Of a stretch of DNA of 64,000 nt, positions 1 through 64,000 are shown one piece after another. Each line of letters opens with the position of its first letter. The stretch's first letter is position 1. The notes beneath the pieces are model-generated. The model was not told where the DNA came from and did no database searches. It saw nothing but the letters and a program-made list of their open reading frames with translations. A program made the position numbers and the translations under genes. The DNA comes from Amylostereum areolatum (lineage: Eukaryota; Basidiomycota; Agaricomycetes; Russulales; Stereaceae): assembly GCA_012932865.1 (NCBI GenBank), contig SAXG01000105.1, positions 1-64,000 on the forward strand, in the 5' to 3' direction.

Positions 1-577
1 TGATCAACCTGATACTGACGGGGTCCATAGCGATTTGTCGTGCGAGATGATGAGTCCGAGGTATTCGACAGAGTCTTGTTCAAAGACGCATTTCTCCGGT
101 TTGAGGAAGAGTCGTTGTCCTGCAACGCTGCAGAACACTGCCGCACTATGCACGGTGTTCGTCCATGGTGCGAGTGAACACCAAGAGTTCGTCCATGTAG
201 ATGATGAACTTTGCCCGAGTCGATGAGATCCTTGAACGTTCATTCATCATTGCCTGAAATGTCGCAGGGGAGTTCATAAGCCCGAAAAACTCACCGTAGG
301 TTCGAAGACCGCGATTCGTCTTGAACGCAGCTTCCACTCGTGCCTTCCTTGATGCGACATTGTTGTAGCCCCACGAACATCCATCTTGGAGAAGATCTTT
401 GCACCTTTGGCGTCGACAATTCAGAGATCATGTGCAAGGGGTATTCATTCTTGACATTGCCCTTGTTTAATTCTCGATAGTCCTGTACGGGACGCAGCTT
501 TCCATCTTTTTTCTTCACAAAGAAGAACGGACTCGCCTGAGGTGACTTCGAAGGGCGGATATAGCCCTCTCAGGTGG
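1..577 (-). pseudogene. Ty3/gypsy reverse transcriptase fragments
   Basis: Pieces in several minus frames read [20 protein letters not shown], then [30 protein letters not shown] and KFIIYMDELLVF. These are ordered RT motifs (fingers, the LNxxT-like helix, the PATFQ box and the catalytic loop). At least three one-base shifts are needed to join them. The catalytic YMDD has become YMDE. The domain is cut off by the left edge of the window. Confidence 0.8.
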
Positions 578-1747
578 TCATCGAGGAAGGGGTCGAGTAG
601 TTCGATCTGCTCGGAAGGTGAGAGGGGGTAGATTTTGCACGGTTTGGGGTTCAAAGCCATCTTTCATGTCGATAGCATGGTCCCATGGTCGTCGGTCAGG
701 AAGTCGCTCGGAGGTTTTTTTTTGTCGAATACAGGCGCGAAGTCGCGGTACGGCGGGGGGGACTAAGTCTTCAAAGGTTTGCGGGCGTGCGTTCTCTTTG
801 AATGCTCTGCAAGCTCCTGCGCCTTTGTAAAGGCCCGCGCGGATGGGTATTGCATCTGGATTAGGACCATCGGTTTCAGGGAGGATTCCGGCGTGGCGTA
901 GTCCATTGATCTCCCAGTCTCGGAATACCATGGGCCGCTCATCGTCGTCTTCAGTGAAGAGTCGTGCGGGTAGAGGGGAGCGATGGACCGTGCGGACGCG
1001 AACACCTTTGACTCTGCGTGCAGGAATAACATAAGTGGGGACTGGGGTCCAGGACACATATGTCGGCTCTGGGAAGGGATCGTCCACGACGAGAAGTGTC
1101 CTCGGGGTTTTACCCGCTTCAACCTTACGCTGTGATTGGACCGATGATGGTTTCCGTGGCTTGGTCGCGAGGTTCGTCACAGGAGGTTTGGACAGAGTGC
1201 ATGAGGGAGGGCAGCGGAGCATGTCAACACGGTCTCGTTGCCAGTCTATGGTTGGATTGTGCTCATCGAGCCAGTCTGTTCCAAGGATCATGTCATGATC
1301 GCCGATGTCGGTGATGAAGAACTCAGCTTCTTCCTCATGGTATGCCTTTGAATCTTGCGAGTATATCCGGATCCGCTGGGTCGTTGTGTCGCATACCCAG
1401 CCCATGATGTTCTCGGTGCCGTCCACATTACGCACGGGGAACGGGTTTTCTAGTTTTCTTGTGGTGAGCTTCTTGCGTTCAACGAAGCTTCGGTTCAGGA
1501 TAATTCCTTCTGCGCCGCTATCAAGCAGCGCGTCTGCGTCGATTTCTCTTTTGGTAACTCGTCCGATCAGCTTGACTTTGAGCGTGATCGATGGTGTTTG
1601 CCTGTTTTTGGTGACAGTAGACAGATACAGACACGGGGGATACGATTGCTCACAGGTATGCATGGATGATAATACAGCGAAACGATTCGACGATGATACC
1701 AAAAGTCCTTTGCCTCCACCAGACGACGCGACTGGGGGGCGTTTCAA
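578..1747 (-). pseudogene. Ty3/gypsy aspartic protease and pol linker
   Basis: The 389-codon frame contains the retropepsin signature ALLDSGAEGIILN (active-site D-S-G), followed by FFITDIGDHDMILGTDWL, the second conserved strand of retroviral-type proteases (about residues 50-160). The C-terminal part is a basic linker that in an intact element would run on into reverse transcriptase. Here the RT continues in other frames. It cleaves the Gag-Pol polyprotein in live elements. This copy is separated from both Gag and RT by shifts, so it is not expected to make a working polyprotein. Confidence 0.8.
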
Positions 1748-1959
1748 AAATCCTGCGATTCCAGGATGTCCTTCAACAGCGCTACTGCCTGCTCCTTGCC
1801 TTCCGCGTCCAGATCCTTCAGCTGGCGAGTGATCGCCGCGATGGTTTTGGATGGGTCGGGAGCTGCTTTCGCAGTGGACGGAGCCGTGTTCGTTCGGCAG
1901 GGAGGGGCCTTGGACCCAGTCTCTACTGCGCCCACCTCGTCGCGCGCTCGAGTCGCGGT

Positions 1960-2010
1960 TGGGGCAGTCAGCGAGAGACGTGACCGGCTTGTCGACACAT
2001 GAAGCACTTG
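1960..2010 (-). other. Gag CCHC zinc knuckle, split by a frameshift
   Basis: Minus-strand translation gives GKCFMCRQAGHVSR, then an in-frame TGA. One extra T separates this from DCPNRD in the next frame. Together they form the C-x2-C-x4-H-x4-C nucleic-acid-binding knuckle typical of Gag. It lies just downstream of the Gag stop and upstream of the protease, as expected. Confidence 0.8.
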
Positions 2011-2034
2011 CCTTCGCGCATCATCTTTGCGCGC

Positions 2035-4119
2035 TCAGTCGTCCGTCAGCTTTGCAGGGCGGGTCGAGGTGTTGGTGAAGGCGCCGACTCGGCGCGACGA
2101 GGAGTCGTTGGTCGAACCGTTCGAGGTGAGCGCGACAGCCCCCTTGGACTGACTGCTCTTCCTCTCCGGGTTCTCTTCGAGCCACTGGTGGTTGATGCGG
2201 CGGGCGCGCTCCTTCCACTCCGCGAGCTTGGTGGGGAACGGGTACGACCGGGCCACCTGCTTGCCGAGGTCACGCTGAAGTCCCTTCTTGAAAAAGTGGA
2301 TTAGCGCCTCGTCGTCGTACGCTGACATGGTTGCCAGCATCTCAAACTCAGTGATAAAGTCAGTGACGTCCCGGGTGGTCATTGCGAGCTCGTTGATCTT
2401 ACGCTGAGCCTCTATCTTCGGGTCGACGGGCACGAAGTCTTTGCCAAACCTCTCGAAGAGCTCTTTGTAGGAGCTATAGTGGAGTGTTGGGGGCGTGGGG
2501 TCGAGGGTGTCGGCGTCTTCCTTCTCGTCTTCGTCGGCGAAGAGTTCCATGCGGCGATGCGTGGCCCAGGCTTTCGCCGTGTCGTCCTCCATCAGGCTGA
2601 GGAGGAGCATCATCTTGGCGTCATCTGTGGCATAAACATCCTTGTTAACGCGCAGGAACATGCAGAGCTCGAGGGAGAACCGGAGGGTGTCGCGTCTATT
2701 GCCTTTGAATGGCTTTGGCTTGGGGCCGATCTCCCGCTTGGAGACGGCAGGTTTGGATTCGGCGTCGGACATCTTGTCGAAGGGGAGGGGGACAGTGAGG
2801 GATTGGGTGAGTTCTTGATCAAGGCGGCGTAGGGTTTCTCGTCGGCGTTCTTCTGCTTCTTCAACTTCGTCCTCAACTTGTTTTGCGATAAGGAAGTCGG
2901 CGGGGGTGAGGAATTGCTGGTTATGATGCCACGACCAGTGATCTTGGACGGGACTGAACGAAGTGGGCTGCCACTCAACTACTGATCGTCCTGGGGTTCC
3001 GTTCTTGTTCCGTCTATAGGCGTACCACTTCCCAGTTGTGTCGTTGTGGTTGATCCCTTCTGGGACTTCGATTACAGTACGTCGACGGGGTGGGGGCGAG
3101 TTGGTCGGAGGGGGGTTCAGGAAGCGCTGTAGAACGTCCGCAGCGGTGGCAAAATCCGATTCTTCGACGTAGGGTTGTTCGTCGCGGTCGTCGAAGTACC
3201 AGTCTCGACGTTGCCGGTTTGGTTCGTCGTGTAGCCAACGTACGGATTCCTTAGTCTGCTGCGAGGTGAGGATATAGTATTCTTCGGGACAGTAGTCTCG
3301 AAAGACGCCTGGGGGAAGGTTCGGGGTGGGGGGACGAGGGGCTGTGGAGGACGTGATGATGGTCTAGAAGAAGTCCGCCGCGATGGGGCGACGGCCGAGG
3401 AGTTTCTTGGTGAGGTAGCCGGCTTTTACTGCCTGGCGGATCTTATGTTCGTGGTGGCGGCGACGAAGGGTCTTACCCTTGATGGTGGGACGGAGGACTG
3501 GTGGCGGGGTGGATTCGGGGGTCCGGCGGTTAAACTGGGAGACGGAGGTGAAACTGGTTTGGAGGATCGGGTTGGGGGTGTCTTGGATGAGGTATGTGTG
3601 GTAGGTGGGGGCGTGGAGGGTGAATTCAAGGCGTTCGAGATCTACGTTGATGCACGTAGTGATCCGGACGTATAGGGCGAGGACGACAGTACCGTGATCC
3701 TTGTGCCACCTCCACTCGAAGATGCGGAAGTTGAGGCCGTGCGCGGTCCAGGGATCTTTCTTGCAGAGGTTCTGTACGGGGACGAGGCAGTTGACGGTGA
3801 CGGCGTCGGACCAAGGGTAGGGGAGTGGTGCGTCGTCGCGGGGGGTGATCGGCTTTCCGTTGAACGGGAGGAAAACCGGTGCGTTCGGGAGGTCCGTGGT
3901 GGGAGTTTTTAACGTCGTAGAGACGGCAGAGGTAGATGGAGATAAGGGTGCGAGGTAGGCGTAGGGGTAGACTGTCCAGGTGTCAGAAACGCAGTTTATG
4001 AGACCGATGAACCGCCTAAGTCGCGACGATGGGAGGAGCGAGAAGAAAATAGATTCGAGAGTGCCGGGGTCTAGGGTAGTGCAACGTACACTACAGTACC
4101 GTATGACGAGATGGACAGT
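2035..4119 (-). pseudogene. Ty3/gypsy Gag, extended frame with one internal stop
   Basis: The usual Met-started Gag would be 2035-2772 and ends in PAKLTDD. The same frame stays open far upstream, through acidic FLIAKQVEDEVEEAEERRR-like coding sequence, to an upstream TAG at 4120-4122. Only one stop interrupts it (TAG at 3364-3366). The open stretch is about 690 codons, and I see no in-frame ATG before 2772, so the original start must lie upstream, perhaps across an intron, or has been lost. The body is the hydrophilic retrotransposon capsid type (Retrotrans_gag), with motifs such as LELCMFLRVNKDVY and the FIKEFEMLA-like FITEFEMLA. The C-terminal zinc knuckle is separated from it by a frame change. 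Confidence 0.75.
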
Positions 4120-5112
4120 CTAGGGAAAAGGGAAGAGAAACACTGTCCTTATATACAAGTGGGAACGATGGTGCGATGCGATGCGATAGTGGTGCGAGCG
4201 GGGGGGAACAATAGGAAAGGAGTCATGGGGCGGAGGACGAAGGTCCGGAGCAGTGATGTCATAGATAAGGATGCGGAACCCCGCTCGGAAGTCCGGGCAA
4301 TGACGTCAGTTGAAGCATGTGATGCAAGGGAAAGTCATGTGCCGTGACACGTCGCGTGTACGAGGTCTGCAAACGAAGAGAGAAATGGAGCGATCCGTGA
4401 CAACCTCCCTCGACCATGGAAATGTGCTCACCTTATCAGCACAATGTCCGCCTATGATTCAATGACCATTCCCTCCGAAGCTCCGTAAATACGAAAGGTC
4501 TCGTCGGAGGAACAGCCAGAGTGACCGTGAAGACGACAGCTTGAAGACGCCAATGATGCCGTTGGACAAGAGTGGGAAAAGCAGGCCGGGTGCGAGAGGG
4601 ATGAGCGAGGTTGGTTTATGGCTTCGTCAGGACTCAGAACGCAGTGTTATATGACCCAGGCTTGGACTGGTCTGGCTGTGAGACATGGGGAGAGGTGAGG
4701 CGGGGGTATTGTTCGTTGAAAGGAACCCATACTGAGGATAAGATGGCGGGGTACACATGGAGTGAATCGCGGAGCTGGTATGAACCGTAGGTGCCTTAGT
4801 TGAACTTTCGAGTCGTTGAAGGGGACGGACGGCGACGACGAACGAACTCGTTCTGCGCCGATTCTGCGCCGCCGATGGCCATGGCCGGATCTGGCTAGTC
4901 TGTGCCTAAGTGCGAGGGGCCGACCGTTGCTCGACCTTCGGTGTTAACACGTTGCACGTGATCTCACCAGTATCGACAGCGCGTCGCTCGCGTTGGACCG
5001 TTGGCATCTCTCCGTCTCACAATACTACAACTGGCAGCTTGTCTCTGACGAGAACACCATCCCAACATAAAGTATTCCCTTCTTATTCTTCTCCCTCTTC
5101 CTGCTTTCACAG
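4120..5112. other. No recognisable gene; possible LTR region
   Basis: The stretch directly upstream of the Gag frame should hold the 5' LTR and primer-binding site. I could not define either, because no second LTR is in the window to compare with. A TATA-like ttatatac lies near 4148 on the plus strand. No ORF here resembles a known family. Confidence 0.3.
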
Positions 5113-5749
5113 CTACAAAACCCATGGTGAGTGTTGAACATTGACTCCCGCAGTATATATGTGCGGAACTTGACGAAGCTTGAGGTATTTCCCAGGCCGT
5201 GAGCTATGGAATACGTCTTCCCATCCTAAACCAGTCCCCTGTGAGGTGTGCATGAGTTGGACAGCCTGACTGGTGTACTGATACTCGAGGATATCTGTCC
5301 TCGGCGAGTCGGCCCCAGTCTCGGAGAGCTGGAAGTCAACCTTTTGACCTCTAAGTACCCTGGCACCAGTCAAATTCTGGCGCCTTCGATGCTGAGAACT
5401 TACAAGTTCCCTTTCTCGGCAAGTACATGTGCGTTCCTCGCCCCATTAAAAGGTAGTAGGTACATATCTCAGACTGACTTTTCAATCCTAGTTGAAACGG
5501 CATCCACCTCGACTTTGGCCTCAAGATAGACATGTTCAGGTATGTGTGTACGCACGATTTACCTTTACGGGCGTCAAACATATAGTTTTCCGTGATGCGC
5601 TGTACAGAGTTGAGCAAAGGCAATGGCTTGGGAGGTTTGAGCACTCGTTCGGAGTCATCGGACGACGCAGAGGAGTACCGGAATTGGTCGGAATACGTAG
5701 CGTAGCCAATGAGAAGCGTGAGAAAATCTCTATCGCCGCGTCGCGACAA
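5113..5749 (-). CDS. Possible spliced hypothetical gene
   Basis: Two overlapping minus-strand reading frames run through here, with donor and acceptor-like sites: GTAAATCG after ENYMFDARK at about 5562, and GTCAGTCT around 5480. A spliced model is possible. I recognise no family, and the reading could be chance. Low confidence is deliberate. Confidence 0.2.
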
Positions 5750-5769
5750 CTTGAAGGTCGAGCAACGGT

Positions 5770-8640
5770 CCGCCCCCCGCGCATATGAACAGACTTTAAA
5801 CAGAACGACTATCTTCTGTTTGAAGGCTGGCTACGAGAGACTAGATCTGGCCGGCTTCGCCGCTTCGGGCATTGTTCCGCATCTTCCTTTGGAGTGACGG
5901 CGCACAGGACGAGGACAAGACAAGACCTTCCGAGCTCCGCTGTCGTCTAATCGTCCTACTCTGGTTCTCCAGCGCAGAATTTTCATGCGCATATATCCAA
6001 CAATCCCCTGTTTTTGAATGCCACGACGAAGGATACACGACTCAAGGTTTCAACTTAGTACATGCATTACCCCCTCCCCTCCTCTCGTCTCAACTGTTCA
6101 TGGTGGTCTCCGCACTCCAGCAGGGGTGTTTGTTTCAACGACAGGTTTCGATTCAAAGCGCCCTCTGACGCTTGCGGTAAGGACTGTGGATCCATCGGTC
6201 CCCGGCGATCCCTCACGCTTTCATCTCGGTCAACATTGAACACCTGGTCATGAGGGTATTTCCCCCTGCTCGTGACTATCGCTCGCTCGCCCACTTTCAC
6301 AGACTTCTCGAGGCAAGCTCACGCATCCACCAGTCGAGCTCGGATTGCCCATATCCGAACGAACCGCCTTCGGAAATCTCACCTGTTCCATGTCCAAGCG
6401 ACCGGAGAGCCGTCACCTACGCCGCTCTGAGCTGAACCTCTGGACCAAACTTACTTTCCAATGGACAGCACATTTGGTTGGAAAGCAGATAAAGTGAGTG
6501 AACGGCCCGAATCTCCAAACCCATCCAGTTTGAATCTAAATTTCAGTTCAAACCACGCCTCACACGACGTCCCCGTTTCCCTTAGAACTACCATCCACCT
6601 CGCCCACCCCTCGCCCACCCCGACGCGCTTGTCTACGCTCTCTAGAACTACCCCATTCTTCACCTATCACAAACTCCTATGTTACCCCACCTCTGCTAAT
6701 ACTATGAGTCCATCGTTCATTTCTCATGCTCTCGAGTTTCACAACTTCCGCGTGTCCCCCTTCTCATCGTCGTTCTCGTTGAAGAAGTTCGCAGCTGACT
6801 GAAGAAACGCGCCGCAGTGTCCCGCTCTCGTACGTGCTTGGATGCCAGTTGATGCCTCTGACGCTGACAATTGATCCCCGGCCTCTCCCCCCTCAAGTCA
6901 TCCCAATTCTTTTTCCCTCGCCGCACCCGGACTTCCATACACGGTTTACGGAAGCTCTCTCTACGCGAAATTTGCAACTCTACTCAATCCCGCCCTTCAA
7001 CTTCGGCTGCTCCCAGCATCCTCCGCTCCTCTTCCCCTTCACATGCCCCCCTCACCTGTCCGAACATTATCGTTTTACTCCTTTCGACCAACACATCTTT
7101 TGGATCCATCTAATTGCATACATACCGGAACGTCCGTCCCTCGGATCTCTTTCTATCTCACTCACATCTAGTGACAGTCTCGTACGCCCATTCGACTTCT
7201 CGGCTATGTATGATACTGATCGACATCTTTTTTCTGCCCTATGTTCGCAGTCGGGCCCGCCCTTGTCGATATGGAGCGATGAACGGAAATCGAAGGCGGT
7301 TGGCGCGGTGTGCGTGCGAACGCAGAGCCGCTGATCACGGTCGCTCAGAGTCAGTACCAGTCTTCAAGGCAAGCTAACAGATATACATTACCATATACCG
7401 TCAGAGCCGAGTCCGCGTACTCTGTTATAGACTCTGCGGAAGAGGCTATGCGCAATGCTCGCTGGGTACAAGATTAAAAAAACTTGAACCGCAGCGGGCC
7501 CTTTGCCCACGTGACCTCTCCCGCGCGCCAAGTCGACTCTTCGAGTCGCACTCTGCCAGAAGAAACATGAGTAACCACCAAACTTTCCCCGTTCTCGCTC
7601 ACCGCCCTCTTCTCCGCGCAGCCACAGAAAGAAGCTCCTTCGGCCTCCGCGCGCGAACCGCTTCATTCATCGCACCACAGGCGCAGCCCTCTCTCGCCCT
7701 CGGGGGTGACCCTCGTCGGACCATATCTAGTTCTGTTTCACGGCCACAGTTGATGCGCAGTTCAAGTCGATCTGGGGAGCACTCCAAGAAGCCTACCGCT
7801 GCATGAACCATCATGAATTCGCATTTTGTTTTAGTCGAGGCCACACCTCCCGAAGTTGGGCTGAAAACCGTCGTACGTACCTTGAGTTGCCGAAAACCTG
7901 TGCACCGATATTCATGTCAGTGCTGCGCAGGATGTCGGTGCTTATCGATTTATCCTCCAAGCCTTCGAGCTCTCCGCTGCTTTGTTCTTCTTATTTTTGT
8001 GCAGCGCCAGCCCCTGTGCAGATATTGATATGCTTCTATTTTTACATCGCTTCACTGCGGAGGAGGACGTCAAAGAGAAGACGGACCGAACTCACCTGTG
8101 CTTTCTGCTCACCTGGCCGATGTCGCAGTCCAATCGTTTACGTTCAAGGACGACGATACTGCTCTTTGGTGGAAATCGTGAGATACGTCCCCCCCCCCGG
8201 CGTCTATCCGCAGTCGGATATCGGAAGACTCGACCTCGGTCTGAGCGGTTTTGTAACGACGGTCCATGTTCCCGGTCCTTTCCCCCTTTCTTATACCCTT
8301 ATCTCGGTACCTGCATACGTTGCGGGGTACGTTCTTTGTACATTCTCACCAAATTAGTCCCACTGATTCGGAGAAAGTGAGCCCATGACCGTCCCCGACT
8401 CAGCACTCATGAGGCTTACATCACGCCGCATGCAACCTCTTCAAGTTCTTACGATGACGCACATGAACGTCCAGAGATATCCGCGCGCACACACCACCGT
8501 TCGCGTGCACACTGCCTGGAGGTCCTCTCAGTTTGATTTTCGGTCTGAGAAACTCCGACCTCTGAACGTGAACCTGGAGGGGCGACCCGGTTAATCGGGC
8601 TCTGCGCGTCCGGTTGCATCTCTTTGTTGCGACCAGTGCC
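5770..8640. other. Pyrimidine-rich spacer without a supportable gene
   Basis: The plus strand is C/T-rich over long stretches (notably 6440-7200), and the many short ORFs are Ser/Pro/Leu-rich low-complexity readings with no family motif. A clear intron-like segment (GTGAGCAC to CTCCTAG, about 8644-8701) closes the region. Confidence 0.4.
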
Positions 8641-8701
8641 CGGGTGAGCACTCAACAGACATACTTTGCTGATTTCTGTTTCTCTCTTGACCTTCTCCTA
8701 G

Positions 8702-9048
8702 CAACTCTTTGTCTCCACGTCCAAGACCACGCTGGGCTCTATCCCGACTGGCCGAGCTGAATGCATCTGTGAGTTATCGTCTCACAGGCGAGTCCGAGTA
8801 CCGACAACACATTTGTATTGGGACCAATGTTTCTGACACCTCCAATCGGGACCGTTGGGGGCCAAATCCAGTTCCACAACGGCACGTGGAACACTGGGAA
8901 GAGCTATACATCCGAAGATTCGGCGAAGAAAGAGCCGGTCGAGGAGGCAACAAACTGTTCAACGACGCCGTACCTATATGATCTTGACTTCACCCCATGG
9001 CAAAAGCCCGATGGATCGTGGAGAGCTCATATCTCACCCGGACAATAA
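8702..9048 (+). CDS. Possible exon of a hypothetical gene
   Basis: After a good intron acceptor (CTTCTCCTAG ending at 8701) a plus frame carries TDNTFVLGPMFLTPP, then a hydrophilic stretch ending KPDGSWRAHISPGQ and a stop. The sequence is not low-complexity and has several N-glycosylation sequons (NGT, NCS), so a secreted or extracellular segment is conceivable. No start exon or family could be identified. It lies about 500 bp upstream of the tyrosinase gene on the same strand. Confidence 0.2.
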
Positions 9049-9442
9049 TCCTGGCGACTTCATTGGCCCCATGGACCCTACACAGCGTGCTCCTCCGGCG
9101 TCCGCTGCGTCGCTCGACATTCGTTGCTTTGTGTGTCATTTTCTTTGCTCCGCCGTGTACTGCCAGTGAGTACACTCGGACGGCGACGAGTATTCTTTTT
9201 CGCGTTTTTGCTGCACTGCCGTTTCAAACAAGGCCCAAAGGTCAGTGAGTTATCCTTCTAGCTCGCGGAGACCTTGGTCGGCTCTTTATCTTTATAGGTA
9301 TTCCGCGCGATGGAAGTCCCTCGCTCCGTCCACACCGATCGTCGGACCTCCCGATCTGCAATCTAGTCCGCTCAGGACGGCAAGATATCATTGCGCCCGA
9401 ACCGGGACCCACCTTCCAGCAAACCGCGTGGAGTCCTTTCCC

Positions 9443-9450
9443 TATATAAA
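9443..9450 (+). promoter_or_regulatory. TATA box of the tyrosinase gene
   Basis: TATATAAA lies about 130 bp before the tyrosinase ATG and is followed by a C/T-rich leader (about 9485-9575), a common fungal promoter layout. Confidence 0.6.
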
Positions 9451-9578
9451 GTCTGGGTGCGCTGAACGACGAGTCCATCAGGTGGCTTTCTCCCTTCCAT
9501 CCAGCAACCTTGCTTCTACTTCCTGTCCGCTGACCTAAGTATCTTGCTCTCGTCCCTCGCCTCCCCGCCTCGCCCAGG

Positions 9579-11125
9579 ATGTTCTTCCTCGGCGTTCTTT
9601 CGTCTTTACTCGCACTAGGGCTATACGCGTCTTCTGCGCAAGCAGAGTGCACAAATCCCTCGGTGCGCAGAGAGTGGCGCACGTTCAACTCAGACGAGAA
9701 GGCCGCCTGGATTTCGGCCGTGAAGGTGCGCCCATTTCATCGTGGTTCTTGTCCGTTCGCCTCGCCTGACGCGCGTTGCGATCCAGTGCCTTAACGTACT
9801 CCCCCATGACGAGAACCTGTCGCCCACAGTCGCGCAGTCCATCTCTGACATCCCCAGCGTTAACACGTCCGGATCGTACTACGATGGTACGCAATGGATG
9901 CTCGTCGATAATGGCACATAATTAACGCACCCTTCCCCGCAGATTTCGTGTATATGCACATGGACTTGAACACAAGGGTATGCACATCTCTCCACACACC
10001 TAATTCCACGACTAACTCACACATTTGTTCAGATTCACTACACCGGCTTGTTCTTACCGTTCCACCGGTGGTACATCTCAGTCTACGAATCCGCACTCAA
10101 AAACAAGTGTGGCTACGCCGGTGTCTCGCCCTACTGGAACTGGTCTACGGGTATGCTTCTCCCTCCCTTCAATCCGCACGTCTCCTCTAAGTGCCTCCCC
10201 CACAGACGCCACTGCCTTCTTTGAATCGCCCTTCTGGTCAGATTCTAACTCTTCGAGTGGCATCGGCGGCTGGGGCGACCCGAACAAGGACTTCGCCGTC
10301 CCGGACGGCGCATTTTCCGACTTCCATCTCTCGTACCCCTCCCCGCATACACTCCGCCGCAACTTCACGATGCAGCCATACATCGGGCTCGACCCGACGC
10401 TCTTCACGGATCCGACCCAGGTTGTGAACACCTCGTTTACCGGGTCCGAGGTGTCGTACATGCTCAACAATTTCGAGGGCGATTTCAAGGGTTTCCAAAA
10501 ATACTTTGAAGCGTTTGAGGTGAGCCTCTCCGCGCCTTGGACGTGGAGGTACGGTGACTGACAAGCATTTGTCCGCGTAGGGCGCCCACGGCGGTGTCCA
10601 TGTGAGTATGGGAGGGTGAGCATCATCTGTTGTCGTGAAGTAGCCCCGAACTGATCAAAGACTTCCCCACAGCGACCTTGGCGGTGTCTGCCCTTCAAAC
10701 GCGCCCTCCGGCTGCACTTCCGGCGCCACCTTTTCTGCAAACGGTACGCGTTCACCTCGATTCGGGATCTACGGCCTCTGCTCACACGCTCCCGTCTTCC
10801 AGAACCGCTCTTCTGGATGCATCACGCCATGGTCGACAAAGTCTGGTACGACTGGCAGCACAAGAGCGAGAAAAACTTCTGGGCGTTCGAGGGCGGCTCG
10901 GTACAGTCAAACGCGAACGCCTCGATTTACAGTCAGTATCCGAACGGCGCGCCGCCCGCGCTCGATGTACGTGCTTCTCTCTCTCTGTTCTGGTATGCCC
11001 CCCCTGACCAACCGCGTGTAATCTAGTTCAACTCCACCATGCCTACCGATGGTCTGTTCGACCAGGCGACCGTCTACGACGTCTTCAACACCACGTCCGG
11101 TATCCTGTGCTATGTATACGAGTAA
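9579..11125 (+). CDS. Secreted short tyrosinase (type-3 copper enzyme)
   Basis: Nine inferred exons (9579-9725, 9787-9886, 9943-9977, 10033-10150, 10206-10519, 10581-10615, 10673-10743, 10803-10966, 11027-11125) join in phase to about 360 residues. The protein starts with a signal peptide (MFFLGVLSSLLALGLYASSA, cut near residue 22). The copper-A site is visible as YMHMDLNTRIHYTG and LPFHRWY (three His). Copper-B is HGGVHVSMGGD plus LFWMHHAMVD. Tyrosinases hydroxylate monophenols and oxidise o-diphenols to quinones. At this length it lacks the long C-terminal blocking domain of classical mushroom polyphenol oxidases and matches the short secreted type. Exon 6 ends at 10615 rather than at the earlier GTGAG, because only that keeps SMGGD. 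The family call is firm; substrate is not known. Confidence 0.93.
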
Positions 11126-11738
11126 ACCCGTGGCGGCGTCTTTCCTTTTCCTTCCGCGTCCACCTTCCTCCTTCGCATGTAGAATTTCACATTCCATCTT
11201 CTGACACCTATATCCCGGCTATTGTAGGCTTGTTTTCACGGACCTTCTCGCATTGTCACACCGTTTCATGATCTTTTGTCACAACATCACCGGTCGCCTT
11301 TCGTGTTTGTACCCTCTGGGCTCTTTTGGACACCTATAGTTCTATGTACCATAGCGTTCTGTACTGTTGTTAGCATAGATTTCAACCATTTACATTGCAG
11401 TGCAAAATACAGGCGAGCTCAACCGCCAATTCCGAGGCCGAGTTTCCCATGTATGATGTCAGCCACCCGCCCCCACTCCCACATGCATATTATTCGCGAT
11501 CACAACACGTCAATTAAATGCAAGGAATGTCTAATGCTACATACAAACACGAAGGATAAGACAACATATAGATACGTATGTACAGAAAGCAAAGCAAACC
11601 AACGAAAGCGAAGCCTGCGAATAACGGAACGATAAAGTACCGCCGCTCCCACCAGCCCGATACTTCTCCCAATCATAATCATCCCATCCAACGCAGGTGA
11701 TCTATCAAAGACCTCGACACCCTCCCTACATCGCCTCC
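11126..11738. other. Intergenic, convergent 3' ends
   Basis: This is the space between the tyrosinase stop (+) and the transcription factor stop (-). No ORF with family features. It probably holds both 3' UTRs. Confidence 0.6.
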
Positions 11739-14700
11739 CTACATCGTCAACAGCTGCTCCAAGTCAAACGTCCCTGCCGGTTGTACGAACAGCTCCCCGA
11801 TGCTATACGAGGCCAACAGCTCGTCCATCGACAGCGGATAATCTGCACCCATATCCAGGTCAGGATTATCCGCCTTCAACCCACGCACAAGCTTTGAAAA
11901 GAAGGACGTACTTTGTTGACTTTGCTCCAGGGCCTCCTTCGCCATGGACGCCCTCAACGACGTCTCTGTCGGTGGGGCCGTATTGAAGGGCAGGTCCGGG
12001 TCTACGTCCACCCCAACATCAGCATTCATCCACCACGAAAAAAGATGGTAAAGCACACGTACGAGTAAACCGATGCAGAAGTCCCTGGTCCGGCAGCGCG
12101 ATAAACGTCCTCTTCGCCCTCGATGTCCGGTCAATGGGCATATACCCCAGGGCTACTCGAGATCACGTCAGCTCCACGCCACCACAAACAGAGAACAAAT
12201 CCCACCAGCGGCGCGCTGCTCGAGCATGTTGGACACATACGCGATGCTCTCCCAGTAATGGTCCATGCGCTGCATCGCGCCCGTCAACGTCGCCAGATTC
12301 TGCATCGCGAACGATTTGAGCAGCGCGTCGGCCGTGGTCAGTTCTTCATTCTGGACCTTGTTCGGTGGCGGGAGGGGGAGGGCCATCGGTTTGTTGTCGT
12401 GTATATACGCCAGACTGTCGAGGACACATTAGCACATCCACAAGCGGAAACACCACCAACGAGGACGAACCTCGCAATATAGATAGGCTGCACGCAACAC
12501 GGGCTCGCAAGCTGTTCCCGAACGTCCCTTCAGCGTCCAAGGTTCGCCAGAGAATACGACGGCCAACACTCACGTACGACTTGCTCGCAGACACATCCGC
12601 GAACATCAAGCAGTCCGATATCGTCTTCGAGCACTGCAGCGCGACCTTGACGCTCCGAACCATGTTGTGCGTCAACGGCGTGTCCGCCCCGAGCGGGCTC
12701 CTCGTCAATTCCGGATGGTAGGTGAGCGCCATTACCGCGTTCGCCCACAGGTGCAGCGTGAGAAATGTTCCCTGTCAAAAGCCCGGGGGGAAAGGCCGTT
12801 AACATCGCTCCGCACCTTCCAGTTCCGGCCACGAACATGCCCGGATGTTAGAATCGCGGAAATAGGAAAATCGGAAAATCGGAAAGCGGAAGCGGAAACG
12901 TGGAAGATAGGGCCGAGCGCGCGTACAAAAGGCAGGCTTGTCGCAAGGGCCCATCATGTATCTCCCACCCCCTATCCTGACGGCACGCGCGCTCTCATCC
13001 AAGGCCTAGCAAAGGAAAGCAGCTCACCCCGTGTCCTCGCTCTTCCTGGTGCTTGAACGCGCCCACGCTCCACTTCAGGCTGTCCGGGAGCCCCGCGTGG
13101 AAATCGACCAATTGCGTCTGCAGCGTGCTCAGCGTGCCCGGTGGATCCTCCAGCCCACCTAACGTCCTCGGCCGTCCTCTCCGTCCATTCAAGACCCTCG
13201 CGATGCGCCCGCAGATGACCATGAGTCGAGCGATGTAGTGGAAGGGCACGGGTTCTGGGAGTTCGTTCGAGGCGGCGGGGTCGTTTGTCCATGCTGGGTC
13301 CGGGAAGAAGTCTTCGTCTGAAGGAAAGGGAATTTCGATGATGTCTTCGGGTAAGGATGGTGGTCGGCCGGTGTTGAAGGCCAGAATGCGGTCCTAGGTG
13401 GCAAGATGAAGTCAGTGACTGTGCTGTGAGGGGGTGGAAGGAGGGAGGTCCAAGAGGCTGGTGAGCACTCACCGTGCTGTTCATTCCGATACACATGTAC
13501 ATATTGTCAACCACAACCGAGTCGTGTTTCGTTCCGAATATATACAATCGCCCAACGACACCAGATCACCCCCAGAACATCCCGTATATTTGTCAGCACC
13601 AGGTCGTACCCATATCTGTCAGAAAGGACGCACATAAACAAGCTCCAGAACAGTAGCCTTGTTCGTGTGACGTGCGCAGAAGATTCGTATATCTCTGAGA
13701 TCTAGCACGCACGATCAGCTTTTCCAACGCCAACCACGGCAGCACGCACACACACACACACACCTCATGTATTCCCAAATCCAACGCCATCCGAATCGCC
13801 ATCCTGCACACCGCGCCGAATCAGCCTCTATCCTTCAAGCCACCCCTTCCTCTCTCAACGCACCCCGAGTATTGCTATTCACCCAACATCGATCAGCCAG
13901 CGCTCTTCCGGCGAATAGAAACGAACTTGCCCACATCCCACTCTCCGAGTTCTGGAACCGATCTTCCAGTTAGCCCAATGAGAAAAGGGGGAAAGCGCAT
14001 GACTCGCCTGGCCGTAATTCGCCCACGCGAGGAGCAGGAGTCCGGTGACGACGTCGGTCGTGGGTAGGTGTAACAGGGGCACGATCAGCTCTTGTGCCTT
14101 CGTTATGAACGGTGCGCACGCCTACAGGAGTCCAGAGCATGAGCCCAGAACATTGAAGAAAGAAGGAAACACACCTTGGCTGGTTCATTAGCGTTTCCAT
14201 CCGCGAACCTATGGATGGGAACACCAGGACCCCTGAAACGCCCGCCAGAGGTCCGATCCGCTAGGGGGGCTTTCCCCCGGGTTCCGCAGCAGCTCGAAAG
14301 GGTCGTTCGACCCCGGGTCGCGTCCTCGGACCTCCACCAAAGGTTGGTCTAACCCCGGACCTGTCCTCAGACCTCATAGATAGCGAACCGTGTATGTATT
14401 GTAGGTTCATAATGCGACTGGGTACTCTAAAATGTTATGGATGTAACTAGGGTAAAGTATGGGGGGAAGTGTACCATATTTACGAGTCGCCACCGGCAGG
14501 TGCTCGAGAACGGCTGTGCATTGCTCCTATTGCCCGCTGAATGTCGGCCTCTTTGCTCCATATTTGCGAAAGGATTTGAACATCCTGGCTTGAAATAATA
14601 TACTCGCGACTACTCTGTTCAACAGAAGAAACAGATACCAAGAAGGCCGATGGTGGAAGTAGTGCGAAGCGCGGGACTTTGAGCAGACGTGATTCGGTTG

Positions 14701-17700
14701 GCTTTGGGATGACACGGAACATACGAGGGACATGGCCATGGCCAGCCTTCCCGGGTTCGAAAAGCTGGACAGCGATATGAGAGAGAGCCATGATCTGCGT
14801 GCATTCGGGCACCCAACCATGAGCGCCGTAGTTTCCGCCTGATTTGACATAAAGTTCAAGCACTGTAACACGGGCTATTTAGCTCTTCGAAGTATCGGTG
14901 CGGAGGACGTTGTACTCACCTCGCGCTAGCTGTATGCGGCCCTCGTGGAACACAAATGCGAAGTCGTGGCCGGCAGCGGCTTTGACGGGGTGTTCCTTGG
15001 ACACGAGGGCAGTCTCAAGGAGAGCCGGAAGCTTGAACTTGCGAATCGCCTTCGTTCGTTTGGTTTGTTCCTAGAATCGTAGGTCGAATCGACGCTCACG
15101 ACAAGATACAAAATTTGCACTTACCGAGCCAGCTCGATTGTCCGCAGCCAGTGCAGCATTCGCCGAATTCCCCGTCTTCTTCCCCCCAGTGTTTGTCCAA
15201 CGTGCCAAACGATCCTGGCCTGATCCATCAGCCTTCTCTCCAGGTTTATGGAGAATATTTCGATATGTTTTGACGAGTTGCGCCCGAATCACTGCCTCCG
15301 CAGGTCGTGTTTGCTCGGTGGATGACTGACGAGTCCCTGTTTCGGCCTGGCGCGTCTGGTGTTTCTCGCGAAGTTCTGTGAGAGTGTCCATATCCAAGTC
15401 CGAGCAGTCTGACAGTGCAAGCGTAGTGCGCTCTCGTGGATCCCTCGTATCCGGAAGTGCATTCGCAAGATAATTACCGAGTTGTTGAGCATCCTCTTCC
15501 CACATCCGATCTGCGTCGGCACTTGTCTCGTCAAGCATCTCGCTGCTGAGAATTTGAGTTAGGAACTTTCAATTCACCACCTAAACAGACGGTGATAGAG
15601 AATACATACATCATGATGCCTCGTTCGATGGAAAGCGAGGCGGCGGCCATTGCAAGTGCATTCAATTCGTTATCTTCAGAGACAGTGGTGGTCTCGTCTT
15701 CCCAGAATTCCATTGTACGACGCAACTCGCAAGCACTTGTGTCGTCTTCGTCCTCCGACTTGTCTTCATGTTCATCTTCCCCTAGTACGTTGTCATCGTC
15801 ATCATCGCTATGGTCCGCACTAGAAGACGATGCATTTTTAGCCAGCATAGAATATACTGAAGGTAACCGCATCCGGGAAACCTCCCAGTCACGATTGACG
15901 TCGACACCGAGAAGTTCCCACAAGCCAGCAGCTTCTCCATATGCGGCATGGGCAATTGTCTTGATCTCTTCATCGGACGGGAAAGCGGACAGTGCAGCGA
16001 GGTCCATGTTTTGGTCATCTTGGTACGTGTGGTTGTAACCTTGCGCGCGAGCCTTGCCATCGGAGACGTTGTTGAAGAGGAATTTCTCCCGAAGTCGAAT
16101 TTGCAGTTTAGGTGCCATGTATTGGAAGTCGAGCGCATTGAAGTCCTCGACAATCTGACGAGACACGCCGAAGACATGCTCACAGCCTGGAGTACCAATC
16201 TTCCATGGCAGGAGCGGGTACTTCCCGCCAAGTTCGTCGCGGAAGATTATAACAGATTGGATGAGTGCGTCGGCAAGAAATTGGGTGATGTCGAGGGCCT
16301 CTGGGGATAGACAGTGCTTGGATTTGGGGTAGCCTCCACGCGCGAGGAAATCCTCCCACATCTCTGTAAAATAGAGGGTACGTAGGGCAATGTGGATGCG
16401 ATCCGATAGACATATGAAACGATTGCTGTAAGCGTCGGGAAGCTCGCCATAAACATAGCAGAAGACAATTGTGCCACGTTGCTCGTGATGATGCTTGACT
16501 AACCAGCGCAAGGTGTTGGCACTGAAAACTCGGATTGCGGCGTTGTCATCCTGGCGATCTAGCTTCTCAATGTCGCGATGATAAATGGGACCGGGTTGGC
16601 CATCTTGAACTTCAAATGCGAGAGCGCGTATGTGGCTGTAGGCTGCGATGTAATGCCCCAATGTCAAGACACGAGCACCCGAAAACAGATTATTCCTGTA
16701 TGTTTTTTCGACCATGATCTGGATCTTGAGCAAAGATGACGGGGATTTCCCGGTCAGATCCGTTGACCTTGAAGAACCCGACTCGGTAGTGGCGGTTACG
16801 CGCAGGGTCAACGGGATGGGGAATGACATAGTCTCGATACCTGGCCGCTTTTCCATGCAAGATACGCTCGATTGATCGCTCCTTCGACGAGCCATCTGCT
16901 GAGTATACGACAACCTCGATGTCAAGCTTATGGAGCCCAACCAAAACAGTCTCGAGGTGCTTCCAGAGGTCCTCGGCCTTGGCTTTGGCAGATATCGGCA
17001 TCGCACATACGAGTATGGTAGGAACATTTGGGGCAAAAGTTTGCAGTGTCCAAACACGGAGCTGAGCACCAGAGCATGGATCAGATATTGGTTATTGGTG
17101 ATGGTACAGGACAGCACACCTGGGTAGCCTTTTCGATTTTCCCTTGGTTGATTGCATGTGCGAGCTCGTCAGGTTCAGGGAGTATCATGGGTGGGCAATC
17201 GGTTCCACCGAGCAAAACATACTGCCCAAGGTCGGCATCCCAGTACGGGTCTAGCGATGGCTCAAGTTTGGTATCATCGCATGCCAACGCAACGGGGCCG
17301 TTGTACTTGAGCTTGTCGAGAATCTGTCGAACACGGTCGAATGTACGCTCCTGTATTCCAATAGGAAAACGTGGCTCGCGTGACCTTTGAATTCTGGGTA
17401 ACAAGTTAGCACAACTCGGAAAGAAGCTTGCCAGTACTGTAATTCTACTTACTGCAGCGTGCGCGCGTGCGGAAGTGGCAGGACCTGTCGCATTGCCTGA
17501 TATGCTTTCGGGCTGTGGATATTGAGAACATGTGCGAATTCTGTCACGGTGGGAGCATAACGCATTGCACGCGAATCCACACCACGACGAGCCATCTCGT
17601 CTCGGTCGACTAGGGCTTTCAAGAAACCTTTGAATACATCCTCGTTCTTGAATCTTCCCTCTGATACTCCTCGTGCAAAAACTAGGTATGGCTCGCGTGA

Positions 17701-20700
17701 ATTCTGCAAAGTGTGATGTAAGAAATCGCATCCACTCAACATAACACAATCACGTACCTCCTTGAATGCGTTAAGGATTGACTGGAGGCCGATGACTCGA
17801 GCGTACCGGTCGGTGCTCATCTCCGCCCCACGAACCACTACTTTTGCCGTATACTTCGCATTTTCTGGGTCCTTGTCTTTCTGGTGGCGACGGAGTGCGT
17901 TCGAAAAGGTTTTGAGAGATCGGAGCGATTTGCAAGCTACACATGGTGGGCGAGAGGCAATGTCCGTGTCCTCAGGAACTTGAACAGATAGTGAACACTC
18001 GGTGGAAACTACACGTTGGAGGTCTAAATCAACACGCCACTTCCAGCGGGACCGTTGAGCAGCATAGACGACCTCTTTCTGATCTTGGGATAAATTCCGA
18101 AAGTTTTTTGCGGAGGGGAAGAGTTCGTTCGTCAACAGTGAAAGGGAGGGTGCTCCACCGCCATCAGTGTATCCTCGATCTAGGTAGTTTTTGATCTTGT
18201 CATCCGTTCTCGCAAGGAGTCCTGGGCATGGTAATTCGACAATGCGACGGGAAGTGGGCATCGTTGTTGATGCACGCCACGAGTCAAGTGACGACATTCC
18301 GCCGGTGCCACTTCTACATGGCTTTTGTTTTCCGTCTTTACGACCAAGGACATGCCTTCGGAATGCGTTGACTTCATGAAGAGCATCCATGCGGATGACA
18401 CAGCCGCAAGTAGAGTGCCGAACAAGGAAAGGATCCCGAGGGTCGAATTCAGCGTGAGAGTCGTACTCGCGGACCTTCCTCTGGAACTCGTCCTTCTTTG
18501 CACAATCTTCAGTGTACGTCCCGTCCGCCACTCCCTGTTTGATAAACCGCTGACGCTGGGCAGTCCTTGAGTTGCCTACGTTCGCAACACTCCCGGTTGA
18601 GTCGACCTTTACATGCGTTGGCAATGATTTCCCCTTCGAGGAAGCGCGGGCAAAAAGCTTGCTGATCTTTGTCGGCTTTGGTGTGTGGTCGCTCTCCTCA
18701 CTTGACCCCTCGATGTCACTGAAGGTACGCTTTTTGAACCAGCCAATGACTTTGTTGGCTTTTGCCACCTTCCCCTCCGCCGCTGCCTTCTTTGTGCTCG
18801 CAAATATATCAAAGGTCTTGAGCTTTATCCGGCCTTCATTGTGTCCTGCCGGTGCGGACGACGAGGACTGGGTAGACCCACGAGATACTGCACGAGAAGA
18901 GGGATGGAAAGCGGGAGGATTTGAGTTGAGTTTGGGTAGTATGTCCGAGTTATTATGTGGCACAACAGGGGGAGGGATTGGGGGACCAGTGTCGGCGGTG
19001 TCATTTGACATTGTACTGGAAAATGATGTCGAAAGGTTTGTCTCTGCATCTTGGGTGGGAAGCTGAAGTTGCGCACTCATGCAAACTGTAGTAGGGTCAT
19101 CAATATCCATCGGATCGTTGTAGGATCCGTTGTCGTTGTCGTCAGCAATCATAACGTCTATTGCTTGCTCGGTCGGAAGGTAAGCGTCTCTGGAATCCAT
19201 GGCCATCGGCGAAGGAGGGCTAATTGCTATCGGAGCAGAAGGAACATGGCGTTCATCCACAGCTAACAGCCTTGCCATGCCTGACGGAAGGCGGCTGGCT
19301 CGTAATGATCCTGCAGTGTGCGCTGGCGGTGGTATGCTTGCCACTCGGCCCTTAACAGTATCGTGGGTAGGTGAGTTCGTGTTCGTGATGATAAAGAATA
19401 ACAACTTACCACTCTGCTCCTTGTATGTGCTTCTGCTAACCGGACAAACCAGCGGACTCGGTGTTCAACAGCTGTTGTCTGTGTCCAGAGAGCCTCGTTC
19501 AATGTCGTGTGGGCAATTGTATTTGCCGCACATATTCCACATGACACCCAGTCGTCTTGAGTCGCACAGGGAAATGTATCGTCGCTGTCAACCCATCTGT
19601 ATTCGCCGCCGAGCCGGACGCGCAACCAGTGTTGTACTTTCGTGACCACTTCTTGAGGCCGCTCAAGTTTATGCCGAAGACTGTCGCCTGTACCCCTCTG
19701 GTAAATGTCCCAAAATCATGTATCATAGATTGGGTTTCCTCACCATAAGCCACTGTGCGCTGATGACCATCTATCCGTAGAATAGCGAAGTGTTGTTGGT
19801 CCTGGACAAAAACCGGCATGAGGACAACCTTCTTGCCCTCGGAAAGGATTCTTTCGGTTTGACGGAGAAATCGGGGCGACCTGGCTTGATAGAAATCCGC
19901 GCGCTCTGCTTTTCGAATCTCGTTCCAGATGTCGAACCCGTGGACCTCGTAAACACGGCTTTCCGGTGGTGCATTTTCAAGCTGCTCCACAATCCAATGC
20001 ATCATCATGTTGAGGGTGAATGTGCTGACCCGCCCGTCTCCTAGGAGCTTGACAAAGTCTGCTGTGGTTGCATTCATTTGTGCGCCTCGAATTGCCGTCG
20101 GTTCGTGCCATGGTATAGTTGCTACTTGTCGGAGTGCCTCTTGAACGTGTTCTCTTGATTCCTCTCCCTCCTCTCCTGCCTTGCTCTCTAACCAAGTTAT
20201 GGCATTCTTCCAGGCATTCTGTATATCCAGAATTGTGTGCATCTGTTGCCAGTACGTCACCACCCAGAATGGTAGTCGACCATCCCGATATTGGGGGTCG
20301 CAAACTGACTGCATCCCATCCAGGACCATTTGCCCAATCAACCGGTCTACCTTCCTTACAAAATCTCGAGGAGGGAGGTCACGGACATGGAGGTGAGCAG
20401 ATGCGCGGTCCGGCGGTTCCTTTGAAAATGCTGATGATGGTGCCGGGTATACGGATGTGTTGCTTCTCTTTGGAAGGGACGTAGACACAAAGTCCCAAAC
20501 AGGAAGGTTTGGACCAGGGAGAAGGTCGTTCTCCAACTGAGGGGGGATGACGAGGAGAGTCTTGATGTGATGGGCGAGTTCCGGAGGAATGTCGATTTGG
20601 GGGAATTGTTTTCCGGTGCCAATCCAGGTCTTGTGGTCAAAATCAGGTATTTCAGAATCATCGAGGACTGAGATAGGTGTATTCATGTGGTCAGGGTTGG

Positions 20701-22685
20701 GAAGTGTGAGTGTGAGTAAGGGACAGAAGGTTGAACATCAACGGCGGAGTAAGTGCCCAAGCTCCTGTCATTGTGCGCCTGTATAGGACGAATATAGGTG
20801 GAATAACTGCTACTTGGAGATAAAACTATTTATCTATCATATTTGGTCCAAATTACAGTACAATACCCTGTCTGTCCATCTCATAGTCCCCTCGGATAGC
20901 CCCGGGTCAAGGATCGGACCTCGCCAGCAAACGGTCCCTAACCCGGACAGATCCTCGGACATAGAGCCAAATTTGGGGTCTCAGACCCGGCATCCCCCCT
21001 CGGAGCTCGGCGCTGACGCGCCGTTTGACCCCGGGTAGGTGCATCGGACCTCTGGCGGGCGTTTCAGGGGTCCTGGAACACCTGAGCGCCAACGAAAGCA
21101 TAGACTGAGGTTAGGGCTGACCTGGCGCTTATAGCACAAATACCTACAGGAACATCGCATCGTCAGCAAAGCACCTCCCACCCACACGATCGAGACTCAC
21201 AGTTCAGTAAAAATGCACTCATGGTGCCCGTCTCGAGCCGTTCCTCCATCCTCTTCCGACTGATGCTAGGAAAATGCCTGCTCAAAGTCTTGAAGAACAC
21301 GTCCAAGAGCGGGATGTGGTATTGGGGGAGCGGAAGGCCGTGCTCGTCAAACATCTCCTCCGGGGGCACGGTCGTCTCAGGCGCGTGAGGGGTGCGTTCG
21401 CTGGATTCGGGCACAGGGCCGGCGGACGACTTCGCACGCGCTTGAAGTCGAAGTGAGATGCGGTTGATACCAGGGCTAAGTACGTGAAGTGCGTCAGCAA
21501 CATGAGGTGCGCGGCGGGGCGCGGATGCAAAGAAACGCACCTGATCGCCGTTGACCCAGGTTGGCCCGACTGACAGAGAGGCAATGCGACATGAGCTGGG
21601 AAGATCGCGAGAGTGGAAACGACGTACGAATCGGTAGTAGTACAATTCCAGGTCCTTTCCTTGGCCGTCGTCGTCTTGCGATTGGGAGTAAGATGGGACC
21701 GTGTGTTGAGGCATAGGGTGCCTTGGCAGAGAAGGGTCGGGAGAAAGCGGGAGGTAAGAAGCTGCATTCATGGACGGTGATGGACGAGAATGTGGTTGAT
21801 GGTGTTGTGATTGGGGGTGAGAATGTGAATGAAGCTGAGGGGAGCCTGTCAGGCCGCTACCGCTTGAGGAGGGGTTGCTCTGAAGCCAGGGAGCTGGGTG
21901 GTTTACGCTGGGCGAATTCGAGAGCGGAGGAAGCGTCCACATCGGTGTAGACGGGTTGTGAACTGGAGGGGCCATCGCGCGGTCCACGTCCTGTGCTTCC
22001 TCCATCAGCATCCCAAACATACGGGAAAGTGGGAAGAGGCGGGAGGTGGAAGGGAGTGGGATGTTAAGATGGAAGAAGCGCATACCCATGACCCATGCGC
22101 AACGCCGTTTGCAACCGTAGGTGAGACGCTGTGATCTTGGCTCGCGAACATCCTCGACGACGACGACGACGAGCTCGGTGGTTGTGGTGGGGGCGGCGGG
22201 GGCGGCGGATAATGTTGCTCACGATGTTGAACGCCGACACTCGTAGACCGCGACTCCGCATGACTGAGGAGATTCCTCGCGCCCTCCAGCCTCTCCTCCT
22301 CCTCCATCTCCTTTCGCGTGCGTTTCCTCCTCCGTCCTTCGGGCCATGTGCATTCCGCGTCCACCTTCGCACACGAGTTGCACACAGGCTTCTCGCCCGA
22401 GCAGCGTCCCCTTTTTGCGCGACATCGATGGCAGGCTGGAAGAGAGCGATCCCCGGCGTTAGCTCATGCAGTTTCAGACCGGATGGGTATAAGTGCGGCG
22501 CGCTGGAGCTGCCGCCCGAACCAAAATCCTGAGAGCAACGTACCGAGAGTTACGCGCCTTTCACCTGAATGCTCCACGCGCTCGACGCTGCCATTGCTGT
22601 TGCTCGAGGGCGATGCACCGTTTGCTGCTCGGCCGGCCTGGGACGGACGCGCCATGAACGCCTCGGGGGGCGACCGAGAGTTCAT
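11739..22685 (-). CDS. Zn2Cys6 fungal transcription factor, split by a transposon inside an intron
   Basis: Start ATG 22683-22685. Secure exons are 22544-22685, 22086-22435, 21628-21990, 21541-21569, 21201-21475, 21122-21143, 14175-14208, 14008-14121, 13764-13803, 13028-13393, 12578-12771, 12206-12414, 12063-12152 and 11739-12001; small exons near 13935-13951 and 13620-13705 are less certain. The N-terminus holds a binuclear zinc cluster (ACHRCRAKRGRCSGEKPVC then NSCAKVDAEC; six Cys), then a basic linker and a Pro/Ser-rich region. The middle is a Fungal_trans domain: LELYYYRF, PGINRISLRLQ, MSAFLLNCICAISAR, LLLLAWANYGQ, MAIRMALDLGIHE, LLFWSLFMC, DRILAFNTGRP. Such proteins bind DNA in the nucleus and regulate metabolism. 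Intron 6 (14209-21121) is about 6.9 kb because it contains a transposon; without it the intron would be 56 nt. One donor is GC (14007). Confidence 0.88.
13747..13763. repeat. (CA)n microsatellite at a splice donor
   Basis: A 17-nt CA tract; on the minus strand it is a GT run directly after the codon for the last residue of LGIHE. The intron donor therefore lies at the edge of a (GT)n tract in the transcription factor gene. Confidence 0.7.
14218..14225. repeat. Target site duplication, left copy
   Basis: GGAACACC, identical to 21075-21082. Together they mark an 8-bp staggered insertion. Confidence 0.9.
14226..14257 (+). repeat. Left terminal inverted repeat
   Basis: 32 bp, begins AGGACCCCTGAAACGCCCGC and ends GGTCCGAT; the exact reverse complement is at 21043-21074. 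Subterminal CCCCGGGT/CGGACCT motifs follow to about 14370. Confidence 0.92.
14480..20686 (-). CDS. Ulp1 peptidase-transposase fusion of the 6.85-kb element (two frameshifts)
   Basis: Inferred exons: 19410-20686, 17758-19350, 17453-17703, 17120-17393, 15610-17061, 15125-15545, 14920-15070, 14480-14862; about 1,930 residues. The first exon encodes a C48 (Ulp1/SENP-like) cysteine peptidase: His in QHFAILRIDG, then TQDDWVSCGIC with the oxyanion Gln and nucleophile Cys. A phase-0 intron (19351-19409) joins it to a Ser/Pro linker, possible zinc-binding segments (STCGCVIRMDALHEVNAFRRH and PPCVACKSL) and a DDE-like core: ALACDDTKL, VVYSADGSS, QDPDHGRK (D-x-x-H) and GTPGCEHVFGVSRQ. A highly acidic Ser-rich tail follows. 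Two one-base shifts break it: near 19650-19665 inside the peptidase, and in an A6 run at 16703-16708 just after DPDHGRK. As sequenced it is probably inactive, unless either shift is a base-call error. That the peptidase and transposase form one protein is inferred from in-phase splicing. Confidence 0.8.
21043..21074 (-). repeat. Right terminal inverted repeat
   Basis: Exact reverse complement of 14226-14257. Subterminal CCCCGGGT and GGACCTC copies lie at about 20885-21040, and are likely transposase-binding sites by analogy with other elements. Confidence 0.92.
21075..21082. repeat. Target site duplication, right copy
   Basis: GGAACACC, matching 14218-14225. Confidence 0.9.
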
Positions 22686-23333
22686 CTGTGAGTTTGCGAT
22701 CCGGTCCCCGCCTCGAAGATATTTATACCGGAGATACAAACGAGGAATCGGTCAAAGAAGGCAAAGGTCCAATGAGTGGGAATAGGTAAGTAAATGGAAC
22801 GCGGGCAAGATGAGGAAAGGGGTTTGGGTACGGAGAGCAATATCAAATTTCGAACGCCAGCCCGAATCTCCAGATATGAGACTTTCCCACGGTCATATTT
22901 CCGGCCAAATCGTCATCCCAGCATAATCGATATCCCAGCATGCAAGCTGCAAGTCCCGAGCGCGCAAGTAAACCAGGTAGTCTGAAGCTCGCATGAAGAC
23001 AGAAAGAAGTTCTGGCGCAAGACTCAAGACATCGATAGACGTCGTCTTGGGTACATCAATCCTGGCGATCACCCCTCCCGGTCGGGTATGCACTACTTAC
23101 TTACACTCACACCTAAGTACGCTCAACTTTCACGCCATGACCACGATCCAGTCAACGCGTTATATTCATCCAGATGCAGATGCAAGAAATACGACCAAAA
23201 ATCCCTCCCAAGTCAAAAAAACTGTTCCAACTCCCAACCCCCAACTCGCGCGCAACGCCGGCGAAGCGCGCGAGTCCATCAACCGTCGTAATGATTTCGT
23301 TGCGAGTTCGTAAAGCATTCCGTGATAGATCGT
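22686..23333. other. Intergenic: promoter side of the transcription factor gene
   Basis: No ORF with family features. It holds the transcription factor promoter (minus strand reads leftward from here) and the 3' end of the repeat-protein gene. Confidence 0.5.
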
Positions 23334-24186
23334 TTAATCGACATCGTCGGAGTTGAGCGTGGCCATGATCTGAAGAAGATCGTCGACCGTGAGATCGGCG
23401 GTGGCGATACGGCTGCAAGCATAATAAAAAACATCGACGATCAGGCGTGGAATGCATACGACAGGGTAGGAAAGATACATACCGGTTGAGGATGTGGTTG
23501 GCGATCGCCCCCGCAGCACCAGACGCGACACCGCCAGCGACGGCGGCGCCAACCGCTTTTACTGCAGGCGGGAACCGCGCCTCCAACTCCAAGTCAAACG
23601 CGTCGCGGTTGAGGATGTCCTTGGTAATGGCACCTGCAGCACCGGAAGCGATGCCGCCAGCGACTGCTGCACCGACAGCCTTCAAAGCGGGAGGAAAGCG
23701 AGCGTCGATCTCGTCGCGGTTGAGGAGGTTGTTCGCGATCGCACCGGCGGCTCCGGATGCGATACCGCCAGCGACTGCGGCTCCGACCGCCTTCACCGCA
23801 GGGGGGAATCGCGCGTCGATCTCTTCACGGTTCAGGAGGTTGTTCGCAATCGCACCCGCCGCGCCCGACGCGACGCCCCCGGCGACGGCGGCCCCAACGG
23901 CCTTGAGTGCCGGAGGGAAACGGGCGTCGAGCTCCATCTCGTCGCGGTTGAGGATGTTGTTGGTGATCGCGCCGGCTGCACCAGATGCGACACCTCCAGC
24001 AACGGCGGCGCCGACTGCCTTCAGGGCGGGGGGGAAACGCGCCTCGTGTCTATGAGAAACTCCATGAGCACAAACCCAGTCATGAGAGCGACCAAAAAAA
24101 TACCTGTCGACAGGGGCGGCAAATGCGGGGACAGAGGAAGACGCGACGAAGGCGACGACGAGAACGTTGGCGAAGGAAGTACGCAT
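23334..24186 (-). CDS. Secreted protein of five Ala/Gly-rich tandem repeats
   Basis: Three exons (24104-24186, 23483-24049, 23413-23482 being an intron, last exon 23334-23412) give about 242 residues. ATG 24184-24186 is chosen because a signal peptide (MRTSFANVLVVAFVASSS, cut after AFA near residue 23) follows at once; an upstream in-frame ATG at 24262 would bury it. The mature part is five near-identical units of about 33 residues: ARFPPALKAVGAAVAGG, then VASGAAGAI, then NNxLNR, separated by short acidic linkers (DEMELD, EEID, DEID, DAFDLELE). Gly/Ala spacing (GxxxG and AxxxG) resembles glycine-zipper helices that pack in membranes or self-assemble. The tail ends ADLTVDDLLQIMATLNSDDVD-like and is acidic. 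No Kex2 KR/RR sites separate the units. I know no family for it. Confidence 0.8.
23485..24046 (-). repeat. Five tandem coding repeats of 108-123 bp
   Basis: Units start with the codons for ARFPP. Protein copies are almost identical, while many third codon positions differ between copies, so the repeats are not a very recent DNA expansion. Linker length between cores varies (4-8 residues). Confidence 0.85.
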
Positions 24187-25579
24187 TATGGTTATAACGA
24201 AGTGGCGATTACGAGAGGGGGATGGAATATGGAATATGGATTCGTGAGAGCAGAGAAAGACCAAGAGGTATAGAAAGACCGTAAGAAAAAGAACGCAAGG
24301 TTGCCAGCACCTGCAAATGGACGAACGAGGGTGAGTAGCGAGGACTGGAGAAATAAAGCTGCTTCACTCTGTCCTTTTATACTTCTACTGGTGGATATCC
24401 ACAGGCACCGTTCTCACCGTAATAAATGCGCAACAGATTCGATGCACAGGCCAAGGGGAAAGGTCAGCTTGGACTTTGGGAGGTTCACGGTGACGACCTG
24501 ATGTCGACTGGGAAAAAAGTGGACGAATTGATGGACGTCCGGATAGATGCCTGCCCAAGCTCGAGGAAGTGCTATCGAGACATCTCGCTAGGCCTCCTGT
24601 TGTAGTGACGATGAACGATTTCTGGCTTTCCGCATAGTCAAATAAATACACTTGCCATGAGCCCGAAGGTGGCTTCCAGCGCAATAATTTCATCCATTTT
24701 CGAAGCGTGTTTCACCTTGGCAGAAGCCAGTGCCATCTTGTGGCGGCCGTAGGTCCCATTTTCCCAATAAACGACGGCTTCGAGATATGATGCCACCTGA
24801 ATAGCCCACCCTTGTGATCATCTTACCTCGTGGCTCGAACGACCAACGATCAGGAGCCGCCCTGCACCTACCCACGCCCGACCAGAGTCCTCCAATCTTC
24901 GCCAATTTACGCGATGGTCAAGGCCGTAGAACCAGCATATAGTTTATTTAGCTGATGCTGGAAGATGATTCGGGATGTGGCGGGTCCCGCTGGTACAAAA
25001 TTTGGGCATGTGCTACGGAAAGGAGAAGTTGAAGGTCGACGGTGCCAGTGACGGGATATAAGGGATCTCGATCAAAGCCCATGATATGGTCCTTCAGTTG
25101 ATCGGGTGCAAGGGGATATCCAAGCAGAAATGGTTGCACGTCGAGCCATAATACGACGAGTAGACTTGAAGAAGGAGCACGTTAGACCAAGGCTTCAAGC
25201 ATAGAGGGAAGTGAAGAGCTTAGAGAGGTGAAGGCGTTCGACGGGAGTGGAAATACCGGGAATCACCGAAATAACTTCCCACGCATATGAACTTATGTAC
25301 CACCATACAGTAGATACAATACGACGAATTCACAATCACACGAGTCCCTCCTTTCGCATTTGCAAGTAGGGAACAACCACCATCCATCCATATTGTGAAA
25401 TAAATACCGGCACAGTAGATCTATGCGTATGGGAGATCAACAGCATCGTATGTGAGTGAGTGAAAGCGCCGGGGAAGAACCAAAGCGAGAGAAAGTCCAA
25501 GGAAAAAATAGCGTATGGAAGGGGTGACAATAGAGAGTGAAACAGGGATGTTGGCAATAGTAAGAGCAGTTCTGACAAC
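24187..25579. other. Intergenic spacer
   Basis: It contains the promoter of the repeat-protein gene (right of 24186) and the 3' flank of the dioxygenase. The short ORFs present have no family motif. Confidence 0.5.
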
Positions 25580-26932
25580 CTACGCGCTCGATGCCGTGCT
25601 GGCAGGAGCAGTGCCCGACACCGTGCCCGAGGGTCCACCAGGGCCTCCGCCCATACCGCTGTGCGGGTTCTCGACACCGCCGCTCTCCGTGAGGGTCGCC
25701 GCGGAGGAGATGTCGTACGACGCGGTAACGTTGATGCCCATGGCGCCCCACGCGAAAATGCCATCCGAGACGTCTTCGCCGAGGAGGACGTACTCGAGGA
25801 CGGGGTCGATGGTCGCGGCCTCGTCAGACATGATCGAGTCCTCCGCGTTCGTCGTCAGGGTCTGCGTGTTCGTGGAGTAGGGCGAGGTGGCCTCGACCTC
25901 AGTGATGAGGTCCTGGTCGAAGAAGAATTGGCCGACGTGCTTCACGTCGGTGGCCTTGTAGGTCCCGTTGTCGAACTGGGTGCCGTTCTCCTGCGCGAGA
26001 ATGTGGATGTGCGTGGCGCGCGAAGTGTAGTGCCCAGGGAACACGGTAAGGAACTGCGCGACGCCATCCTCGTTGGTCTCCTGGATGCCACGGAGGAAAG
26101 TGGTGTTCTAGGGAGGTAGGTACGTCAGTTTCTTGGGATAGGCGACGTGAAGAGAACATGGCACATACCCAGTTGTTCTCGTTGGTGCTGTCGCCGTTGC
26201 CGTTAGCAACAACGCCGGCGTAGACACCAGTCGAGTTGGCTGATTACACAGGAAGTAAGCACTGGGCGAGTTATGAGGGAAGGCGGAGCCTACCATGCCA
26301 GAAGTCAATGAAGACGTTGGGGACGGGCTCGCAGGTCGTGACGTCGATGAGCTGGACGTCGACATACAAATCGACGCCCTGCTGGTCCTCGCGGATGTCG
26401 GAACGGACGAACTCGCCGTCAACGTCTGATAAGATCCCTTTAGCAAGTGATTTTCGCATGACAGATAGAGCACGTACAGTAGGGACCTTGGGTCGTCTCG
26501 GGGGCGAGAATGCACGAGTTGTTGCCGGTGAAGAGCGTGGACGCGTCGCTGTTTTGCGTCACACCGGTCAAGTCAGAGTGGCGAGTGGTGTTGAGCACGG
26601 TGTCAAGGTCGCGCTTGAACAGGCCGCGCGCTGGGGACACCGTCAGTTCCGGGGCTGATAGATACACATGGAAACCCACGCATGGAGATACCGAGCTCGC
26701 GCCTGGCCTTGTGGGCGAGGGCTTCGCGGCGGGCATGTGCGCGTTCGTAAACGCCACCGCGCTTGCGGAGCTGGTCCTGGCAGTTTCCGAGCGAGCGTCG
26801 GGCGAGAGCGTTGAAGTTCTCGAGCTTGACGGCCTCGACGGAACCGGCCTTGGGATGGGGGTGGGCGGTGGCGACGCCGAAGGAGGACGCGACGACGGCA
26901 GCGACAGAGACGACGGAGGAGATGAGAACCAT
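25580..26932 (-). CDS. Secreted intradiol ring-cleavage dioxygenase
   Basis: Five exons (26680-26932, 26478-26630, 26294-26425, 26169-26239, 25580-26107) join in phase to about 378 residues. The N-terminus is a signal peptide (MVLISSVVSVAAVVASSFG, cut near the Ala-His at about residue 23), then a Lys/Arg-rich pro-region. The Dioxygenase_C fold is recognised by APETTQGPYYVDGEFVRSD, PNVFIDFWHANSTGVYAG, FLRGIQETNEDG and FPGHYTSRATHIH. The non-haem iron(III) ligands expected for the family are visible as Tyr in QGPYY, Tyr in GHY, and the two His of THIH. The C-terminus is Gly/Ser-rich. Family members open catechol-type rings; secreted fungal versions are thought to attack lignin- or plant-derived catechols. 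The exact substrate is unknown. Confidence 0.92.
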
Positions 26933-27030
26933 TATTAAACGTGAAGGAACAAGGGGGCTCGTAAGAGAGAAGATGGCGATGAGAAGATGTGGAAGGTGGT
27001 GCTGGATATTTCAGTTGCATCTTGCCTGCC

Positions 27031-27038
27031 TTTATATC
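27031..27038 (-). promoter_or_regulatory. TATA box of the dioxygenase gene
   Basis: The minus strand reads GATATAAA about 100 bp upstream of the ATG at 26932. Confidence 0.5.
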
Positions 27039-27179
27039 CCCCAGGATCCGCCGCTTGCTTGCAGGAGGAGAATGGTTTGCCCAGGCGCAGCGGGGACGAT
27101 CGTAAAAACCTTTCTTGAGGCAGGGTCCCGGACTTGCGCACAAAGATCTCGTCGTGCTGCGGAAGGTGTGCATGCATGA

Positions 27180-28317
27180 AACTTGAAGTCCAAGAGAATC
27201 GCCCCGTGCTGGAGATGCTGCGGGGAGTGTAATTCGACCGTGCTACAAATGAAAATTTATCCGAGCCCGGGAAAAGATAGAGTAGACGGATGGGCGACGG
27301 GCGTTGAGTTCGAACGTGAAGGGCGGATAGGTATGTGCAGTATGTGAATGAGCTTACCGTCTCTTTGTGCTGGAATAATGCGTTGCTCCGTTGAATTAGC
27401 GAGAGATGTTCAAGATGAGGGATAGCTCTCTGTCCGGTACAAAGGCAAGAGTGCGTCCAGTAGTAGTTTGGAGTCTGAACCAGTAGGACTCACCGGCACC
27501 AGTAGTAAAGACATTGACCTTGTAGAAACCAAGTACTGGTAGAAACCCTGTCCTGATGTATGGATGCTTCTAGGCTGCGACTGCGGGGACCTATGGCAAA
27601 CGGTTCCTCCACTCCTCGATACCGTGTTCCGAAGCCTCTGGTTGGCCAGCGGTTGGCTGAACGGGGATGCGGACGCCGCGTTCTTCGATGGGCTGGTCTT
27701 GGCGTTGGGCACACTGCGCTGGCATCTTCCGCGGGTCGGTTGGAGTTGTTGGTGGGATGTCGATTCGTCGAAGTATGTACACAGGCGAGGGGATGAAAGA
27801 TAAGAGGCGGTCGTTGGGGCTATGGCATAGTATGGGATCCCGAGTTTTTGTGTCAATTGGGTCAAGCATAGGTCAAGCGTATGGTGGAGGAACGTACTAG
27901 AAGCGACGGCGACGCGTCGAAGTCACGAGCTCCGAGAGCGCCGCTCCCTACCGCTCCCTGCCGTTCGACGCTCAACGTTCAACGTCGACAATGTTCAAAC
28001 TCACATTCTTCATGCCTTTCATCCCTCTATATTCTCCGCATCGGAATGAATCGTTTCAACTTGATAGCCAGAATTCAGAACCGCCGACTAAGGAGTCGGA
28101 GAGACGGGCACGACTCGCGGTGAATTTATCGTGAGCAGAAAAGGTGCGCATAAAGCTTGCATTTCTCAGGCCACAGTATCCTAGATATCTTGACCTGACA
28201 AGAAGTGTATGTAGTCCAAGTTAAGGCCTTTCCGAGTATCGTCATCGGCGATTCTGGACCAAGTTTATCTCTATTCAACTTCGATTCAACGGATATCGGA
28301 GTCGGAGGCCTCGAGCA
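27180..28317. other. Spacer; at most an unrecognised minus-strand gene fragment
   Basis: Minus-strand frames between 27410 and 27869 are fairly long, and one possible splice (GTGAGTCC near 27497) would join GFYKVNVFTTGAG-like coding to downstream sequence. I recognise no family and do not call a gene. Confidence 0.25.
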
Positions 28318-28900
28318 ATGAGCGCAGTATGTTCTCGAACCGTGTCAACTCTCTTTCACATCTCACTCGGCTGCATAGAATCAACTGCCCACGGAATATG
28401 GCTAACAACGTCATGGACGAAGCTACCCGATTCATGTCCCACACCTGATGGACATCCGAGTCCACCCTAATTCATCGCATTCGCTCGCCATCCTCTGCAT
28501 TCGCATTCACCCCGGAGATCTCCCTCTCGACAGCTTACACTCATCGATGTACATCCGCACGGCAGTATCCCGCGGCTGCAACTGGCTCAAGACCCTCTTC
28601 GCATCGTCCAGGACCCATGGACATGCCTCCTCATCACCCGCCGAAATGCCTCTATTCCCCACCAGTCTTTTCCCCCCTCCGACTACATCGCCCCGACAAT
28701 CCTACGGAAGGTCGGACCAAAGCATCCTCGTACCCTCGCCATACGTCGTCTCGCTATCGATACTTACCTATTCCGAGGAAGACTCGCCCGGAGTTGTGAT
28801 CACCAAAGCGTCATCTACCCAGTGTCTACCACCTCCCCAGCGTCCTTACTTGAACCTTGCCTTTTCCATCTTCCATGCGATCTATGGCCTTCCTTGCGCT
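28318..28900 (+). pseudogene. Decayed copy of an F-box-like family (copy 1)
   Basis: DNA from here matches 34985-35400: both hold the shared ATGAGCGCAGT start and the CACACCTGATGGACATCC segment, and encode related text (HPGDLPLDSLHSS here, TPDDFPIDRLHSS there). The open frame from 28448 drifts into Pro-rich low complexity, and the homologous LPIRHLVVDI-like region is in another frame, so this copy is shifted and truncated. Confidence 0.5.
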
Positions 28901-29237
28901 ATCCTCGTATTTGCCTCCAACGGAGTCCATATACCTTGCTCGGGTGGTTTCGAGCCCCCCCCTCCCCCCCTTGCTCATCCCCCGTGCCACATCAAGAAGC
29001 CAATAAAGCTATTTTGCAGATATGCAAATATATTGGCCATCCGATTCTCAACCTTGACACACTTCTTGCGGGCGGTCAGCCCACATGTATCCCCGCTTTC
29101 TCTCATCCGCTTATGTGTCTACTCCGCCATTCGCGCCCGCGAAAGGGAGCTCAATGGCACAATTCGCCTGGTACCATTGCATCGAAGACCAAACGCCACC
29201 ACGACAAATATCCTGACGCCGCCGACAGCGCGCAACC

Positions 29238-30500
29238 CTACTTGTACAGCGCAATCCTGGCCATGTTAGGATACGTACCCTCGCGGTGCTTCGACGTCTT
29301 GAGGAGGTCGCTCTCCCATGATCCATCATAGTTATACTCCCGCATCCACGACTCGAGTGTATGCCCCTCCGGATGCACCTTCCGGATCCACTCCATGTCT
29401 CTCTCGACCACATCTTCCCTCCAGACCGTCCACCACCCGGTGAAGTTCTTCCTCCAAGTCGTCGACCCGTCGCCCTTGGCCTTCTCCCCGGACGCGACCG
29501 GGATGTCCGGGTCGACGAGGTTCGTGAACCACTCGTCGATCGTTTGCGGCTCGAAGACGGCGGGTTTGCCCGTGACCTTGGTGAATGTACGTACAAGGTA
29601 CTCGCCATCTACGATGTCGCTCGCGACCTCGAGGTTTTTACCGGACGTCTCGGTGGGATGGTCGAAGATGTAGCGCGCGAAGAAGCCGATGTCGGCGAGG
29701 GAGACCACAACGACGTGGCCCTTCTCGAGCGGGAGGACGAAGACGTGGGTACTGTCGGCGCGTTTGAACATAGGTCCAAGCATGTACTGTATCGGAGTTC
29801 AGTGAACACATCGTTATCTCCACCACCGCGCGACACTTACCATCTTGAGCATGTCTAAGTACACCGCCGTGGTGAGCACCGACCAAGTCATGTCCTCATT
29901 CGATGGCTGGGACGACATCCACTCGCTCACGATCGCTTTGCCGTCTATATGGTCGCACTTGACCTCGGGGTTATAACCACCCTTCTGCAAGACCGACGTT
30001 CAAAACCTCACTATCAGTACGCATCCATGACCACAAAGTCAAGCAAAGGACTCTACTCGCCTTGAAGACATGGTCAAGCCCGCTCCAGACGTAGTGCTTG
30101 AGCGTGCCGACCTGCCTCGCGGTCTCGAAGATGCGAATGCCGGTCCAAATCTCGGTCGCCTCGCTCACGTTGAATCCATCCGTGTTCACGAATGCCCCGT
30201 ACGCACCATGCAATGACTTTTCGACGGCGGCCATGTCGGTGAACGAGCCTGACATAGGCAACGGTCAGCAGGACAATAACCAACCATCAAATACAACTAA
30301 AGGACCTTACCGGTGACGAGCTCGACACCTTGGGCGGCAAGCTCCTGGGCGGACTTGCTGGTTGGGTCGCGCGTGAGTCCGCGTACGGCGTAGGGTGAGG
30401 GAGACCCGTCCTTGGCGGGGGCAAGCAGTTTGTCGATGACCGCACGGCCTTGTGCACCGGTGGCGCCAATGACGAGAATGAGTTTCTTGGAGGCAGGCAT
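29238..30500 (-). CDS. NmrA-like NAD(P)-binding protein, paralogue 1
   Basis: Four exons (30311-30500, 30061-30248, 29841-29984, 29238-29786), about 356 residues. The N-terminus has the Rossmann dinucleotide motif VIGATGAQGRAVIDKLL (G-x-x-G-x-x-G), followed by VRGLTRDP and VNTDGFNVSEATE. These are typical of NmrA-like atypical short-chain dehydrogenases, which lack the Tyr-x-x-x-Lys pair and often act as redox sensors or reductases. The rest contains GHVVVVSLADIGFFARYIFD and VTGKPAVFEPQTIDEW, conserved in this branch. The start at 30498-30500 puts the Rossmann strand at residue 5. Intron 2 (29985-30060) has a GC donor (AAG|GCGAGT). A close paralogue with the same exon plan lies at 45108-46358. 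Confidence 0.88.
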
Positions 30501-31911
30501 GATATAAGCTGGTCGGTGCGGGTGATACAAATGGCAGGAAGCTGTTCTGACCTTTCGCTCGTTGCCCGTGGTCTATTTATCCTCTCAGTGTCCTCTCCAA
30601 ACTCGCCCAATAATTACCTGGCTTTGAGAGCGCCACCCAGTGCCTGCCACATGCCACGTCACTTCGGGCACGTCTTCGGGCATCCTTGGGGTCGACCGAC
30701 GGCCTTGCGTTTGCGTCCGACGACGAAGGATAATGCTGGTAGGGAATCGTGCTGACCTTTCGCCAGTCGACTGCGGACCTTCTCGACCACCAGGGCTGCA
30801 CAAGAATAGCAGTGTTTTTTCAAGCACACCTGCCTATGCTAGCCTGTGCCATGCCGTACAAGGAGAGTCCCCTCGGGTATCCCTCGGGCATCCCTTCGGT
30901 CGAATGATACCGTTTTGTTCACCTGCTTGCATCCTGGGACATTCGCCGACGTTTGGTGCGCGGTCAGAAGGCCGTGAACGAGCTGAACCCCGAGTGGAAG
31001 CATGGCAGGAAGATTGCTGCCGATAAGGAGAAATTGCCACGGGAGGAGGGCAGAGGCAGGCTAGAGTACTTACTGGTGCATTTGAACAATGTGAAGCCGC
31101 AGCGGTATACATAGTTCCGCTTCAGGAGGGGGGAGATACCTGCTTTCTATGTACTGAGTATTAGCGTCCGGAAGCGGCTCATTGCTACTGATTGGCCCAC
31201 CGATGTCGATGAGGCCTGAGGATCCCCGAACTTGGAGTGGGGTGGGGCAACGCCTGCGAGAAAAATAGATGCACGTGACTTTGCTGATCAGCACGAGTCG
31301 TGACCCAGCCTCCCTCGCGTCGAAGATTGCAGTCCATCGACACTCGCTCACCCCCTATCTACGTAAAAACACGTAGGACTTCTGTATTAAGGATGTATCT
31401 AAAAGTTCTTGGTGAAATTTTGAAGGAAAATGAAGCCCTTCTGATTTTGTCTATCAATCTCCAGAGCCAGGAGGTGTAAAGACTAATATTGGTGCCACTT
31501 TCTGCAAATATTTTACCAAGACATTGAAGATACTGTAAAATAAACATAATCCCGCATCTCGTTCAAGTCGTCCGGGAGTGGGAAGTGTACGATGTCGATT
31601 TCGACGCTTTTCTACCCTGTAGAAACAGGCCGGAGTCACCCGGGCCGAATATGACGACGCGTCCTCGACGCGTGAGGTGACAGTCCCCCCGTTTCCCGTC
31701 TCGTATCCTCTTCAAAATTATGTGCTCCGTACAATAATCCGTCTGGTTTATCTTATACATACACGATATACACCAAATCGCGAAGAAAACACCCATAATT
31801 TGCACTCAAAGACCTGTACTGGCATCAGTACTACCAAAACCATTTGCCTTCTCTTGCCCTTCCTTTCCCCCGAGATCTCCTGGACATCAATATAATCAGA
31901 AAAGCAGGCCG
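30501..31911. other. Upstream spacer of NmrA paralogue 1, with short repeats
   Basis: Imperfect copies of CGGGCATCC-T-GGTCGA occur near 30678-30702 and 30872-30903, and again upstream of paralogue 2 (about 46555-46590). A CGGTCAGAAGGCCGT segment is shared by 30961 and 46659. The duplicated unit therefore extends beyond the coding region. No other gene is visible. Confidence 0.5.
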
Positions 31912-32180
31912 AGTTTAAAAAACGTGTGGAGGACATACAGCAGAAAAAAGCGGAGGATTGAGACAAGAGGAAAGCCGAGAAAGCTGCTCGAACTGCGAAG
32001 GTGGTTCCCATCTTGGATGTCAACTTGATCCCGGAAAAGATCAAGGTTGTCGAACTTGATGATCAGCTGGACTTGTTCCGAACATGGGACGAGCAGGTGC
32101 CGCTCAAATCGCGTCTTGGGAAATGGGACCAGAAGATTCAGGCCCTTCGTGAGGCAATTAAGAGGAGGATGGGAAGCTGA
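31912..32180 (+). pseudogene. Fragment of a coiled, charged ORF with one stop
   Basis: A plus frame reads FKKRVEDIQQKKAED, stop, then KRKAEKAARTAKVVPILDVN, LDDQLDLFRTWDEQVP and IQALREAIKRRMGS. The residue pattern is that of real coding sequence with a basic coiled coil, but a TGA interrupts it and no start or upstream exon is visible. It is probably a remnant of a larger gene or a transposon-carried ORF; I cannot name the family. Confidence 0.4.
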
Positions 32181-32613
32181 GCGCTGAAGCTGAAGCGCCG
32201 ACTCCTTCCGCCGCGGAGTGCGAGTTGGTAGAGATTTGCATACAGGTGGGTATTCCGGCTTCATCCACATCCCCCCCTCACATTCGTTGATTGCACGACA
32301 TATGATACACATCATAGACATGCTCTGCATAGACAGATCATGTTACTTTGTGCTAATTCTACCAATATCACGTTGGGTCACCGAGAGATCGAACTTGGCC
32401 GGTGGGAAACTTATGTAAGCCTCACGCGGTCCTTGCACGCAATGCCCCACCCCACTTGGAGTCAACCCTTGTACCTCAGCGGGATCCTCTCATCACCCCG
32501 AGGGTACTTGCAATTTGCAAGGTTGACGTCTGCTTTATTTGACGGACGTTACTGGAAAAAGATACGAATGCTTGTCTGTATTCGTCCCGGACTCGAGTCT
32601 CGGGCGATCGAGT

Positions 32614-32661
32614 GCGTTCACGCCTGTTCACGCATGATCGAGCGTGAACAGGCGTGAACGC
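32614..32661. repeat. Perfect 20-bp inverted repeat with 8-nt loop
   Basis: Arm GCGTTCACGCCTGTTCACGC (32614-32633), loop ATGATCGA, arm GCGTGAACAGGCGTGAACGC (32642-32661). It can form a strong hairpin or cruciform. Confidence 0.9.
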
Positions 32662-32712
32662 GCAGGAACACGCAGGAACACGCAGGATCACGCAGGATCA
32701 CGCGGGATCATG
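32643..32712 (+). repeat. Tandem 10-bp repeats
   Basis: Seven decamers in register: CGTGAACAGG, CGTGAACGCG, CAGGAACACG (twice), CAGGATCACG (twice), CGGGATCATG. They overlap the right arm of the inverted repeat. Confidence 0.8.
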
Positions 32713-33299
32713 CGCGTTCGCCATCTCGATTCCTTAAATAAGTATATTTTATTTTTGTCCGATAACGTCCGTCATGGTTTCCGCGTCCACGGTTCACAAC
32801 TTCCACATCCACGCATCCTCTATCTGCATACGAATCGCGATCTTGCACACCCTCAGAGTCGAACGCAAACCCCGTCTCAACTGACACTGACAGAATCTCG
32901 CCGGACCGTGACCAGCCCTCTCCCCAGGCTCGCTCGCCGTCGCGTTTCCCATCTTACACACAAAAAGAAGCTATGCGGATCTTGGCTAGGCGATATATGT
33001 TACAGGTGTAGTGTTATCCGCCGTCGTATGCATGGTGAGTCTCCACTATATACTCGCATGTATGATGTACCAACCTTTCTCACAGACTACAAGTCGACTT
33101 GCACCATGATTGACCGACTCGTTTCGCCCCTGTTCTTGGGTAGCACCGCTACACCGTACGATTCCTACCCGCTGGAGCCTGGCATTCTGTGTCTCGCAGC
33201 TCGCTTTCCTTTCGTCGAGCTTATGTAATAACCTGCGATTACGCGCCATGCAGTTTGTTTGCTTTCCCTACGATCTCAAAATCTTCCTTTGAGTCCTCG

Positions 33300-34365
33300 C
33301 ACAGCGATGACTCCATCGTTGGACCTTATTATGGCCGAAGCCAGGTCGGTGGTGTCGGCAAAACCACATCCTACTGTGTCTACACGAAGTTCGGATGCGT
33401 GGATGACGCTGGCGAATCGCGCAAAGGTATTTGTTTGCCAGTGTCTGCGACCGATGTCAATGGCTTTGCTCATTCGTATTCACAGACCACTCTCCTGGAT
33501 GTCCTTACGGATAGGTCCAATGACGAAGATAGCTTGTTGAAGGCTCGAGGCTTGTTGTTAGAACTAGATCCAAGTCTTATCGACTACGACCTCCAGTATG
33601 CAGAACGGGAGGGTACGCTGTCGCATACGTCTGAAACCAGTGAGCTCTACCCATGTTCGGGCTCTACCCTCTCATGACATCCTTTTAGTATCGTCTCCTT
33701 CTGTCTCTGTAGGCGTGCCGTCCGTGTCGGCAGGTACACTAAACAGTGGCCCCTATAACGTATCGCCGTCTTAACTGTCTTTTTAGCTCCTTCGGGCGGT
33801 GGTCCACCTTCCGTAGTCGGTCCTGCTGTGGATAGGAAACCGCCGCGTCAGAGTCTCAGACTACCCGGTGAGATATTGTGGTTGTTCACCCGAATACCTC
33901 ACCTCTAATAGCATGCCCCCCCCCTCTCCCGCGGATCATAGCCAATCCTTCGTCGGTTGATGCACGCGCTGCTGAAACGGTACGTTGTCCATTGCACGTA
34001 TCACACGTATTTGTCCTTATAACGACCTTCAATAGTTCGATCCTGCTTGTGATCACTGCCGTGATGGCCTTGGCCTCAAGACCTGCCCCCGCGCTAAAGG
34101 CATTCCACATAAACGATGCGCCGCGTGCGTGAGGGCTGCGAGACAGTGCAGCTTCAAGAACCTGCGTAAAAGTCACAAGCTTCCGGATGTGCTCCCTACG
34201 AAAGATACCTTGGTAGGTGTTTCCGAGTCGGTTCCGCCTAACGCTCAGGGGAGCAAACGGAAAGCGACGGAGATGGCCGATATCGAACCCCTGCTCAAAA
34301 GGATGGCTGCGAAGTTGCGCGAGGCGCAGGACATTCACGAGTCAATAATGGAGCAGTTGTCGTAA
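33300..34365 (+). CDS. Cysteine-cluster (Zn2Cys6-like) protein, N-terminal exons uncertain
   Basis: The last exon (about 34036-34365) is secure: it follows a good acceptor (TTCAATAG) and encodes FDPACDHCRDGLGLKTCPRA, then KGIPHKRCAACVRAARQCSF, then a Lys-rich and helical tail ending HESIMEQLS. The C-x2-C-x8-C ... C-x2-C-x6-C spacing is like a binuclear zinc cluster with a longer first loop. The preceding exon (about 33940-33980) reads PSSVDARAAET. Upstream, a plus frame with DDSIVGPYYGRSQVGGVGK and DPSLIDYDLQYAEREGTLS may be the N-terminal exon, but the splices there are unclear. DNA binding is inferred from the Cys pattern only. Confidence 0.5.
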
Positions 34366-34984
34366 CTTTCTTGTTCACTACTTTATCACGTCGTTTTTAG
34401 TTGTACCCTAACCGCTGTTCTCGACCTGTATGCCATGGGCAACCGAGCACTACATTCGAGCAAAGTGCCATATATAGTCTCAGAAACGTCCTCGTTCATC
34501 CCTGCTTCTATGCATGACGAACTTGGTGGCAAGTTTCTGACGTCTGTTTACTTTACGGTGCAGTCGTCGGTGCTGTCCAAACGCGTTGGTGGCTGCTACT
34601 TAGTGGCTGAGAGATTATTTGAAGGCGCTGCAAGCTCCTGCCTCACTACTTCATCTCAACCGCAACTTCGCTTCCTTTGCACATCCTTCATCTCCAAACT
34701 TCGCTCTCATAAGGGTCCTTGAACATTATTCTAGAACAAAGGAAGGTCAACCATCAACAACTAGTATAGCCTGCTCGGGAATCAGCACTTCAGTACTCAG
34801 TACTTCAAGCTCAAGCTTCAGCGTCGGGACTACATCACACTTGGTCGTTGTGACGCCATTGCGATTCTCGAGGTCAGTCGATGAGTATGTGTATTCCATA
34901 TTTCGCCCCAACGGCCTAAACGGAATACTAGCCTTACACTTCTCGATTGTGGACCCAAGGGCCTGCCTCAAGTCCTTCGAGAGA
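34366..34984. other. Intergenic spacer
   Basis: No ORF with family features between the cysteine-cluster gene and the F-box-like copy. Confidence 0.45.
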
Positions 34985-36439
34985 TGAGCGCAGTGCGTTA
35001 TTCCACACCTCAACTCTCTTCGACGTCTCACGCGTCTGCATAGAACCGACTGCCCACCGAGATATGGCTTTAAATATTGGACGAAGGTATCTATGTTCCA
35101 CACCTGATGGACATCCACCCCTCCGCATCCTCTGCTTTCGCGATCACTCCCGACGATTTCCCCATCGACCGTTTACATTCATCGGTACACACACGTGCAT
35201 CCCTCTCCCGCGTCTCCAAGTGGTTCAATACTCTCATCGCTTCGTCCAAACCCCTTGAATGCCTCCTCGTCACCAACAGCAATGCATCGATCCTCCACCG
35301 GATTCTTCTTGACCTCAATCCGGTATTCCCATTGGAAGCTGGACTAGCACCGCCTCATCCTCCCCATCCGACATCTCGTCGTCGACATACATCCCGAGGC
35401 AGATCCTCATTCCGAACATGCACTCACTAATGCGCTCGAATACATCGCCCTCAGCCTCCCCAACATCCACATCTTCACCGTAAACTTGAACTTTGCCGGC
35501 TCTGCAAACGAGGCGAACTCATATGACATTGCTTCCGTCATCAACGCACTTGCCTACAATGTCGCGCTCTATCTCAAAAAAATCGCTTTACGTGGGGGCG
35601 CATACCAGCGTCTTCTCTCCCATCACGAGCTCGATCGGCTTGTTAGGCGATGTACGAACCTACAGACCCTAGTAATTCGCACACCCAAGCTCATATCTCC
35701 ACACAAGGGTGCCAGTCGGTATGGTTGGCTCTTGCTATACCACCCACGGCTCCTTTACATTACCATTGACGACCCTTCCATCTACTCTACCGCATACATC
35801 GGGCCTCTTCCACACCTTTCCCCACACCGCATCGCGGTTTCCATGGCCGTCGGCACAACGCGAGGCCTCGAGAACATCCTATCGGACAGGCCAACGTTAG
35901 GTGTTCCCGCGACTGCCCTAACCAATCTTTCGGTGGTCCTATGGGCTTTACCACCGACGCAAGTCGCCCCGTTCGTCATCGACCCAGAGAGACATCCAAG
36001 ACTACACCACCTCACACTAGAGGGGACGGCGCTGCAATTGCCCGCCTCCCTCGTCGACAGAATGCTATACCGACCAGGCGTTCGACATCTCGCGTTGGCG
36101 GTCTCCGGTGGAGAACAGTGCACGGTACTCGAAATGCGCGCGTTACTACAGAAGGTGTCGGCGTTGACGGGGTCGGCCCTCGTGTCAGTACGCTTCGCCG
36201 ACAAGAGTTTTGCGGGTGATTTGCGCGGAATAGAAAGGCGGGAGGCCGGGAAGCAGCTTAGGGATGCCGTGGCGCTACTAGACAAGTGCGCCTTCGTTAT
36301 CGAGGATTGGGAAGGGCGGCGGGTTCTGGATGTCTCGGGTGGTTCTAAGGCGAATCCTCCTCTTCTCGTTCCACGTGTAGAATCTAATGCCCCCTTGGTT
36401 CAACGCAGGCCTCAGATCTTGGTATGGCTGTTCAAGTAA
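34985..36439 (+). CDS. F-box-like family protein (copy 2), possibly frameshifted
   Basis: A first frame (35077-about 35320) encodes TPDDFPIDRLHSSVHTRASL, SRVSKWFNTLIASSK and a continuation, the general shape of agaricomycete F-box-like N-termini. From about 35365 coding continues in a second frame (LPIRHLVVDIHPEADPHSEH, then the long ORF 35486-36439) to a stop at 36437. A shift or an unrecognised small intron near 35330-35365 lies between them. The C-terminal part is Leu-rich and repeat-like (LRRLxxLxxL spacing) without clear LRR consensus. The function would be adaptor-like, by family resemblance only. The gene ends 195 bp before the retrotransposon at 36634. Confidence 0.5.
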
Positions 36440-36633
36440 TGCGAATGGAGTTATCGGACATGGCTTCGTGGAAACCCCTCCAATGCTCCAAAAAAGAGTG
36501 CTTCTAAAGCGAGTCCTCCATCCCGGTCATGCTCCCCGAAAATAACATGGCACGAGCAGCATGCGTTGGCACCTTCACCCCTGGGACAGTGTTCGATATC
36601 ACCGGGTCGATCTGTATCCCTCATATACACGTT

Positions 36634-36747
36634 CGAATCAGGCTTGATTTCGTGCGGCCTAAGCGTGAGGCGGGAGCTTGCGACGCGGGAGGTACGGGAA
36701 ACCGCCCCCGAAGGGGCATGTATGGATTGCGTGCGAGACGAGACCGT
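36634..36747 (-). repeat. Split direct repeat B2 (element end)
   Basis: Identical to B1. Its outer edge at 36634 is the element boundary. Confidence 0.9.
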
Positions 36748-36950
36748 TACAAGGGAGAAAAAGAGAAGAGAAAAAAAAAGGTTACAAAAGCAGGCGGTAA
36801 ATGTAGTTAATGCGAGAGCTCATGCGGTACGGAGGCGTGTGTATACGTAGAGCATGTGGGTATCCTCCGCTGGAGATCGTAACGGTCGCGGAGTAGGTAA
36901 GCGTGGTATGGGAAACCGGTCGGAAACAAACAAGGGTATGCGGTGGGCGG

Positions 36951-37319
36951 GAGAGCGAAAGCGGCGTGGGCGACGCGGCGAGGCAGACTCTGGCGAGAGG
37001 AGGGCGTCAGCGGAACGGTTCGAAGCGACGAAATGGGGACGGACCTGGCGAGACGAGGTGCTGGCAAGAGTTGGGGGCATCAGCGGTGCCCCCCGAGCGA
37101 CTCTTGTACTCTCTCGAGCGGGTACTTCCAAACCTAGCCCATCTGTAGCATCCCGCTACGGGCTAGGCGGGCTCCCGGTGCCAGGTCGTGCGCAGCCGCG
37201 GGCGCATCCCAACAAGTAGGTGGCGGCTCCGACGGGCGTCGGGAGCAGTCGCCCACGCGAGGACGGCACCGTGCGAAAGCGACGCCTGATTCGACTCCGA
37301 GAAACTCCTTTCAAGCCGA
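36951..37319 (-). repeat. Split direct repeat A2
   Basis: Identical to A1 (41811-42179) over its full length; directly abuts B1. It carries a non-functional copy of the Gag N-terminus. Confidence 0.92.
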
Positions 37320-37433
37320 CGAATCAGGCTTGATTTCGTGCGGCCTAAGCGTGAGGCGGGAGCTTGCGACGCGGGAGGTACGGGAAACCGCCCCCGAAGG
37401 GGCATGTATGGATTGCGTGCGAGACGAGACCGT
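37320..37433 (-). repeat. Split direct repeat B1
   Basis: 114 bp identical to 36634-36747; starts CGAATCAGGCTTGATTTCGT on the plus strand. Confidence 0.92.
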
Positions 37434-37500
37434 AAAAGGTATAAGAATTGAGGAGGAGGAAGGGAGGATGGTGGTGCGTGAAAGTGTGGGATGTCGAGTG

Positions 37501-38505
37501 CTATGCCCCGGTGCCCTCAGCAGCGCGGCGGGCGTGGATGAGGGCTTGAAGTAGGACGGGGTTCTTGCGGATGTACTGCTTGAATGCGTCCGAGCTCCAG
37601 CGCCCGATGGCCTGGATACGGTCGTCGGGGTAGCCCTCAGTGGCGTAAAAGGTGGCTCCTCCGGGACGGAGGGAGTGCCCGCCGATGTTCGAGTTGGGGA
37701 AGAGCGACTCGAGGCGGTTAATGAACCAGCTGCGCGTGGGGACCGTCCCGTCCTGCCTGACCCACAGCTCGGGAAGGAGGGTGGCAAAGCGGTCGCGGCC
37801 GGTGATGTATGCGCGGAAAAGCTGGTAGGGGTCGACGGCTTCCGTGTCACGTCTCGGGATGACCACCCTGTTGCCCTCGAAAAATCGGTCGGCCTTGTGT
37901 GTTGGGAGGAGGTATGAGTACGCGGTGTCTAGGAACTCCACGCTCGACCTCCGGATCGTCTTGCGGTGTGAGCGCAGGGCGCCGTTGTCACTGCAGACAA
38001 GTTCACCGAGGTGGTGGAGCCCGAAGAACCCTGCCGTGATGAGTGCGAGGAAGAGGCGGTCGTCGTGGGTGGGGTTTGGGTAGTGGCGGATTGTGAACTC
38101 GAGGTCGTCGAGGGATAAGGCGTCACGGCGGGAGATTGGGGAGTTATAGAGGCGGTTGCAGCCTGCCAGTGTCCGTGTGACAAGGGCGCTGCGGCGCGTG
38201 GCGCGAACATGTGGGAAGTGGGGTTCAAGCTGGTTGCAGATCCCTGATAGGTATGCGGGGATTGAGCGGGGAGAGATGTGTTGGGCCATGAAGACCACAT
38301 AGAAGGACAGGGTGTCGGCGGTGGGTTCGATGTCAAAGCTGTGGAGCTTACAGAAGGTCAGGTATGATTGGAGGTGGGATGTGTATGATAGGCGCGTGGA
38401 AATGTCAATCGCGGCTCCGAGGGCGAGCGCCCGTTCGCGAACGAGGCGCTCGGATGTCCAGGCTTCGCGGCGCGGCTGCCTGGACGAGCGTGAGATCTGG
38501 AGCAT
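37501..38505 (-). CDS. Tyrosine recombinase of the YR retrotransposon
   Basis: 334 codons, start ATG 38503-38505 overlapping the pol stop. The N-terminal half is the SAM-like core-binding domain (STRLSYTSHLQSYLTFCKLH). The catalytic half shows GGHSLRPGGATFYATEG (H-x-x-R), IQAIGRWSSDAFKQYIRKNP with the nucleophile Tyr. The first catalytic Arg, expected in an L-x-R-x-G-E box, is replaced: the sequence reads FFGLHHLGELV. A single CGC to CAC change would explain it. The enzyme should join the circular cDNA to the target; this copy may be inactive. Confidence 0.88.
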   Translation of the reverse strand: MLQISRSSRQPRREAWTSERLVRERALALGAAIDISTRLSYTSHLQSYLTFCKLHSFDIEPTADTLSFYVVFMAQHISPRSIPAYLSGICNQLEPHFPHVRATRRSALVTRTLAGCNRLYNSPISRRDALSLDDLEFTIRHYPNPTHDDRLFLALITAGFFGLHHLGELVCSDNGALRSHRKTIRRSSVEFLDTAYSYLLPTHKADRFFEGNRVVIPRRDTEAVDPYQLFRAYITGRDRFATLLPELWVRQDGTVPTRSWFINRLESLFPNSNIGGHSLRPGGATFYATEGYPDDRIQAIGRWSSDAFKQYIRKNPVLLQALIHARRAAEGTGA

Positions 38506-41500
38506 CAGCCCTGCGACCCCAGCGTCGAGCGTGGGGGTGAAAAGCCGTGGACACGGAGGGATGGTTGGTACTGTCGCACCACATTGAAAAGCCCCCGGGA
38601 TAGGGCGTCGGCAACTGTGTTCTTCTCACCTGGGATATGGTGGACGCGGAGGTTGATGTGGGAGGCCATGAGGATTTCGGCTGCCCGGAAAAGGAGGTCG
38701 TTGTAACCGGCACGCGCTTTGAACGAGTCAAATATCTGGACTGTGTTGAGGTTGTCGGTGTAGATAAGTAGCTTTGAGGGGACCTGGGGGAGGGCGGCCG
38801 CCCAGCTGAGTGCCGCGAGGACGCACAGTGCTTCGTACCAGAAGATGGTGTCTTCTGTGTTTGGGGCGGGGGGGAGTGTCGATGTGAATCCTTGCCCAGC
38901 CTGTGGTGACCAGAAGCCGAGGCCGGACAGGGATGCGTCGCAGAAGATAACCATGTCGGCTGTCGACGGATCCCATAGGCGCGCCCGTATTATGTGAATC
39001 CCGGAGGACTGCTGCAGGGTGGTCGCAAACCAGCAGAGGTTGCGTGAGACCTGTCCGTTGAGGAATATGGGGGCATTGGGCTTCTTCTTTCCGGATATTT
39101 TGGCATACGAGGACACGAGCGCAGGGCGGAGGAGTGGTGCCACATTGAGCGCCCAGTTCATCCAGCCGAGCAGGCGCTGCCACTTGACGAGGCGACGGCG
39201 GCGGTCGGGGGCCTCGTCGATGAACGCGTGGATGGCGGTGACTAGGTTGGAGATGCTCTCGGCGGAGAGAAAAATGGTCATGCTGACCGGGGAGACCTCA
39301 AAGCCGGTGATCACGAGAACACGGCCGAACTCCTGCTTGCTCTTCTCGTGCGGAATTCCGAGGAAGTCCCATAACTGGAGCAGTTGGACCTGCTTTGGGG
39401 GAAGCCATGCACCGTAGGGCTCATAGAAGGTGCAGCGGGGTGACAGGTCATGGGAGAACGTGTCGTCCATGTAGGCAAGGAGGGCTTCAATATGGCGGAT
39501 CTTGACAGCGATCCACAGGACTAGTGCGAAGAAGGAGCACCACAGATTCCCGGAGGTGCGGCCTCCGAAGTTGTTGCAGCGGTCGACACGGCGGACACCG
39601 TCGATTGTGACAACCTGGCGGAGCTGGTATAAGGGGTGGATAGGGATGCGGCGGTAGGCTTGGGAGACGTCAGACTTGAATAGATAGATCGGCACGTTGC
39701 CGTGGTGCCGGCGGACGTGCAACAGGTTGTGCGCCAGATGCTGAACTGTGTCGAGACGGACGTGTACGTCATCCTTGTCTATGGTTGAGTTGGGTGAGAA
39801 CTCGCCGGCAGAGTGGTCGACAATGAGGCGTAGCTTCCCCGATTTCTTGGGGATAACGCTGACGGGGACGCTGCACATGCCAGGGAGGAGGGGTTCTCCG
39901 GGGCGGCCGAAAGGTGGGGAGAAACGCCCGAGACGTTCTTCCTCGAGGCATTGCTGTTTCGCAAACTCGAGCTCAGCGGGCGCGAGTGGGCGCTCGGGGT
40001 GGTCGCGCGTAATTGGGTAGTCGTCCGGGAAGTCGGCGTGCGGCCAGAAACCCTCGCGGAAACCGCGAATGACAGACTGGACGAACGGTCGATTGGGGTG
40101 GGTGACGAGAAGCGACTCGAAGTTGTCTATATTGATGGGGGAGACGACCTTGAACAGCTCTGGGTATCTGCGAAGCGTCGCGAGTGCTATTTTGTCGTTG
40201 AGTGCGGAAGGGGGAGGTCCAGGGAGCGGCGCTGCCGTCTCCGTAGCGAGGGCCGACGGGGTGAGGATTGAGGCCTGCTCTTGACCCCACACGAAGCCGC
40301 GGAAACGGCGCGGTCCCGTCGGAGGGGTTGCTTCAGTGGTTGGTGTGGGCGGAGCCGTCGCCGCGGCCACACTCGTGAGCACCGTGTTTTCCTCCGCATG
40401 AGGAGCACGCGTGGCGGTACTTGCACCCTTTGCCTGAGCAGTTCCCGGCGTTGAAGCGTCGGCAGATTTCGGTGGACTGCTGGGGGCCTTGCGAGCGGCG
40501 AGCTCCCGTCGCAGTGCTGCCTCGCGCGCGAGAGATGTTGCTGGTGGCCGGTCGCGAGGCCAGTCCAGCGGTGATGTGCATGGTCTCGAGTGCCGTAAAC
40601 TCCTTGGTGTCTGAAAGCTCGAGGGCGTTGGACCTGCCGACGCGGGCGCGGACAGCGCGGTCGTAGTTGAGAACGAGGTCGTCGTGCCCGTGGACGGCGC
40701 CGAAGTAGTTGATGATGTGCCTGCGATAGGCGGCCAACTCGTCGCGTCGATGCGGGTAGACGAACGTGACGGCGTCCTGGTAGCGCTCGAATGCCATTCC
40801 CCACTCGCCGGATGTGGCGATGTGCTTCGCAGGCTTGGATGGTCCGCCGTGTAGCTCATACTCCCCGAGCTTCTGGATGTCGCGCCCGTCTCCCCCAATG
40901 GCGTAGAGGCTGGAAAAAACGACGTCGAGGTCGAAGTACGTGTCCGATAGGACTGCCTTCCATCCGGACTGGGGGAAATCGGGGCACTCGGGCATGGAGA
41001 TGACGATGGTTTTGATTTCGTCGAGGTGCTGAAGGTAGTTGGCCTTGAGCTTGACGGTAAGCCGGCAGTTGTCAGAGAGCGCTGAGTCCGCTCGGCCGGA
41101 GAGGAAAGGGAGGGAGGAGTAGTCGAGCTTGCGTTTGGCTGGGCGCCCGTCGTCGCTGAAGTCGTCATCGAGGCGACGATGCTTGCCAGAAAGTCGGAAG
41201 TCGAGGTCGCTGTCGCGCGAGCGTCCGCGCTGGCGCTGGCGAGAGCGCGCGCGCTGAGGGGACCGGCTGTCGTCCGAGTGGGAGCGCCTTCGGCGAGCGC
41301 GCTCACGCGGGGTGCGCGGGCTGTCCCGCTCGTAGCTCCTGCCGCGACGCGCGGTGCTGGCCGGCGAACGCGAGCGTCGGCGGCGGGTCTCTCCGACGTC
41401 GTTCCCGCCGAGTCCCCGCACACGGCGGAAACCGTCCTCCTCGTTCGTGAGTCGCCGCTCGAGGGCCTCCTCAAGGAGCGAGACGAAGTGGTTGTAGGCT

Positions 41501-41927
41501 TGGGCCCGCGCCCCGCGTGCGGCGTCTTCGTCTTCTTCGGACAGGTCTGCGCGCGTACCGCTGGCGAGGAGGCCGTCGATGTTGGTGGCTGCATCCGCGA
41601 GGCGCAAGTGTCCACCTTCGAGCTGCTCGACGACTCGCATGCAGTCGTCGGCGATGCCGGCGACGAAGAGCTGGGACAGGTCGGGCTGGATGCGTCGGGA
41701 GAGTGGCCGCCCACCTTGCGGCGCGTCGGGACCCGGCCCCCCTGCGTGCGGTCCTTCCTCTTGCGGTACAACATGTTCAGTCTGGGCCATATGGGAGTTG
41801 CGCGAGGGTTGAGAGCGAAAGCGGCGTGGGCGACGCGGCGAGGCAGACTCTGGCGAGAGGAGGGCGTCAGCGGAACGGTTCGAAGCGACGAAATGGGGAC
41901 GGACCTGGCGAGACGAGGTGCTGGCAA
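38505..41927 (-). CDS. Reverse transcriptase-RNase H of the YR retrotransposon
   Basis: A 1,140-codon frame; its first ~540 codons overlap Gag and may be read only in part, so the true pol start is uncertain. Clear RT begins about residue 550: GKLRLIVDHSAGEFSPN, YLFKSDVSQAYRRIPIHP (first catalytic Asp), FGGRTSGNLWCSFFALV and AYMDDTF (catalytic Asp pair). RNase H follows: VIFCDASLSGLGFW, FWYEALCVLAAL, LLIYTDNLNTVQIF and HIPGEKNTVADALSRG, with all acidic residues present. It copies element RNA to DNA. Its stop codon overlaps the recombinase ATG (TGATG). Confidence 0.88.
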   Translation of the reverse strand: MPAPRLARSVPISSLRTVPLTPSSRQSLPRRVAHAAFALNPRATPIWPRLNMLYRKRKDRTQGGRVPTRRKVGGHSPDASSPTCPSSSSPASPTTACESSSSSKVDTCASRMQPPTSTASSPAVRAQTCPKKTKTPHAGRGPKPTTTSSRSLRRPSSGDSRTRRTVSAVCGDSAGTTSERPAADARVRRPAPRVAAGATSGTARAPRVSALAEGAPTRTTAGPLSARALASASADARATATSTSDFLASIVASMTTSATTGAQPNASSTTPPSLSSPAERTQRSLTTAGLPSSSRPTTFSTSTKSKPSSSPCPSAPISPSPDGRQSYRTRTSTSTSFFPASTPLGETGATSRSSGSMSYTADHPSLRSTSPHPASGEWHSSATRTPSRSSTRIDATSWPPIAGTSSTTSAPSTGTTTSFSTTTALSAPASAGPTPSSFQTPRSLRHSRPCTSPLDWPRDRPPATSLAREAALRRELAARKAPSSPPKSADASTPGTAQAKGASTATRAPHAEENTVLTSVAAATAPPTPTTEATPPTGPRRFRGFVWGQEQASILTPSALATETAAPLPGPPPSALNDKIALATLRRYPELFKVVSPINIDNFESLLVTHPNRPFVQSVIRGFREGFWPHADFPDDYPITRDHPERPLAPAELEFAKQQCLEEERLGRFSPPFGRPGEPLLPGMCSVPVSVIPKKSGKLRLIVDHSAGEFSPNSTIDKDDVHVRLDTVQHLAHNLLHVRRHHGNVPIYLFKSDVSQAYRRIPIHPLYQLRQVVTIDGVRRVDRCNNFGGRTSGNLWCSFFALVLWIAVKIRHIEALLAYMDDTFSHDLSPRCTFYEPYGAWLPPKQVQLLQLWDFLGIPHEKSKQEFGRVLVITGFEVSPVSMTIFLSAESISNLVTAIHAFIDEAPDRRRRLVKWQRLLGWMNWALNVAPLLRPALVSSYAKISGKKKPNAPIFLNGQVSRNLCWFATTLQQSSGIHIIRARLWDPSTADMVIFCDASLSGLGFWSPQAGQGFTSTLPPAPNTEDTIFWYEALCVLAALSWAAALPQVPSKLLIYTDNLNTVQIFDSFKARAGYNDLLFRAAEILMASHINLRVHHIPGEKNTVADALSRGLFNVVRQYQPSLRVHGFSPPRSTLGSQG

Positions 41928-41991
41928 GAGTTGGGGGCATCAGCGGTGCCCCCCGAGCGACTCTTGTACTCTCTCGAGCGGGTACTTCCAA
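40333..41991 (-). CDS. Gag-like protein of the YR retrotransposon
   Basis: 552 codons, starting MEVPARESTRVARGAPLMPP inside repeat A1. The N-terminal half is Arg/Ser-rich. The centre has a conserved-looking segment (GEWGMAFERYQDAVTFVYPH, YNHFVSLLEEALERR). The C-terminus carries a zinc-binding cluster, CRRFNAGNCSGKGCKYRHAC then SSCGGKHGAHEC, as in other Gag proteins of this order. It would package element RNA. It overlaps the pol frame, which begins 64 bp downstream in another frame. Confidence 0.8.
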   Translation of the reverse strand: MEVPARESTRVARGAPLMPPTLASTSSRQVRPHFVASNRSADALLSPESASPRRPRRFRSQPSRNSHMAQTEHVVPQEEGPHAGGPGPDAPQGGRPLSRRIQPDLSQLFVAGIADDCMRVVEQLEGGHLRLADAATNIDGLLASGTRADLSEEDEDAARGARAQAYNHFVSLLEEALERRLTNEEDGFRRVRGLGGNDVGETRRRRSRSPASTARRGRSYERDSPRTPRERARRRRSHSDDSRSPQRARSRQRQRGRSRDSDLDFRLSGKHRRLDDDFSDDGRPAKRKLDYSSLPFLSGRADSALSDNCRLTVKLKANYLQHLDEIKTIVISMPECPDFPQSGWKAVLSDTYFDLDVVFSSLYAIGGDGRDIQKLGEYELHGGPSKPAKHIATSGEWGMAFERYQDAVTFVYPHRRDELAAYRRHIINYFGAVHGHDDLVLNYDRAVRARVGRSNALELSDTKEFTALETMHITAGLASRPATSNISRARGSTATGARRSQGPQQSTEICRRFNAGNCSGKGCKYRHACSSCGGKHGAHECGRGDGSAHTNH

Positions 41992-42179
41992 ACCTAGCCC
42001 ATCTGTAGCATCCCGCTACGGGCTAGGCGGGCTCCCGGTGCCAGGTCGTGCGCAGCCGCGGGCGCATCCCAACAAGTAGGTGGCGGCTCCGACGGGCGTC
42101 GGGAGCAGTCGCCCACGCGAGGACGGCACCGTGCGAAAGCGACGCCTGATTCGACTCCGAGAAACTCCTTTCAAGCCGA
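41811..42179 (-). repeat. Split direct repeat A1
   Basis: 369 bp identical to 36951-37319. It contains the start codons of the Gag frame (41991) and of the pol frame (41927). Confidence 0.92.
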
Positions 42180-42425
42180 TGAATGAGCATGTCTCTCGAA
42201 GCAGGAATGATGAGCTGAACTTCAAGTAGCTCATACCCATGCGCAGAACGTATCCATTTTTCAAGAGACGGCGCTTGGACATTGCCTTCTATGTCCACAG
42301 TCCTCCCAGGGATGCACAAATGACGTTACGCAGCACAAGTACCAGTCGCTCATCGATAACACCTTGTCCCCAACGCCCCCCCCCCCCTCCCACACACACC
42401 CACCAACAAAGAGGAGTCCATTACT
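42180..42425 (+). promoter_or_regulatory. Short promoter region of the MYND gene, abutting the retrotransposon
   Basis: All sequence between the element end and the ATG is 246 bp. It includes a C-run (about 42377-42387). No TATA box is evident. The insertion probably displaced any more distal promoter elements. Confidence 0.4.
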
Positions 42426-45017
42426 ATGTCGTTCACTTCTGGTGAGTCAGTCTTCCTTTCGCTTTCCTCGTGTCTCACATATAGTTCTCCAGTTTGTCAA
42501 GTGTGCGGCGTGGCGACACGCAGGAGCTGCGGCCGATGCAAGGTTGTTTATTACTGCAGTCCCGAGCATCAGAAGGCGGTGTGCACGTCTATCCCTCCTT
42601 GTCTTCCTCTGTTGACACTTGGCTACAGGATTGGCGCGCCCACCGTCCCAACTGCAAAGTCTCACCATCCCTACCTGTCTCTGCCGCCGCCGACACTGCG
42701 GTTCCAACCCCTGGAATGTGTCTCACTCTTGACGAGGACGGTGTCCAATGCTCCAACTCACCAAAATGCGACGGACGCTGTTGGACGCATCAGCGCCAAT
42801 ATCAGAAACTGACGAAAACATACGAAGATGCCTCGAGGCGCGTCGATGCAATACCCGATACAGACATTCCCACCAAGGCGCAGATTGCGGCTCTCGTTGA
42901 ACATGCGGAGATAGTCCAAAAGCAAACACGGGTGAGGGAGCTCTTGGGGGCGATCAGGACGGAGACAGTCGGGCGAGAAATCCATCGGAAGAGGTTTTTC
43001 TTGAAAAGTTAGCGATTCGTCAATATGACACCGGAAGCAAGCTGATGTTTGATGGTGAAACTAGTGGATGGCGAGCACAATATGCGTCTGGAATTGCTCG
43101 AAAGGCGGATGGATGGGGCAGCAGAGGCCTTAGCCGCTTTGCTTGGTAGGGCGATCGAGACGCGGAGGGCGTACCGAGCAGATGTCGGTTCCGAACGTCA
43201 AGCAAAAGAACTGGGAGCCAACGGGGACAAACCTGGTGATATATTGAAGACCATACTCTCAAAACTTCCGAAGGGGAAGACAATGAAGCCAAAGAAATCC
43301 CCGAAGACGAATGCGCCAGAAGAAAAGGGGGGGGAGGAGGCAGACTTGATTGAGATACAGATATTCGCGTGCGTCGTTTTCCTGAATAATAACCTATGAA
43401 GTACGGGCACATTGACAACTCTTAACAGGTCTAAAAAGAAGAGCCTAGGCAAGCTATGCAAAATCTTCCTACAGACTCGCGAAGAATATCTTGAAGAGCG
43501 TCTCAATGACGACAACCGCGACGACCTTGATTTTATTCGTTCCATTAGTATCGTCCGCGATGCGTTGCTACAGTATGGTCGACGCACTGTCTTAAAAGAT
43601 CCCATTCTGTTTGAGAAGGCCCAAAACAAAGTATCTTGGGAGGACCTCTTCCTCGACATTGAGTTCCAGACAGAGGACTTCCAGAGGCTCTGTGCAGGAT
43701 TTGGGAGGGCCACGGACATCGGTCTTCTTTGGTTGAAGGATTCCGTCATCGAGGCGATCGCAATGTGGCCTGAACCCGGAAACCAAGGTACTTCTGCTAC
43801 CGCTGGTGAATACGGTACGTACTTACGGTCGCTCCCTATGTTTGGTCCTGACGACGAGTATAGGGCATCGACATAAAATACTGGGCGAATGGGTGCATAG
43901 CTCCTATAACAAACAACTGACATGTTCCCCGGAAACTTGGTGGGTGGGTAACCATCTTGTTTTACCCATTCCAACGGCAGGCACTTACACATGGCGTACG
44001 GTATGGCAGTATATATTCGGTCTGCTTGAGTCCACGATCGAGCGCAATACCGAGAACCGTTTTATGCGACTCTGTAACAGCTTCGAAGATATGCACATAC
44101 TCTTCTCCATTGCTGGATTTGGGCTCATGCCAGTACCCACCAATTTCGAAAAGTACGGCGTCGCGAAGGAGCGCAATGTTCTCGCCCAGTGTGGTGTCGT
44201 GGTTGCCGAATTTGTTCCAACTGCAGCGGGACTGGGGACCGTGGGGGTGCCCGCGGGCATGATAGGACCATTCCCAAGCACGAATCCTGCCTCGCGAAGG
44301 GGGTGCATTACCTGGGCAGAGATGGAGAGCAGAGCATACATTTTCGGAGCTGTGCACAACGAACACGACGTGTTCACGGACTCGTTTATACGGGAGCTCA
44401 AAGCCAGGTCGGACCTGTTCATTGTCATCACCCGCTCGGAGACCGATCCTGGTCGTGTCACCGAGGAGCATGGAGCAAAACGCCTGGAACCATTCGCCCA
44501 AATGCGTACGCGTACGTTCGAGGCGCCGTATGCCTCCTTGGACAACAGGCCGCGGGGACGCGGTGCTTGGGACGTGGTGCGCTCAGCTCGAGACGTGTTG
44601 TATGGCGGTGACCTCTTCAAAGCAAACGACTTCAACGCACCATCTCGTTCGGAGGCAGTTCGTGGGTACATCACCGAGTTGGAAGGACCGAATAGTTCAG
44701 GCTGGCTGTTCCACTTCAAAAACTTTGAAGTTAAGTACTTCGTCATCTTAGATGCGAAGGCGAACACGGACGGAAAGGAAATGATGCGGGAGGTTGAATG
44801 GGCGGCGCTTCGGGCAGCGGGTCTCGTCCAAGGGAAGAGGACCCTGTCGAAGCGGATCAAAGCTATGGATTCACTCATGAAAAAGCGCACGGGCGAGCTC
44901 TTCGCGTGGCTGCCTCCGAGCGTGGCGACAACGGAGTATCGTCCTGTCGAAGAGCGGATGAGAGAGGCTGGGATGGGATGGTTGTTTGACAGGCTTCCTC
45001 AGGCCAATAATTGGTGA
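42426..45017 (+). CDS. MYND-type zinc finger protein
   Basis: Six exons (42426-42441, 42493-42578, 42629-43007, 43065-43368, 43429-43814, 43864-45017) give about 774 residues. A complete MYND finger sits at residues 5-45: VCQVCGVATRRSCGRCKVVY, then YCSPEHQKADWRAHRPNC. The exon junctions were picked because they restore this finger (the acceptor is CTCCAG at 42492, not the earlier ATAG). Next come a short Cys/His stretch (CSNSPKCDGRCWTHQ), a coiled or basic region (KGKTMKPKKSPK), and a C-terminal part with NTENRFMRLCNSFEDMHILF and TGELFAWLPPSV. MYND fingers bind proline-rich partners. The C-terminal region is not a family I can name. The ATG is only 247 bp from the retrotransposon end. Confidence 0.85.
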
Positions 45018-45107
45018 ACAATTACTTACATAGTAATAGACGGAAGTAGTACTCCAGTTTATGTTATGATACCACCGAAAATCAATTCCAAGACCGTACA
45101 CGATACT

Positions 45108-46358
45108 CTACTTATACAGCGCAATCCTGGCCATGTTCGGGTACGCGCCCTCACGGTGCTCGGCCGTCTTGAGGATGTCGTTCTCCCACGACCCATCGTA
45201 GTTGTTCTCCCGCATCCACGACTCGAGTGTATGCCCCTCCGGATGCACCTTCCTCACCCATTCCATGTCCCTCGTGACCACATCCTCCTTCCAGGCCGCC
45301 CACCACCCCGTGAAGTTCTTCCTCCACGTCGTCGACCCGTCGCCCTTGGCCTTCTCACCGGACGCGATCGGAATGTCCGCGTCGACGAGATTCGTGAACC
45401 ACTCATCGGTCGTCTGCGGCTCGAAGACGGCGGGCTTGCCTGTGACCTTGGTGAATGTGCGCACAAGGTACTCCCCGTCGACCATGTCGCTCGCGACCTC
45501 GAGGTTCTGTCCGGACGTCTCGGCGGGGTGGTCGAATATGTAGCGCGCGAAGAAACCAATGTCGGCGAGGGAGATCATCAGGACGTGGCCCTTGTCAATC
45601 GGGAGGACGAAGACGTGCGTGCCGTCGGCGCGTTTGTACATGGGTCCGAACATGTACTGTGCGATGCAAAAGAAGTGAGTGCCTCGTACGATCCACAGAC
45701 GCGCTCCACCCACCATCTTGAGCATGTCCAAGTACGCCCCGGTGGTGAGCACCGTCCAAGTCATGTCTTCGTTCGACGGCTGCGCCGCCATCCACTCGCC
45801 CACGATCGCCTTGGCGTCCATGTGTTCGCTCTTGATCTGTGGGTTGTACCCGCTTTTCTGGAAAGCCAAAAGCGCGCCGCGGTCAGTCTCTTCCCATCGT
45901 CCCAAAGACGGGTAAGAAAGAACTCGCCTTGAAGATATGGTCAAGTCCGCTCCAGACGTAGTGCTTGAGCGTGCCGATCTGCTTTGCGGTCTCGAAGATG
46001 CGAATACCCGTCCAAATCTCGGTCGCCTCGCTCACGTTGAACCCATCCGTGTTCACGAACGCGCCGTACACTCCATGCAATGCTTTCTCGACGGCGGCGA
46101 TGTCGGTGAACGAGCCTGACATAGGTGAACGTCAGCGGGCCGAAACAGTTGCACACGAAGACCCTTACCGGTGACGAGCTCGACACCTTGGCCGGCGAGC
46201 TCCTGGGCGGACTTGCTGGTTGGGTCGCGCGTGAGCCCGCGTACGGCGTAGGGCGAAGGAGACCCGTCCTTGGCGGGGGCAAGCAGTTTGTCGATGACTG
46301 CACGGCCTTGGGCACCGGTGGCGCCAATGACGAGAATGAGTTTCTTGGAAGTAGACAT
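45108..46358 (-). CDS. NmrA-like NAD(P)-binding protein, paralogue 2
   Basis: Exons 46169-46358, 45928-46115, 45714-45857 and 45108-45656 match paralogue 1 in number, length (190, 188, 144, 549 nt) and phase, and encode about 356 residues. It has the same Rossmann motif (VIGATGAQGRAVIDKLL) and VRGLTRDP. Most residues are shared with paralogue 1; differences include AIVGEWMAAQPSNEDMTW against AIVSEWMSSQPSNEDMTW. Intron 2 (45858-45927) again has a GC donor (AAG|GCGAGT). The 3' end lies 90 bp from the convergent MYND gene stop. Confidence 0.88.
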
Positions 46359-47162
46359 AGTGAAGTTGATGTCGATGCAGAAAGCTTGTGTGGAGGGGGA
46401 CAGTGCAGGAGGGATGTTCCCTTTACACCCATCGACGTCGGTCTATTTATCCCCTCGACCGCCCCTCTAACATCGCAAAATAATACCTAAGTTGCTTGAA
46501 GTGAAGTGAGCCCTGCGGCCTGCAAAGCTGCAACACGTCGCAGAGTCGCCTCGGGCACGCCCTCGGGCATCCCTGCGGTCGATAGTCGGCTCCGCTTTAC
46601 TCACCTGTAAATTGTATTCGGCGGCGTTCAACGTTGTGATGTCCATATTAGAATGCCCGGTCAGAAGGCCGTCCACGTTGACTGCGAATGAATGAAGTTG
46701 AACGATGCTTCCGATAAGCCTGAGGAGGAAGATATCATGGCACGGTAAGTAACACCGTTGCAGCCTGCAGCGGTAGGCTGGCAAGTCGGAGTCCCTGGCT
46801 TGTTGTTCCCAGTTTTTCCTAGTTTTCTCCCGCGAGAAGTCCGCAACATCTAGGCGATTGACCGATGTATGTAGAACGTTGGGTCGGACTCCGTCGCTGG
46901 CACGCAGTCTTGGCGCAAGCCGAAATGATCACCGCAATTCGCCGGTCTTCCATGCATCATGTCACACAAGCAAAAGCAAGGTTGGTAAGAGCAGTCATCG
47001 GGCTTCGCCTCGTCACCGATGCTCCCAACGCAGTGAGTGCCAAGAGGGGGACCAGTCAGCCATATCTGAGTTGATGATAAGTAAACTGGAACAATGTCAG
47101 TCCACTGTCCACGCCACAAACAATCCCACAGAATCGCACGGCCAACCGCGGGGATGCGACGT
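46359..47162. other. Intergenic spacer
   Basis: It contains the promoter of NmrA paralogue 2 with a TATA-like TATTTATC near 46442 and the CGGGCATCC repeat shared with paralogue 1. No further gene is visible. Confidence 0.45.
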
Positions 47163-48054
47163 CAGGGCTTGACTCGGATGAGCTCATCCGCGGATGGCAC
47201 GGATATCCATCCGTGGGAACGCATCCATATCCGTACGGATGACATCCGTGCGGATGTCGCGGATGGGTGACGTCATATGCCTTGAGCCCTTCGCAGTCGC
47301 AACTTGACGGTTATACCCAACATTTATGAGTGTCCAGGTGGCTGCAGGCACCCCGTTGGGCACCGTTGCTTAAGGAAAGAAGTGTACCCCGTTGAATACA
47401 CATTTTGTGTCTCAGTTCTGCCTCGGTCGGCGTGCCCTTTGAATCATTATGTAATCCATGCCGCCAACCCTTCTTCGCAATGTTCGCATTGTTCGTCCCG
47501 GGCCTCCCGCTCCCTTACGCCTGTTCTTCCCCACAATGTTACCATGTGCTTGCTTCTGTTGACACTGAGCTCTCGAAAGGTGCTTGCAGCAACTGCACAG
47601 CAATGGGCCACTGGCTGCTAGTGTTCTGGTACTGGCATGAAGCAACCCTGCTCTTACTGCCACCACAATTACACATAAAATAAACCACATTGTTTCCAGA
47701 GATTTTAACTTCGTAAAATACAGCAATTACATACTCAACTCAGTGGTCCATATCAGCCACAATAACAGCAACTTAAGTACAAGTGAACAGTAATCCCTGC
47801 TCACTGTGGCAACTTAAACATGAATAAGGTCAGCATTTGCAAGTCAGAAGGAAGGGATACACTGTGTAAATGCATATCTATGTGTAGCAAGTAGGAAAGA
47901 CAATGTACAAGCACTTGGAGTTGGTGAGCACATCAAGGAGGCTGGAAGCACGTGAAGGGCGTCATCCGCGGATGGCCATCCGTACGGATGAAAATCCGCG
48001 GATATTTTCCCACGGATGAACGGATTCAACCGGATGGATCCGAGTCAAGCCCTG
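47163..48054. mobile_element. Non-autonomous hAT-like element (about 890 bp)
   Basis: Ends are inverted: CAGGGCTTGACTCGGAT at the left and its reverse complement ATCCGAGTCAAGCCCTG at the right. Both sub-ends are packed with palindromic copies of ATCCG/CGGAT (for example ATCCGCGGAT, ATCCGTACGGAT), typical of fungal hAT termini, which often begin CAGGG. No transposase ORF lies inside. The flanks share GGATGCG but not as a clean 8-bp duplication next to the ends. Confidence 0.75.
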
Positions 48055-48175
48055 GGATGCGTAGATAAGCCCCAAACACAATTAGAAGTACACAATAACA
48101 CGACTTGGTCAAAACAAGCGAGCGCACGAAAGCATAACATACTGACGGGACCGAGTGCAAAGCATAACACGCCGC

Positions 48176-50053
48176 TTAGACGTCCATCTCGAAATCCTTC
48201 TCCTTCTCCTCAACCTCCTCCGTCTCGAGCGCAGCAGGAGGATACCGAATGTTAAGCCATCGGTTGACCTGAGCGAGGACCGCGAGAGCCATGACGAACG
48301 CGCTATTCATTCCCGCCAGCGTGAGTCAAACGTGCGTTCGAATAGACTAGAAATTGAACATACCAAGTGGTGGCAAAGCCCTGGACATAACGCGGCCCCG
48401 TGCGACTGGGCCAGAGGAAGGTGCCGTAGATCGACGCGCTGTTGCCTAGAGCATTGACGAAAGCAATCGCGATCGCGCGTTTTTCCGCCGGATGTGTGAT
48501 CAGGCCCGAGACCCACTGCATATAAGTAAGCAAGCAGCAAGGAACGAAAGAAGAGGAAAGAACTCGCCAGTAAAGTCAACGGACACGCCGCATACACCCC
48601 CGCGACTGCAAAGCACAGAAACGCGTACTTGACCTTGTCATTCTCGACCGCGACAATGACTATGAAACTGACGCCAGCCAGGAGACTCGCGGCCGTGATC
48701 CAATGCCCGCGCTCGCGCTGGATATCGCTCGCGAAGCAGAAGCCGAGGATGGCGAGGAACGCGACGGCGTAGATTGGGATGGTCATGTATTGTTTGATGT
48801 AGCCCTCATACCCGAGTTGACCGACGAGCGTCGGGATGAAGTACTGGATCGTCTGGGCGCCCGTGGCGAGCATGTACATCACGATAAGCAGCCATGTGCG
48901 CCAATCCGTGAAAGCCATCTTCGCGGCTTCGCCGTGCGAGGGGTTCTGCAAGGGCAAATAGATAAGCACAGAGACGGGAAAGTGAAAGGAAGAGGGACGG
49001 GCCGCGATGCTCGAATCCTGCGTTCCACCAATTCCATCGAGTGCCAGACGTTGAGTAGCGATAAACTGCACGCCAAAGCACATTTAGACAACTCCGTATC
49101 GATAAAGAACCAGAAACAACGCACGCGCTCCTCAGGTGTCAACCACTTCGTCGTCGCCGGCCAATCCGGCAAGATCAGCCACGCGAAGCATCCAACGAAG
49201 CTCGCCGCGACGCCCTCGATGAGCAAAAGCCACCTCCAGCCTTCCAGCCCCCGAGCGAACCGCAAATTATCCGTGATAACCCCCGCGAGCAAACCAGAGA
49301 ACGCGCCCGAAACGGCGGTCGCGGTGTAGAAGAGAGCGTAGCGCTTGGCGAGCTCGTGGCGCTTGTACCAGGAGGAGAAGTAGAAGGCGACGCCGGGCGC
49401 GAAACCGGCTTCGACGAACCCGAGGCAGAAGCGGATGCCGGCGAGTTGCTGATAGTTGGATACGGCGGCCATGCAAGCGGCCACACCGCCCCATATGACG
49501 CACAAGCCCGACAGGCTACAATAGTATTATGGGTGAAAAGAAGCGGAGAGAGAAAGGGTGTCGGTAGGGCATACAATATGGACGGGCGAACGCGAGTGAG
49601 AAACATGTTGGCTGGGACTTCAAAAATGACGTAGGAGATCTGGAGGGATCGAGCGCGTCGGTAATCGTGAGGGAAGGCCGACGACAGGAGTACACACAAA
49701 GAAGACGAGGAGGACGACAGAGTATTGGGTGTCTGTGAGTGCGAGGTCCTCCGCCATACCGCCCGACTTGGCATTCCCTGCTCGGCATCTCCTGTCAGTG
49801 AATCATAGGACAGAGTCAAGACTGAGGACAAACCGATGTTGGCTCTGTCGAGGTAGGACATGGTGTACAGCAGCCATATCGTCGGAACCTATCGGCCACG
49901 CAGATGAGACAACAGGAGCCAGCTGGGAACTAAAAAAAGACGACGTACGATGCGCAGGTCGATTTTGCGCAAGAGGCGCCTCTCAGCGTCCGACCCAGGC
50001 GAGTACACAAACTCCTCCTTCCACTCCTGCTCCTGCTTCTCCGCGAGGGTCAT
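48176..50053 (-). CDS. MFS transporter, anion:cation symporter (allantoate/sugar-acid) type
   Basis: ATG 50051-50053. Exons 49949-50053, 49834-49888, 49698-49777, 49575-49639, 49125-49515, then from 49065 (with a further uncertain intron before about 48944) to 48568, 48364-48515 and 48176-48302. An N-terminal soluble stretch (EKQEQEWKEEFVYSPGSDAE, RRLLRKIDLRI) leads to WLLYTMSYLDRANIGNAK, the first-helix signature of this family. Later helices include GIRFCLGFVEAGFAPGVAFY, YFSSWYKRHELAKRYALFYT and PAEKRAIAIAFVNALGNSAS. About 12 membrane helices are expected in the plasma membrane. Family members carry organic or sugar acids, vitamins or allantoate with protons. The last-but-one intron has a GC donor (CTG|GCGAGT, 48516-48567). 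It is divergent from the aldolase. Confidence 0.85.
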
Positions 50054-50564
50054 GGTGCAAATAGCGATTGCCACTTGAGGTAGGTTACGAAGAACGCGTC
50101 TGGGCGAACCAAGGGACCGAATCGCGACGCGGTCTGAAACCTCTTGCTTTGTCGTACTGGTTCAGAGGTTGCGGGGGTCCGCGGGGACCCGCAACACCCT
50201 GACTGGGCGAAGAACACGACGCCAAAGACGCGGCATAAGGGCGGTTACGTACAGTTACGTCCCGTCGTTCGCCAGCTCGCGCGCTCGAACGGCGATCGAA
50301 AGAGGGAAAGTGGAAGGGGCGACATCAACAATCAATTTGAGTATTTAATCTCTCCGAGCATCACGTGCCCCGGGACAATCCCCGCTCCCGGTCCGCTCCT
50401 CCGCGCGGTGACGGTACATAATGCCCGGTCGATCATCGATCGTCTGCGACTTGGACAGGGCCGGTGTGTCGTCGGCTCCCTTCAATTTCCCCACAAAAGC
50501 CAGTCAAATCCCCACATCGTCGTTCACGCCGCTCAGACTTTTGCTTTTCGTGATCTTTTCATCC
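50054..50564. promoter_or_regulatory. Shared bidirectional promoter of transporter and aldolase
   Basis: A 511-bp gap separates the two divergent ATGs. GC-rich stretches such as GGGGTCCGCGGGGACCC (a near-palindrome at about 50173) could be regulatory sites. Co-regulation is inferred from the arrangement. Confidence 0.45.
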
Positions 50565-51795
50565 ATGTCGTTCGAGTCTCTCAAAGGCAACCTCACCCTC
50601 GAGATCCTCTTGAAGGCCGAGCGCGAAGGCTACGGCATCCTCGCCCAAACCTGGTACGTGCTCGCCTGCATCAATCCTTCTCCTCCACATCGAATCCTCA
50701 TTCCCCAATGGTTTCCACTCAGCTACGACGCCAACCAGGTCATCGCCCTCGTGCGCGCCGCCGAACGCAGTCGCAGCCCCGCCATCCTCCAGCTCTTCCC
50801 CGTCACCCTCGCCTACGGCGGCGGACCGTTCCTCAAGTTCTGCCTCGATACGTTGGTCATATAATCACTCTCGAAAGATCGTCCGTTTCACGTATCGTAC
50901 AGCGCGCACCAGGCCTCCGTCCCCGTTGCCGTTCATCTCGACCATGCGACCGACCCGGAGCACATCGAGCTCGCGCTCAGCCTAGCAGAGAAGGGCATCG
51001 CGTTCGATAGCATCATGGTCGACGCCAGCCATGCTGAAGTGCGCCGCCTGTCCGGTCCCTGCGTCCTAGTCTCATCGTCTCCTCGTTCCTGAATGCAGAC
51101 TGACGAAGAGAACATCGCGCTAGCGCGCCCGCAAGTTGAGCGTGCAGCCAAATCTGGCGTTCTAGTCGAGGTTGAGCTGGGTCGACTCGAAGGTGGCGAG
51201 GCCGGCCTGCGCGTGATCTCGGACGGGAAGCTCACCAACCCGGAAAAGGCGGAGAACTTCATGAAAGAGTGCGGCTTCGTTTCTCCTTTCCCTGTTGCAT
51301 TCGGCGGGGGACCTTAACGCACGTACTCTGCAGGACCGGCGCGCTCATTCTCAGCCCGAGTATCGGTAATCTGCATGGGGTCTACCTCAAACCCCCAAAC
51401 TTCCGACAAGACATGTACGCCGTTTCCCCCTTGTTGTTTCCTCCCCACACATGACCCTTTTTCCATGAAGCTTGAAGGACCTGAAATCACGTTTTGCCGG
51501 CCGTGTTCCTCTATGTCTCCATGGAACAGACCAGGTTTCCGACGAGCTCTTCAGAGAGTGCATCGCGAACGGTATCTCCAAGGTACTTCCGTCCCCGTCC
51601 GTCTTTTATATCTGCCTTAGACTCACTCTGCGACAGATCAACGTCAACACCTTGGCACGCGAACCATATGCCGCCGCACTTGCGTCCGGCCTGCAGAGCA
51701 AGCCGTTCCCGGAGGCGATCGAAGATGCGACAGAAGCCTTCGCGCGCGTGTGCGACGAATGTTTTGTGCTGTTCGGCTCGGCGGGCAAAGCCTGA
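50565..51795 (+). CDS. Class II (zinc) ketose-bisphosphate aldolase
   Basis: Seven exons (50565-50653, 50723-50851, 50903-51038, 51099-51268, 51334-51414, 51471-51582, 51637-51795) encode about 291 residues, normal for FbaA/GatY/KbaY-type aldolases. Family marks are GYGILAQTCYDANQV, VAVHLDHATD (metal His and catalytic Asp), DSIMVDASHAE, SIGNLHGVY (metal His), PLCLHGTDQVSDE (metal His plus the Gly-rich phosphate loop) and ISKINVNT. These enzymes split ketose phosphates to dihydroxyacetone phosphate and an aldehyde. Fungal glycolytic FBA is longer (about 360), so a side pathway for sugar acids or polyols is likelier. Intron 2 has a weak donor (GTTGGT), so that splice is less certain. Confidence 0.88.
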
Positions 51796-52238
51796 GAGAA
51801 GAGAGATCACACCGTATCATGTGTGCTTATGAATCTGTGTAGGATATTGGATGCAAGTTTCGATGACGAACGAGTTCAGTGCTCAGCCTGAAGACCTCGG
51901 ATCCTCCGCAAGAGAATCGCGTCCCCCTGCGCCACGCCGCCGTACTACCTTGAGCGGCGCTACGTCAATGACCTGGACGATTCACGATTGGACACCTTGT
52001 ACAATTCCAAAGTTGTCAGTACATAGGATGAGACTATGACTCATGCTGGTCCCCGTGCAGAAGTTCCCGACATCGTCTCCTCGCTCGCCCAGGCGTTGGC
52101 AGTGTAACACTGACACCTATACACATTGAAAATGAAAATGAAAATGTATGTTACATTGAGATAGTGCACGAACGACGCTTCGCTTTGAAGTTCTGAAGAG
52201 GTGAAGGAATTTAATGTTGACTAGACGCCTTAGAACGA
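51796..52238. other. Intergenic, convergent 3' ends
   Basis: 3' flanks of the aldolase and the SDR. A short plus frame (51851-52039) has no family features; it contains a repeated AAAATGAAAATG near 52128. Confidence 0.5.
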
Positions 52239-53294
52239 CTATCTTCTGGTTAGGTTAGCCACGGAGACTACAGACGCCTCCGCGTTTAGCCTTTCTTTCT
52301 CTATGTCTGTCGAGCTCCACACTGGCTCGAACGCGTCCACGTTCTCCGCGATAATCTTCAGCTTCGCCTTCATCCAGGCACCGCAGTCGGGACCGAGCGG
52401 CACGCGCGTCCACTCGCGCTTCCCGCCCTGCGCCTCGACGAGGCCCTTGGCCAGCCCCGTGCCCGAGACAACCTCGAACATCCGCGCGGCAGCCTTGACC
52501 ACGTCTCCGACCTGCCCCTCGTCCAAATGCATCTGCAGCACGCGGCCCAGCGCGCCGTGGCCCTGCGCGTGGTCCGTATACGCTCCCGTCGGCCGCACCT
52601 CCCGCGCGTGCGCCTTGGCCGTCGCGAGGAAGTTCGTCGGGAAGAGGCCGGGCACAACGATGAGCGCGCGGACGTGGTACGGCGCGAGCTCGCCGCTCAG
52701 GGCTTCGGTGAACGCGTCGAGGGCGGCTTTGGACGCGTTGTATGCGCCGAGTCCCGGGCCGCCCGCGAAGCCGACGATGGAGGAAACGTTGAGGATGTGG
52801 CCGGATTGTTGGGCGCGGAAGGTGGGGAGGAGGGCTTGGATGAGGGCGAGGGGCCCGTACAGGTTTGTTTGAAATTGAGCGTGGATGTCGGCGAGGCTGG
52901 AGGGGAGGGAAAGGACATCAAGGAGGGCTGAATAGGGAGCGAAGAGATGGCGTACTCGAGTTCTTCGACGGGGCCTTGCTGGACGTATCCAGCGTTGTTC
53001 ACTAGCACGTCGATGCGTCCGTGGATGGCCACGGCCTGTTCTGCGGCTCCTTTGATGTGGTCGACGGAAGCGCTGGGGTTGAGAGACAGTGGAGAGGCGT
53101 CCTGCAAGGAGGCGGGGAGCTTGGAGACGTCCCGAGCGGCGGCGATGACCTGGATCGTCCAAAGGAATGAGTACAACCTCTGGAGTGGCGATAAGATCGC
53201 GGCATACCTTATCGCCCTGGGATAGAACATAAGCCGCGAGCGCAAGTCCCAGGCCAGAGTTGGCACCAGTGATAAGCCAAACGCGTGCAGACAT
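52239..53294 (-). CDS. Classical short-chain dehydrogenase/reductase
   Basis: Three exons (53208-53294, 52956-53149, 52239-52896), about 312 residues. All classical SDR marks are present: VWLITGANSGLGLALAAYVL (cofactor G-x3-G-x-G), DVLVNNAGYVQQGPVEEL (NNAG), ILNVSSIVGFAGGPGLG (catalytic Ser) and AYNASKAALDAFTEAL (Y-x-x-x-K), then VPGLFPTNF. The longer C-terminus (about 60 residues) is common in fungal SDRs. The acceptor after the first exon has Ala-Ala-Ala-Arg-Asp, suggesting NADP(H) preference from the basic residue, an inference only. It is divergent from the DenD-like gene (ATGs 1.28 kb apart). Confidence 0.9.
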   Translation of the reverse strand: MSARVWLITGANSGLGLALAAYVLSQGDKVCRDLIATPEVVLIPLDDPGHRRRSGRLQAPRLLAGRLSTVSQPQRFRRPHQRSRRTGRGHPRTHRRASEQRWIRPARPRRRTRVRHLFAPYSALLDVLSLPSSLADIHAQFQTNLYGPLALIQALLPTFRAQQSGHILNVSSIVGFAGGPGLGAYNASKAALDAFTEALSGELAPYHVRALIVVPGLFPTNFLATAKAHAREVRPTGAYTDHAQGHGALGRVLQMHLDEGQVGDVVKAAARMFEVVSGTGLAKGLVEAQGGKREWTRVPLGPDCGAWMKAKLKIIAENVDAFEPVWSSTDIEKERLNAEASVVSVANLTRR

Positions 53295-54570
53295 ACTTCA
53301 GGTAGGAGAGGGGTGGTGTGCGGTGTTGTGTCAGTGGGACGATGTTCTCTGGGACGGTGCTAGTGGGAGGTTCTCTGCCATTTAAAAAAGAGAGAGCGAG
53401 AGTGGATCCACCGGAGAGATGTGGGTGTTCGCATGGCCCGGAGTGCATCTTAGAACCGGGAGAGAACGGGTGATGTGTGGAAGACATGGGGAAGTGCACT
53501 GGGAAGAAGGTCGGCTTGAGGCTGACTCACGTCGCATTGCTTGTGGGTTTCCCTTGTCCCGTGTGGGTCGATGATTCAATGCAGATGTATGGGGCCCAGA
53601 GCTTGCGACGTTGGCGGAGGGTTTTGTTCGCCTCAGCTGAGGGACTAACATTGAGGACCGGCGGTTAGACACGGATGGAACGCTCCAAAAGCTCCGCTGC
53701 ACGCTGATCGGCGTGGGTGGATATACCTGGAGCTTCGATGAGCGCGCTCGCCGCTCTACGGTACTAGCACTAAATCGTATATCGAGGTTGGTCTGTCACT
53801 GGAATACGGTTCAACGTTTGAAAGTTCGAGGACAGTTAGGAGACACTCACAGATTACGAAGGGTCGAAGTCGAAGTGTGTAATCGTTCTTCTGGAGACAC
53901 GATGGACAAGCGTTAGGTTTCTGGATCTTCGGAAGAGTGCTTCAACAGTGGATCAGGAAACGGCGATGCCTACATTAATGGCATTGCGCAACAACGAGGG
54001 CCACCTTCCCCGGGTCATAACATGCTTCTAGAAATCTACGTGAGTCGAGGGGTAGAGTTAAGACTTAGTCTATAGTCACTTCGAGAGGCAGTGGGCCGCC
54101 ACAGACTTGGAGTACATAGTAGGGGAAAGATGCGGGATGGGGATGATGTTGGGAATCCCGGGACGAATGACGATCTATCCGGACGGAGATCGAAGCATGC
54201 GATCTATCCGGGTGATTGCAGAATCTATCCGGGTTATGTAAGTACGTTACGTCGTCGATCTCTGAGAGTCTGAAGCAATTTATTCCTCCATCCTCCTGAC
54301 AGCCACTGAGCCACGTCTGAGTGACTGAATCCATATACACCTCCCGGCCGCGGCGCACCATTACCCGTATGTTCCGGTGAGGAAGAGCGCGTACCACCCA
54401 CGACCTCGTAGCGAACAAGGGGGTCTGGACCATTTTAGACCAGCTTAGTACTTGGGGAATCATCGCCCTTCTGCTCACGGGAGGTTTATAACTAGGCTGT
54501 TGGTCACACGTCATTTCGCTACTGGAAACTCCACTTCCGAGTCCCATTTTCACAAACCTTCGCCACCGCC
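53295..54570. other. Intergenic region between divergent SDR and DenD-like genes
   Basis: No gene. Around 54172-54236 the short motif ATCTATCCGG occurs three times (GATCTATCCGGACGG, GATCTATCCGGGTG, AATCTATCCGGGTT), possibly regulatory. A TTTAAAAAA tract near 53382 is about 88 bp upstream of the SDR ATG. Confidence 0.4.
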
Positions 54571-55861
54571 ATGTCTGACGAAAGGACCGTTGTTCTTATC
54601 ACCGGCTGCGCTGGCTGGCTCGGAGGCTTGGTACGCTTCTCTTCTACTACCCTTACCCTCCGACAGACATCACGCTGAGCAGGTTTACTTCCCAATTTCT
54701 CTTCACAGCTTGTCCACGCCCTCCTCGCCGATCCCGACACGCCCAACTGTCACCTCATCCTTGCCGACATTGTCGAGCCTAAGGCCCCAGAAGACGCCCG
54801 CGTCGTGACCCTCCGGGCGGACCTCACAGACAAAGCTCAGGTCGACAACCTCTTCAAGACGGAGTACGGTATTCCTGACGTTATATATGCTCTGCACGGC
54901 ATCATGTCGCGCGGGTCGGAAGACAACTTCGATCTCGGGCTGAAAGTGCTTTCAAGTTCTTTCGCTACTTACAGTGTGTGGATTGTGCTGACGACGGGCG
55001 AGGAAATAGGTCAACGTCGACTCAGTACGCCTGCTCCTAGACGCCGCACGCCACCAAGGCGCCGGAGCAAACAAGCTGATCAAGTTCCTGTTCGCGTCCT
55101 CATTAGCGGTGTACGGCGGCCCTCTCGTGAGTCCCCTTCCTCTCCCCGTAAACCTGAATATGGATTCTGAACCGAACCGTCGGGCTGTGTAGCCCGCCGT
55201 GGTCACCCCCGACACAATCGCCACGCCCGAGGGTGCGTACGGCATGGGCAAGCTCACGTCCGAGCTTCTCATCAACGAGTACACCCGCCGCGGCTTCGTC
55301 GATGGCCGGATCATGCGTCTCCCCACCATCGTCGTCCGCCCCGGCGTCCCCTCCGCCGCAACTTCCGCCTTTATCTCTGGTACGTCTCCCTCCTCCTACC
55401 ACGTCCGTCCCCGGACATCCACAAACAAGAGAAAAACAGGTATCATTCGCGAGCCGCTGAAAGGTCTCGAATCCGTCTGCCCCATCGGCGACGCCCTCGT
55501 CTCCCCCGAGCTCGACAACCTCCGCGCCTGGCTCGCGTCCCCCGCCACCACGATCAAGAACTTCGTCATCGCCTCGCACGTCCCCGCCTCCGCCTTTCGC
55601 CCGCATTCGCGCGTCGTCTGCCTCCCGGGCTTCACCGCGTCCGTGCGCGACGAGCTCAACGCGCTCGCGGCGGTCGCGGGGGAAGACGCGCTCAAGCTCG
55701 TCAAGTTCAAGGACGACCCGACGAACAGGAGGATCGTGTCGTCGTGGCCCGCCGCGTTCGATAATACTTATCCGTTGAGCTTGGGTTTCGTGGTGGACGA
55801 GGGCGGAATGGAGCCCGTTGTGAGGCAATTCAAGGAGGATGTCGAGGCTGGAATCGCGTGA
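54571..55861 (+). CDS. DenD-like NAD-dependent sugar-acid dehydrogenase/epimerase
   Basis: Five exons (54571-54630, 54709-54945, 55010-55126, 55193-55379, 55440-55861), about 340 residues. The extended-SDR fold shows VVLITGCAGWLGGLLVHALL (G-x-x-G-x-x-G), ALHGIMSRGSEDNFDLGLKV, FLFASSLAVYGGPLP, AYGMGKLTSELLINEYTRRG (Y-x-x-x-K) and MRLPTIVVRPGVPSAATSAF followed by GIIREPLKG. The SRG...DFDLG, LAVYGGPLP and RLPTIxVRPG...GIIREPL blocks are those of the D-erythronate dehydrogenase (DenD) family, which oxidises four-carbon sugar acids at C2. The fungal substrate is unproven. It neighbours a transporter, an aldolase and an SDR. Confidence 0.88.
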
Positions 55862-57569
55862 GCGGGGGAGAAGATGAGCCTTGCCGCTGTGTATTTGTTT
55901 AGCTCCGTGATTTTTACATAGCTCTAGCTGGGATAGGCCTAAGCGTAAAAGCATCTATATTCAATTCAATCCACTAATCCCGTCGGCACCTGTCGGCACC
56001 CGCGGGGTAGTTATTCCTACGTACCGCCAACTTGGCCGACTTTACAAGTATTTGAAGCGAAAGACCCCTGTCAAAATGGATTTCCCCAGGATCCCCCCCC
56101 CCCCCCCCCCCAAATCGCGGCAGCAGAGCAACTGCCAGGGACCGAAAGGGAAAGCTTGCTGTCACTGGCCAGCCAGCGTCGGCCGTCTTCGATCCTCGTT
56201 CATGGTTCTGTTCAAATTGAGGCACACGCGCGAATTCGAAGAGCTGACTCGCCAACAAAGGAGACCAACCCATGCCATGGTCACGTTGATGTATAGGAAA
56301 AGATACGACGCACGGGAGATTTACAATCCCGGTCGGATGTCCTGGGATTCAAGAGGAATGGTCTGCGGAACCTTCTCTGTGCGAAATTGACTCGGAGCCC
56401 GTCGAAACGGTTCTCCGTTTCCGAGCAAGTTCTTCAAACCCGCGCCTACTATATATCTGGAGGCTGGCGTATGAGAGGGCAGGGGGGACAAGAAGCTAGA
56501 TAATTATCGTTGCGCTAAACGAAATGAAGGCGAGCGACCTTACTACCACCCGTGGACGTCCATGGGCACCATATGTCCCAGACGTTATATTTAAGGCGCG
56601 CCTCAAAATTCGCGGATAGAGCCAAGATAGAGCTGCGACAGGAGGCCGCCTATGCGGCAGTTGCGTGTTTATACTGACGAGGAAGACGTTGAAAGGGGTT
56701 GAATGCACGAAAGCGCTCACTTTGAAAGCGAGAGCGACAATGGATCGAGCATACGGAGGTGGCGGTGAAGGAACATTGAGGAATACATGAGGGCCGATGG
56801 AGAAAATGACATCGTAGATGAGCTCGTAAGTGACGGAAGGGGAGGTTAAACCGGGTGGTGGACGTCTTGACTTTTGAGCGGGAATTCGGGTTCAGACTAG
56901 TTCAGACCAGGTGAGTTTGAATTTGGACCTGCAGTTCAGAACGGCGTGGGTGACGGTCGGAGCTTAGACCTTAGAGACTCGCCAGTGCTCGAATACATAG
57001 GTCGATCACGACTCCCAAGAGAGTAGTCTATTCGAGTGTTGGCGCCCCGAACTCGTCGAGCAGGGTATGCGAAAGGTGACTGTAGCGAGCCGTCTGAAAA
57101 CAAAAATTAGAGATGAGAAACAATTTTCCAGAGGCCTGGAGAGGAGCTGAGCATCAACAAGGACGAACTCGTCCACATCCTCGCTGCCCAAACTTTTTTG
57201 GTATGCCAGTGAGACTACTTACATAGGGCGACGATACCGTTCCTTCGTATCCAGGCAGAATTGAAGGCAACTTCCTGGATATACGAGCAGAGCACCCATA
57301 ATGTCGGCGTTGAGAGTGGTGACGCGCTCGTCTTATCCTGCAGGTGAATCTGCAGGTGTTTGTCGAAGTGGGCTGCGGCATGCCCGGCCAAGCTGGTCCG
57401 CTGGAGCGTGGCGGAGCGCGCGCCGAAAATGGCCAATTACGGCCGGCTCAGGCCGGCTCCCCACTTGACTTTGAGTCAAACTACAACACTCTCAGGCTAC
57501 AACACCCCCCTTACTAGCATCTGAGCCCCTGGACTCTGCCAAAGGACCTGATTCGCTGATTATGGTTGC
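55862..57569. other. Intergenic spacer
   Basis: No gene recognised. It includes a 19-nt C run at 56093-56111 and several short ORFs without family features. Confidence 0.5.
56093..56111 (+). repeat. Poly-C tract (19 nt)
   Basis: Nineteen consecutive C residues; on the minus strand a G19 tract able to form a quadruplex. Confidence 0.9.
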
Positions 57570-59283
57570 ACCCCTTATGCCGAGCTCTTCCTCTCTTTCC
57601 GAGTCAGTTTTCCATGGGTTTTCCGTGAGAGCGCTTACCCACTGCGAGGTGACAGTCTGCACACCGATATTTTACTACTCATCATCGAACACCTATCTGG
57701 CCACGTCACCCAATTTTCGACCGTTTCCAAGTGTATTCGAATCGTCTGTTCGAATTGTCTTTTCCGAAAATGCACCATCAATTGCATGGGACCGTACCCG
57801 CCGTCCAGCGTTCTGCCCTACATCCAGTGAGTCGTAACACTGTTTGATCGTATACTATATATGTAACTGGTTTGACGGATAGAACGCTCGTTTTGCGCGG
57901 GGCCGTATCCTTCGAAGATCGCTTTTCGTATCTGGAGCTAGCAGTGCTTCAGATGGCGTCCCTTCACACTGTTCGCATCATCGAGTCTCCAGAAAGCGTT
58001 GCCTGGTCTACCCTGAAGACCGTGCTATCCTCCCGTTCACTTCGCATGCTTGAGATCATATATTCTCCGTGGCTGAAAACACTCGCCCCTTCGCGCGGAC
58101 ATACGACAAAGTTTTTCTCTCCTCTGTGCAAGTTCGCCTATGTGGTTGATCCTTGGCACGAATGCAGTGACATGGAAAGTGTCAACCCACGGCTGGAAAG
58201 GCAATTCCTCGAACTCATCATGAGCCGGGTCCGCAATACCGTTGAATGCCTTCAGCTTCCTGTAGACGTCGCTCTCCTTCAACACATCGCGACGACGCCC
58301 TACAAATCTTTGCAAGACATCGCTCTATCCGGATACTATTACGATCAAGAGAAGGATCCTACGCTACTCCTTCGCACCCTATGCAATGTGCCCCGTCTCA
58401 AGAGCTTGGATCTAAAGCTTATACAAAGGGACGGTTCGGGTCGCACCCTGGTTTGGCCTCCAGGTACTTTCTATAGCGCCACTTTCGATTATCTGGAGAG
58501 GATATCCATCTCTTATCCTGATCCAGCCGACGAAATCTATTCACGTCTCCCTTCCAGCGTCCAACATCTCTCGCTTCTTGATTGGCCACGACACTACCTC
58601 TGTGCGGATCCATTTTCCCGATTCTACAAGGGCATCATTTCGAATCCTAGCCAATACCTGGAACATTCCCTCCTCGCATCCGCAGAGCTCCGTCGTATCC
58701 TGAATAAATGACACCTCCCTTCCGCCGAGTCGCTCTGCGTGTCTTTCAGGGCGTCTCACGATGAGGCTGCTGGGGACCCATTCCGGAACCTGTCGTCGCA
58801 GTTTCCGAAGCTCAAATCAGTCCAAGTCCATCGCTACCGGGCACAAGGTGAGAAATACGTCGATTCAGTAAGCAATTCAGCATACATTATCGACAACCAA
58901 TGACCTAACCCGCACAGACGGATATTTCCCGGGCGCTATCGTCTCTCAGGGAACTACGAACGCTGCGCATGCCTATCGACATCCTGACGGACAGCCCGCA
59001 CAAGCTTCAAAGCGTCAATGACCGGGACAATCAGATGGCCACAATCGAACGCCATGCTCGCGTATTTGCCAACAACATTCAGTCTGTGCACATGGTTGGC
59101 ATCCTTGCTCGCAATTTTTCGAATAATCAGTGGGCCTCGTGGCGCGTCACTCGGGACGGCACAACCCAGGCGGAGCTCGTCGCTGTGGAGTCATGGGACA
59201 AAAAGAAAGAATACTCGTACGTGTCGCGGACTCGAACCATTTCTGCGCGCTCATAACCTACTTACAGTGATCTCCCGCTTTGA
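57570..59283 (+). pseudogene. F-box/leucine-rich protein with a premature TGA
   Basis: The F-box is HTDILLLIIEHLSGHVTQFS then TVSKCIRIVC (about 57660-57752). It is spliced in phase 2 from CA|GTGAGTCG (57828) to a second exon starting at 57883 and reading TLVLRGAVSFEDRFSYLELA. The Leu-rich body runs to LRRILNK and an in-frame TGA at 58709-58711. Coding then resumes in the same frame (HLPSAESLCVSFRASHDEAA), crosses an intron (about 58863-58918) and ends DKKKEYSDLPL with a stop at 59281-59283. The first exon upstream of 57640 is unclear. F-box proteins recruit substrates to SCF ubiquitin ligases. The product is truncated unless the stop is read through. Confidence 0.65.
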
Positions 59284-59528
59284 TGACCAGAAACAACCAG
59301 ACCCCATGGAGTGGCGACCTTTTGTACTGGACCATTCGAAGTGTCTTGTATTTTATCACGATACTACAGCCATGAATGCATGGGTATTGGCAAGGGAAGC
59401 TTCGATGAGAATAAGCATGGTAGACCACGCTGCGGGCTCGTTAGACGTGGGCGCGTAAACGTTCAACATTTAACATGCATTGCAGCTATACAAACTAGAC
59501 ACCACACAATACTAGAATAACACCAGTT

Positions 59529-62500
59529 CTACACGAAGATACGAGAGAGATAGGTGTCGACGCCTTCCTTCCCTTTCAAGAGCCCCCCAAGAACACCGTC
59601 CGGCCTGATGATGGCGATCTTCGGCTCTTTACCAGCATTATACGCAGAGTATGCGTGGCCCTCGCTGTCCCGAAGGACTATGGCATCGGAGCCGTCGGGC
59701 GCGACGTTCTCTTGAAGGGACTCTGTAGCTTTGGGGAGTAATAGAACGATGCGAACTCCAGTGGCCCTGTACTTGGCGGACACGACGCCAGTATCCGCAG
59801 AGCCGAAAATCAGCACGGTGTGGTATGTCGAGCCGAACGTCGTGAAGAGCGTGGTGGTGACGCCCGTCTTGACGTTAACCAGCGCAGGAGCGTCGGGGGC
59901 TCTGTCTCCCGCGTGTACCCGACCGCCACTCACATACGTCGAGGCGGTCGCTGCCGCCTCCTCCGCGCCCTCAGAGCCGAACTCATCGACGACGACGGAG
60001 CTCCAGCGGCAGTGTACGCCGAGCTGCCTGAACGACGCCGGCCGCTTCCAGGCGTTCTCGGGGGCGTCCGAGCTGGACGGATTGAACGTCTGCACGAGCA
60101 GCTTTGTCGTGATTTGGAGCATTTCCTGGATCACGGGGCGGCGTTCCTCGTTGTAAGAATCGAGGAGGGATGGGAGCGCGAGGCCCTTGCACACGAGGGA
60201 GAGCTTCCATCCCAGGTTCATCTGGGCACCGTAAGAAGATCAGCGCGAAAATAACGAAGCCAAGGTAATGGTATGCACAGCATCCATCACGCTCGAGTTC
60301 ATGCCTTGACCTCCGGTTGGGCTGTGGATATGCGCCGCATCTACGCAAAACAAACCGTCATTTTCACAAGTCGCGACCGAGCTGCTGTGAGTTACCTCCA
60401 GCTAGGAGAACTCTCCCTGCCCGGAAAGTGTCAACCATACGCACGTTGGGTCTGTCCGTCCATTGATTATCCGCAAATCTACAGCGAATGCAGTCACGAC
60501 TCACTTCCAGTCGGCAATAGTTTCGATTTTTCTGATTTTGATATCAGGGTTCTTTGTGACGTCGGACACAGACTGCTGCAGGTAGTCGTGGTCGTGCACC
60601 GCCCTGGCGCAGTCAAAGTGTGGACCGCCGACGACGAGAGAATACACGTTCTCCGTCGCACTGCGATCTGTGGGGCAGAAGGTCACCCTGTCGACAAGAT
60701 GATCGCGTTAGAGTACCGTGACAGGGTTCTCTGGGAAAACCCCCCTTGCAAAACCCCTCTAATTAGCGCTAACGTAGCAGATTTGCAGATTTGCAGATTA
60801 GAGAACCCCCCCTTCTTACTCAGCATTCAGTTTGCGCCAATTTTGCGCAAACCTTGCACAACAGCCATGCAAAAGTTTGCTCGTGGCCTGCTCAAGCGTC
60901 CTGCGGGCCTGTGCTGGTCGCCCATCGCCCCGTCGCGATACCCGCTTCCAATATTGTGTGCTCCCCATACCGTGTTCCTCTGTCCAGAAATAAAATGCAT
61001 TGCAAAACTACGACTACGAGTACACTGTGTATTGTATAACAATGCCTCATGCAAGCGAGAAAGTGCTGGCAGCGTACGATATCCCACTAGACATATCTAC
61101 CTCATGATGCACTGGTCACAATCCCCACATTGAGACACAACAACGGAAGGAAAGAGTGAATGCTTCAATGGGAGGGACAGAGGACTACAGTAACAAGGGC
61201 CAAAGAGTGCAAGGACACATACACACACCTCTGTGACACATCAACGACGGCCGTTCAACCGTCAGACCAACTCCCTCACAATGTCCCCTCACAATGTCCA
61301 AAAGACCCTTGTCCTAACTTGCGAGACGTCGGAAGTGTGGAGCATTGATGAGGATTCCGGTGCCAAAGGAAGAGAGGAGAAAGCGCAAAAGAGGAAGGCG
61401 TCGAGTGACGCGACAGCGGTGATGGTGGAGAGAAACAAAAAAAATGCTAAGTCGAAAGTTCGCTGTGCACGCTGGCAGGGGTTATTGCGAGCACGTGATG
61501 CTCGGACGGTCGTCAGAGCATCCAACACGACCGTGAGAAGTCCTGAAGGTTGTTGAACAGTCGAAGAGGCTCAGAGAAGAGCTGTCGAAGGGTCTCGTAG
61601 GCCTTTGTCGAGCGTGAGAACGTCCTGAAGGCTGTCGAGGAGCCTTGGTTGACCAATCGTTGACCGTGAGAATGTCTTGAAGGCTGTCGAAGAGGACCTC
61701 GTTGTCCGTGAGAACGTCGTGAAACCCCTTTAGCGGCTGTTTGCACGCGTTAGAGAACCCCCTGCTATATAGTAAGCATTTGCACGAGATTTGCACAGAG
61801 GGGTTTTCCTGATGTTGGCCATACAAGAGATACAGACGAACATATTGCCTGACTTGCCACCGAACTTGTGACAGTGCTGCTCGACGAGGAAATGTGGCCA
61901 ATGTGTTACAAGAATATCGTTAGGATGTCGAGAGGGTTAAAAGGCATAGTTAGCATAGCTGTACTTAGAGTGGGACACGATGGCCACCCACTTCGCGATC
62001 CAAGCCGTGAACCTCAACGTCGCCGAAAACCGTCCTGCCTGCGTACTCGGCATCGCCAAGAAGTTTTACTCCAAGGAGCCTCCTACTGTTTCCTGCGGGA
62101 CTCGCCTTTCAATTGTTTTCTTGGAGCCGTTGCCAGTGTACCAACGCACCTTTTGCCCCATCAGCACCGACAACGTACTTGACGCGTATCGACTCCCTTT
62201 CTTCTACGCCGGATTTTCCGACAGAGGCTGTGACACCACTCTCATCTTGCTCGAGGTCGAGGAGTTCCGTAGCAAGTTCAACTTCGACGCCATACGTCCT
62301 AAGATGGTCGCGCAAGATAGCACAAGCGCGATCTTGCCCTAGCATCACGGCATTTGGCTATATGACCGGGTAATGTGAATAAGTTGGGATAGATAGCTTG
62401 ATATTCGTAGTCGGAAACGACATACTATCGGAACATCCGGGGTAGCATCGATCTTGGGCATCATCTCGAACGTCCTCTCAAGTTTGCCGTTCTCGTCGTA

Positions 62501-62858
62501 CTGCATGAATAGAGGAAGGGGGATGGCGTTTCTCTTGACATCGTCCAGGACGCCTAGTAGTCCGTAATGCTCTAGGACCCTGGGCTGAATGCGTCGTCAA
62601 CCAGGGGATCTTAGACTGTACTGGTAGGCGTCGGAAGGAAAACAGACGTACGAATATTCCCGCACCACGTTGTCCACGGAAATAGTGTGGTAGTTTGTCT
62701 ATAATGCGTACATGCACACCATGCTGTACCAGGCTAAGTGCGGCGACGAGACCCGTCGGCCCTGCACCTGCCTGAGGACGATATCTAGGGGTGAATAGGG
62801 TATACCATATTTCAGACGACTGACTCACCACCAAGACGTCTATTGACCCGTGTGACAT
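59529..62858 (-). CDS. FAD-dependent aromatic hydroxylase (phenol 2-monooxygenase type)
   Basis: Exons 62829-62858, 62652-62771, 62426-62584, 62146-62357, 61992-62085, 60505-60687, 60396-60451, 60279-60340 and 59529-60221. FAD-binding marks are DVLVAGAGPTGLVAALSL (GxGxxG), KYVVGADGAKG (the DG motif) and [20 protein letters not shown] with MNSSVMDAMNLGWKLSLV (the GD...P motif). RVTFCPTDR...YSLVVGG is the flavin-hydroxylase middle domain. The C-terminal 160 residues (AGDRAPDAPALV, TYHTVLIFGS) are the thioredoxin-like dimerisation domain of phenol hydroxylases. It adds oxygen to phenols using NADPH. Between 61992 and 60687 exon phases do not fit (phase 0 against phase 2), so a small exon is missing or destroyed in a 1.3-kb intron that holds an insertion. 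Confidence 0.8.
60732..61813. other. Probable inserted element within the hydroxylase gene (ends approximate)
   Basis: The intron between exons 5 and 6 is 1.3 kb while all others here are 53-68 nt. Near its ends, GGGAAAACCCC (60733) and GGGGTTTTCC (61801) are inverted, with ATTTGCA and TTAGAGAACCCCC motifs repeated on both sides. No clean duplication was found, so the superfamily is unknown. Confidence 0.45.
61530..61730 (+). repeat. Degenerate direct repeats in the hydroxylase intron
   Basis: Four spaced copies of a motif like CGTGAGAA-GTCCTGAAGG-TGT at about 61530, 61611, 61667 and 61708, separated by GTCGAAGAGG-like text. Confidence 0.6.
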
Positions 62859-63366
62859 AGTCTGGAAGGGCTGAGATGAAGTGGGGGTTGTTTTTGTTTA
62901 GGAGGGAGATGGCGACGACGAGTACCAGTTATGGGGCGGCTGGGGGGCGCGGCTGCCATGCTGTTTTTAAGGCCTCGACGTTAACCTCCCGTAAGTTACC
63001 AGTCGGACTTTCGAATGTCGGCACCAGGCCACCTCAGAGGTCGGCAGAAGCTAAAGATATCAGAAGCTAATATACGAGGTTTCAATGTACTTATATCATC
63101 CTTCTGAAACGAAGGAGCCGAACGCCGAGTGCGTGGCATCTCCGCAGTTTGTCCACAGGTTCCGGAACAAAGGTGAGAAACTTGCATATGTTGTGATTCC
63201 TGGATTGGACTCTGATGGAGACTGGTGTGAGTGAATGTGGATCAGCTTCATCAATGAAGATACTAAATGTCCAAAGTACTGTGTGAATGTACGGCGCTTG
63301 CTTGCTGCGCACGCCACGGTGTAATAAGTATACGCGTCTACCCCCGAGTCCCAACTTTTTCGCCGA
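62859..63366. other. Intergenic spacer
   Basis: Promoter side of the hydroxylase; no other gene seen. Confidence 0.45.
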
Positions 63367-63374
63367 CCACAGGC

Positions 63375-63702
63375 AGGACCCGTGAAGCTCCTGCAGATGT
63401 GTGTCCGCCAAAGTGCATTTTTTGAGGCAAAATTTGTCGAAATCGCTCCCCAGAAAGTGCATTTTTTGAGCCAAAATCTGGATATCCTTGTCAGAAAAGT
63501 GCATTTTTGAGGCCGTCTGGGCCAACTTTTAATGCCAAAAAGCTTGGTCCTGAGCCGGAGACGGCGGAAAAAACGGCACGTGCTTCAGGAACAGGGCCGA
63601 GTCTTAGCCGAAAGTGCATTTTTGGGGCCTAAAAAAGTGCATTTTTTGACCGAAAATCGGGAAGTTCGCCGGACAAACATCCACAGGAGCTTCACGGGTC
63701 CT
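63375..63702. mobile_element. 328-bp MITE with 8-bp TSD
   Basis: Terminal inverted repeats begin AGGACCCGTGAAGCTCCTG (19 bp exact, then imperfect for about 16 bp). An identical 8-bp duplication CCACAGGC flanks it (63367-63374 and 63703-63710). The TIR start AGGACCC-TGAA and TSD length match the 6.85-kb transposon at 14226-21074. No ORF of its own. Confidence 0.88.
63410..63652. repeat. Five AAGTGCATTTTT repeats inside the MITE
   Basis: The 12-mer AAGTGCATTTTT, mostly followed by TG or GA, occurs at about 63410, 63456, 63497, 63611 and 63636, all in the same orientation. Confidence 0.85.
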
Positions 63703-63710
63703 CCACAGGC

Positions 63711-64000
63711 GCTCTGTTATCCTTTCGCACTCGATATATATGGTGAGGTCACATGTAAAATCAAGCGCTACTTTACGATGAAGTCTGCGATCCCGCTAGC
63801 CACGAGCTCCTTGCGATGGGAACTGTCGTTGACAATCGCCTTGTGCCCTTCCATACGCAATTATTCCTGATCTCGCGTTGCCGCCACCCAATCTACAAGA
63901 GCGAGTCAAGATCTTACACCGAATACCAGATCATGACGGTTGCCTACCGTTACCTTGCCATTCCAAGGCAACCGCATGCTGCCCAAATGCTGCCAGCGTT
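63711..64000. other. Right edge, no gene recognised
   Basis: A short plus frame crosses 63711-63870 without family features. Confidence 0.4.

Follow-up and report, generated by a model that had tools for sequence, protein, structure and literature searches.

Animals are the best-known hosts of P elements. In the P superfamily, the transposase's insertion domain also binds GTP, and the TIR is cleaved with a 17-nt stagger. In the available parts of the sources, the Drosophila P element and THAP9 are described with 8-bp target site duplications (TSDs), perfect TIRs of ca. 31 bp, a helix-turn-helix (HTH), the RNase H residues D-D-[D]xxH-E, an insertion domain, and associated MITEs (PMC7776569, PMC8230255, PMC10983969, PMC1562414). 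The element described here resembles them in each of these respects, with TIRs of 32 bp and a predicted insertion domain. Unlike them, it has a fungal host and encodes a predicted protein of ca. 1900 aa with an N-terminal Ulp1 peptidase, other Cys/His motifs, and no THAP finger that we could find, and elements of its kind measure 6.8-9.7 kb compared to 2.9 kb. The THAP finger is said to be confined to animals in the accessible portion of one of these sources (PMC7776569). The P superfamily was reported from rust fungi in 2011, with the Repbase entries P-1_PSt, P-1_MLP, P-2_MLP, P-N1_MLP, and P-N2_MLP, and the available part of that report describes elements that, like ours, reside in Basidiomycota, make 8-bp TSDs, and have autonomous as well as non-autonomous members (PMC3164196). 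These are probably the nearest named relatives, compared here by description only. The terms Ulp1, peptidase, and SUMO have 0 occurrences in the text of the rust P-element paper (PMC3164196). The rust elements may carry the same fusion, too.

The TSDs of Ginger1 and Mutator-like elements differ from the 8 bp seen here. Ginger1 and some Mutator-like elements are DNA transposons with an Ulp1/C48 domain like ours but belong to different transposase superfamilies, and the Ulp1 domain of Ginger1 sits at the C-terminus, as far as the accessible text describes them (PMC2836005). Fungal KDZ (Kyakuja-Dileera-Zisupton) transposons share the host kingdom and, for Zisupton, the 8-bp TSD according to the part of the source at hand, though our element has no KDZ domain; a term search of the same paper for P element, protease, and peptidase returned none (PMC12730594). 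In Helentrons, a transposon protein is likewise fused to a protease of the ubiquitin system, a tegument-like deubiquitinase, but these are rolling-circle elements and the protease family is different, again based on the available part of the source (PMC9741609). No fusion of a P transposase with Ulp1 is described in the full-text literature that we searched, a scope outside of which lie Repbase, Dfam, and most subscription papers.

We analyzed a 64,000-nt stretch of contig SAXG01000105.1 of Amylostereum areolatum (the window) and propose, with a probability of roughly 0.8, that it contains a recent transposon whose single gene fuses an Ulp1/C48 peptidase to a P-type transposase that would move it by P-type cut-and-paste. 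Mushroom-forming fungi would thereby be shown to host a large P branch that was recently active, and the P superfamily would join Mutator and Ginger elements in having acquired a SUMO-type protease.

Insertion, copies, and non-autonomous relatives

The element spans 14226..21074 of the window with its gene on the minus strand, as delimited by TIRs and TSD. Its 32-bp TIRs at 14226..14257 (plus strand) and 21043..21074 (minus strand) are perfect, and the TSD GGAACACC is present at 14218..14225 and 21075..21082 (neither assigned a strand), just as the initial annotation had read these ends. When the flanks of the window element were joined with one TSD unit and searched in its own assembly (57.1 Mb, 182 contigs), contig C169 was found to hold an uninterrupted site with a single GGAACACC and flanks that are 99.4-99.6% identical to the window. 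Insertion of the window element is therefore shown, and the pairing of this empty site with the filled window site suggests that the assembly probably contains both haplotypes. An apparent coding exon surrounds the insertion (14225/21075). It belongs to a gene for a fungal transcription factor of the zinc-cluster type, with matches to Zn_clus and Fungal_trans on the C169 allele that lacks the element (L035), so that this gene appears interrupted on the window haplotype.

The genome contains five copies of 6848-6849 bp, whose identity to the window copy is 99.96-99.99%; they vary at a total of six positions. Perfect TSDs flank four of the five (the window copy and three others), each TSD being different, while complete empty sites were found in the assembly for three of the five copies and, for a fourth, the right flank only with one TSD unit. 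One full-length copy (L009, C172:945489-952336) lacks a TSD, with GATGCAGG and CCCCCATT as its flanks, and a search of the assembly found neither a second haplotype nor an empty site for it; this copy is possibly a rearranged insertion. Near-identical copies, distinct TSDs, and empty sites therefore speak for recent insertion and mobility of the element.

Three further families were read from the same genome (C172, C95, and C140; core identities of 64%, 37%, and 35%), two of which have 8-bp TSDs, i.e., the C172 family (6862 bp, TSD GGTGAAGC) and the C140 family (9711 bp, TSD GGGTGGAT). The TIR tip AGGACCC is invariant in ten aligned ends from three families and two MITEs. A TIR pattern search of the genome (up to three mismatches) returned 27 ends compared to 0 for a reversed control pattern, so TIR-like ends are more frequent than expected by chance. 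Ten of them belong to the five copies, two to the C172 family, three are single, and the remaining twelve form six MITE-like copies of 491-501 bp that all have perfect 8-bp TSDs; five of these six, with the reference counted among them, show an identity of 98% or higher. Similarly, P-MITEs of Anopheles have 8-bp TSDs according to the available part of the source (PMC1562414). The MITEs would be mobilized in trans by such fused transposases. Four copies with an open frame, together with empty sites and MITEs, make this one genome a source of natural substrates for an excision assay.

Gene model and superfamily placement

The minus strand contains nine predicted exons and eight introns of 54-64 nt, all with GT..AG ends. 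The predicted protein of 1914 aa is open in four copies, i.e., in all but the window copy; our protein analyses are based on the unaltered C150 copy, from which the remaining three differ by one amino acid each. Exon 1 (19744..20686) provides the start codon, the N-terminal region, and the first part of the Ulp1/C48 peptidase with catalytic His299, and exon 2 (19410..19687) the remainder with Asp316, Gln358, and Cys364. A predicted phase-0 intron of 59 nt with GT..AG ends (19351..19409) marks the junction to the transposase part, which begins with exon 3 (17758..19350) encoding a linker, conserved Cys/His motifs, and a conserved GGG motif; these Cys/His motifs are putatively zinc-binding, with Lys replacing one ligand in the window element. 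Exon 4 (17453..17703) encodes the P-transposase HTH (PF12017), exon 5 (17120..17393) the first of the RNase H Asp residues (CDD, 1061/1062), and exon 6 (15611..17061) Asp 1169, D-x-x-H (1226/1229), the insertion domain, and Glu 1407. Exons 7 (15126..15546) and 8 (14921..15071) lead to exon 9 (14481..14863), which contains the stop codon and part of a small beta-rich C-terminal domain. This domain (P0040 residues 892-1042; exons 8-9 of the element) is conserved and has no Pfam name; its fold was predicted on the relative P0040, and weak chromo-barrel/BAH-like matches only were obtained.

The window copy is the only one whose exon 6 differs in length by 1 nt, near 16.7 kb, and its frame ends after 1236 aa. 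The initial annotation had described a complete transposon with one gene. This is accurate for the structure, and the peptidase and transposase motifs do lie on the minus strand, but a frameshift had gone unnoticed: the gene frame of the window copy is broken, and QDPDHGRK and GTPGCEHVFGVSRQ lie in different frames of this copy because of the length difference. Either this gene is defective or the assembly contains an error here.

The element's own N-terminal part has no match in Pfam, PF02902 included. However, profiles built from 14 or 27 relatives match yeast Ulp1 (1euv) with E 1.4e-12 and 2.7e-14, respectively, and PF02902 was detected in 7/14 (E≤0.1) and 19/27 (E≤1) of the relatives scanned, two sets that overlap in three members. 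All four catalytic residues of Ulp1-type domains (His-Asp-Gln-Cys) are present in the element and are kept among the aligned rows of 128 sequences in 99/101 (His), 92/97 (Asp), 102/102 (Gln), and 102/102 (Cys) cases. The N-terminal domain is likely a SUMO-cutting Ulp1/C48 peptidase.

For the transposase part, the initial annotation had hinted at hAT, KDZ, or Zisupton elements, a placement that was not borne out by profile searches and structure prediction. PF12017 matches the element above the cut-off (E 1.3e-9) and was also found in 8/27 relatives at E≤1, while no match to the KDZ domain (PF18758; 160 matches elsewhere in the same genome as a positive control), to hAT dimerisation or BED-type Pfam domains, or to the THAP zinc finger was obtained in scans of the element and relatives. 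PF21787 (P-type RNase H) gave weak matches only, in 4/27 relatives with a best E of 0.048, and with a score of 12.0 bits in one case, below the cut-off of 24.6; genome searches with PF21787 and, for the insertion domain, PF21788 gave no match, and none for the controls either. The RNase H residues of the element are near-invariant in the alignment at 1061/1062, 1169, 1226-1229, and 1407 (D, D, [C/D](2)H, E). Structure prediction was performed on the relative P0040, which is 36% identical over 1088 columns, and yielded a fold of P-transposase type, in which a predicted helical insertion domain accompanies the predicted RNase H fold. The D-D-DxxH-E geometry suspected initially is consistent with this model, which places the first D on a strand and has the E (536) as part of helix 533-545. 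We therefore assign the core to the P superfamily and not to hAT or KDZ because of the PF12017 sequence match and the predicted fold.

The predicted fusion and the proposed role of its peptidase

Both parts occur in one gene model in 104/127 fetched relatives, always with the peptidase first, though these are automated gene models in which neighbors may have been merged. Every one of the 99 models that reach 1450 aa shows the fusion, as do 5/28 shorter ones; the 23/127 relatives without peptidase all have models of at most 1418 aa that may be partial. Because it recurs in 104 of 127 relatives, the fusion is, as far as gene models tell, not a local oddity. Among the matches listed (120 of 335 in one case), relatives come from ca. 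50 named genera. We take nearly all of these genera to be Agaricomycetes, and one partial relative is from Phenoliferia (Pucciniomycotina). Labels in the source records, e.g., 'Ubiquitin-like protease family' or 'THAP9-like helix-turn-helix', indicate that the peptidase and HTH parts have been automatically annotated separately. Trees of peptidase and core largely agree for the 91/128 sequences that passed a coverage filter (Mantel r 0.852, 0/999 permutations), with 44/88 splits in common compared to a mean of 0.2 and a maximum of 2 for shuffled labels, and 33/47 well-supported splits in common. This agreement argues for one old fusion event.

It is conceivable that the locus comprises two neighboring genes, with a stand-alone Ulp1 gene that reads through the junction as far as a stop near 19263, and a transposase gene of its own that starts from a downstream ATG. 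Without the intron the peptidase frame indeed stays open until that stop, the junction is an intron or gene boundary in every family with DNA read, including an intron in all four families, and the 23/127 transposase-only models fit as well. However, a phase-0 GT..AG intron directly 3' of the peptidase is kept in 4/4 families that are only 23-46% identical in the peptidase region, in agreement with the junction intron as initially annotated. Between this intron and the first Met of the transposase frame, the element and the C172 family share L-R-A-x-x-L-P-S-G, in which the seven matched codons differ synonymously only while the two x positions differ, and in the element no in-frame ATG lies upstream of it as far as the stop. 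Such coding conservation is hard to explain unless this segment is translated from the spliced peptidase exon, and a single spliced transcript across 19409-19351 is predicted. Together with the fusion in 99/99 longer models, this makes two separate genes very unlikely. It is hardly credible, too, that the transposase is of the KDZ/Zisupton or hAT type with merely a borrowed HTH: the 8-bp TSD is shared with these groups, the genome is rich in KDZ, the D-x-x-H motif is common to several superfamilies, and Hermes (hAT) ranks third in Foldseek (E 6.9e-4), but the predicted fold is clearly nearer to P. A peptidase and P-type transposase in a single gene is thus highly probable, and of the initially suspected undescribed fusion, both the predicted spliced gene and the lack of a description in the searched literature stand, while the suggested superfamily does not.

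The fused protein would move the element by P-type cut-and-paste: HTH and zinc-like motifs would bind the element ends, the RNase H site would cut and join DNA at a stagger of 8 bp, and the peptidase may strip SUMO or a similar tag from host proteins or from the very transposase to which it is tethered. Such removal would be placed at the donor or target site and would most likely blunt SUMO-dependent silencing or ease repair. For other superfamilies, the available part of one source suggests that Ulp1 domains play a role in transposition (PMC2836005). We rate a SUMO-related role of the tethered peptidase as an even call. The bolder proposition of an old, basidiomycete-wide P branch whose covalently tethered, active SUMO peptidase removes SUMO at the transposition complex, and in this way overcomes SUMO-dependent silencing or sets its transposase free, appears doubtful at present; if true, it would represent a built-in counter-defense inside a cut-and-paste transposon. 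Since both enzymes appear fused and co-inherited, the role of Ulp1 in transposons is testable in one protein by point mutants.

The peptidase could instead be a passenger, i.e., a captured host Ulp1 domain that has no part in transposition or serves as a structural domain only, and the absence of His in 2/101 and Asp in 5/97 aligned sequences would fit this idea. We consider this unlikely given the invariant Gln and Cys, the long co-inheritance of peptidase and core, and fewer changes at second than at third codon positions (0.274 vs. 0.614) between two families, a comparison in which synonymous sites are saturated. Ulp1-type enzymes cut after Gly-Gly. The peptidase might thus be a maturation protease that cleaves the fusion itself, e.g., at Gly-Gly-Gly (804-806), to release the transposase; this motif lies between peptidase and catalytic core, and its positions are Gly in 59, 55, and 64 of 65 aligned rows. 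Yet loops often contain conserved glycines, no fold of the ubiquitin-like type is shown beside the motif, and the first two glycines are both kept in only 82% of rows, so that self-release is quite unlikely and a weaker alternative to the removal of SUMO or a similar tag.

Other features of the window

Beyond this element, the window contains an Ngaro/DIRS-like retrotransposon with split direct repeats (36634-42184), in which 36951-37324 equals 41811-42184 at 99.7% and 36634-36754 equals 37320-37439 at 98.3% identity; one of its frames has weak reverse transcriptase/RNase H matches and another resembles a tyrosine recombinase by eye. Frames for a retrotransposon gag and aspartic protease lie on the minus strand at 581-3363. 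A duplicated block comprises 29235-30500 and 45105-46358, ca. 15.87 kb apart, with pieces that are 78-94% identical. At 23601-24046, there are four units of a 111-bp tandem repeat, which long open frames overlap on each of the two strands.
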